Below are positions 1-39,258 of a stretch of 39,258 bases of DNA, piece after piece. The position numbers and the translations under genes were made by a program. The notes beneath the pieces were generated by a model. The model saw only the letters and a program-made list of their open reading frames with translations. It did no database searches and was not told the origin of the DNA. The DNA is from Terriglobales bacterium (lineage in GTDB: Bacteria > Acidobacteriota > Terriglobia > Terriglobales > Acidobacteriaceae). How positions within the stretch are numbered: position 1 is the first letter of the stretch; each line of letters starts with the position of its first letter. The stretch covers positions 1 through 39,258 of the forward strand of contig DATIBR010000181.1 of assembly GCA_035457425.1 (NCBI GenBank), in the 5' to 3' direction.

Positions 1-1
1 C

Positions 2-973
2 TTTCTCCTGCTGAGCGGTGGGATCGCGCAGCAGCCCGGCGACGCGCTGCTGCCGTCGGCGCTGCCGCAGAAGGTCTCCGCCACAGGCGGACTCACGCTG
101 ACGCTCGAATCCGCGTTCCGCGCGCACACGCTCAAGGGCGAGAGCTTCGCGTACGTCACCTTCAGCCCCGACGGCAAGACGCTCGCCACCGGGACTTCCG
201 ACGGGACGGCGCGCCTGTGGACGCTCGCCGGCGAGCCGCGGCTGCGCGTCGAGAACGGGAACATGGTGTTCAAGGTGCGCTTCGACGCGAGCGGCGAGCG
301 CTTCCTGACCGCGGTCTACGACGGCACCGCGAAGCTGTGGGGCCGCGACGGCAAGCTGCTGCGCACCTACGCCGGGCATCGCTCCGCGGTCACGGACGCG
401 CTCTTCCTCGAGCGCGACGCGGTGGCCACCGGTTCGGACGACGGCGCGGTCGTCGTGTTTGACACTGGCGGGAAAGAGCTTGCGCGCGTGACGCAGCGCG
501 GCGTGGCGCGCAACCAGGCGGCCTCGCCCGGCGGCAAGCAGCTCGCGTGCGGATTCGACAGCGGCGCGGTGCGCGTGACCGACGAACGCGGCAAGGTGCT
601 CCACGCCTTCGAGAGCGGGCAGGGACGCATCAACGATGTCCGGTTCAGCCCGGACGGCAAGCGGCTGCTGACCTCCGGGTTCGACGGCACGGCGCGGCTC
701 TGGACGCTGGACGGCAGGCCGCTGGCCTCGCTCGCGGCGGGCGACGGCGACTGGGTCTACAACGCGCAGTTCAGCCGCGACGGCGCGCTCATCGGCGCGG
801 TCTCCGGCACCGGCCTCATCACGCTCTGGACGGCGGAGGGCAAGAAGCTGGCGGAATTCCGCAGCCCGCACGGGCGCGTGAACAGCATCGACTTCAGCCC
901 GACGGAAGACCGCTTCGCCGTGATCGACCACAACGGCGTGCTGCTGATGTTCGCGTACCAACAGGCTCGATGA
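2..973 (+). CDS. WD40-repeat beta-propeller protein (5' end outside window)
   Basis: The frame is open from base 2 to the TGA at 971-973. The first visible residues are hydrophobic (FLLLSGGIAQ) and look like the end of a signal peptide, so probably only a few N-terminal residues are missing. Seven WD40 blades can be read, each with a core such as FSPDGKTLATGTSDGTARLW, which is enough to close one propeller. Blades 1, 2 and 5 are canonical; blades 3, 4, 6 and 7 are degenerate. WD40 propellers are usually protein-binding scaffolds, and no enzymatic residues are visible. If the hydrophobic start is a signal peptide, the propeller is exported. It is followed closely by a Tat-signal deacetylase gene on the same strand. 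The specific partner is unknown. Confidence 0.8.
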   Translation, partial: FLLLSGGIAQQPGDALLPSALPQKVSATGGLTLTLESAFRAHTLKGESFAYVTFSPDGKTLATGTSDGTARLWTLAGEPRLRVENGNMVFKVRFDASGERFLTAVYDGTAKLWGRDGKLLRTYAGHRSAVTDALFLERDAVATGSDDGAVVVFDTGGKELARVTQRGVARNQAASPGGKQLACGFDSGAVRVTDERGKVLHAFESGQGRINDVRFSPDGKRLLTSGFDGTARLWTLDGRPLASLAAGDGDWVYNAQFSRDGALIGAVSGTGLITLWTAEGKKLAEFRSPHGRVNSIDFSPTEDRFAVIDHNGVLLMFAYQQAR

Positions 974-1005
974 AGGAGGCGGCCACGGCCGCCGGGGAGG
1001 CTGTC

Positions 1006-1983
1006 ATGTTCACTCGCAGGGAGCTATTCAAGACCGGGTTTGCCGCGCTCGCGGCGAGCCTCAGCATGGATGCGGCGGCCGCCACCACGCAGCGCGCCGC
1101 CCCGCGCGAGGCCGGCAGGTTCTGGCCGGAGGGCATCCGGCTGCCGGTCTCGCTCTCGCTGATGTTCGAGGCGGGCGGGCAGCCGCGGCGCGAGCCGCCG
1201 ACGCCCTTCGGGTATTTCACGCCGCCGCCGGAGTATCCCGACATGCCGACGGTGACCTGGTATCGCTACGGCGACTGCGAAGGCATCCCGCGCATGCTGG
1301 ACGCGATGGACAAGCGCAACATCAAGCTGACTTCGCACATGATCGGAGCGGCGGTGGAGCGCAATCCGGGACTGGCGAAGGAGATCGTGGAACGCGGTCA
1401 TGAGGCGGCCGCCCACGGCGCGCGCTGGGACACGCAGTACAAGCTGACCCGCGGCGAAGAGTCCAAGTTCCTGCGGGAGGGCACCGAAACGGTGCAGCGC
1501 ATCACCGGCAAGCGCCCGATCGGGTTCAACGCTCCCGGGCTGCGCGGAACCGTGAACACGCTCGAGATCCTGGTCGAGCTGGGTTACGTCTACCACATCG
1601 ACGACGTCAGCCGCGACGAGCCGTTCCTCGTCGAGCTGCGCAACGGGCGAACCATCGTCGTGGTGCCGTACGCCGTCTATCTCAATGACATCCGCGCTTA
1701 CGAGTCGCGCTTTCTCTCGACCGAGGAGTTCAAGAACGACCTGAAGAACAGCTTCGACTGGATCTACGAAGAAGCCGCGCAGCGGCGGCGCATGCTGGCC
1801 ATCACCACGCACGACCGCCTGCTGCGGCCCGAGCGGGTGAAGGTGCTGACCGAGTTCCTGGACTACATCCGCACGAAGCCGGGGGTCGCATTCCTGCGCA
1901 AGGACGAGATCGCGCGCATCGCGGCGAACGACCCCGGGACCATCCGCGAGAAGTTCGACGACGTGTACCCGGGCGTGCTGTGA
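1006..1983 (+). CDS. Polysaccharide deacetylase / PuuE-like family protein with Tat signal
   Basis: This 325-residue protein begins MFTRRELFKTGF followed by a hydrophobic Ala-rich stretch. That is a twin-arginine (Tat) signal, so export in folded form is likely. The NodB-like fold is indicated by the metal-site region YGDCEG near the start, by GHEAAAHGARW (His-x4-His followed by the RW typical of PuuE-like members), and by a late ITTHD motif. Family members remove N- or O-acyl groups from polysaccharides or hydrolyse related amides; the substrate cannot be told here. I chose the ATG at 1006 because GGGGAGG lies just upstream. An ATG at 970 overlapping the WD40 stop is possible but would bury the Tat motif 12 residues in. 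The gene is probably co-transcribed with the WD40 gene. Confidence 0.8.
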   Translation: MFTRRELFKTGFAALAASLSMDAAAATTQRAAPREAGRFWPEGIRLPVSLSLMFEAGGQPRREPPTPFGYFTPPPEYPDMPTVTWYRYGDCEGIPRMLDAMDKRNIKLTSHMIGAAVERNPGLAKEIVERGHEAAAHGARWDTQYKLTRGEESKFLREGTETVQRITGKRPIGFNAPGLRGTVNTLEILVELGYVYHIDDVSRDEPFLVELRNGRTIVVVPYAVYLNDIRAYESRFLSTEEFKNDLKNSFDWIYEEAAQRRRMLAITTHDRLLRPERVKVLTEFLDYIRTKPGVAFLRKDEIARIAANDPGTIREKFDDVYPGVL

Positions 1984-1991
1984 CGGCGCAG

Positions 1992-2008
1992 GCGGCCGGG
2001 CGGGCCGC
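1992..2008. terminator. GC-rich hairpin between convergent genes
   Basis: GCGGCC and GGCCGC form a perfect six-pair stem around a five-base loop in the 33-base gap between the deacetylase stop and the stop of the opposing lyase-like gene. No T-run follows on either side, so it would be a weak or factor-assisted bidirectional terminator. Confidence 0.4.
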
Positions 2009-2016
2009 GCGCGCCG

Positions 2017-3039
2017 CTACTTCGGCTCGATCAGCACGATGCGGTGCGCGCCCTGCTCGCCGCCCCATACCTTGCCGCCCCGCCCGTTCATCTGGAGCAG
2101 CTGCGAGACCTGCTTGTCGCTCGGCAGGATGACGAACGACTCGGTGGCGGGGTCGAAGCGCAGGATGGAGTTCGACATGAAGTCGGTGATCCAGACCATG
2201 TCGTGCTCGTCGACGTAGGTGGAGTAGCCGCGCGGGCCGAGCCCCGGGATCTTGAACGCCGCCCAGGACCTTGCGGCTGGATCGTAACGCAGCAGCTCGC
2301 CGAGTCCCCAGGTGGCGAGCCAGAGCCTGCCCTTGGAATCGGACCAGATGCGGCGCGCGCCCGTGGGCGCGGGATGCGGAAGGTCGACGACGGTGAGCCG
2401 CCGCGTCCGCGGCTCGATGCCGACGATGTGGTTGAGCGCGAAGTTGGTGAACCAAACCGTGCCCTGCGGCGTCACGGTGATGCCGTACGGCCCGAAGCCT
2501 CTGGGCGCGTCCCAGACCTCGACCTTGCCTTCTTTCGGGTCAAGCCGACCGTACTGGCCGTTCTGGCCGGTGAACCAGAGCACGCCGGCCTGGTCGAAGA
2601 CGCCGGTATTCAGGTTCACGTCGCCGCGCTCCTTGGGCACGCGGAAGAGAGTCATCTTGTGATCGCTGGAGTTCACGCGGATGATGGCGTTCTGGCCGCC
2701 GTCCATGACCCAAAGGTTGCCGTCGGGCCCCATGTGGATGCCGTGCGGCGAAGAGCCAGGCCCGAGAGGAAAGAGCTCGTACTTGCCGGTCCTGGGATCG
2801 AGCAGGCCGACGGAGCCGTCGAACTGGTTGGAGAACCAGACGGTGCCGTCGGCGGCGGGCGCGACGTCGCGATTCCCCATCCCCGGCTTCACCGGATAGT
2901 AAGTCACCTTGAAGTCGGCGGCGGTGACGGCCTTCACCTGGCCGTCCATTTGGGCGACGACAGGCAGCGCGAAGCAGCCGAGAACCACGAGCGCGAGGAC
3001 GGCGAGGCGGAGGGGCGCGGCAGTCGGAGTGGATGTCAT
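2017..3039 (-). CDS. Virginiamycin B lyase-like secreted beta-propeller
   Basis: This 340-residue protein has a signal peptide (MTSTPTAAPLRLAVLALVVL, cleaved around PVVAQ). Propeller blades follow, of the type DGTVWFSNQFDG, DGNLWVMDGGQN, GVLWFTGQNGQ and GTVWFTNFALN, spaced about 45 residues apart. This is the streptogramin lyase (Vgb) / SMP-30-like propeller family. True Vgb linearises type B streptogramins in the cytoplasm. Exported relatives in environmental bacteria are far more common and mostly have no known substrate, so antibiotic resistance should not be assumed. The ATG at 3039 is preferred because GAGGTGA sits five bases upstream; a GTG at 3048 is also in frame. The upstream solute-binding protein gene ends at 3050, so the two are probably one transcript. 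Confidence 0.75.
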   Translation of the reverse strand: MTSTPTAAPLRLAVLALVVLGCFALPVVAQMDGQVKAVTAADFKVTYYPVKPGMGNRDVAPAADGTVWFSNQFDGSVGLLDPRTGKYELFPLGPGSSPHGIHMGPDGNLWVMDGGQNAIIRVNSSDHKMTLFRVPKERGDVNLNTGVFDQAGVLWFTGQNGQYGRLDPKEGKVEVWDAPRGFGPYGITVTPQGTVWFTNFALNHIVGIEPRTRRLTVVDLPHPAPTGARRIWSDSKGRLWLATWGLGELLRYDPAARSWAAFKIPGLGPRGYSTYVDEHDMVWITDFMSNSILRFDPATESFVILPSDKQVSQLLQMNGRGGKVWGGEQGAHRIVLIEPK

Positions 3040-3049
3040 CGTGGTCACC

Positions 3050-4291
3050 TCAGTCGCAGCCTTCGACCGACACGGTGTAGGAAAATCCGGTGGCGCGCGG
3101 CTCGAGCGCGTAGTTCGACTGCACCTTCACGTTGAACATGTTGCCGATCTTTTCGTCCGGGACTTCGCGCGGCATCACCTCGAGCGGACCCCAGTCTTGC
3201 GGCGACCCAGCCTTCGGGTAGATGGTCTCGACGACCGGCTCGTAGATGGTGTCGTCGGCGTAGCGCGTGATGAGCTTCACGAGGTAGGGCGCGACGTCGG
3301 AGGACATGGGCTGGAGGTGGACCATCACGTACTTGTAGGCGCGCGGCATGAGGAAGTAGGTGTTACCGGTCGGCCCCAGGGCGCCTTCGCGCGGGCCGAT
3401 CCTTTCGGTGACGACTTTCGTGTCGTCGCTGCGGTGAGAAGGCGGCAACAATTCGCACTTGAGCTGGGCGGCGGGCGGGATGACGTGGGAGCGCGCGGCC
3501 GGCGCGACGGAGACGTCAGTGGCGCCGCTGCGCCGCAGCAAGTCCTCGACGAAGCCGGAGTCCTTCATGTCCTCGACGAACGCGGCCAGGTACTTGCGGC
3601 CGGCGAGGCCCTTCCCTTTCGGCGTGGCGATGGCCTGGTCGATGTCCATGAAGCTGCCGCGGACCAGCCGCAACTTGGGGTGGCTCTTCACGTACTGCGC
3701 GAGCGGGATCTTGATGAAAGCGGCGACCTCGAGCTGGTCGCGCGTGAAAGTCTCGACGACGCTGCTCAGCGACGCGGGCTGGACGCGGATCAACTCAGCG
3801 TTCTTCAGCTTGCTCGTGAGGTAGAGGTCGTAGACCGAGCCCTGGCCGACGGCGATGCGGGTGCCGAGGCGGTCGACGTCGGCGAGGGTGCGCACGGGCG
3901 AGCCGACGCGCACCATGTATCCACCGTCGAACTCCACGTAAGGCGCGGTGAAGTCGACCGTATCGGAGCGCCGGGGATCGATGGCGAAGAAGCCGATGTC
4001 CCAGGTGCCGCCGCCGGCGGAATCGAACTCCTTGCCGGCGCCTTCGAAGATGACGTACTCGAGCGGCACGCCGAGGCGGCGGGCGAGTTCCTGCGCGAGC
4101 TCGACGCTGATGCCGTTCAGCTTGCCGGTCGCGGGATCGCGCTGCACCAGCACGGTGTTGACCAGGTTGATGGCGGCGCGCAGCTGTCCGGTGGGCGCCA
4201 GGTCCTTCACCGCGGCAGCCGGCGCCGCACTCTGGGCTGCGGCCAGCACGCTCGCTGCCAGCAAGAATGCCGCGACCAAGATCCTACGCAT
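3050..4291 (-). CDS. Family-3 extracellular solute-binding protein with C-terminal extension
   Basis: This 413-residue protein starts with a signal peptide (MRRILVAAFLLAASVLAAAQ). Residues about 30-260 read as a periplasmic family-3 binding domain: GQLRAAINLVNT, GISVELAQELARRLGVPLEY, DIGFFAIDPRRSDTVDFTAPY and GTRIAVGQGSVYD. Such domains bind amino acids or related small polar ligands for ABC importers. The last 140 or so residues do not belong to that domain and I do not recognise them. No permease or ATPase gene lies nearby, so it may act as a receptor-like or stand-alone binding protein. The ATG at 4291 is preceded by GGGGAGG. An upstream in-frame ATG at 4315 would disrupt the signal peptide spacing. 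A good promoter lies upstream. Confidence 0.75.
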   Translation of the reverse strand: MRRILVAAFLLAASVLAAAQSAAPAAAVKDLAPTGQLRAAINLVNTVLVQRDPATGKLNGISVELAQELARRLGVPLEYVIFEGAGKEFDSAGGGTWDIGFFAIDPRRSDTVDFTAPYVEFDGGYMVRVGSPVRTLADVDRLGTRIAVGQGSVYDLYLTSKLKNAELIRVQPASLSSVVETFTRDQLEVAAFIKIPLAQYVKSHPKLRLVRGSFMDIDQAIATPKGKGLAGRKYLAAFVEDMKDSGFVEDLLRRSGATDVSVAPAARSHVIPPAAQLKCELLPPSHRSDDTKVVTERIGPREGALGPTGNTYFLMPRAYKYVMVHLQPMSSDVAPYLVKLITRYADDTIYEPVVETIYPKAGSPQDWGPLEVMPREVPDEKIGNMFNVKVQSNYALEPRATGFSYTVSVEGCD

Positions 4292-4344
4292 GAGACCTCC
4301 CCGGTCCATGTTCACTGCCAGGACTGACTTCGGATAGGGGAGAT

Positions 4345-4373
4345 AGCCTAGAGGCGCGCTCCCCGCTTGTCAA
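4345..4373 (-). promoter_or_regulatory. Sigma-70-type promoter for the solute-binding protein gene
   Basis: On the minus strand a perfect -35 hexamer TTGACA (4368-4373) is followed after exactly 17 bases by TAGGCT (4345-4350), which matches the first, second and last positions of the -10 consensus. It lies about 55 bases upstream of the ATG at 4291 and outside any gene. Confidence 0.5.
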
Positions 4374-4389
4374 AAACAGATGGGCGCGG

Positions 4390-5118
4390 CTACTGCTGCT
4401 GCAGATCTTCCAATTGCTGTTCGGGCTCGGGCTCTTTCTGCTGCTTCTTCTTGCGGAGGTCGAAGAGGGCGGGCGCGCGCAGTTGCAGCAGGATGGCGTG
4501 GCGCGGCGCCCACGCTCCGGCGGTCGTCTTCGAAGTGCGGAACTGGTAGCCGGCGCGAAGCTCCCAACCGCGCGGGATGGTGAAAGCCAGGCCGAGGCGA
4601 GTGCGGGCCACAGCGAAGCCGCGGCCGTCCTGCAGGATGAGCTCCTGCCCCGCCCAAGGCGAGACCTTGCCGGTGTCCCAGAGAAACTCGAAGCGCTGGC
4701 GCAGGCGGTTGCGCTCGGGCCTGCCGCCGGGCAGGAACTGGTGCTCGTAGAGCGTGCTGCCAACGCCAACCGCGCGCGTCCAAGGGAGCGGGTACGAGAA
4801 GCCGGCGTTGACGCCGTGCTGCCAGCCTTCCGTGATCTCGCCGTGGCCGCGCAGGCGCGCCCAGTAGCCGGCGCGCAGGCTCCAGCCGCGTCCGAGCACG
4901 AAGCGCGCGGAGCTCGCGCCGCGGCCGATGAAGGTGGAGCGCGGCAGCGGCTCGTCGGTGCGCATCTCGGTGCTCGCCATCCAGAGCCAGCGCTCCGAGC
5001 GAACCAGCGGGACCGAGATCTCGCCCCACACGCCCGGCTCCTGCGGCGCGGCGGGCATCGCGCACAGCAGGGCGAGAGTAGCCGCCGCGAGCAGCCGGAT
5101 GGTCCGAAGCCTGAGCAT
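4390..5118 (-). CDS. DUF2490-like putative outer-membrane protein
   Basis: This 242-residue protein has a signal peptide (MLRLRTIRLLAAATLALLCA, cleaved near PAAPQ). A run of short alternating aromatic/polar strands follows, for example GWSLRAGYWARLRG, HGVNAGFSYPLPW and GWELRAGYQFRTSK. This strand pattern and size fit the DUF2490 group of small outer-membrane barrels, whose role is unknown. The C-terminus is a Lys/Glu/Gln-rich tail (KKKQQKEPEPEQQ) rather than the usual terminal aromatic, so the barrel assignment is tentative. It lies 48 bases downstream of the flavoprotein gene on the same strand and may be the last gene of the electron-transfer operon. No clear ribosome-binding site is seen. 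Confidence 0.6.
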   Translation of the reverse strand: MLRLRTIRLLAAATLALLCAMPAAPQEPGVWGEISVPLVRSERWLWMASTEMRTDEPLPRSTFIGRGASSARFVLGRGWSLRAGYWARLRGHGEITEGWQHGVNAGFSYPLPWTRAVGVGSTLYEHQFLPGGRPERNRLRQRFEFLWDTGKVSPWAGQELILQDGRGFAVARTRLGLAFTIPRGWELRAGYQFRTSKTTAGAWAPRHAILLQLRAPALFDLRKKKQQKEPEPEQQLEDLQQQ

Positions 5119-5166
5119 GGGAGTGCAAGAGGATAACCCATGCGGGCGGCTGCCGGTCGGTCGCGC

Positions 5167-6594
5167 TTATGCGCTCAAAGACTTCTCCACGATCTCGATG
5201 CCGGTCTTACGAAGGAACTCCTCGGGCGATTCGCCGCCGATGAGCACGAAGACCAGGTGGTTCGGGAGGGTGAGCGGCCGGCCGCGCACGTCCAGGTGGA
5301 CCTGGCCGGCGGTGATGCTGGTGACTCGCGCCCCGGTGAAGATTTGCACGCGGCCCTCGGCGCGCGCGGCTTCCAGCTTCTCGCGGTTGCGCTCGCGCAG
5401 ACGCGGGAAGTCGTCGCCACGGTGGCAGAGCGTCACGCGGTTCTTCCCGGAGCGGCTGAGGGCGAGCGCGGCTTCCACGGCGGAGTCGCCGCCGCCCACG
5501 ACGAGCGCGTCGAGATCGTCGTAGCTGTCGGCCTCGATGAGGCGATAGGAGACCTTGGGCAGTTCCTCGCCGGGCGCGCCGAGCTTGCGCGGCGAGCCGC
5601 GCTTCCCCATCGCCAGCACCACGTTACGCGCGCGGTAGTCGCCGGTCGCGGTGCGGACGTGGAAGCCGGCAGAGTTGCGTTCGACCGCGAGCACCTTCTC
5701 GTTGGTGCGGATCTGCACGCCGGTGTTGCGAATGATCGTCTCCCAGACGGAGAGCAGGGCTTCCTTGGTGCCGTCGCCGACGTAGAGCGTGCCGTAGAGC
5801 GGGATCTCGACGGGCTCGGCCATGAGGAATTTCTGCCGCGGATACTGGCGGATGGTGGCGGCGATCTCTCCCTGCTCGAGCGTGAGGTATCGCAGGCCGT
5901 GCTGCTGCGCGCTGAGCGACGCGCTCAGCCCAGCCGGGCCGGCGCCGACGATGGCGACGTCGTACATCTCGTCGGAAGCGGGGGCCGGCGCCTTCTGCAG
6001 GCGCGCGCGCAGGTGGTCGACCACGAGCTTGCCTTCGTTGATCGCGGTCTTGATGAGCCCCATGCCGCAGAGCTCGCCGACGATGAATACGCCCGGGATG
6101 TTGGTCTCGAAGTTCTCGCGCACCAGCGGCACGCGCATGGTCTGGAGCACGCCGCCGAAGGAAAGCGTGATGGCCTGCGTGGGGCAGGCCTCGGCGCACT
6201 TGGCGTGCCCGGTGCAGCGCTCGGGATGGCTGAGGATGGCCTTGCCGCCGTCGAGGGCGAGCGTGCCGGTCTCCGGGCAGACGTGGACGCAACTGCCACA
6301 GCCGATGCAGAGCGAGGCGTTGATGACGGGCTTCGGCGCGCCCGCCTTGCCCCCCGGGACGGACGCGGTCTGCTGCGGCGCCTGGTGGACGATCCACATC
6401 GCCATGGCGGCGCCGCAATGCGGGCAGAAGGCGACGCTTTTCTCCATCGGCTTGGCGCAGCGCGGGCACGGGCGCTGCGGCCTGGGCGGCAGAGCCGCGG
6501 CGTGCGGCTTGCCCGCAGTCAGTTTCTTCAAGTAGCCCCGAACGAAGAACAGCGTGAGGGCGCCGGCAAGCAGGAATGCGATCAGGGTGTCCAT
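5167..6594 (-). CDS. Iron-sulfur flavoprotein: TM anchor, zinc ribbon, ferredoxin domain, permuted TrxR-like domain
   Basis: This 475-residue protein has five parts. Residues 4-18 are a membrane helix. Cys43, 46, 57 and 60 form a zinc-ribbon-like CPRC...CPHC. Residues 96-138 are a two-cluster ferredoxin domain: Cys96, 99, 102 and 106, then Cys127, His130, Cys133 and Cys137. Residues 164-174 carry a TNIPGVFIVGE motif, which in thioredoxin reductases is C-terminal. Residues 211-475 contain the FAD site GAGPAG (217-222) and the NAD(P) site VVGGGDSAVEAA, ending soon after VFVLIGGESP. No CxxC redox disulfide is visible. It probably moves electrons between NAD(P)H, clusters and the adjacent b-type membrane protein. 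The ATG overlaps the preceding stop as TGATG, implying translational coupling. Confidence 0.85.
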   Translation of the reverse strand: MDTLIAFLLAGALTLFFVRGYLKKLTAGKPHAAALPPRPQRPCPRCAKPMEKSVAFCPHCGAAMAMWIVHQAPQQTASVPGGKAGAPKPVINASLCIGCGSCVHVCPETGTLALDGGKAILSHPERCTGHAKCAEACPTQAITLSFGGVLQTMRVPLVRENFETNIPGVFIVGELCGMGLIKTAINEGKLVVDHLRARLQKAPAPASDEMYDVAIVGAGPAGLSASLSAQQHGLRYLTLEQGEIAATIRQYPRQKFLMAEPVEIPLYGTLYVGDGTKEALLSVWETIIRNTGVQIRTNEKVLAVERNSAGFHVRTATGDYRARNVVLAMGKRGSPRKLGAPGEELPKVSYRLIEADSYDDLDALVVGGGDSAVEAALALSRSGKNRVTLCHRGDDFPRLRERNREKLEAARAEGRVQIFTGARVTSITAGQVHLDVRGRPLTLPNHLVFVLIGGESPEEFLRKTGIEIVEKSLSA

Positions 6595-7535
6595 CAGAAG
6601 AACCCGAACAGGACGACGACACCGATATGCAGCAGCGCGAGCACGGCGAAGGAGTAGCTGAACGGACGGTGGACGACGTGCCAGAGGTGAAAGATCTTGT
6701 GGGTGCGTTCGAGGAAGGCGATGCGCTTGGAGAGCGCAGAGCACAGGCGCGCGGTGTCGACGATGCGCTCCAGGTCGCGGTCGCCGGTGGCGAACAACCC
6801 GCCGAAAGAAAGCAGCGCGCCGCCGAAGCCGAGGGCGCGGCGGCGGAGCCGCGCCACGCGCAGCGGCCGCGCGAGGTCGAGCAGGAACATCTTCGCCACC
6901 GCGCGCAGCGCGCCCATCTCGCCGATGGCTCCGGCCGTGGGGACGTCGAAGAGCGGCGCGAGTTCGGCGGGCCGGAAGAGCCGCTGGCCGGCAAGCGCCT
7001 GCGTCAGCTCGTCCTGCTGCGTGCGCAGCTCCTTGAGCGAGACTTCCGCAGAGCTGAGCGAGCGCGGGATCTGGGCGTAGATGTAGCGGCCTACGATGCC
7101 GGAGAGCGCGACCGCCACCATGATCCAGAACGCGATGCCCGCGATGCCGCGGAACTTGAACGACGAGTGAAAGGCGATGACGAAGGGCGCGGTGAGCCCG
7201 AGGACGACGTGGAAGTCGAGCCAGTGGCGCGCCGAGCCGCGGCGCGCCAGCCACGGCACCCGCTTGCGGATGGGGTAGAGGTAGATGAGGAAGAACATCG
7301 CGGCGCCCAGCATGCCGAGGCGGATGCCGAGCGGGCCTCCGGGCTTGAGCTGCGCGTGCTGCGGCGAGAACGGGCGCTCCGCCCAGCTGGTGAGGTAGTA
7401 GGAGCGTCCGTAGGCGGCGAGCGCGGCGACCAGGAGCACGGCGGCGACGGTCGCCAGGAACAGGCGGCGGCGGTGCCAGCGCTCCGGGTCGACGCGGAAC
7501 TGCGCGTAGCCGGCAAGACTGAGCGGTGTGTTCAC
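6594..7535 (-). CDS. Integral membrane cytochrome b-like protein
   Basis: This 313-residue protein has about five membrane helices: near the N-terminus (LATVAAVLLVAALAAYG), GMLGAAMFFLIYLYPI, WLDFHVVLGLTAPFVIAFH, GIAFWIMVAVALSGIVG and the C-terminal SYSFAVLALLHIGVVVLFG. Several helices or their edges carry His (HWLDFH, AFHSSFK, HKIFHLWHVVH, LLH), as expected for two b-type haems in a cytochrome b561 or ferric-reductase-like bundle. A helical cytoplasmic segment sits in the middle. Its position between a periplasmic/outer-membrane multiheme set and a cytosolic flavoprotein suggests it carries electrons through the inner membrane. The start is GTG at 7535, overlapping the previous stop (GTGA). 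The haem-binding claim is inferred from His placement only. Confidence 0.75.
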   Translation of the reverse strand: MNTPLSLAGYAQFRVDPERWHRRRLFLATVAAVLLVAALAAYGRSYYLTSWAERPFSPQHAQLKPGGPLGIRLGMLGAAMFFLIYLYPIRKRVPWLARRGSARHWLDFHVVLGLTAPFVIAFHSSFKFRGIAGIAFWIMVAVALSGIVGRYIYAQIPRSLSSAEVSLKELRTQQDELTQALAGQRLFRPAELAPLFDVPTAGAIGEMGALRAVAKMFLLDLARPLRVARLRRRALGFGGALLSFGGLFATGDRDLERIVDTARLCSALSKRIAFLERTHKIFHLWHVVHRPFSYSFAVLALLHIGVVVLFGFF

Positions 7536-8374
7536 TTCTTCTTCCTTCTGGCCGGGACCTGCGCGGCCGGCGGCCGGCCGAGCGCGTCGTCCGCGACGGC
7601 CTGCTGGGTATCGACCATGAAGCTCTTGTAAGCGTCGAAGCGATGGGTGTTGCGCCAGTGCTGGCGCTGCGTCTCGACCTCGATGACGGCTTCCGCGGGC
7701 AGCGGATAGGCGCGCGGCCAGGCCGGCAGCCGCACGTTCGCGTAGCTGATGTCGGCGCGCAGCGAGCGCAGGCCGATGTCGCGCAGGTCGTTGGCGAGCG
7801 TGGCCTGGATGCGCGCGACCAGGCCGGTGTCTTCGTCGAGCCAGGCGTCGCCCTGGAGCGCGAGCGGATACTCGCGGCCCCGCAGCGCGAGCGCCACCGG
7901 CGTGCGCGCGCCTGGGATGGCGGTGAAGCGCAGGCGCGTGAGCCGGCGGCCGTCGACGAGTTCCTGGCCGGCTTCTTCGAACTGAAAGCTGGCGCGGTAA
8001 TACGGATGGAAGATGAGGAACAGCGTGGAGAAACCGTTGGTCATGAGCAGCGAGACGTTGTTGCGCGGCTTGCGGGCGGGGTCCTGCGGCAGGCGCGACT
8101 CGCTGAGCAGCAGGTCGTCGGCCGCGCCCTGGAGCAGGATGAGGTAGTTGTAGTCCGCCTGCTCGCTCGCCTGCACCTTGCCGTTGCGACCGAGCTTGAG
8201 CTGCGTGACGTGCTCGGTGCAGGTAACGTTCGAGACCTGCTCGAGATAAGCGTTCACCTGGCGGCTGGTGCGGTCCACGAGCCGCTCGACGGCGGGCGCT
8301 TCTCCGCGCGCGAACAGAGGCGCGAGTAGAAGCGCGAGACAGCCGGCGGCCAGCCGCCTAAGGCTTCGCGGCAT
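7532..8374 (-). CDS. Secreted protein of unknown function in the cytochrome operon
   Basis: This 280-residue protein has a signal peptide (MPRSLRRLAAGCLALLLAPL, cleaved near ARG). The mature part has no haem motif, cofactor motif or further membrane helix. It contains one Cys (NVTCTEHV) and many beta-strand-like segments, ending in a basic tail (VPARRKKK). The style recalls secreted proteins with an LolA/outer-membrane-lipoprotein-sorting-like fold, but I cannot assign a family. The ATG at 8374 has GGAGG six bases upstream; a GTG at 8375-8377 is the alternative. It overlaps the end of the beta-barrel gene by 17 bases, so it belongs to the same operon and is a candidate accessory subunit of the complex. 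Confidence 0.7.
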   Translation of the reverse strand: MPRSLRRLAAGCLALLLAPLFARGEAPAVERLVDRTSRQVNAYLEQVSNVTCTEHVTQLKLGRNGKVQASEQADYNYLILLQGAADDLLLSESRLPQDPARKPRNNVSLLMTNGFSTLFLIFHPYYRASFQFEEAGQELVDGRRLTRLRFTAIPGARTPVALALRGREYPLALQGDAWLDEDTGLVARIQATLANDLRDIGLRSLRADISYANVRLPAWPRAYPLPAEAVIEVETQRQHWRNTHRFDAYKSFMVDTQQAVADDALGRPPAAQVPARRKKK

Positions 8375-10091
8375 CACGCACCTCCTTGCGGCCGTCGTGC
8401 TTGCGGTTGTCGAAGCGGTAGCCGATCATCGCGTGCCACTGGGTGTAGTCCTGCACCACGCCGCGCGAGAGCGTGAAGCCGCCTTCGAGGAAGTAACGCG
8501 CGCCGAGGTTCACGTCGGCGCGCGCGTTGAGGAAGCGAGCGCCGTTGTCCACCGAGAACGGCGAGACGAACGACTGCGTGCCGACCTGCACCTCGCCCGT
8601 CAGGTTCTCGCCGAAGGTGCGCGAGAGCGAGAAGGTGCGGTAGGAGCCCTGGGCGAAGGAGCTGTCGAAGCGCGAGTAACGGAAGTCGGCGCGCAGGCCG
8701 GTCTTCCAGATCTGCGCCACGCTCACGCCGAGCATGTTGTTCCAGGAAGGCCGCGCGTCGTTGCTGTTGTTGCTGTGCCCCACGGCACCGTAGACGCTCA
8801 CGTGATGGGGCAGCTCGACGCGCGCCCCGACGTTGAAGCCCTGGAACAAGACTTTGTCGAGCAGGCCGGTGCCGACCAGTTGCGGGTCGAAGCGGGGGAC
8901 GTCGCGGAAGTAGTTGTGGCTGAAATCGAAGGTGACGCGCGGATGCGCCTGCACGCGCAGCGTGAAGAAGCTGCGCGAGAGGCCGGCGCCGGCGGGCGGC
9001 TGGCCGGCCGCGGTCCGCGGAGAGTCGAGCTGGAAGGAGTGGAAGAGCGAGACGCGGTTCTGGAAGGTGAGCGAGTTCTCGCCGAACGCGAACGGCCGGT
9101 CGATCTTCCAGCCATCGGTGACGATGCCCAGGCCGAAGGTGGAAGTGTAGTGGGTCTTTTCGTAGCTGCCGCCGTCGAAGCTGACGAACGAGCCGGCGAT
9201 GCGCCGGTTGAAGTCGTAACCGGAGACGGCGGGGTCGAGCGAGATGCCGGCGAAGATGCCCGCGGTCGCGCGCGGCGAGAGGCGGCGGCCGAAGTAGCCG
9301 CCGTCGATGGTGTCGAGGCTGCTGGCCCACGGCAGGTAGAGGCGGCCGAAGCCCATCACCCAGCTGGAGCCGGGATTGTCGTAGGTGAGCGCGAGGTGAT
9401 AGGTGCGGTCGATGAGTTCCTGCAGCGTCGCCTGCGAGTTCGAGGTGCGCGAATCCAGGCGGCCGCGCCAGTAGCCACGCAGGTTCCAGTAGGTGCCGTT
9501 GATGCGGGTGACGTCGGCGCGGAGCACCATGCCGAAGCTCGACGAGCTGGCGCCGCTGGCATTGTGCAGCGTGCTGTAGTCGAAGCCGACCCGGCCGCGC
9601 GCCTGGTTGATCTCCGGCAGCGGGGGGCGCGGGACCTCCTCGCGCGCTTCTTCGTCGAGCGGGTCGCCCTCGGAGAAGCTGACCACGGCGGGATACTGCC
9701 GCGTGTTGCTCAGGGTGCGGCGGGTGACGAGCGCTTCGACCTCGTCGCGCGGGAGCGTCGCGAAGTCGCCGGCGACCAGCTGGCGGGTGGCGGACTCGAT
9801 CTCGCAGACGGCCGAGGTCGCGGCGACGCTCGCGACTTTCAGGCGCGCGACGATGGGTGCTTCGTCGTCGGGGACGTCGGATGAGGCGCTCGCCGGCGCG
9901 GCCGAGGACGGCGAGACCTTCACCACCAGCTTCATGCCCTCGCTAAGGCCGGCGTTGCGGCCGCCTTCCAGGTAGACGGCATCGCCGGTGACGTAGCGAA
10001 CGCGGAAGCGCACTCGCATCGGCTCCTCCGGCGACTGGGCGAGCGCCGCCGTGGAGAGCAAAGTCAGGAAGAGGATGGAGAGCGAGCGCAT
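8358..10091 (-). CDS. Putative outer-membrane beta-barrel of the cytochrome operon
   Basis: This 577-residue protein has a signal peptide (MRSLSILFLTLLSTAALAQ). Residues about 25-130 form a small non-barrel domain (VRYVTGDAVYLEGGRNAGLSEG). The remainder is a long series of short amphipathic strands such as VGFDYSTLHN, YWNLRGYWRGRL, WVMGFGRLYLPW and VSVYGAVGHSNN, typical of a 16-22-strand barrel. It ends WHAMIGYRFDNRKHDG. No haem motifs are present. Its place immediately after two very large cytochromes matches the arrangement of porin-cytochrome conduits (MtrB- or Omb-type), in which a barrel holds a cytochrome across the outer membrane. I see no direct similarity to MtrB, so this is context-based. 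The start lies one base after the cytochrome stop. Confidence 0.75.
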   Translation of the reverse strand: MRSLSILFLTLLSTAALAQSPEEPMRVRFRVRYVTGDAVYLEGGRNAGLSEGMKLVVKVSPSSAAPASASSDVPDDEAPIVARLKVASVAATSAVCEIESATRQLVAGDFATLPRDEVEALVTRRTLSNTRQYPAVVSFSEGDPLDEEAREEVPRPPLPEINQARGRVGFDYSTLHNASGASSSSFGMVLRADVTRINGTYWNLRGYWRGRLDSRTSNSQATLQELIDRTYHLALTYDNPGSSWVMGFGRLYLPWASSLDTIDGGYFGRRLSPRATAGIFAGISLDPAVSGYDFNRRIAGSFVSFDGGSYEKTHYTSTFGLGIVTDGWKIDRPFAFGENSLTFQNRVSLFHSFQLDSPRTAAGQPPAGAGLSRSFFTLRVQAHPRVTFDFSHNYFRDVPRFDPQLVGTGLLDKVLFQGFNVGARVELPHHVSVYGAVGHSNNSNDARPSWNNMLGVSVAQIWKTGLRADFRYSRFDSSFAQGSYRTFSLSRTFGENLTGEVQVGTQSFVSPFSVDNGARFLNARADVNLGARYFLEGGFTLSRGVVQDYTQWHAMIGYRFDNRKHDGRKEVRDAAKP

Positions 10092-10092
10092 G

Positions 10093-11802
10093 TCAGTCGG
10101 CGGTCCCGTTGCGATGGCAGGTGTAGCAACTGGTCGGGGTGTAGGAGTATCCGCTGACGCCGGTGTGGTGCGGATCGGTCTGGGCGCGGTCGTGCGTGTG
10201 GCACGTGATGCAGGAGAAGACGGCGAAGTTCGACGAGTTGGTGTGGCAGTCGGCGCAGCTCGTCCACTTGCCGGCGTGCGTCCCGCTGTAGATGGGGAAC
10301 CAGGTGTGGTTGAAGGTGGCGCCCGACCAGGTCGTGGTGTTGTGGCACGTCTGGCAGGTGGTCGGGAAGGCAGCGGCGACGTGGTTGGGGTTCGTGGTCG
10401 AAGTGAAGGCCGCCTTGTGGCATGCGTAGCAGTCGGTCGGCGTGCCGGCGAACTGGTTGTTGATGTGGCAGCTCGTGCACGGCGTGTTGACGTGCGCTCC
10501 CGTAAGCGTGAAGCCGGTGAGGCTGTGATTGAACGAGGCCGGCGTCCAGGCCGAGGTCGAGTGGCAGACGGCGCAGTCGGTGGGGAAGCCGGCCGCCTTG
10601 TGGTTCGGGTTGGTGGTGGCGTCGTACTGCTTCTGATGGCACGAGGAGCAGGCCGAGCTCAGGCCGCTGTAGTTGCCGTTCACGTGACAGGTGGCGCACG
10701 TGAGGTTGCTGTGCGCGCCGGTGAGCGCGAAGCCGGTCTTGCTGTGGTCGAAGGAGGCGGGCGTCCAGGCGGTGGTCGCGTGGCAGATGGAGCAGTCTTT
10801 CGGGAAGCCCGCGGTGACGTGGTTCGGGTTGGTGGTCGCGTTGTAGTCCTTGAGGTGGCAGGACGCGCAGTCGGTCGGCGTGCCGCTGAAGTTGCCGTTG
10901 GCGTGGCAACTGTTGCAGTTCAGGTTGGCGTGGCCTCCGGTGAGCGGGAAGCTGGTGAAGCGCGCGTGGTCGAACTTCGCGTCGAGCCAGGTGGCGGTGC
11001 TGTGGCAGATGGCGCAGTCCTGCGGGAACTTCGCCTGCACGTGGTTGGGATTGGTGGTGGCGTTGAACTCCCTGGCGTGGCAGGCGAAGCAGTTGGCGGG
11101 CGTGCCCTTGAACCTGTTGTTGACGTGGCAGGCCGCGCAATCGAGCGTGGCGTGCGTGCCCGTGAGGGCGAATCCGGTGAAGCGCAGGTGATCGAACTTC
11201 GCGCCCAGCCAGGTGTCCATGGAGTGGCACGCGGTGCAATCGGTCGGGAAAGCGCTGTGGTCGACGGGCGCGCTCTTCGCGTCCTTGGCGTGACAGGAGT
11301 AGCAGACCGTGCTGAGACCGGGGAAGACGCCGGCAGCGGCGCTCTTGTGGCAATCGCCGCACTGCGCGGTGGAGTGCCCGCCGGTCAGCGGGAAGCGGTT
11401 GAAGTGCTTCTGGATGTCGTCGATGGAGACGCGCCAGCCGTTGACGGTGTGGCAGCGCTCGCAGCTCTTGCCGTTCTGTCCGCGATGGATGTCGGCGTGG
11501 CAGGCGGAGCAACTCTTGCCCACGTCGGTGAAGACCAGGCTGGCGTGGCACTGCATGCAGCCGACCTTGGCGTGCATGCCACGCAGCGGATAGCGCGTCT
11601 TGTCGTGATCGAACTCGGGGATGGCGCGGATCGGCTTCCATCCCGTAAAGGTGTGGCAGTTCTCGCAGCGGATGGCAAGCGGCCCGTGCGGGCTGCGCAC
11701 CGAGGCGCGCGGGATGCCGCCGCGCTCCTGCGCGCGCAGCGCGAGCCCCGCGCAACCCAGCACGGCGACGATCGTCACGAACGCGAGCGCTAGCCGGCGC
11801 AT
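10093..11802 (-). CDS. 22-haem c-type cytochrome with tandem three-haem modules
   Basis: This 569-residue protein has a signal peptide (MRRLALAFVTIVAVLGCAG, ending near LRAQ). I count 22 CXXCH motifs, about one per 26 residues. Residues 185-478 are four modules of 73-74 residues, each with three CXXCH plus conserved free His in FDH or FNH, G(T/G/A)H and NPNH that could be the distal ligands. A similar but shorter pattern precedes them, and a diverged copy follows. The wider family is cytochrome c3/c7-like, with the motif H..TGF.LTGAH....C..CH. The free His supply fits six-coordinate, low-potential haems for electron transport rather than catalysis. The ATG at 11802 follows AAGGGA; 36 upstream in-frame residues lack a signal and are excluded. 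Confidence 0.92.
   Translation of the reverse strand: MRRLALAFVTIVAVLGCAGLALRAQERGGIPRASVRSPHGPLAIRCENCHTFTGWKPIRAIPEFDHDKTRYPLRGMHAKVGCMQCHASLVFTDVGKSCSACHADIHRGQNGKSCERCHTVNGWRVSIDDIQKHFNRFPLTGGHSTAQCGDCHKSAAAGVFPGLSTVCYSCHAKDAKSAPVDHSAFPTDCTACHSMDTWLGAKFDHLRFTGFALTGTHATLDCAACHVNNRFKGTPANCFACHAREFNATTNPNHVQAKFPQDCAICHSTATWLDAKFDHARFTSFPLTGGHANLNCNSCHANGNFSGTPTDCASCHLKDYNATTNPNHVTAGFPKDCSICHATTAWTPASFDHSKTGFALTGAHSNLTCATCHVNGNYSGLSSACSSCHQKQYDATTNPNHKAAGFPTDCAVCHSTSAWTPASFNHSLTGFTLTGAHVNTPCTSCHINNQFAGTPTDCYACHKAAFTSTTNPNHVAAAFPTTCQTCHNTTTWSGATFNHTWFPIYSGTHAGKWTSCADCHTNSSNFAVFSCITCHTHDRAQTDPHHTGVSGYSYTPTSCYTCHRNGTAD
10369..11250 (-). repeat. Four tandem repeats encoding three-haem modules
   Basis: Inside the 22-haem cytochrome gene, units begin at 11250, 11028, 10806 and 10587 and are 222, 222, 219 and 219 bases long. 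Each encodes a unit starting FP-x-D-C-x-x-C-H and ending near ATTNPNH or STTNPNH. A fifth, diverged unit begins at 10368. Confidence 0.85.
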
Positions 11803-11829
11803 GTGTCCCTTCCCACCCGGCGTATGGAA

Positions 11830-11845
11830 TGCAATCCAGCAGCCA
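11830..11845 (-). promoter_or_regulatory. Sigma-54-like -24/-12 promoter before the 22-haem cytochrome gene
   Basis: Minus-strand TGGCTGCTGGATTGCA has the invariant GG, ten bases, then GC, plus a complete TTGCA at -12 and TGGC at -24. The predicted start is near 11819, 17 bases before the ATG and just ahead of the AAGGGA ribosome site. It lies in the 97-base gap between the two cytochrome genes. Confidence 0.5.
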
Positions 11846-11899
11846 GACTGCCGGGGCCATGGACCTTCGAGTCGTTCTGCCTGAGATCCATCACTTCCC

Positions 11900-13819
11900 T
11901 CACGAGCCACCGGCGACGGCGCCGTTGCCGTGGCAGACGTCGCAACGGACCGGCGTGGGCTTGTAGAACAGGACCTGCTCGCCCTCGATCTCGCGGCGCA
12001 GGACGTGGCAGCGCTTGCAGGCGACGTTCTCGTGCGCGCCCTTGAGCGAGAAGGCGAACTTTTCGTGGTCGATGAGCGACGGCCGCCACTTCATCGCGGT
12101 ATGGCACTCGGCGCAGCGGGTCACGCGGCCGGCGCCGGCGAACTGCGCGCCGTGCGGGTCGGCGTGGCACTCCTCGCATTGCGAGGGCGCGGCGCGGAAA
12201 TCCACCGCGAGCAGCTTGCGCTCCAGGTTCGGCGGGCGGTGGCACGACTCGCACGCGACCGCGCGGTGCGCACCGGCGAGCGCGAACTTGGTCGAGCCGT
12301 GGTCGAAGCGGACCAGGTCGTTCCACGCCTTGGTCGAGTGGCAGGCTTCGCAGCCGGCGGCCTTGCCGTCCGCGGCGATGCGCAGCATGCGCGCGGCGAA
12401 TTGCCCCTTGTGGGGATCTTCGTGGCAGGTGGTGCAGTTGAGCGAATCGAAGTGGTAGGCGGCGACCTCCAGCTTGCCGCGCGGCTTGTGGCACTCCATG
12501 CAGGCGACGGCGCGATGTGCGCCCGTGAGCGGGAACCTCCCCTGGTCGTGGCGCACGAGCGTGAAGCGCGTGAGGTGGAAGCTGCGCTCGTCGTGGCACT
12601 GCTCGCAGCGGTTCAGCAGCGGCGCGGCGGCGAACTGCGCGCGATGCGCGTCGGCGTGGCAGTCGAGGCACTGGCCGAACTTCACCTTGAAGCGCGTGGC
12701 CTTACCGGCGGGGGCGTGGCACTTCGCGCACGCGACGGTGGCGTGCGCGGCGCGCAGCGGGAAGCCGGTGCGGTCGTGCTCGGCGAGCGCGAACTTCGCC
12801 GGCTTGAAGCCCTCGACGGTGTGGCAGCCCTCGCAGGCGGCGCCGCCGGCGCGGGCGACGAACTGTCCGCCGTGCGGGTCGGGCTTGTGGCAGCTCGCGC
12901 AGGTGTCGTGCGCGATGGGCGTCTTGAAGTCGGCGGCGCGGTGGCAGCTCTGGCAGCCGACCTGGAGGTGCTTGCCGAGCAGCGGAAAGCCGGTCTTGCC
13001 GTGATCGAAGCGCGCGACGAAGCTGGTCTGTTTCCATCCGCCGGTGGAGTGGCAGGACTCGCAGGTCTGCTGCGCGAAGGCGGCCTTGTGCGGATCGCTG
13101 TGGCAGGCGGAACAGCGGTCGAAGCGCAGGCCGGTGTAGCGGATGGCGCCGTCCGGGCCGGGCGTGTGGCAGCTCTCGCAACGCACCTGGAGGTGGTCGC
13201 CCGTGAGCGGATAGCGCGTCTTCGCGTGGTCGAAGCGCGGCTTCCAGGTCTGCTCGCCATGGCACTGCAGGCAGTTCGCGCCGAGCTGTCCCTTGTGCTT
13301 GTCCTCGTGGCAACTGGTGCAGGTGCGCGACAAGCCGAGGAAGCTGTGTGCAGGATTCTTCAGCAGAGACCGCTCGGCGGCGACGATGCGCTGCGTGTTG
13401 TGGCACTGCGTGCAGTCGAGCGCTGCGTGCTTCCCTTCCAGGTTGAAGCCGGTGGTGGCGTGCTGGAAGGCGCGCTGGTCCCAGTGGATGACCGCGAAGT
13501 CCTCGCCGTTGTGCTCGGAGTGGCAGTGGATGCAGGCCTTGCTGTCGGCGCCCACGGGGACGTAGCCGGCGTGCAGGCCGCGGCGCTGCTCCAGCCGCAC
13601 GGCGATCTCGCGATGGCAGTCGAGACAGCGGAACTTTGCTGCGCCCGCGGAAACGGCGTGACACTGCGTGCAGCCCGCCGGTCCGCCCAGCGCTCGATGA
13701 GCCCGGGAAAGCGGGCCCGGCGAGAGCTGGGCAGCAGCGGGCAGCGACAGCACACACAGGAGCCCAAGGGCCAAGCCGGGGAGAACTCCTGGGTGACCCA
13801 GCCATTTCGCGGCGCACAC
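11900..13819 (-). CDS. 23-haem c-type cytochrome
   Basis: From the GTG at 13819 the protein is 639 residues with a hydrophobic signal (VLPGLALGLLCVLSLPAAAQ). I count 23 CXXCH motifs, many followed by an extra His (CHEDPH, CHADPH, CHSDPH), and recurring segments such as FDHGKTGFPLLGKH that supply free His. It is related to the 22-haem protein but more diverged, without exact tandem repeats. It likely acts as a periplasmic or cell-surface electron carrier and is exported unfolded for haem attachment. The start is uncertain: a TTG at 13894 preceded by AGGGGA would add 25 residues to the signal n-region. It heads the structural part of the operon, directly downstream of a sigma-54-like promoter. 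Confidence 0.9.
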   Translation of the reverse strand: MCAAKWLGHPGVLPGLALGLLCVLSLPAAAQLSPGPLSRAHRALGGPAGCTQCHAVSAGAAKFRCLDCHREIAVRLEQRRGLHAGYVPVGADSKACIHCHSEHNGEDFAVIHWDQRAFQHATTGFNLEGKHAALDCTQCHNTQRIVAAERSLLKNPAHSFLGLSRTCTSCHEDKHKGQLGANCLQCHGEQTWKPRFDHAKTRYPLTGDHLQVRCESCHTPGPDGAIRYTGLRFDRCSACHSDPHKAAFAQQTCESCHSTGGWKQTSFVARFDHGKTGFPLLGKHLQVGCQSCHRAADFKTPIAHDTCASCHKPDPHGGQFVARAGGAACEGCHTVEGFKPAKFALAEHDRTGFPLRAAHATVACAKCHAPAGKATRFKVKFGQCLDCHADAHRAQFAAAPLLNRCEQCHDERSFHLTRFTLVRHDQGRFPLTGAHRAVACMECHKPRGKLEVAAYHFDSLNCTTCHEDPHKGQFAARMLRIAADGKAAGCEACHSTKAWNDLVRFDHGSTKFALAGAHRAVACESCHRPPNLERKLLAVDFRAAPSQCEECHADPHGAQFAGAGRVTRCAECHTAMKWRPSLIDHEKFAFSLKGAHENVACKRCHVLRREIEGEQVLFYKPTPVRCDVCHGNGAVAGGS

Positions 13820-13924
13820 GATTCCCTGCCGCGTGGGCGCGAAGAGACTGCCCGCCACTCGGCTGTGATGTCGAGATGCAGTACCGGTCGCCAACGAGGT
13901 CCCCTGGCCTGGTACTCGAGTAAA

Positions 13925-13941
13925 GGCAGTCCGGCTGCCAA
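13925..13941 (-). promoter_or_regulatory. Sigma-54-like -24/-12 promoter before the 23-haem cytochrome gene
   Basis: Minus-strand TTGGCAGCCGGACTGCC contains TTGGCA at -24, the required ten bases between GG and GC, and TGC at -12. The predicted start is near 13914, overlapping a ten-base palindrome TACTCGAGTA (13913-13922). It lies in the non-coding gap between the FecR gene and the cytochrome gene. A sigma-54 activator gene is encoded three genes upstream. Confidence 0.5.
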
Positions 13942-14021
13942 AGTGACCGGGGAAAAGTGGCGGTTATGCGCGGGGAAAATGACGCGCGGGTCGAGCAGCT
14001 GGGTCCGATGAACCCAGGTTG

Positions 14022-14037
14022 GGGCCGGGAAAGGCCC
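14022..14037 (-). terminator. Hairpin after the FecR gene
   Basis: Minus-strand GGGCC-TTTCCC-GGCCC begins three bases after the fecR-like stop. A second stem, CTGGGT/ACCCAG (13999-14017), follows. Neither has a T-run. They could limit read-through into the cytochrome genes so that those depend on their own promoter. Confidence 0.35.
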
Positions 14038-14039
14038 AG

Positions 14040-14732
14040 CTAGTCGGGGTCCTCCGGCTTCTCGGTTCCCTGGCGCTCGGAGTCGCGCTCTCCACGCTCT
14101 GACTCGCGACCGGGGGTGCGCCGCTGATCGTCGTCGAACAGATAGCTGCGGTCCGGGCGTTCCGGCAACTGGTCGCGCTGCACGGTGGTGTGGAAGCCGG
14201 GGCGCAGCAACACCGGCCGATCGGGCGCGAGGAGCGACGCGACGGCGACGAGCCCGTCATGGACCTCGACGCGGGTCTTCCCTTTCTCGTTCACCGAGAC
14301 ATCGAACTCGGTGCCGCGCACGGTGATGACCGCTGTCGGAGTGCCCATGCGGAACGAAGGCGCGCTGCCGGTGCGCTTGCGGACCTTGGCGTACACACGG
14401 CCGAGCAGCAGGTCGATGAGGCGCGCGAGGGCGCCTTCAGGAGCCTTCACGACCACGCGGCTGTTCTTGCGGATGAGGACCTGGGAGCCGTCTTCGAGAT
14501 GAAGCAGGGCGCTCCCCTTGCGGATCTCGAGGATGGTCTCGGGCGCGAGCACCTGGCCGCGCTGCGGCTTGGCGGCGGCGGCGTTGGGCGGCTGCACGGT
14601 CACCTCGCCCTTGATGTCGTCGATGGTCGCGGAGCCCGCGACGAGTGTTGCGGGTTCGGGGGTCTGGGCCGCGGGCAGGCCCGCGGCGAGCAGCACCACG
14701 AGCGCGACGAAAAGCGCGCGTATCGGTCTCAT
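14040..14732 (-). CDS. FecR-domain secreted protein
   Basis: This 230-residue protein has a signal peptide (MRPIRALFVALVVLLAAGLPA). The FecR fold core is at about residues 35-185: IDDIKGEVTVQPP, GSALLHLEDGSQVLIRKNSRVVV, and the signature TPTAVITVRGTEFDVSVNEKGKTRVEVHDG. The C-terminus is highly charged (RRTPGRESERGERDSERQ). FecR domains act in envelope signalling. This one lacks the anti-sigma anchor of classical FecR and is probably a periplasmic protein. Its ATG overlaps the kinase stop (ATGA), and the kinase has an extracytoplasmic CHASE2 domain. A functional pairing of the two is an inference from that coupling. Confidence 0.85.
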   Translation of the reverse strand: MRPIRALFVALVVLLAAGLPAAQTPEPATLVAGSATIDDIKGEVTVQPPNAAAAKPQRGQVLAPETILEIRKGSALLHLEDGSQVLIRKNSRVVVKAPEGALARLIDLLLGRVYAKVRKRTGSAPSFRMGTPTAVITVRGTEFDVSVNEKGKTRVEVHDGLVAVASLLAPDRPVLLRPGFHTTVQRDQLPERPDRSYLFDDDQRRTPGRESERGERDSERQGTEKPEDPD

Positions 14733-16995
14733 GCGATTCCTTTCGCGGCGAGCGCGACGGCTAGCGGCAGCCGGATCTCGAACAGCGTCTCGCCGCGCAT
14801 GGTGGCAGCACGCACCGTGCCGCCATGCTGTTCGAGGATGCGTTGCACGAACGTGAGTCCCAGCCCGGTGCCGGGCGCGGCGCTCTCCGCCGCGGCGGTG
14901 CGGTAAAACGGGTCGAAGAGGCGCGGCACCAACTCGGGCGGGATCTCGCGGCCGCGGTTGTAGACGCCGAGCACGGCGTCGTCGCTCTCATGCGAGCAGA
15001 CGATGCGGATGTCGGTGCCGGGATCAGCGTACTTGAGCGCATTGCTCACCAGGTTCAGCACCGCGCCGGAGAGCAGCGAGACGTCGCCCCGCACCGTGCA
15101 GGCGGCGGAGACGGCCAGCGAGAGGCGCATCCCGGCGGAATCGGCGAGCGGTTGCAGCAGGTCCACGATGCGCTGCGCTACCGCGCCGAGCGACACTTCT
15201 TCCAGCCGCAGGGGACGCGCGCCGGTCTCGAGCCGCAACACGTCGAGGTAGCTGTTGATGAGCTCGAGCAGGCGGCGCGACTCGAGCAGGATGGTCCCGG
15301 GCGCCGAGGCCGCCGCCGGGACCCCAGGATGCTCGAGCATCAGCTGCGCGAATCCCTGGATGGCGACGAGCGGCGTGCGCAGCTCGTGCGTGACGAAGCC
15401 CAGCGCCTCGGCGCGCGCGCGGTCGCGCTCCAGCCGCGTGCGCAGGCTAGCCAAGCGCACGATAGTGCCGCCCGCCGGCGAGAGCGTGGTGGGCAGCATC
15501 GGCACGAGGTGCAAGGCGTAGAGTTCGTCGCGCACTTCGACTTCGGCCTCCGTGACGCCGGCTCCCAGCGCGAGCTCCGCGCGCAAGCGGGCAAGGTCCA
15601 GCGGCGGCTCCTGCGGGAAGGCGGCGGCGAACGCGCGATTGCGGAGCAGGAGCTCTCCCTGCGGGTCGAAGACCGCGACCGGGTCGGCGGTGGACTCCAA
15701 CAATGCCTGGTGCAATTCGTAGGCCGAGCCCAGCTCGATCTGCAGCCGACGCAGCACCGCCAGCCGCCAGAAGAGGTCGTTGGGATGCCGGCCGGCAGGC
15801 TTGGCATGGCGCGCTTCCAGCCAGCGCTGCAGCTCCTCGAGCTGGCGCGCGACGCTGCGCTCCACCACCAGGAGGTCGGCGCTGTAGGCCAGCAGCGGCC
15901 CGAGCACGATCGCGAGCAGCGGCGCCCCGAAGGAAAGCAGGCGCGAGCCGAACAGGAAGACCCCGAGCCCGAACAGGTAGAACGCGGCGGTGGCGGCCGC
16001 GAGCGCCGGCAAGACACGCCACCCGACCGCGTGGCGCGAGAGCGTGACGATCGTCAGGCAGGTGGCGAACAGGAACAGCGCGTTCACCCACCACGGCAGG
16101 TCGAACAGGGAGCGCCCGGTGAGGATGCCGTCGAGCATCTGGGCGTGGACCTCGACGCCGGGCGTGGGCAGCTCGCCGCTGAAGGGAGTAGCGATGCGGT
16201 CGCCGAGCTCGGTGGGGCCGAAGCCGACCAGCACCGTGCGGTCGCGCACCGCCCCCAGGTCTGCGCCTTCCAGCACGGCGGCGGCGGAGATGCGGTGGAA
16301 GTCGGCGCGGCGGTAGGCGATGGGCACCAGTACCGGCTGCGCGATGGCGATCGAGCCGGGCGATTCCCGCTCGGCGATGCCGTAAGCGCGCAGGTAGCGC
16401 CCCGTGCGCGCGGGGTCGGCGAGGCGCGCGACCTCCACGGGAAAGGCCCAACGCGCGCCTTCGGGCGTGAGCTGCAGCGGCGGGAAGCGGCGGCAGACAC
16501 CGTCGAGGTCCAGCACGGCTTGCGCGTGCCCGACGGCGGCGTGCTCCGCGAAGGCCGGCAGAGGCTCGATCCAGCGAGGCCCGTCGGGAAAGCGGCCGAT
16601 CTTGTCCACCAGCACGGCCGTGCCGCCACTGCGCGCCAGCGCCGCGGCGAGCGCGCGGTCGGCTTCCGGGGTCTGCGGCTCGGCCAGCAGAATGTCCAGT
16701 CCGATGACGCGCGCGCCGGCGATGTGGATCCTTTCCGTCAGCTCAGCGAGCCGGGTGCGTGACCACGGCCAACGGCCGTAGCGCTGCAGGCTGTCGTCGT
16801 CGATGAGGACGAGCACGACCGGCGAGCGCTGCGGCGGCTGCGGCGCGGCGCGGAAGTAGGTGTCGTCGACGCGCAGCTGCCACTCGCGCGCCAGCGGCAG
16901 CAGGCTGAGCGCGCTTACCAGCAGGAAGAGCGATACCGCCAGGATGAGGTCGCGCCTTCCGGTGCGGCGTCGCGGGAATCGGCGGGTGGCGGCCA

Positions 16996-16996
<1 letters not shown>
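14729..16996 (-). CDS. CHASE2-domain sensor histidine kinase
   Basis: This 755-residue protein has an N-terminal membrane helix (about 17-36). Residues about 37-300 form an extracytoplasmic CHASE2 domain (VVLVLIDDDSLQRYGRWPW, ARVIGLDILLAEP, DRTVLVGFGPTELGD, PGVEVHAQMLDGIL). Three membrane helices (about 305-380) and a PAS-like linker with VFDPQGELLLRNRAF follow. The HisKA phospho-acceptor is His537 in HELRTPL. The ATPase domain has the N-box NLVSNALKY and G-box GTGLGLTFVQ. It should autophosphorylate and pass phosphate to the response regulator encoded just upstream, with which it overlaps as TGATG. The CHASE2 ligand is unknown; location suggests a periplasmic or redox-linked signal. Confidence 0.92.
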
Positions 16997-18360
<1,364 letters not shown>

Positions 18361-18389
18361 CAGTTTTTCGCAGTCCTTTTCATAACTGT

Positions 18390-18409
18390 ACTCTCGCGCG
18401 CACGAGAGT
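18390..18409. promoter_or_regulatory. Inverted repeat in the ntrC/crp divergent region
   Basis: ACTCTCG-N6-CGAGAGT is a perfect seven-base inverted repeat with a six-base spacer, 30-50 bases upstream of the response-regulator start and about 100 bases upstream of the CRP-family start. A shorter repeat with the same spacing, TGCTT-N6-AAGCA (18488-18503), abuts the crp start. Either could be an operator. Confidence 0.45.
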
Positions 18410-18508
18410 GCGGCGTACCGTCGGACATGCCCGAGCGGACGATGCGCGGTGTGTGGTGAAACGCAACAGTCCGTTTGGTCCGCCGCTTGCTTACAGACAA
18501 GCAGTCCA

Positions 18509-19282
18509 ATGGCCACAACTCTGCCAGCCCCGAACCTTTCTTGCTGTGACCGCTATCACCCGCCGTTCGAAGGCCTGAAACGCGGGACGCCGACGCGCTG
18601 CTACGCGCCAGGCGCGTTGCTGTTCCACGAGGGGGCTGGCGCGCGCGGCGTGTACCTGCTGGCGAACGGACGGGTGCGGCTGACCGTCGGCTCCTCCGCC
18701 GGAAAGATGCTGATCCTGGGAACGGCGCGGCCGGGCGAGCTGCTGGGCGCCAGCGCGTGCCTGGCCGGGCAGGCGCATGCGACCAACGCGCAGGCGCTGA
18801 CGGCGTGCGAGGCGCGCTTTCTCGCGCGCGAGGATTTCCTGCGCCTGGCGCAGAGCGACCATGCGTTCTGCCTGGCGCTGACGCGGTCGCTGAGCGAGGG
18901 CCTGCACGACGCGTGCCGCGGCCTGAGCCTGCTCGGGCTCTCGCGCAGCGCGGAGTCGCGGCTGGCCGGCGTGTTGCTGCGGATGCTGGAGGAGCGCGGC
19001 GGCGCGCGGCCGGCAAGCGCCGAGCTGCGGCTCACGCACGAGGCGATGTCACAGATGATCGACAGCTCACGCGAGACGGTTTCGCGGGTGCTCTCGCGCC
19101 TGCGGCGTGCCGGCGCCATCCGGACCGTCGGGACGAGGCTGACCGTCTGCGATCCCGCCTACTTGCACCGGCTGGCGAATGGCGAGCGCGGTTCGGGGAG
19201 CGTCCTACGTGGGACCAAGGAACTGGCCGCCATCGACGCGCAGGACCTGGCCGGTCACGCGCTTGCCGGCAGGCCCGCATAG
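18509..19282 (+). CDS. CRP/FNR-family transcriptional regulator
   Basis: This 257-residue protein has a cyclic-nucleotide-type beta-roll (about 25-125), a long dimer helix (about 130-160) and a winged helix (about 172-220). The recognition helix SSRETVSRVL places Arg188, Glu189 and Arg193 at the positions E. coli CRP uses to read GTGA half-sites. In the ligand pocket, the segment equivalent to CRP's cAMP-binding GEL...ERSA reads GAS...AHAT, so the Glu, Arg and Ser contacts are missing and cAMP is unlikely. No FNR-type four-Cys cluster is seen, though Cys12 and Cys13 are near the N-terminus. The last 26 codons overlap the opposing dehydrogenase gene. It is a good candidate regulator of the benzoyl-CoA operon. 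The start codon is uncertain (poor ribosome site). Confidence 0.88.
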   Translation: MATTLPAPNLSCCDRYHPPFEGLKRGTPTRCYAPGALLFHEGAGARGVYLLANGRVRLTVGSSAGKMLILGTARPGELLGASACLAGQAHATNAQALTACEARFLAREDFLRLAQSDHAFCLALTRSLSEGLHDACRGLSLLGLSRSAESRLAGVLLRMLEERGGARPASAELRLTHEAMSQMIDSSRETVSRVLSRLRRAGAIRTVGTRLTVCDPAYLHRLANGERGSGSVLRGTKELAAIDAQDLAGHALAGRPA

Positions 19283-19924
19283 ATAAAGGACCGCGGAGGC
19301 GATGTCCTCGGGGTCGAGGAAGCTGCCGACCAGGCTTTCGGCGAGGGCGGCGTCGCGGATCTCCTGCGGCACCTTCTCGGTCAGCGGCGTGCGCACCCAG
19401 CCGGGCTCGATGACGTTCACCAGGATGCCGAAGCGGCCTGTCTCGCGCGCCACCGATTTCGCCATCCCGATGAGGCCGGCCTTGCTGGCGGAGTATGCGG
19501 CCGTGCCGAACTTGCCGCGCGAGCCGTTGATGGAGCCGATGAGCACCGCGCGGCCGCTGTTTCTCTGGCGCATGTGGGGGATCGCGGAACGCAGCAGGAG
19601 GAAGGCGCCGCGCAGGTTGACCGACTGTACGAGATCCCAGTCTTCCGGGGTGAGCTTCCACACGACCGCGTCGCGCGAGATGCCGGCGGCGTGGACGGCG
19701 ATGTCGAGGCGGCCGTGCTGCTTGGCAACGTGCTCAACGGCCGCGGTGACCGAGGCTTCGTGGCGGACGTCGCAGTGCACGTAGGGGAGCTTCGCGGGCG
19801 GCGCGGCGAGATCCAGCGAATACGCGGTCGCGCCGGCCGCGGCGAGCGCTTGCACGATGGCGGCGCCGATGGCGCCCGAGCCACCGGTGACGATCGCGAC
19901 TTGTCCCGCCAGTTCCTGCGGCAT
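19205..19924 (-). CDS. Short-chain dehydrogenase/reductase, candidate 3-hydroxypimeloyl-CoA dehydrogenase
   Basis: This 239-residue classical SDR has a cofactor site VTGGSGAIGAAI near the N-terminus, the HAAG variant of NNAG, catalytic Ser in IGSINGS, and YSASK with the Tyr and Lys. The C-terminus ends VLRVDGGQF, as in FabG-like enzymes. It is the last gene of the benzoyl-CoA operon, 16 bases after the dienoyl-CoA hydratase gene. The pathway's ring-opening product is 3-hydroxypimeloyl-CoA, whose oxidation to 3-oxopimeloyl-CoA is the next expected step. I therefore infer that role, but an SDR's substrate cannot be read from sequence. Position 19924 is the start that begins directly at the Rossmann fold. 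Its 3' end overlaps the opposing regulator gene by 78 bases. Confidence 0.85.
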   Translation of the reverse strand: MPQELAGQVAIVTGGSGAIGAAIVQALAAAGATAYSLDLAAPPAKLPYVHCDVRHEASVTAAVEHVAKQHGRLDIAVHAAGISRDAVVWKLTPEDWDLVQSVNLRGAFLLLRSAIPHMRQRNSGRAVLIGSINGSRGKFGTAAYSASKAGLIGMAKSVARETGRFGILVNVIEPGWVRTPLTEKVPQEIRDAALAESLVGSFLDPEDIASAVLYLCGPAGKRVTGQVLRVDGGQFLGPT

Positions 19925-19940
19925 GGGCGTCAAAGATAAA

Positions 19941-20747
19941 TCAGTCGAGGGCTTCGGCCATCGACTTCTTGTACCAACGCGGCTCGCGCTTCTCCAGGAA
20001 GGCCTGGATGCCTTCGACGGCATCGTGGGCCGCCATCAGCTCCTCGAGGTACATACCTTCGCAGTGCGGCAGGTCGTAGTCGACCGCGTGCAGGACGAGA
20101 GTGCGCGCGGCCAGCGCGGCGTAGCGCAGGCCCGTGGCCGAGCGCGGGACGAAATGCGTCTCGAGATGCGTGCCGACCAGGTCTTCGAGCCCGCCCGCGG
20201 GCGCGACCGCGGCGACCAGGCCCATTGCAAACGCGTCGTGCGCGGAGCAGCTCTCGCCCGTCAGCAGCAGCGTGGCGGCGCGCGAGGCGCCCACGCGCAC
20301 CGGCAGGATCGCCGAGGCCGCCGGCGCGAATACGCCCAGCTTGATCTCGGGCGCGGCGAAGACGGCGGTGTCGTCGGCGAGGATCAGGTCGCAGGCCAGT
20401 GCCAGCTCGAAGCCGCCGCCCAGGCACTGGCCGTGTACGGCCGCGAGCACCGGGGCCGGCATGCGCACGATGCGCCCGATGAGCGCGTGCAACGCCGCGA
20501 GCGTTTCCGCGATGTGCTCCGGCAGATGCTCCTGCACGCTGGCGCCGAAGCTGAAATGCGGCCCCTCGGCGGCGAGCACTACGGCGCACAGCTCGCGCTG
20601 CGCGCAGCGGTCAAGGGCGGAGAACAACTCCGCGATCATCGCGCGGTCCACGATGTTCGCCTTGGGCGCGTTCAGCGTGATGCGCGCCGTGCGCTCGGCT
20701 TCGTTGAACTCCAGGCGGACCTTGCTGTAGCTCGTGGTCTCGGTCAT
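19941..20747 (-). CDS. dch: Cyclohexa-1,5-diene-1-carbonyl-CoA hydratase
   Basis: This 268-residue enoyl-CoA hydratase/isomerase-family protein has FSFGASVQEHLPEH (oxyanion-hole and loop region) and VHGQCLGGGFELALACDLILA. The VQEHLPEH loop is characteristic of dienoyl-CoA hydratases of the anaerobic benzoyl-CoA pathway. It adds water to the dienoyl-CoA made by benzoyl-CoA reductase, giving 6-hydroxycyclohex-1-ene-1-carbonyl-CoA. The ATG overlaps the stop of the hydrolase gene (ATGA). It lies with the genes for the next two steps and for the reductase, which makes this assignment firm. Confidence 0.9.
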   Translation of the reverse strand: MTETTSYSKVRLEFNEAERTARITLNAPKANIVDRAMIAELFSALDRCAQRELCAVVLAAEGPHFSFGASVQEHLPEHIAETLAALHALIGRIVRMPAPVLAAVHGQCLGGGFELALACDLILADDTAVFAAPEIKLGVFAPAASAILPVRVGASRAATLLLTGESCSAHDAFAMGLVAAVAPAGGLEDLVGTHLETHFVPRSATGLRYAALAARTLVLHAVDYDLPHCEGMYLEELMAAHDAVEGIQAFLEKREPRWYKKSMAEALD

Positions 20748-21850
20748 TTTCCCGCCCCGGCCGGCGCCTTGGCGGTCCAGGGCGCGATCTCGGCGATGAG
20801 CTCCTCGCTCCAGCGCGCGCCCTCGGCCAGCCGCTGCCGCAGCTTGATGAAGTCGGCTTCGCGGTGGTCGCGGTCGCCGTGGTGGAACGCACGGAAGCCG
20901 GCGTTGGCCTCGGTCATCATGTTGAGCGCGAGCCAGGCACGGTTGGTCTCCTTGTTGCGGTCCCAGTGCTCGAGCTTGTGCTTGCGCAGGCTCTCGATGG
21001 TCTTTGCCAGGCAGTCGGGCATGGTGTAAAGCAGCTGCGTGCAGAGTCTCTCCACCGCCTCGTCGAGCAGCGCGAGGTCGACGGTGCAGCGTGCCAGCGT
21101 CTTCTTCCCTTCCTCTTTCGCCGCGCCGGTCCTGAAGTCGCCGAAGACGAAGCGGCCGTACTCGTCGAGCGTGCGCTCGCTCACGACCAGCGGGTTCGGG
21201 AGCCAGGCGCCGTCCAGGCGCGCCGCCGGGACGATCTCGGTGAGCCCGCCGAGCCAGTAGAACTTGTGCGCGCTCCACGGCTCGCACAGCGTGCCGGAGT
21301 ACATCGCGCGCTCCATCCCGACGAACAGCGGCAGGAAGTCGGTGGAGCCGCCGTCGGGCGCGGAGCCGTGCCGCGGGCCGGCCTGGCCGAAGACTGCGAG
21401 GTCGCTGGCGACGGAGAAATCGCATGCCATGCCGATCTCCTGGCCGCCGCCGACGCGCATGCCGTTCACGCGGCAGATCACGGGCTTGTCGCAGGCGAGC
21501 ACGGCCGAGACCATGTCGTTGAACAGCCGCATGTACTGGCGGTACTCCTGCGGCGCGCCGGCGTAGACCTCGGCGTACTCGCGCGTGTTCCCGCCGGTGC
21601 AGAAGGCGCGCGTGCCGGCGCCGGTGAGCACCACGCACACCGCGGCGCGATCGTTCGAGGCTTCGCGCAGCGCGAGGATGATCTCCTTGATCATCTCGGT
21701 CGTGTAGGCATTCAGCTCGTCGGGATTGTTGAGCGTGATCCAGACGTTGTGCAGGCCGGCGACGGGCTTGCCGGCGCGGTCGCGCGCGGGCCTGCGTTCC
21801 ACCAGGATGTGTTGCGGCGTGAACGCCGCGGTGAGGTTGTGGTCTTTCAT
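20744..21850 (-). CDS. oah: 6-oxocyclohex-1-ene-1-carbonyl-CoA hydrolase (ring-opening, BamA type)
   Basis: This 368-residue crotonase-superfamily protein is longer than ordinary hydratases, as is usual for BamA/Oah. Visible motifs are WITLNNPDELNAYTTEMIKE, GTRAFCTGGNTREYAEVYAG, RVNGMRVGGGQEIGMACDF and GQAGPRHGSAPDGGSTDFL. These are the well-conserved blocks used to detect anaerobic aromatic degraders. The enzyme adds water and hydrolytically opens the ring, producing 3-hydroxypimeloyl-CoA. A GGAGG ribosome site precedes the ATG. It overlaps the upstream dehydrogenase stop by four bases and the downstream hydratase by four bases. Confidence 0.95.
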   Translation of the reverse strand: MKDHNLTAAFTPQHILVERRPARDRAGKPVAGLHNVWITLNNPDELNAYTTEMIKEIILALREASNDRAAVCVVLTGAGTRAFCTGGNTREYAEVYAGAPQEYRQYMRLFNDMVSAVLACDKPVICRVNGMRVGGGQEIGMACDFSVASDLAVFGQAGPRHGSAPDGGSTDFLPLFVGMERAMYSGTLCEPWSAHKFYWLGGLTEIVPAARLDGAWLPNPLVVSERTLDEYGRFVFGDFRTGAAKEEGKKTLARCTVDLALLDEAVERLCTQLLYTMPDCLAKTIESLRKHKLEHWDRNKETNRAWLALNMMTEANAGFRAFHHGDRDHREADFIKLRQRLAEGARWSEELIAEIAPWTAKAPAGAGK

Positions 21851-22923
21851 GGCTTGCCTCCGTTGCGCGAAGGTTTCAGGATGACGCGGCGGGTGAGCGC
21901 GTGATGTGCGACTGCCTCGAGCACTTGCGGGGCCTCGTCGAGCGGATGCGACTCGACGTAGGGCGCGAGCGCGACCTTGCCATCGAGCACGAGCTGCAAC
22001 GCCGCCGGATACTGCTCCGGCGGGCAGCCCCAGTTGCCGCGCGCGGTGGCGTCGAGCGCCATCAGGTTCGAAAGCCGCAGCTCGGCTTTCTTCGGCGTGA
22101 AGCCGACCACGGCCAGGTAGCCCCCGAAATCGAGCAGGCTGAATGCCGTCTGCTGGCCGGCCGGGGTGCCGCTGGTCTCGAAGACTTTCGTGCCGATGCC
22201 GCGCTTGCCGCTCTCTTTGGCGAAGGCGCGCACGCGCTTCTTCAATTCTTTCTCGTCCAGCTCGCGCGCGTTGACGGCGAGCGACGCGCCGTGCTGCGCA
22301 GCGAGCGCGAGCCGGTCCGGCTCGACGTCGACCGCGACGACGGCCGCGCCACGCGCGGCGGCGATCTGCACGCCGAATCCGCCGACGCCGCCCACGCCGA
22401 CGAAGACGGCAACGTCATCCGCGCTCAGTCCGGAGCGCCGGATCGCTTCGTAGGGCGTCGTCACGGCGTCCGCAACCACCGAGAGCATCTCGGCGGTCAC
22501 GCCGGACGGCAGTTGTTCCGGCACTTCGCACAGCCCGCGCGCCGAGACGCGAACGTGCGTGGCGAAGCCGCCGTGGCCGTCGTTGCCGGGCATGAATTGT
22601 TTGGCGCAGATGGTCGGCCGCCCCGCCAGGCAGGCGGGACACTTGCCGCACGGGATCACCGCCGGCACGATGACGCTCTTTCCCATCCATCGCGCGGCGA
22701 GTTCGCCGGTCTCGACCACGCGGCCGCTGATCTCGTGCCCGAGCACGAGCGGCAGCGCGTGGCGCGTCGGCACGCCGTCGTAAGCGAAGCCGACGTCGGT
22801 GTGGCAGACGCCGCAGCCCGCGACTTCGATGACCACCTCGTCGGGCGCGGGCGCGAGCGCGAGCTCGCAGCGCGCGAGCGCAGCGCCGACCGCGGTCAGC
22901 TCATACCCGTAGGCCGGCTGCAT
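21847..22923 (-). CDS. had: 6-hydroxycyclohex-1-ene-1-carbonyl-CoA dehydrogenase
   Basis: This 358-residue medium-chain zinc-type alcohol dehydrogenase has the catalytic zinc site GCGVCHTDVGFAYDG with GHEISGRV, a structural zinc segment CGKCPACLAGRPTIC, and the NAD-binding glycine motif VGVGGVGGFGVQIA. Phrases such as FMPGNDGHGGFA are characteristic of the Had branch. It oxidises the hydroxyl made by Dch to the 6-oxo compound that Oah then opens. A strong GGAGG precedes the ATG at 22923. The first 23 bases overlap the end of the reductase ATPase gene, so the operon is translationally linked. Confidence 0.93.
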   Translation of the reverse strand: MQPAYGYELTAVGAALARCELALAPAPDEVVIEVAGCGVCHTDVGFAYDGVPTRHALPLVLGHEISGRVVETGELAARWMGKSVIVPAVIPCGKCPACLAGRPTICAKQFMPGNDGHGGFATHVRVSARGLCEVPEQLPSGVTAEMLSVVADAVTTPYEAIRRSGLSADDVAVFVGVGGVGGFGVQIAAARGAAVVAVDVEPDRLALAAQHGASLAVNARELDEKELKKRVRAFAKESGKRGIGTKVFETSGTPAGQQTAFSLLDFGGYLAVVGFTPKKAELRLSNLMALDATARGNWGCPPEQYPAALQLVLDGKVALAPYVESHPLDEAPQVLEAVAHHALTRRVILKPSRNGGKP

Positions 22924-23731
22924 GCGCTCCCTCCGTGTCTCTCGCCAGCAACCGCCGCGCGCCCAGGAGCGCCGCGCCCAGCGCGCAGACGTATTCGCAA
23001 TCCGGCGGCACGTCGACCTTCACGTTCAGCCGCTCTTCGAGCGCCTTGACGATGCCGCCCTGGAGCGCGACGCCGCCGATGAGCGCGATGCGGTCGCGCA
23101 TGCCGACGCGCCGCAGCAACGCGCCGGCGCGGTCGGCGAGCGATTCGTGGATGCCGCGGAAGATGTCTTCAACCGTGACGCCCGCCGAGACGTGATTGAT
23201 GATCTCGCTCTCCGCCAGCACGGCGCAGACGCTCGAGATGGGTTGCGAGTGCCGCGAGGCCAGCGACGCCTCGCCCACCGTCTCCAGCGGGACCTCGAGA
23301 TACTTGGCCGCCCGCGCGATGAACATGCCGGAGCCGGCCGCGCACTTGTCGTTGCTCTTGAACAGCTTCACCTTGCCGCCCACGGTGGAGATGGCGCGAG
23401 TGGACTGCGCGCCGACATCGAGCACGCACTCCGCCTGGGGCAGGAGGTGATGCACGCCGCGCGCGGCGCTGGTGATCTCGGTGATCTGGATGTCGCGGAA
23501 GCCGACGCTGTACCGGCCGAAGCCGGTGGTCGCGATGTAATCCACGTCCTCGCGGCGGAGCTGGCCGCTGACCACGGCGGTGCGCAGCGCTTCTTCCGCC
23601 GCCGCGTCGGCGTTCACGCCGCTCTTCACCCGCGCCTTGCCCAGGATGTGCGGCGTGCCGCCCGGCGACTGGCCGATGACCAGCGCCTTGGTGAACCCGG
23701 TACCGCAATCAATTCCCGCGATGACTCGCAT
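22901..23731 (-). CDS. bcrD: Benzoyl-CoA reductase ATPase subunit D (BcrD/BzdQ-like)
   Basis: This 276-residue member of the BadF/BadG/BcrA/BcrD ATPase family has phosphate-1 [15 protein letters not shown], the adenosine-region [11 protein letters not shown], and the cluster-binding cysteines in [10 protein letters not shown] and [13 protein letters not shown]. With the paralogous A subunit it forms a heterodimer that holds one [4Fe-4S] cluster at the interface. It hydrolyses ATP to push electrons into the ring-reducing BC module. A good AAGGA ribosome site precedes the ATG. It overlaps the A-subunit gene by 23 bases. Confidence 0.93.
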
Positions 23732-24545
23732 ATTCCTTCGTCCACCCCATCTCGAAGCTGTCGTCCATCTTCTCGAGCGCGAACAGCGCCGCGCCCACCG
23801 CGCCCATGAAGTGCGCGTCCGGAGTCACGTTCATCTTCGCGCCCAGCACTTCCTCGAGCGCGTGCACCATGCCGACGTTGCGGGCCACGCCGCCCGTCAT
23901 GGTGATCTCAGGCTCGATGTTCACGCGGCGCGCCAGCGAGAGCGTGCGCTTCGCGATCGCCAGGTGGACGCCGCCCAGGATGTCGGCGGGCTTCTTGCCG
24001 TTCGAGAGATAGGAGAGGATGTCGGCCTCGACGAAGACGGTGCAGACGGTCGCGATCTTCACCGGGCGCCGGGCCTCGAGCGCCAGCGGGCCGATCTCGT
24101 CGAGCCCGATGCCGATGACCTCCGCGGCGTTGGCGAGGAAGCGGCCAGTGCCGGCGGCGCACTTATCGTTCATCACGAAGTCGAGCACCTCGCCGTTGGC
24201 GCCCACGCTGATGGCCTTGGAATCCTGCCCGCCCATGTCGATCACGGTGCGCGTGCCGGGACACAGGAAGCTGGCGCCGCGCGCGTGGCAGCTGATCTCG
24301 GTCATCTGCGCGTTGCCGAAGCTGATCTTGTAGCGGCCATAGCCGGTGCCGACCACGAACCCCACGTCGCCCGCCTTGATGCCGGCCTCCGCGCAGCACA
24401 GATCGAAGGCGCGCTCGGCGGCCTTCTGCACGTTGGCGCCGGTGTCGGTGAGTTTGCGCGCGATGATCTGGCGCCCGCCGTTGTCCGCCAGCAGCACGGC
24501 CTTGGTCTGCGTGGAGCCGACGTCTACGCCTGCGGCAATACGCAT
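23709..24545 (-). CDS. bcrA: Benzoyl-CoA reductase ATPase subunit A (BcrA/BzdP-like)
   Basis: This 278-residue ATPase has [37 protein letters not shown] and [15 protein letters not shown], and the late [12 protein letters not shown]. The two Cys motifs should hold the inter-subunit [4Fe-4S] cluster with BcrD. At this length it is close in size to BcrD, whereas the Thauera BcrA is described as clearly larger. That size pattern fits the Azoarcus (Bzd) type better, an inference that needs a tree. The gene overlaps bcrB by 22 bases and has GGGAG upstream of its ATG. Confidence 0.92.
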
Positions 24546-25834
24546 AGTTGCGCTCCCTTCTTCGGCTCCGCCTTGGCCCGGGGGTGCGCCTTGGAGTGCT
24601 CGAGCGCCTCGAAGAAGGCGTCGATGCGGTTGCGCGTCTGTGCTTCGGCGAAGTAGCGCGGGTCCTCGAGGTCGCTCTCGATGTAGAGCGTGGGCACTCC
24701 GAGCTGCTTGGAGAAGTAGTCGCGCATGTCGCCCTGTCCGGCGGAGAACAGCCGGCAGCTCTTCACGAAGTGGATGATCACGCCGTCGGCCTTCCACTCC
24801 TCCATGTAGCGCTGCATCTGGTCGTAGCGCTGCAGCATGTTCCGGTTGGTCACGTTCTGCGCGATCATGTGCATCGCCACCGATTCGAAGGGCTGGGCCG
24901 GGTCGTGCCGAAAGCCGAACTCCCACAGCCCACCGACGGTCGAGTAGGTGGAGGCCACCGCGGTCGCCTGCCACTTCGCAAACATGTCGCGGAAGGTGCG
25001 GAAGTAGGGATACGGCGGCGGCCCTTCCATCACCAGCCGGAAGCGCTCGCGCTCGTAGATGCCCTCGCCGGCAAAGCGCTTGGCTTCGAGCTCGGCCAGC
25101 GCCTGCGCGAAGAAGTCCACGCCTTCCTGGGTCGCGCGATACACATAGAGCGGCCCCATCAGCGTGATGGCGTCGAAGTAGGCGTCAAACGGCGACGGCG
25201 TGACCTTGGCAAGGTGCTTGATGCGGGACCACAGCTCCTCGGAGCGCGCCGAGCACTCCACCGCGTGGCGGAAGCGGTCGGGATCGAACTTGCGCCCGGT
25301 CAGCTTCTCCAGCAGCGCGACCAGCTCCTGCAGCTGCTTCACGACATAGGCCACGTCCTCCTTCGAGGGCTCGGCGGTGCGCAGGAACGGGACGTCGATC
25401 ACGTAGAGCGGCGCGCCGGTGAACTTGGCCACGTGCTCGAACCACTTGAGGTAGGTGTTGCATCCGACGAAGTTGCACAGCACCAGCGTCGGCTTCTCGG
25501 GCAGGCGCGTGCCGGTCGGCGTGATGCCCTTCAGCAGGCAGCCGATATCGGCTTTGACGTAGGCGCAGTTGTCGGCCGCGTAGCCCATCTCCTCGGCCGC
25601 GAGGATGGGGTCGAGCGACTGGTGGCGGATGGCCAGCTGCAGCGCGTTGACCTCGGGGTAGATGGGCACGATGCCGAAGGCCTCGAGCAGCTCGACGCAG
25701 TTGCCCGAGACCATCAGCGAGCAGGTCTTGGGCTCGCCGCCTTCGGCGGCTTGCTCGAGCCGCGCGTACCAGTCGAGCATCAGCTGCTTCTGCCGCTGGT
25801 GGATGTTGCCGCGATATTCGCTCTTCTCCGCCAT
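24524..25834 (-). CDS. bcrB: Benzoyl-CoA reductase subunit B
   Basis: This 436-residue protein belongs to the 2-hydroxyacyl-CoA dehydratase D-component (HgdB-like) family. Cysteines that can bind a cluster are in [27 protein letters not shown] and [16 protein letters not shown]; the active-site region includes [14 protein letters not shown]. With subunit C it binds benzoyl-CoA and two [4Fe-4S] clusters, and it reduces the ring to the 1,5-diene using electrons from the ATPase module. AGGAGA lies just before the ATG. The gene starts nine bases after the bcrC stop. Confidence 0.94.
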
Positions 25835-25842
25835 CCTGTCTC

Positions 25843-27003
25843 CTAGTCGAACACCAGCGATTCCACGAAGGTCTCCACTTCCGTCCGCAGGCGCTCGAAG
25901 GTGAACAGCTTCTCCTCGTACTCGAGCGCGAGATGCGGCAGGCCCATGAGCTCCACCTGCTGCTTGAACGGGACGTAGTCGAAGTACGCGGGCTCGCAGA
26001 ACTTCGCCATCAGGAAGATCACGGCGTCGGCCCGCGAGACCTTGGTCTTCTCCGCCAGGCCGAGCCAGCGCGGCTTGCGGAAGTCGTGCCGCACCGAGGA
26101 ATAGACCGAGCGGTTCACGTAGGCCTCGGCGAGCGCGAGCACCGGGTCGCCCGCGGAGGGCACGTCTTCGGTGAACCAGCGCGGCGCGAGCGCGAAGTCG
26201 TCTTCCACGATGTCGCAGCCGGCCTCCTCGATCAGGCGAATCACCTCCAGCGGCGGCTGCTCGCAGAATGCGCCTTCGACCACCACGCGCAGCGAGTCGC
26301 GCTTCTTTGCGCCGCGCCGCGGCGCGGACGCCGCCACCTGCTCCAGCAGCGCGATGTGCTCCTCGACCGGCATCACGTTGCCGGCGCGCACCACGACGTA
26401 ACACTCCCAGGCGCGCAACAGGTGCGGCGAGGCGGCGCGCAGCGCATAGAGCCGGCGCACCAGCTCGCGCTGGCGATTGAAGAGCGCGATGCTCGCGCGC
26501 AGCTTGTCGTCGTTGAAGTCGCCGCCGATAGTGGTGAGTTCGCCGATCAGGCGGCGGTACTCGGCCGCCAGGAACTCCACGCTGGCCGGCGACGACGGAT
26601 TGTGCGGCAGGTGAAGGAAGTCGATGTACTTCTGCGGAAAGTTGCGCTTCATCACGAACGCCAGGTTGCGCGCCGAATCGCAGATGGAGGAGAACAGCAG
26701 CCCCTCGAACGGCTCGAGGTGGCCGGTCATGCCCATCTCCAGCGTCGTCTTGATGATGGAGCAGATGAAGGAGCCGAAGCGCGCGTCGGCATGCTGGATG
26801 TCGAGGCGGTCGCCGGCGCCCGCCAGTCCGACCGGCAACATGCCGGCGGCGTGCAGGATCTCGACCGGAGCGTACACCGGGAAGAAGCCCACGGCCTTGC
26901 GGCCCGGGTTCGCTTCCTTCCAGCGGCGCACCGCGGGGAAGGAGAGGTCCTCCAGCAGGTCGCGATATCTATCGAACGTTCGTTCTATTTCGAGGTCCAG
27001 CAT
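25843..27003 (-). CDS. bcrC: Benzoyl-CoA reductase subunit C
   Basis: This 386-residue protein is the second HgdB-like subunit, with likely cluster ligands in SSICDSARNLAFVMKR, EGAFCEQPPLEVI and MAKFCEPAYFDYV. It pairs with BcrB as the substrate-reducing module. It is the first gene of the operon. The ATG at 27003 is the start that gives a normal family N-terminus (LDLEIERTFDRYRDLLEDL). There is no ribosome-binding site: the bases upstream read GGGGGTATTCATACTCC. A CRP-like palindrome is centred 41.5 bases upstream, which raises the possibility of a leaderless message. In-frame codons upstream to about 27195 are promoter DNA, not protein. Confidence 0.93.
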   Translation of the reverse strand: MLDLEIERTFDRYRDLLEDLSFPAVRRWKEANPGRKAVGFFPVYAPVEILHAAGMLPVGLAGAGDRLDIQHADARFGSFICSIIKTTLEMGMTGHLEPFEGLLFSSICDSARNLAFVMKRNFPQKYIDFLHLPHNPSSPASVEFLAAEYRRLIGELTTIGGDFNDDKLRASIALFNRQRELVRRLYALRAASPHLLRAWECYVVVRAGNVMPVEEHIALLEQVAASAPRRGAKKRDSLRVVVEGAFCEQPPLEVIRLIEEAGCDIVEDDFALAPRWFTEDVPSAGDPVLALAEAYVNRSVYSSVRHDFRKPRWLGLAEKTKVSRADAVIFLMAKFCEPAYFDYVPFKQQVELMGLPHLALEYEEKLFTFERLRTEVETFVESLVFD

Positions 27004-27036
27004 GGAGTATGAATACCCCCGCTGCGGAACGTCACC

Positions 27037-27052
27037 TGTGACGGCGGTCACC
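27037..27052. promoter_or_regulatory. CRP-type operator, bcrC-proximal
   Basis: TGTGACGGCGGTCACC matches the CRP pattern TGTGA-N6-TCACA at nine of ten positions. Its 14-base core differs by one base from the second site at 27210-27223. A further GTCACC lies six bases to its left (27031-27036). Its centre is 41.5 bases upstream of the bcrC ATG, the standard distance for a class II activator from a transcription start. Confidence 0.6.
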
Positions 27053-27208
27053 GGGCATTGTGAGGCTCCCCTGCCGGCGAAGATCGGCCGCGCAGAGTGC
27101 GGGCGGGATCGCCACCGTCCAGTCCGAGGCGTCAGTCGTGTCCCGAAGAACGCCCGCGATACTTGCTCCCGTAATGGTCGTCGACCAGAGGCCAAATAAA
27201 CATCCTGT

Positions 27209-27224
27209 GGTGACCGCGGTCACC
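27209..27224. promoter_or_regulatory. CRP-type operator, hydrogenase-proximal
   Basis: GGTGACCGCGGTCACC is a perfect 16-base palindrome containing GTGA-N6-TCAC. It lies 45-60 bases upstream of the hydrogenase beta-subunit ATG. A possible -10, CATAAG (27229-27234), sits just downstream, so the site might overlap the -35 region and repress, or activate from another start. Confidence 0.6.
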
Positions 27225-27268
27225 GACGCATAAGACCGCGCTGTTGACAGTATCTGTGGAGGCGCCCC

Positions 27269-28390
27269 ATGCCCCTGCGTGAGCATCGTGTCCTCGATGC
27301 TGCGGCGCCGGGAGCGCTCATCCGAGCGTTGCAGCGCCGTGACTACCGCGTCCTAGGCCCGACCGTGCGCGACGCGGCCATCGTCCTCGACGAGTTGCAC
27401 AGCGCCGCGGACCTCCCCGTCAGTTGGAGCGACGCGCAAGCCCCTGGCATCTACCGCATCGTTCCCCAGGAACATCAGGCTTACTTCGCATACGGCAACG
27501 GACCGCACAGCTGGAAGAAGTACCTGCACCCGCCGCAGAGCACGCTCTTCACCGCCGAGCGCGAGAACTGCGGCTTCCGGATCCTCGAGCCGGAACCGCG
27601 CGACCAGCGGGCGATGGCCTTCCTCGGAGTGCACGCCTGCGACCTCGCAGCCATCGCGCGCCTCGAGCAAGCGCTGACCGCGGGCGGGGATGCGGGCTGT
27701 GCGGCGCGCCGGCAGCGGACGTTCCTGGTCGCCATCCAGTGCCTCCATGCCGGCGGCGCCTGCTTCTGCGCCGCGATGCAGGCCGGGCCGCGCGTGGCAG
27801 ACGGATACGATCTGGTGATCGCCGAGCTGCACGGTCCGCCGCACCACTTCCTGGCGGCGGCGGGGAGCGAGCGTGGCGCCGAGGTGCTGGCCGAGCTGGA
27901 GTCGGCGGCGGCCGGCCCAGGCGACCTGCGCGAACTCGAGCAAGGCATCGCGCGCGCCGCACAAGAGCAGGCGCGCAAGCTCGACTCCGCCGCGTCCCAC
28001 GAGCTGCTCGCGCGCGTCTTCGACGACGCGCACTGGGACAAGATCGCCGCGCGGTGCCTCGGCTGCGGCAACTGCACCTCCGTCTGCCCCACCTGCTTCT
28101 GCACAACGGTGGAGGACGGCAGCGACGTGACCGGCAAGCACGCCACGCGCTGCCGGCACTGGGATTCCTGCTTCAACCCTGACTTTTCCTACATCCACGG
28201 CGGGAGCATCCGCGCCTCGCTGCGCGCGCGTTACCGCCAGTGGATGAGCCACAAGCTCGGAGCGTGGATCGACCAGTTCGGAGCGCACGGCTGCGTCGGA
28301 TGCGGCCGCTGTCTCACCTGGTGTCCGGTGGGGATCGACCTCACCGAGGAGTTCCACGCGCTCCAGGAGGCATCGCATGGAAACTCTTGA
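27269..28390 (+). CDS. hydB: Group 3b [NiFe]-hydrogenase beta subunit (Fe-S protein)
   Basis: This 373-residue protein is of the sulfhydrogenase beta/HyhB type. The N-terminal half has HydB-family blocks (GIYRIVPQEHQAYFAYGNGPHSWKK without the full string, and AMAFLGVHACDLAAI). The C-terminal quarter carries ferredoxin motifs CLGCGNCTSVCP-TCFC and CVGCGRCLTWCPVGIDL, with CRHWDSCF between them. It should pass electrons between the FAD-bearing gamma subunit and the small subunit. It is the first gene of the hydrogenase operon. GGAGG is six bases before the ATG. It overlaps the next gene by 14 bases. Confidence 0.92.
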   Translation: MPLREHRVLDAAAPGALIRALQRRDYRVLGPTVRDAAIVLDELHSAADLPVSWSDAQAPGIYRIVPQEHQAYFAYGNGPHSWKKYLHPPQSTLFTAERENCGFRILEPEPRDQRAMAFLGVHACDLAAIARLEQALTAGGDAGCAARRQRTFLVAIQCLHAGGACFCAAMQAGPRVADGYDLVIAELHGPPHHFLAAAGSERGAEVLAELESAAAGPGDLRELEQGIARAAQEQARKLDSAASHELLARVFDDAHWDKIAARCLGCGNCTSVCPTCFCTTVEDGSDVTGKHATRCRHWDSCFNPDFSYIHGGSIRASLRARYRQWMSHKLGAWIDQFGAHGCVGCGRCLTWCPVGIDLTEEFHALQEASHGNS

Positions 28391-28838
28391 GCGCATCATC
28401 GCCGAACATCCCTATCTCTCCGGGATCGACCCGCAGTGGATCGAGCTGCTGAGCGGCTGCGCGGCGAACCGCAAGTACGAGCCCGGGAGCTACATCTTCC
28501 GCGAGGGTCAGGAAGCGAACGAATTCTTCCTCGTCCGCTCGGGACGCATCGCGGTGGAGATGGCGATGCCGAACCATGACCCGATCACGGTCGCCACCGT
28601 GTTGGACGGCGACGTGCTCGGCTGGTCCTGGCTGCTGCCGCCTTATCAATGGAAGTTCCAGGGCCGCGTGGTGGAGCCGACGCGCGTCTTCGCGCTCGAC
28701 GGCAAGTGTCTCCGCCAGAAATGCGAAGCCAACCACGACCTGGGCTACGAGCTGCTGAAGCGCTTCTGCAAGATCATCGACCGGCGCCTCGACCAGGCGC
28801 GCTTCCAGCTCCTCGACGTCTACGCGGTGGCGCGGTGA
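28377..28838 (+). CDS. Stand-alone cyclic-nucleotide-binding-domain protein
   Basis: This 153-residue protein is a single cNMP-type beta-roll (YEPGSYIFREGQEANEFFLVRSGRIAVE ... LDGDVLGWSWLLPPY ... RVFALDGKCL, shown in parts) followed by one helix. It has no DNA-binding domain. The usual Arg-Ser phosphate contacts of cAMP-binding rolls are not visible (WKFQGRVVEPT in that region), so its ligand, if any, is unclear. It sits between beta- and gamma-subunit genes with 14-base and four-base spacing, so it is probably a hydrogenase-associated or regulatory subunit rather than a transcription factor. Confidence 0.85.
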   Translation: METLERIIAEHPYLSGIDPQWIELLSGCAANRKYEPGSYIFREGQEANEFFLVRSGRIAVEMAMPNHDPITVATVLDGDVLGWSWLLPPYQWKFQGRVVEPTRVFALDGKCLRQKCEANHDLGYELLKRFCKIIDRRLDQARFQLLDVYAVAR

Positions 28839-28842
28839 CGTC

Positions 28843-29700
28843 ATGGTGACCATCCCTGTTCCCGAAGTCGCCGCCACGCCAGGGTTCCTGGTGCCGGAGC
28901 CGTTCGTCGTCCGCCGCCTGACGCGCGAGACGCAGGACACCTTCACGCTCACCGTTGCGTCGCACGGTGGCGGGGACACCAGCTTCGTCCCGGGTCAGTT
29001 CAGCATGCTGTGGTCCTACGGGGTGGGCGAGGTTCCCATCTCCATCAGCGGCGACCCCGCCGAGCACGACTGCCTGAGCTACACCATTCGCAGCGTCGGC
29101 GCCGCGACGCAGGCGCTGGTAGGCCGCCGCGCAGGCGAGACCATCGGGGTACGTGGGCCGTTCGGCCACGGCTGGCCGCTCGCCGAGGCGCGTGGGCGCG
29201 ACGTCCTGATCGTCGCCGGCGGCATCGGTCTGGCGCCGCTGCGCGGCGTGATCTACCACGTGCTCCGCAACCGCCGCGACTACGGCCGCCTCATCCTCTT
29301 ATATGGGTCGCGCAGCCCGAAGGACCTGCTCTACCGCAAGGAGCTTGCCGCTTGGGCGCGCCTCCCGGACACCCAGGCGCTGGTCACGGTGGACTACGGC
29401 GGCCTGAACTGGCACGGCCGCGTCGGCGTCGTGACGACACTGTTCAAGTACGCGCGGCTGCATCCGGAGCGCACGACCGCCATGGTCTGCGGCCCCGAGA
29501 TCATGATGCGCTTCGTCATCCGCGAACTGCGCGCCGGCGGCTTCGCGCGCGAAGACATCCACCTCTCGCTGGAACGCAACATGCGCTGTGGCAGCGGTTT
29601 TTGCGGCCACTGCCAGTGGGGCCCGTGGTTTATCTGCAAGGACGGCCCGGTCTTCCGCTATGACCGCATCCGGCCGCTGGTGGATCGCCATGAGCTCTAA
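28843..29700 (+). CDS. hydG: Group 3b hydrogenase gamma subunit (FAD/NAD(P)-binding)
   Basis: This 285-residue ferredoxin-NADP reductase-like protein has the flavin region [10 protein letters not shown] and [13 protein letters not shown], the NAD(P) motif [29 protein letters not shown] and [12 protein letters not shown]-terminal [2Fe-2S] motif follows: [13 protein letters not shown] and a later Cys. It is the site where the hydrogenase exchanges electrons with NAD(P)(H). It is homologous to the gamma subunit of Pyrococcus sulfhydrogenase. The delta-subunit gene starts inside its last 11 bases. Confidence 0.93.
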
Positions 29701-30474
29701 GACGAAGCGCAAGCCCAAGATCGCCGTGTTCAAGTTCGCCTCGTGCGACGGCTGCCAGCTCAGCCTGCTCGACGCCGAAGACGAGCTGCTCGCCATCGTC
29801 GGCGAGGTCGAGCTCGCCTACTTCCCGGAGGCGACGCGCGCCGCGCTGCGTGGGCCCTACGACATCGGGCTGGTAGAAGGCTCGATCACCACGCACCACG
29901 ACGCCCAGCGCATCCAGCAGGTGCGCCGGCAGTGCAAGACGCTGGTCACCCTCGGCGCCTGCGCGACCGCCGGCGGCATCCAGGCGTTGCGCAACTGGAA
30001 GGACGTCGATGAGTTCGTGCGCGTCGTGTATGCCTCGCCGCAGTTCATCAGCACCCTCAAGTTGTCCACCCCGATCAGCGAGCACGTGCCGGTGGATTTT
30101 GAGCTGCGCGGCTGCCCGATCAGCAAAGCGCACCTGCTGGAGTTGCTGAGCGCCACGCTCATCGGGCGCAAGCCCAACATCCCAGCTCACAGCGTCTGCC
30201 TGGAGTGCAAGCGCCGTGGCCAGGTGTGCGTGCTGGTCGCACGCGGCGAGCCGTGCCTGGGACCGGTGACGCAGGCCGGCTGCGGCGCGCTCTGCCCGGG
30301 ATTCGACCGCGGCTGCTTCGGATGCTTCGGCCCGGTCGCCGGGGCGAACACCGCGGCGCTCACCGCGCAACTGCTCGCCCTGGGCCAAAAGGACTATCAG
30401 CTCGCCCGGCTCTTTCGCGGCTTCAACGCCTGGTCGTGGCCGTTCCGCAAAGCCAGTGAGGAGTGTGAAAAGCG

Positions 30475-30478
<4 letters not shown>
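29690..30478 (+). CDS. hydD: Group 3b hydrogenase delta (small) subunit
   Basis: This 262-residue [NiFe]-hydrogenase small subunit has the proximal cluster motif [13 protein letters not shown] at residue about 17, [10 protein letters not shown] and [14 protein letters not shown]-terminal Cys-rich part ([41 protein letters not shown]) serves two more clusters. There is no Tat signal, consistent with a cytoplasmic enzyme. It wires the active site to the beta subunit. The ATG at 29690 overlaps the gamma gene, and its stop overlaps the alpha start (ATGA). Confidence 0.94.
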
Positions 30479-31778
<1,300 letters not shown>

Positions 31779-31782
<4 letters not shown>

Positions 31783-32222
31783 AGATCATCGCGTGCGGTA
31801 ATCCTTATCGTCGCGACGATGCTGCCGCCCTCCTCGTAGCCGAGCGCTTGCAGGCGTTCGGCATCGACGTAGAAGTCTGCTCCGGCGAGACCAGTGACTT
31901 GATGGCGGTCTGGGAAGATGCCGACCGCGTCATCCTGATCGACGCAGTCATGACCGGGGCGCCGCCGGGAACGATCCACGTCTGGGACAGCTCCGTGCCC
32001 GGCCTCGTTTCCGGCGCGCTGCCCTCCACCCACGGGCTGGGCGTGGCCGAAGCCTTCCGCCTGGTCCAGGTCCTGGGCCGGGCGCCGGCCTGCATCCGCG
32101 TCTACGGCATCGAAGCCGCGGGTTTCGAGCTGGGCGCATCGCCTTCGGCTCCGGTGACCGCCGCCGCCGAACAGCTTGCGGCGCGGATTGCCGGCGAGAT
32201 CGGGGCGCACCCATGTGCCTAG
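31779..32222 (+). CDS. Hydrogenase maturation protease (HyaD/HycI, M52 family)
   Basis: This 147-residue protein begins [19 protein letters not shown], giving the GN-x4-DD signature with the first metal-binding Asp. A second acidic site is in [10 protein letters not shown], and the metal-binding His is in [11 protein letters not shown]. This family clips the C-terminal tail of the NiFe large subunit after nickel is inserted; here the substrate is presumably the adjacent alpha subunit. The start is GTG in a GTGA overlap with the alpha stop. The 3' end overlaps hypC by ten bases. Confidence 0.9.
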
Positions 32223-32464
32223 CCATTCCAGGCCGTGTGGTCAGCATCATGCCCGGCGAGCAGTCGCTCGCTGTGGTCGACTTCGGCGGCATTACGCGCG
32301 ACGTCCAGTTGCAGTTCGTGCCCGAGACCCGGCCCGGGGACTTCGTCCTGGTGCACGTCGGGTTCGCCATCGCGCGCATCGACGCGGAAGCCGCCGCGCG
32401 CACCTCCGCGCTGCTGGCCGAGATGGCGGGATTGGAAGACACGCTTGCCGGGGAAGATCCGTGA
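32213..32464 (+). CDS. hypC: Hydrogenase maturation chaperone HypC
   Basis: This 83-residue HypC/HupF protein has the invariant [13 protein letters not shown]-terminus, whose Cys2 binds the iron-cyanide intermediate, and the conserved DFGGITRDVQL and GDFVLVHVGFAIARID. It forms the scaffold with HypD on which the Fe(CN)2CO group is built and hands it to the large subunit. The size is normal. Confidence 0.96.
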   Translation: MCLAIPGRVVSIMPGEQSLAVVDFGGITRDVQLQFVPETRPGDFVLVHVGFAIARIDAEAAARTSALLAEMAGLEDTLAGEDP

Positions 32465-32470
32465 GGACCT

Positions 32471-33571
32471 GTGCGCTACCTCGACGAATATCGTGATGCC
32501 CGGCTGGCCCGCGCGCTCGCGGCACAGATCGCCCGGCGCGCGACTCGCCCGTGGACCCTGATGGAGATCTGTGGCGGCCAGACGCACACGCTGATGCGCT
32601 ACGGCATCGACGAGCTCCTGCCCGAGAGCGTGCGGTTCCTGCATGGTCCCGGCTGCCCGGTCTGCGTCACGCCGCCCGCAATGATCGACAAGGCCATCGC
32701 GCTGGCCGGCCGGACTGACGTCGTCCTCGCCTCGTTCGGCGACATGCTGCGGGTCCCGGGCTCGCACCGCGACCTGCTCGGCGCCCGCGCGCTCGGCGGC
32801 GACGTTCGCGTGGTGTATTCCCCCATGGATGCCGTGCAGCTCGCGCGCGACAACCCGGAGAAGAGCGTCGTCTTCTTCGCGATCGGGTTCGAGACCACCG
32901 CCCCGGCGAACGCGGCTGCGGTCCGGCGGGCGCGCGACGAAGGAGTGCGGAACTTCTTCCTGCTCGTCTCCCACCTGCTGGTCCCCCCGGCGATGCGGCT
33001 GCTGCTTGCCGCTCCGGACAACCAGGTGGAGGGGCTCATCGCGCCCGGGCACGTCTGCACCGTGATGGGCGCCATGGAGTACGAGGCGCTCGCGCGCGAC
33101 TTTCGCATCCCCATCGTGATCGCCGGGTTCGAGCCTGTGGACCTGCTGCAGGCGACCGCGATGCTGGTGGCGCAGCTCGAGCGGGGCACGCACGAACTGC
33201 AGAACCAATACGTCCGCACGGTCGCGCGCCTCGGCAACCAGGAAGCGCAGCGCATGATCGCGGAGGTCTTCGAGGTCTGCGACCGCGAGTGGCGCGCGCT
33301 CGGGCCCATCGCCGCAAGCGGCTTGCGCCTGCGTCCCGAATACGCCGCGCACGACGCCGAGTCGCGCTTCGAACTCGCCGTCGAGCCGGCGCCCGAACCG
33401 CTCGGATGCATCAGCGCCGAAGTGTTGCGCGGCGTGAAGGAGCCGACCGAGTGCCCGTCCTTCGCGACGACATGCACTCCGCTGACGCCGCTGGGCGCGG
33501 GCATGGTCTCGAGCGAAGGCGCCTGCGCCGCCTACTACCGCTATCGCCGCCGTGCGGGGAACGCTCGATGA
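32471..33571 (+). CDS. hypD: Hydrogenase maturation protein HypD
   Basis: This 366-residue protein has the HypD blocks MEICGGQTHTLMRYG, FLHGPGCPVCVTP, FAIGFETTAPANA, GHVCTVMG and the Cys-rich C-terminal ECPSFATTCTPLTPLGAG followed by EGACAAYYRY, which binds a [4Fe-4S] cluster. It assembles the cyanide and CO ligands with HypC and HypE. The start is GTG at 32471, six bases after the hypC stop. Its stop overlaps hypE (ATGA). Confidence 0.96.
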   Translation: MRYLDEYRDARLARALAAQIARRATRPWTLMEICGGQTHTLMRYGIDELLPESVRFLHGPGCPVCVTPPAMIDKAIALAGRTDVVLASFGDMLRVPGSHRDLLGARALGGDVRVVYSPMDAVQLARDNPEKSVVFFAIGFETTAPANAAAVRRARDEGVRNFFLLVSHLLVPPAMRLLLAAPDNQVEGLIAPGHVCTVMGAMEYEALARDFRIPIVIAGFEPVDLLQATAMLVAQLERGTHELQNQYVRTVARLGNQEAQRMIAEVFEVCDREWRALGPIAASGLRLRPEYAAHDAESRFELAVEPAPEPLGCISAEVLRGVKEPTECPSFATTCTPLTPLGAGMVSSEGACAAYYRYRRRAGNAR

Positions 33572-34623
33572 CGACCGTCCTCAAGCCGGCCGTCACTTGT
33601 CCCGCTCCGGTCAGCGAGCGCCGCACCATCCTGCTGGGACACGGCAGTGGCGGCCGGCTCTCCGCCGAGCTGTTGCATGAGCTTTTCCTGCCGGCCTTCT
33701 CCAACGCGACGCTGGCGCGGCTGGATGACCAGGCCGTGCTGCCGGTCGGCAACGCCCGCATCGCCTTCACCACCGATTCGTTCGTCGTGCGGCCGCTCTT
33801 CTTCCCCGGCGGCGACATTGGTTCCCTCGCCGTCAACGGCACCGTCAACGATCTGGCGATGGCCGGCGCGCGCCCGCTCTGGCTGAGCGTAGCGTTCCTC
33901 CTGGAAGAAGGCTTTCCGCTCGACGACCTGCGCCGCATCGTCGAATCCGCGCGGGCGGCGGCGGAAGCGGCCGGCGTGGAGATCGTGACGGGCGATACGA
34001 AGGTCGTGGAGCACGGCGCCGCCGACGGTCTCTTTGTCAACACCTCCGGCATCGGGCTGGTGCCGGAGCAGCTCGAACTTTCTTGCGACCGCGCGCGCCC
34101 CGGCGATCGCGTGCTGCTGAGCGGCAGCCTCGGGGAACATGGCATCGCGGTGCTCGCCGCGCGCGATGGCCTCGGCCTGACCACCACCATCGCGAGTGAT
34201 TGCTCCGCGCTCCACACGCTGGTGGAGGAGATGCTCGCGGCGGCGCCTGGGATCCGCTGCATGCGTGACCCTACGCGTGGTGGACTGGCCAGCGCGCTGA
34301 ACGAGATCGCCGCCAAGTCCGGCGTGGCCATCGAGTTGCAGGATGCTGCGATCCCGATCGGCGAGCAAGTGCGCGGCGCCTGCGAGTTGCTGGGTTTGGA
34401 CCCGCTCTATGTCGCGAACGAGGGGAAGCTGGTGGCTATCGTCGCGCGCGAAGCGGCCGAGCCCGTGCTCGCGGCCATGCGCCGCCACCCGCTCGGCCGC
34501 CAGGCGCAGGTCATCGGCGCGGTTGCGGATGCGCCAGCCGGGCTCGTGACCGTGCGCACGACGCTCGGGACCTGCCGGACCGTGGACATGCTGGCAGGCG
34601 ACCAGCTTCCGAGGATCTGCTGA
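33568..34623 (+). CDS. hypE: Hydrogenase maturation protein HypE
   Basis: This 351-residue PurM-like ATPase has ILLGHGSGGRLSAELLHELF, FTTDSFVVRPLFFPGGDIG, AVNGTVNDLAMAGA and RDPTRGGLASALNEIA. The C-terminus is PRIC, whose final Cys is the residue that carries the thiocarboxamide/thiocyanate made from carbamoyl phosphate with HypF. All key parts are present, and the length is normal. Confidence 0.96.
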   Translation: MTTVLKPAVTCPAPVSERRTILLGHGSGGRLSAELLHELFLPAFSNATLARLDDQAVLPVGNARIAFTTDSFVVRPLFFPGGDIGSLAVNGTVNDLAMAGARPLWLSVAFLLEEGFPLDDLRRIVESARAAAEAAGVEIVTGDTKVVEHGAADGLFVNTSGIGLVPEQLELSCDRARPGDRVLLSGSLGEHGIAVLAARDGLGLTTTIASDCSALHTLVEEMLAAAPGIRCMRDPTRGGLASALNEIAAKSGVAIELQDAAIPIGEQVRGACELLGLDPLYVANEGKLVAIVAREAAEPVLAAMRRHPLGRQAQVIGAVADAPAGLVTVRTTLGTCRTVDMLAGDQLPRIC

Positions 34624-34871
34624 TGCACGAACTCGCCATCGCCAACAGCGTGCTCGAATCCGCCCGCAAGACCGCGGCGGCGCACGGCCTGCCTCTCCGG
34701 CGGATCGGTCTCCGCATCGGCGCGTGGGCCGGGGTCGATCCGGAGGCGCTACGCGACGGCTTTGGCTTGCTGGTGAGCAACACCGAATTCGCGGGAGTCG
34801 AGCTGGAGATCGAGCGCTCGCGGTCGGAGCACGAGTTGCAACTTGCGTATGTCGAGCTGGAGGAGCCATGA
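34623..34871 (+). CDS. hypA: Short HypA-like nickel-delivery protein lacking the zinc ribbon
   Basis: This 82-residue protein starts MHELAIANSVLESA, with the His2-Glu3 nickel site of HypA, and continues with the normal fold (LRIGAWAGVDPEALRDGFGLL, shown in part) up to VELEIERS. HypA normally has about 113 residues and then a zinc ribbon with two CxxC pairs. Here the whole ribbon is absent: the protein has no Cys and jumps to the usual final strand (HELQLAYVELEE). The TGATG overlap with hypE and the ATGA overlap with hypB show it is translated as part of the operon. Function in nickel insertion is likely but may use a different docking mode. Confidence 0.88.
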   Translation: MHELAIANSVLESARKTAAAHGLPLRRIGLRIGAWAGVDPEALRDGFGLLVSNTEFAGVELEIERSRSEHELQLAYVELEEP

Positions 34872-35545
34872 ACAAGATCGAAGTCGAGAAGAAAGTGCTG
34901 AGTGCGAACGACCGGACGGCGGAGCTGCTGCGCCGGGCGTTCAGCGAGTACGGCGTCCTCTGTTTGAACCTGATCAGCTCCCCGGGTGCGGGCAAGACCA
35001 CGCTGCTGGAGCGCACGTTGGCGAGCGTCGCCGGCAACACGCGGCTGGCGGTGCTCACGGGCGACGTGCAGACCGACGCCGACGCGCGTCGGCTCGCACA
35101 GTACGGATTCCCCGTGAAGCAGATCACGACGGGCGGCGGCTGCCACCTCACCGCGGGGCTGGTGGAGCACGCGTTGCAGGGGTGGTCGCTCGCCGACCTG
35201 GACATCCTGTTCATCGAGAACGTCGGGAACCTGATCTGCCCCGCGGCCTATGACCTGGGCGAGAGCGCAAAGATCGTGCTCCTGAGCGTGACCGAAGGCG
35301 ACGAGAAGCCGCTGAAGTATCCTGCGATCTTTTCGCGCGCCGCGCTGATGGTGCTGACGAAGGTGGACCTGCTGGCCTACGTCCCGTTCCAGGCCGGGCG
35401 TGCCATCGCGAACGCGCGCAGTGTGAACCCGCGCCTCGAGACCATCGAGCTCTCCTGCATGAGCGACCATGGCCTGGCGGACTGGGAACGCTGGCTGGCA
35501 GCCCGTCATCCGCGCCTCCAGTTCGCGGAACCTCTGCTGGTGTGA
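34868..35545 (+). CDS. hypB: Hydrogenase nickel-incorporation GTPase HypB
   Basis: This 225-residue protein has the P-loop SSPGAGKTTLLE, LTGDVQTDADARRL, TTGGGCHLTAGLV (metal-binding Cys-His in the GTPase domain), IENVGNLICPA and the guanine motif TKVDLL. It lacks the N-terminal His-rich or CxxCGC nickel-storage segments of some HypB proteins, so it is the short form. It works with HypA to insert nickel. Confidence 0.95.
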   Translation: MNKIEVEKKVLSANDRTAELLRRAFSEYGVLCLNLISSPGAGKTTLLERTLASVAGNTRLAVLTGDVQTDADARRLAQYGFPVKQITTGGGCHLTAGLVEHALQGWSLADLDILFIENVGNLICPAAYDLGESAKIVLLSVTEGDEKPLKYPAIFSRAALMVLTKVDLLAYVPFQAGRAIANARSVNPRLETIELSCMSDHGLADWERWLAARHPRLQFAEPLLV

Positions 35546-35546
35546 G

Positions 35547-37820
35547 ATGGAAATAAGGAAAGCCATCGGCGTTGCCGGCATCGTGCAGGGCGTGGGCTTC
35601 CGCCCGTACGTCTACCGGTTGGCAGCCTGGCGGCAGCTGCGCGGATTCGTTACCAATACCGCCGCCGGCGTCAGCATCGAGGTGCAGGGTCCCGCTGCGG
35701 ACGTGGAGGACTTCGTGCGCCGCCTTCCCGTCGAGGCGCCGGCGCTGGCGCGGGTCACCGGGGTGACGGTGACCGAGCTGCCGTGCACGCCGGAGGCGGA
35801 CTTCCGCATCGTCGCCAGCCGCCACGGCGACGCGGTGCAGACGCTCATCCCGCCCGACGTCGCCACCTGCCCGGCGTGCCTGCGGGAGCTGCTTGATCCT
35901 GCGGACCGCCGTTATCGCTACCCCTTCATCAATTGCACCGATTGCGGGCCGCGCTTCACCATCACGCGCTGCCTGCCGTATGACCGGCCGTACACCTCGA
36001 TGGCGCCGTTCGAGATGTGTCCGGCGTGCCAGAACGAGTACGACGATCCGGCGGACCGCCGCTTCCACGCGCAGCCGAACGGCTGCTGGGAGTGCGGCCC
36101 GAGGCTCCAGCTGTGGGAGCGCGACGAGGTCAGGCTGAGCGTCGCCGATCCTGTCGCCGCGGCCGCCGAAGCCCTGCGCTGCGGCAAGATCGTGGCGGTC
36201 AAGGGCGTCGGCGGCTTTCATCTTGCCGTCGACGCCACCAATGCAGAGGCGGTCGACCGCCTGCGGGAGCGCAAGCAGCGCGTCGACAAACCCTTCGCCG
36301 TGATGATCGCCGATCTCGCCGCGGCCCGCGCGTTCTGCGAAGTGGACGAGCCGGCTGCTGCCCTGCTCCAGCAGCCGCAACGCCCCATCGTGCTTTTGCC
36401 GCGCCGGCCCGGGACGGCGATCGCCGACGCGGTGGCTCCTTTCCAGCGGACGCTCGGGCTGTTCCTGCCCTACACCCCGTTGCACCACCTGCTGCTCAAG
36501 GACTCGCGCCTGCCCGCGCTCGTGATGACCAGCGGCAACCGGAGCGAGGAGCCCATCGCGATCGACAACCGCGAGGCGCGCGCGCGCCTGCGCACGCTGG
36601 CGGACCTCTTTCTCGTGCACGACCGCGAGATCCTGCTGCGCTGCGACGACTCGGTGGTGCGGCCGGCCGCGGGTCGCGCGCGGGTCATCCGCCGCGCGCG
36701 TGGTCACGTCCCCGTGCCCATTTTCCTGCACCGCACGGTTCCGGCCATCCTCGCGGTCGGCGGCGAGATGAAGAACACCATCTGCCTCGCCCAGGGAAAA
36801 CACGCGTTCCTCAGCCAGCACGTCGGCGAGCTCGAGAATGCCGAGGCGCAGCGCTTCTTCGAGGAAGCGGTAGCCCATCTCCAGCATATCGCGCAGATCA
36901 CGCCGGTCGTCGTCGCGCACGACATGCATCCCGACTACTTCACGACCCGCTGGGCGGAGCGCCGGCACGGCGTTCGCCGGGTCGCGGTGCAGCATCATCA
37001 CGCGCATCTCGCCAGCTGCATGGCGGAGAACCACCTCGCCGGCGAGACCATCGGGATCATCCTCGACGGCACCGGGTACGGTACGGACGGCCGCATCTGG
37101 GGAGGCGAGGTGCTGGTCGGCGGCTACGCCGGGTTCCGCCGCGCCGCGCACCTGAAGTACGTCGCGATGCCGGGAGGCGAGGCGGCCGTGCGCGAGCCGT
37201 GGCGAATGGCGGTCGCGCACCTCGCTGCGGCGATGGAGATCGAGCAGCTCGAACCTGTGCTGCTGCGGCTCGCGCCGGAGCCGAGCTGGCGGACGCTGCT
37301 GCGGATGATCGAGCGCCGCCTGAACTCGCCGCTCACCTCGAGCTGCGGCCGCTTGTTCGACGCCGTCGCCGCGCTGCTCGGCGTGCGCAGTCGCGTCAAC
37401 TACGAAGCCCAGGCCGCCATCGAGCTCGAGGCTCGGATGGGTGCCGGCAACGACGCCCGGGGCAGCTACCCGTTCGCGATCACGGAGGAAGCGGGCGTGC
37501 GCATCATCGATCCTTCGCCGATGTTCCAGGAGCTCCTGCGCGATCTGGCGCGGGGCGAAAGCAAGAGCGTCATGAGCCGGCGCTTCCACCGCGGCCTGGT
37601 GGACGCGTTCTCGGCGGTGGCGTGCGCGCTCGCCGGCGAGACCGGCCTCGACCGCGTATGCCTCAGCGGTGGAAGCTTCCAGAATGTATTCCTGCTCGAG
37701 CAGCTCACCGCCGCGCTCGAGCATGCCGGGCTGCGCGTCTACAGCCAGGCGGAAGTTCCCACCGGAGATGGCGGAATTTCCCTGGGACAGGCCATGGTGG
37801 CTGCCCACGTTGATCTCTAG
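35547..37820 (+). CDS. hypF: Carbamoyltransferase HypF
   Basis: This 757-residue multidomain protein has an N-terminal acylphosphatase domain (IVQGVGFRPYVYRLA) and two zinc fingers (CPACLRELLDP ... NCTDCGPRF and CPACQNEYDDP ... CWECGP). A YrdC-like domain follows (VAVKGVGGFHLAVDATN, KPFAVMIADL), then a Kae1-like carbamoyltransferase domain (VVAHDMHPDYFTTRWAE, VQHHHAHLASCMAEN, DGTGYGTDGRIWGGE). It makes the cyanide ligand precursor from carbamoyl phosphate and passes it to HypE. The length is typical. It is the last gene of the operon; the stop lies in a TCTCTAGAGA palindrome. Confidence 0.96.
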   Translation: MEIRKAIGVAGIVQGVGFRPYVYRLAAWRQLRGFVTNTAAGVSIEVQGPAADVEDFVRRLPVEAPALARVTGVTVTELPCTPEADFRIVASRHGDAVQTLIPPDVATCPACLRELLDPADRRYRYPFINCTDCGPRFTITRCLPYDRPYTSMAPFEMCPACQNEYDDPADRRFHAQPNGCWECGPRLQLWERDEVRLSVADPVAAAAEALRCGKIVAVKGVGGFHLAVDATNAEAVDRLRERKQRVDKPFAVMIADLAAARAFCEVDEPAAALLQQPQRPIVLLPRRPGTAIADAVAPFQRTLGLFLPYTPLHHLLLKDSRLPALVMTSGNRSEEPIAIDNREARARLRTLADLFLVHDREILLRCDDSVVRPAAGRARVIRRARGHVPVPIFLHRTVPAILAVGGEMKNTICLAQGKHAFLSQHVGELENAEAQRFFEEAVAHLQHIAQITPVVVAHDMHPDYFTTRWAERRHGVRRVAVQHHHAHLASCMAENHLAGETIGIILDGTGYGTDGRIWGGEVLVGGYAGFRRAAHLKYVAMPGGEAAVREPWRMAVAHLAAAMEIEQLEPVLLRLAPEPSWRTLLRMIERRLNSPLTSSCGRLFDAVAALLGVRSRVNYEAQAAIELEARMGAGNDARGSYPFAITEEAGVRIIDPSPMFQELLRDLARGESKSVMSRRFHRGLVDAFSAVACALAGETGLDRVCLSGGSFQNVFLLEQLTAALEHAGLRVYSQAEVPTGDGGISLGQAMVAAHVDL

Positions 37821-37864
37821 AGACGCTCGTCCAAATATCTCAAGCTGCGGGGAACCTCTAGAGG
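37814..37864. repeat. Two CTCTAGAG palindromes at the end of the hyp operon
   Basis: TCTCTAGAGA (37814-37823, spanning the hypF stop) and CCTCTAGAGG (37855-37864) are perfect ten-base palindromes sharing an eight-base core, with cores 41 bases apart. No T-run follows either. They mark the start of a 110-base gap before the opposing lipocalin gene in which I see no convincing terminator. Confidence 0.35.
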
Positions 37865-37930
37865 GGCAACTCGTCCGCACCTGCAGTCCGGATCATGGGG
37901 CCCTAGATAGTGCCCGATCCTCAGTGAGTC

Positions 37931-38479
37931 TCAGTCTCCGGATTGAGGAGTGCGTACCAGCTTCTCAGGATCGTAGCCGACATCTGCGATCTTCTTTGCG
38001 AGTCGCGCGTACAGCGACTGGTCCATGCGGGGCTCCCGGCTGAGTATCCAGAGGTACTTGCGTGAGGGTTCTCCCACGACGGCATACTCGTACTCCGGGC
38101 CCAGGTCGAGGATCCAGTACTTGCCATAGAAAGGCCAGAAGAACGTCACCTTGAGCTTGGAATTGGAAGCTCTGTCGGTGACCTTTGCCGTGCCCACGGC
38201 CCGCTTTGTCTTACCTTCCTTGGAGCGGCACTCATTGACAACTTCTACTGTTCCGTCGGGCCGCAAGGTGTATGTGGCCGAGGTGTCGCCCGCGCAGTCC
38301 TTCTGGAAGCGGTTCGGATAGCGAGCGATCTCATACCACTTACCGACGTAGCGCTTCAGGTCAACGTGCGCGACTGTTGGTAATTGCGCGTTCGTGCTTG
38401 CCAGAGACTCCGTCATCATTCCACTCGCTAAGATCGCAAGAACCCAGAAGCCCACGACGAGTCGTTTCCGTTTCATCAT
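37931..38479 (-). CDS. Lipocalin family protein (Blc-like)
   Basis: This 182-residue protein starts with an N-terminal hydrophobic signal (LVVGFWVLAILASGM). The mature sequence has the lipocalin signature VDLKRYVGKWYEIARYPNRF (G-x-W). Later strands include YTLRPDGTVEVVNEC, LKVTFFWPFYGKYWILDLG, YEYAVVGEPSRKYLWILSR and PRMDQSLYARL, all typical of bacterial lipocalin Blc. Blc binds fatty acids or lysophospholipids in the envelope. No lipobox Cys is evident at the signal end, so it is probably soluble rather than a lipoprotein. Start at 38479 or at the next codon (38476). Codon use and GC are lower than in the upstream 37 kb. Confidence 0.9.
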   Translation of the reverse strand: MMKRKRLVVGFWVLAILASGMMTESLASTNAQLPTVAHVDLKRYVGKWYEIARYPNRFQKDCAGDTSATYTLRPDGTVEVVNECRSKEGKTKRAVGTAKVTDRASNSKLKVTFFWPFYGKYWILDLGPEYEYAVVGEPSRKYLWILSREPRMDQSLYARLAKKIADVGYDPEKLVRTPQSGD

Positions 38480-38581
38480 GTCAAGGCGACCTATTGCTGC
38501 CGTTCGCTGAACCGCTAATCAGTCTACCTGGGGCGCACAGGGTAGCGAACCGTGGTGACCGGGGTCCTACTTGCAGAAAGC

Positions 38582-38603
38582 CTTTCGATGTAATCTTCGA
38601 AAG
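38582..38603. terminator. Hairpin beside the tRNA fragment
   Basis: CTTTCGA and TCGAAAG form a perfect seven-pair stem with an eight-base loop. It lies 17 bases beyond the CCA end of the tRNA fragment in the tRNA's direction, where a tRNA terminator would be expected. Only a weak T-rich run follows. Confidence 0.4.
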
Positions 38604-38619
38604 AGCCACAAAGAAAGAA

Positions 38620-38680
38620 TGGTCGGCGAGAGGGGATTTGAACCTCCGACCCCCTGGTCCCGAAACACCAGCTACATCGC
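38620..38680 (-). pseudogene. 3' fragment of a tRNA-Pro (CGG anticodon)
   Basis: Read on the minus strand it gives an anticodon-arm-like segment with TTTCGGGACCAG, a variable region GGGGTC, a T-arm GGAGGTTCAAATCC and an acceptor 3' half CTCGCCG followed by ACCA. It closely resembles the 3' half of tRNA-Pro (compare GGGGTCGGAGGTTC of bacterial proK). The 5' half does not fit: no CGGCGAG acceptor strand exists upstream, the anticodon loop is one base too long, and the T-stem has a mismatch. It is therefore a remnant rather than a working tRNA, as left when an element integrates into a tRNA 3' end. Confidence 0.65.
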
Positions 38681-38748
38681 TATGTGATTGTCCCGTTTAG
38701 GTTGGCTCTGCGTCGTGCAGCATCGTTTTGCGGGGTTTTCGGCAGCTA

Positions 38749-38770
38749 TTGGACCCAAGTTGGACCCAAG
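38749..38770. repeat. Tandem 11-base direct repeat
   Basis: TTGGACCCAAG occurs twice back to back. Each copy has TTGG/CCAA ends, so single copies could form small hairpins. It lies about 70 bases from the tRNA fragment and may be part of an integration-site scar. Confidence 0.6.
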
Positions 38771-38917
38771 TCTCTCGGAAGCATCGTCGTAGTAATTTCA
38801 GTGTTAGAACGCTAGTTGCTTGCCAAGGGTTCAAGCGTCCTTGTTCCTCGAGGTTGGCCCGCGCTGTACATCATGGACTCAAGCCCGATGCGAGCGGGGT
38901 TCTTCCCGGGTTATGGA

Positions 38918-39258
38918 TCAGTTGCTCGTAACGTGCGTCTGTCGCGGAGGTGTTCGCGCAGGTAGGCTGGCTTTTTTCTGAAGCTGGGCGATCTCGACCG
39001 CGATACGCAGCAGCTCGGAGACGCTCCACGCCTGAGCGATGCAGCCCCGCGGCGTATGTGGTACGTCGGCATCCAGGATCTCTGACACCTGGCCGAGACC
39101 TGCTTCCGCCAAGTGATCTTCGAAGCCGGCCAGGATCTCGTTGGCACGCCTGCTTGCGGCGAGGCTGCTTTCGTGTAGCCGCAGATAGGCGCTAAGAAAC
39201 GGCCCAATCAGCCACGGCCACACCGTTCCCTGGTGATACACCGAATCGCGGTGGTAGG
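38918..39258 (-). CDS. Glycogen-debranching-type enzyme, C-terminal end (partial)
   Basis: The frame is open from the window edge to the stop at 38918-38920. It gives at least 113 residues starting YHRDSVYHQGTVWPWLIGPF, the characteristic late motif of the amylo-alpha-1,6-glucosidase (GDE C-terminal, (alpha/alpha)6 barrel) family. Then come YLRLHESS, PRGCIAQAWSVSELLRI (the family's GCxxQAWSV block) and an ordinary tail. This family removes alpha-1,6 branches from glycogen or related glucans. The N-terminal part lies beyond the window, so substrate and full domain structure are not visible. Confidence 0.85.
   Translation of the reverse strand, partial: YHRDSVYHQGTVWPWLIGPFLSAYLRLHESSLAASRRANEILAGFEDHLAEAGLGQVSEILDADVPHTPRGCIAQAWSVSELLRIAVEIAQLQKKASLPARTPPRQTHVTSN

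Follow-up and report, generated by a model that had tools for sequence, protein, structure and literature searches.

Six consecutive genes of a Terriglobales bacterium probably encode a PCC3-type trans-envelope electron conduit that, judged from sequence, is coupled to a cytosolic flavoprotein oxidising NAD(P)H or ferredoxin. All six were found as minus-strand frames at positions 5167-13819 of the window, by which we mean the whole 39,258-nucleotide stretch of DNA that was analysed:

11900-13819, minus strand: exported c-type cytochrome with 23 haems (23 CXXCH motifs; start at GTG 13819 or TTG 13774)
10093-11802, minus strand: exported c-type cytochrome with 22 haems in three-haem repeats (22 CXXCH motifs)
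8358-10091, minus strand: predicted outer-membrane beta-barrel (AlphaFold2 model and profile match)
7532-8374, minus strand: secreted protein, no convincing family in Pfam or NCBIfam searches
6594-7535, minus strand: inner-membrane protein (IMP) with five predicted transmembrane helices (motifs and model)
5167-6594, minus strand: membrane-tethered zinc-ribbon, two-cluster ferredoxin and YpdA-type FAD-NAD(P) protein, here called the flavoprotein (Pfam)

An earlier note on this DNA had described six consecutive, overlapping or near-touching genes with 23 and 22 haem motifs in the cytochromes, and both the coordinates and the motif counts bear this out. The flavoprotein and IMP genes overlap by 1 base, the IMP and secreted-protein genes by 4 bases and the secreted-protein and barrel genes by 17 bases, and 1 base lies between the stop of the 22-haem gene and the start of the barrel gene. 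With ATG 11802 as the start of the 22-haem gene, a signal-peptide-like and likely start, the two cytochrome genes are separated by 97 bases. Codon bias supports both cytochrome frames as coding (GC3 of 0.89 in each), and three cytochrome c assembly matches in the host count in favour of a conduit.

Genes for DUF2490, solute-binding and propeller proteins downstream were dropped as parts of the system, as they had no match in the relatives L031-L070. Of the 34 compared, only the window, L031, L032 and L063 have kinase and FecR genes upstream of the cluster; L052, L056 and L059 have other kinase or regulator matches, located elsewhere. A sigma-54 promoter upstream of the operon was not convincing (best site 8/11). 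The window also carries aromatic-degradation genes and NAD(P)-type hydrogenase genes.

A nearly fixed and a variable cytochrome beside a predicted barrel

Haem number in the first cytochrome is nearly constant: 58 of 68 complete relatives have 23 (the mode), as do 24 of the 25 complete frames of the order sample, where the sole exception, L062, has a 19-haem frame with a 4-haem frame just upstream. When 17 proteins picked for having 23 haems were aligned, the 23 motif histidines and exactly 23 other histidines were invariant, so that every one of the 23 haems can have an invariant distal histidine. A profile search of solved structures with the 23-haem protein gave partial matches only, nearly all to other multihaem cytochromes, and its score against the DmsE-family decahaem model (51.7 bits) was below the cut-off of 192.2.

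In the second cytochrome of the window, the CXXCH motifs follow a repeated spacing of about 33-16-25. Its relatives have 15-61 haems (median 31, n=71), and the haem number equals 1 modulo 3 in 52/71, with a p of about 4e-12 that treats related proteins as independent; the same holds for 25/30 in the order sample, which shares genomes with the named set. The counts over 68 and 71 proteins omit open-ended frames, order-sample loci (to keep out duplicates) and frames of fewer than 13 haems, the last being those of L086 (11 and 12, which look like a 23 split in two), L115 (9) and L207 (10). As the 10-haem frame of L207 is complete, the range extends down to 10 haems. We propose that the 23-haem protein would serve as a periplasmic wire and the 22-haem protein as an extracellular one.

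The barrel was modelled as a single chain with AlphaFold2, which predicted, at moderate confidence (mean pLDDT 70.3), a small N-terminal beta domain followed by 22 strands. VIA-align matched it best to TonB-dependent receptors and OprD-type porins (Z up to 16.8) and Foldseek ranked ushers first; these matches are generic large barrels. There was no MtrB chain among the 50 matches listed by Foldseek or by VIA-align, which in itself excludes nothing. Pfam contains an MtrB/PioB family, and none of 20 barrels, including that of the window, matched it at E up to 0.1. The secreted protein that the earlier note had counted among the parts is encoded in 33/33 order-sample loci but in only 3/40 phylum stretches from further away, which places it outside the core of the system. 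We propose that it is an assembly factor.

Candidate electron entry at the inner membrane

All 39 IMPs examined, a count that excludes a weak family, have two HX13H motifs and SGxxG, and 38 of the 39 have two WX3HX13H motifs; the IMP of the window has both motif types. Hydropathy and an AlphaFold2 model (pLDDT 91.8) predict five transmembrane helices, and we propose that the protein binds two b haems through H109/H289 and H123/H303. Basic stretches at residues 90-103 and 223-233 fall between predicted helices 2-3 and 4-5. Under the positive-inside rule basic loops are cytosolic, so these stretches would put H109/H289 on the cytosolic side.

Searches for relatives of the IMP gave little. Its score against Pfam Ferric_reduct was 14.6 bits, below the cut-off of 28, and weak matches to this family occurred in 10 of 22 IMP members (best E 0.0023). 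In a structure search DUOX1 (6wxu) scored Z 6.7 across 160 residues amid unrelated matches, Foldseek gave nothing below E 0.001, and a profile search of solved structures found no credible relative. The structure searches also brought up cytochrome b561 and the cytochrome b of fumarate reductase; like DUOX1, these stood amid unrelated helical proteins, and no match was trustworthy.

The flavoprotein matches Pfam Pyr_redox_3 (1.2e-44) and Fer4_10 (7e-11), and its nearest solved relative is YpdA/Bdr (7a7b). At the second cluster, 43 of 47 flavoproteins have CxxH and 0/47 have CxxC. The earlier note had remarked that a link to NAD(P)H would be unusual; this link gains genomic support, as the presence of the flavoprotein tracks the IMP clade. 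It occurs in 21/21 phylum-sample genomes outside one IMP clade (one of these, G204, has a broken IMP frame and is absent from the tree), and a full-length copy occurs in 0/11 genomes of that clade, whose cytochromes have 24 haems. With the IMP tree rooted on the weak family, the IMPs that occur with the flavoprotein do not form a single clade, and the joining of the flavoprotein-free clade of 11 to the other IMPs is not well supported.

As the clade of 11 has no full-length flavoprotein, this IMP type can be served in another way. It could be that the whole system is a quinone-linked PCC3, with electrons passing between the IMP and the quinone pool and the flavoprotein in an accessory role, for example that of reducing quinone or another carrier. 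Besides the clade of 11, this is favoured by the PCC3/PCC4 signature of the IMP, for which He et al. propose a quinone link in their account of these classes (PMC5566968). The other lineages, however, always have the flavoprotein (34/34 in the order sample, 21/21 in the phylum sample), often beside the IMP, and because it is in every genome of those lineages, a direct partner fits better than an accessory. Comparison of IMP residues between flavoprotein-bearing and flavoprotein-free sets revealed a few clade-specific positions but no interpretable quinone or docking site. On balance, we consider the quinone-linked arrangement unlikely.

Proposed path and direction of electrons

In the NAD(P)H-coupled conduit that we favour, electrons would pass from NAD(P)H to FAD and on to the Fe-S clusters within the tethered flavoprotein, and from there to the cytosol-side and then the periplasm-side haem b of the IMP. 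The 23-haem cytochrome would take them over as a bis-histidine wire of fixed length that leads from the inner membrane into the barrel, and would hand them to the 22-haem extracellular cytochrome, the length of which would be given by the number of its three-haem repeats. The last step would be to an extracellular acceptor such as Fe(III), Mn(IV), humics or another cell.

In principle, electrons can run either way through multihaem conduits, and the same parts might take up electrons from an outside donor (Fe(II), a cathode or a partner cell), with the flavoprotein reducing NAD(P)+ or ferredoxin. Reversibility is stated for Mto/Mtr conduits in PMC10734462, and the original account of PCC3 concerned iron oxidisers (PMC5566968). 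Two arguments from context make uptake improbable. The aromatic-degradation and NAD(P)-type hydrogenase genes of the window fit a cell that produces reductant. Inward transfer to NAD(P)+ would also be uphill from most mineral donors and would run against the membrane potential.

More tentatively, we suggest a fuller description: an outward oxidase of NAD(P)H (or ferredoxin) that works independently of quinone and spans the whole Gram-negative envelope, in which the all-bis-histidine 23-haem wire may act as a ruler of the periplasm and the outer wire may grow by three-haem units. Such an oxidase would be found in two phyla, including a plasmid copy, and would be the NAD(P)-linked counterpart of the flavoprotein-free, 24-haem PCC3-like class in the same phylum.

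Co-inheritance of the genes and its exceptions

A check of co-occurrence in other genomes showed that profile matches to the strong IMP, the barrel and the flavoprotein fall in an identical set of 34 of the 200 genomes of the order, and the association of these genes is thus beyond chance. The order barrel, secreted protein, IMP, flavoprotein is kept, with strand, in 31/33 order-sample loci and 66/80 named loci, many of the remaining loci being cut by contig ends. Acidobacteria bacterium AB60 and Occallatibacter savannae are named relatives with such clusters, whole or in part. The earlier note had held that the genes cover all layers of a trans-envelope conduit, and that clusters lacking the barrel as a rule would speak against this. 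Instead, the barrel lies within 32/33 order-sample stretches, the remaining genome has it on another contig, and co-inheritance supports a conduit with all layers.

Counted against a conduit, the stretches of L053/L108, L141 and L143 contain the genes for the 23-haem protein, the IMP and the flavoprotein but neither a barrel nor a second cytochrome, and a search of the L143 genome found no barrel anywhere. Such loci would suit an electron store or periplasmic buffer to which the barrel is incidental. This we judge very improbable, because the barrel is present in 34/34 strong-IMP genomes of the order sample, even where it is relocated (L246, adjoining a 46-haem cytochrome), and because the L141 genome has a barrel, a 13-haem frame, a secreted protein and an IMP on another contig (L239). 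A role in maturation, in which flavoprotein and IMP deliver reductant to the periplasm so that the cytochrome cysteines stay reduced until haem is attached, can draw on the disulfide reductases among the nearest solved flavoprotein relatives and on the 90 reduced cysteines that the 45 motifs of the cytochrome pair require, yet it is hardly credible, since 46/47 flavoproteins have no CxxC pair after the FAD motif (in the 47th, L202, the pair is the ferredoxin motif), the IMP has a single cysteine, and the 24-haem clade requires as many cysteines and has no full-length flavoprotein.

Further loci also count against a conduit of this make-up. In L113 and in the single genome of L032/L073, a search next to the second cytochrome gave no 23-haem gene, and in L063 the flavoprotein gene lies ~12 kb off on the opposite strand. 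In favour of the conduit, a Bacteroidota plasmid has five of the six components in rearranged form (IMP, flavoprotein, 23-haem and 40-haem cytochromes and a barrel homologue). A plasmid search with the IMP returned 7 records, with coverage of 80% or more of the query in Emticicia alone; Emticicia is likewise the one plasmid match to the 23-haem protein. Plasmid regions of Bradyrhizobium and Methylophaga were set aside, as they pair a shorter protein ('iron reductase' or hypothetical) with a small cytochrome and apparently belong to a different system. Scanning IMG/VR viral contigs with the IMP profile gave 8 candidate stretches, of which 0 were confirmed.

Relation to known systems

The closest known system, and a class that the earlier note did not name, is PCC3 of iron oxidisers, described by He et al. 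(2017) in Gallionellaceae, Leptothrix and others. By that description (PMC5566968), PCC3 comprises a porin, an IMP and cytochromes with medians of 34 and 21 haems, and the PCC3/PCC4 IMP has ~300 residues, five helices, SGxxG and two WX3HX13H motifs and is likened to the haem helices of ferric reductase/NAD(P)H oxidase. The present system resembles this account in its porin, its two very large cytochromes and its ~300-residue, five-helix IMP with both motifs, as well as in haem numbers (family median 31, n=71, and mode 23; 22 and 23 in the window). The cytochromes are, as the earlier note stated, larger than those of classical porin-cytochrome systems, but given these PCC3 medians their size is not new.

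There are also differences from PCC3 as published. The ferredoxin/FAD/NAD(P) protein is co-inherited here, whereas the descriptions in PMC5566968 and PMC12442390 present PCC3 as four genes and list no NAD(P)-linked subunit. In most cases the first cytochrome here has 23 haems, against the 21, 24 and 27 given for Gallionellaceae (PMC10734462); the moderate-confidence model of the barrel has 22 strands, against up to 42 predicted strands in PCC3 porins; and the hosts are Acidobacteriota and Bacteroidota, against the Alpha-, Beta- and Gammaproteobacteria listed by He et al. (PMC5566968). PCC3 clusters of Sideroxydans are reported to go down, not up, on Fe(II) (PMC8788666), which we count against our preferred reading.

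PCC4 shares the IMP motif set, and in the account of He et al. one PCC4 subgroup has an Fe-S protein adjoining the IMP (PMC5566968), but it is described with three periplasmic cytochromes and none that is extracellular, compared with two very large multihaem cytochrome genes here. Group 1 decahaem porin-cytochrome clusters, from a MAG set that includes Acidobacteriota, likewise combine a porin and a multihaem cytochrome with a ferredoxin-NADP+ reductase gene, nearby in 7/11 (PMC13264449). Their cytochromes are decahaem, with genes of 4-5 kb, in place of 23- and 22-haem ones, and the report is of proximity alone. L225-L228 may, as a guess, be of this group 1 kind: they combine decahaem proteins with a flavoprotein match and an IMP that is more distant.

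With MtrCAB, MtoAB and PioAB the system shares the general layout of a cytochrome in a barrel plus an outer cytochrome, but it differs from MtrAB, MtoAB and PioAB in that the barrel has no MtrB/PioB Pfam match and the first cytochrome has 23 haems and falls below the DmsE cut-off. In NAD(P)H oxidases and ferric reductases, two b haems held between two helices take the electrons that a cytosolic NAD(P)H flavoprotein supplies across to the other side of the membrane, and the IMP with its flavoprotein may work in a like manner. This is an analogy of function: evidence of sequence or fold kinship is weak or absent, and the flavoprotein here is a separate protein of YpdA/thioredoxin-reductase type that carries a ferredoxin domain.

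Discussion

The usual view is that the Gram-negative conduits studied to date take their electrons from quinol. The conduits themselves are known; coupling one to NAD(P)H in place of membrane quinones would be new. Because flavoprotein-bearing lineages, mostly with 23 haems, stand beside a flavoprotein-free 24-haem clade, the question of the donor is directly testable, and a fixed inner wire with a step-wise outer wire offers a natural series for relating haem number to conduction length. If our reading is true, coupling to NAD(P)H or ferredoxin would make the conduit an electron valve around the respiratory chain, and Acidobacteriota would gain a defined candidate for extracellular respiration, present in 34 of the 200 sampled genomes of the order.

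A conserved six-gene set in the order

The six tightly spaced minus-strand genes that the earlier note had read at 5167-13819 were borne out as real genes. In transcription order they are:

11900-13819, minus: 23-CXXCH cytochrome (first)
10093-11802, minus: 22-CXXCH cytochrome (second)
8358-10091, minus: beta-barrel protein (third)
7532-8374, minus: secreted protein (fourth)
6594-7535, minus: inner-membrane protein, IMP (fifth)
5167-6594, minus: ferredoxin/FAD/NAD(P) protein anchored to the membrane by its N-terminus, the flavoprotein (sixth)

By Pfam, both cytochromes contain cytochrome c7/c3 domains and the flavoprotein combines Pyr_redox_3 with Fer4 domains; barrel, secreted protein and IMP matched no Pfam family above cut-off. 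The source genome is a 3.14-Mb draft (192 contigs, 96.5% complete). Beyond the window it carries cytochrome c7-type matches on contigs C50, C172, C153, C161, C10 and C74, with 512- and 1004-residue frames of this type ∼7 kb apart on contig 50.

To follow co-inheritance, we searched 200 genomes from the window's order, among them the source genome itself. IMP matches at E 1e-5 were found in 48, of which 34 were strong (E 4.9e-88 or better, at least 50% identity) and 14 belonged to a separate, weakly matching family (∼30% identity). The barrel (E 1e-10) and flavoprotein (E 1e-60) profiles each matched 34 genomes, and these two sets and the strong-IMP set were identical. The sole same-genus genome listed (90% complete) had no IMP, barrel or flavoprotein match. 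We then fetched the 33 other strong loci (L031-L063). All six components occurred together in 28, which upholds the co-occurrence that the earlier note had proposed checking; the tallies of single components were 30/33 (23-haem type), 31/33 (second cytochrome), 32/33 (barrel and flavoprotein, each) and 33/33 (secreted protein and IMP, each). Barrel, secreted protein, IMP and flavoprotein kept the strand and order of the window in 31/33. Two of the five incomplete loci (L043, L060) are short contigs, and the L032 stretch gave no 23-haem gene. The flavoprotein of L063 lies on the opposite strand, ∼12 kb off. The barrel is thus kept as a rule, contrary to the loss that the earlier note had named as a refutation; in the one locus without it, L053, it has been relocated to another contig of the genome (G077), adjoining a 46-haem cytochrome.

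Among IMP relatives in named genomes, 218 were confirmed and the best 80 of the 218 were all acidobacterial. At these 80 loci, many of them truncated at a contig end and some from genomes shared with the order sample, we found the 23-haem type in 50, the second cytochrome in 58, the barrel in 74, the secreted protein in 76, the IMP in 80, the flavoprotein in 79 and all six in 45. Two of them (L141, L143) hold the 23-haem cytochrome, IMP and flavoprotein, with the barrel missing from the stretch. For L141, one lies on a different contig of the same genome; the L143 genome gave no barrel match. As L053, L141 and L143 all hold this inner set without a barrel alongside, it is separable from the outer set, made up of second cytochrome and barrel. 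Away from the main cluster, genomes that have it also hold extra barrel paralogues adjoining 7- or 16-haem frames (L247, L248, L249, L250), and the outer module may have been duplicated and reused.

Distribution in the phylum and on a Bacteroidota plasmid

Across the phylum, the IMP profile at E 1e-10 matched 70 of 396 sampled Acidobacteriota genomes. Forty further stretches fetched from this sample gave a barrel match in 17, a flavoprotein match in 24 (some distant only) and the secreted protein in 3; most of the remainder had a gene order unlike that of the window. Loci L225-L228, L064-L067 and L070 have decahaem proteins next to an IMP of a distinct, weakly matching family; at L225-L228, a flavoprotein (match at E about 1e-70) and another decahaem frame, of 1147-1221 residues, lie close by.

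Homologues of the conduit genes, in an order unlike the window's, also lie on plasmid pEMTOL02 of Emticicia oligotrophica (Bacteroidota). They comprise an IMP, a flavoprotein, cytochromes with 23 and 40 CXXCH motifs and a 538-residue barrel (best E 2.8e-15), alongside a 256-residue lipoprotein-like gene. Because they are preceded by a ccsA gene for cytochrome c biogenesis (L151, 6821-9907), the plasmid may supply its own haem-attachment step.

Architecture of the components

Complete first cytochromes with at least 13 haems (n = 68; named and phylum loci, window and Emticicia) had 23 haems in 58 cases, 24 in 5, 20 in 4 and 21 in 1. In an alignment of 17 proteins from both phyla, picked for having 23 haems, all 23 motifs were collinear, and the invariant histidines were the 23 of the motifs and exactly 23 further ones, candidates for one distal ligand per haem. 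Haem number in the second cytochrome ran from 15 to 61, with a median of 31 across 71 proteins (one 10-haem protein was dropped by a length rule), and was 1 modulo 3 in 52/71, related proteins being treated as independent. Motif spacing in the window's and Emticicia's proteins suggests that this reflects repetition of a three-haem unit of ∼33-16-25 residues.

The barrel model (pLDDT 70.3) has 22 strands at 164-561 behind a small beta domain. Its best structural fits include 22-strand TonB receptors (Z 16.8, 354 residues, rmsd 5.1), with which smaller OprD-type porins tie. As TonB receptors enclose a plug domain, it is plausible that the predicted barrel has room for a cytochrome.

Two HX13H motifs and SGxxG were present in 39/39 IMPs examined, and two WX3HX13H in 38/39. 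He et al. (2017) give the same signature for the inner-membrane proteins of the porin-cytochrome conduit classes PCC3 and PCC4, and liken it to the haem helices of ferric reductase and NAD(P)H oxidase (PMC5566968). The IMP model (pLDDT 91.8) has long helices at 19-42, 68-84, 102-123, 130-155 and 253-309; fold searches gave no match that settled its kinship. Arg/Lys clusters at 90-103 and 223-233 suggest that these loops are cytosolic, which would place the candidate ligand pair H109/H289 towards the cytosolic side and the pair H123/H303 towards the periplasmic side.

Among solved structures, the flavoprotein lies nearest to YpdA bacillithiol disulfide reductase and the thioredoxin reductases; ferredoxin-NADP reductases of the thioredoxin-reductase type rank lower. 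Disulfide chemistry would call for a redox pair, but 46/47 flavoproteins lack a CxxC pair after the FAD motif, and in the 47th the pair is the ferredoxin motif; this fits electron transfer to a partner instead. The first cluster motif is CxxCxxCxxxC in 46/47. At the second ligand position of the second cluster we found His in 43/47 and Cys in none, possibly reflecting a His-ligated [4Fe-4S] or a [3Fe-4S] cluster.

Two IMP classes

In a tree of 44 IMPs and four outgroup sequences, 11 IMPs from loci without flavoprotein formed a clade (support 1.0), with a 24-haem first cytochrome in 5/5 complete cases. Elsewhere in the tree this cytochrome had 23 haems, or 20 in three; L062 has a 19-haem frame beside a 4-haem frame. 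IMPs with flavoprotein do not form one clade. Among 32 whole genomes, flavoprotein was present in 21/21 outside the clade of 11, including where it lies apart from the IMP, whereas at E 1e-50 it was missing from 10 of the 11 clade genomes, and the other one had just a partial match without the ferredoxin part, tying the flavoprotein to IMP lineage. Compared by description only, proteobacterial PCC3 looks like the flavoprotein-free class, its accounts giving periplasmic cytochromes of 21, 24 or 27 haems and describing no flavoprotein (PMC10734462, PMC8788666, PMC12442390).

A putative outward conduit

In the open-access literature searched, we found no account of this gene set and no report of PCC3 in Acidobacteriota. 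Published excerpts describe MtrB- and ExtB/E-type porins in Holophaga and a 24/49-haem cytochrome pair in Burkholderiales (PMC7399161), and multihaem proteins of wastewater Acidobacteriota whose substrate is not known (PMC8100337). An NAD(P)-linked neighbour already has precedent, as decahaem porin clusters in a collection of MAGs, Acidobacteriota included, have ferredoxin-NADP+ reductase close by (PMC13264449). The window's set would work like PCC3 but departs from its described composition, and as the two were compared by description, we do not assign it to that class. By analogy with the PCC3 model, and because the variable cytochrome neighbours the barrel, the first cytochrome would be periplasmic and the second extracellular.

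Directly upstream on the same strand (14040-18450) are genes for a FecR-domain protein, a CHASE2 histidine kinase and an NtrC-type regulator; kinase and FecR genes likewise precede the cluster at L031, L032 and L063. Minus-strand benzoyl-CoA degradation genes, a neighbouring user of low-potential reductant, occupy 19205-27195, where 6-oxocyclohex-1-ene-1-carbonyl-CoA hydratase and 6-hydroxycyclohex-1-ene-1-carbonyl-CoA dehydrogenase scored above cut-offs and benzoyl-CoA reductase C/A/D-like subunits under theirs. The plus strand at 27269-31782 encodes NAD(P)-dependent hydrogenase/sulfhydrogenase-like beta, gamma, delta and alpha subunits (under NCBIfam cut-offs), and a HypF-like frame was read at 35469-37820.

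Overall, the gene set very probably encodes a conserved trans-envelope conduit, and we rather favour the flavoprotein as the point where NAD(P)H or ferredoxin feeds it. Given the low potential of NAD(P)H and a membrane whose inner side is negative, outward flow would be the thermodynamically more favourable direction, and by this reasoning electrons would run outward.
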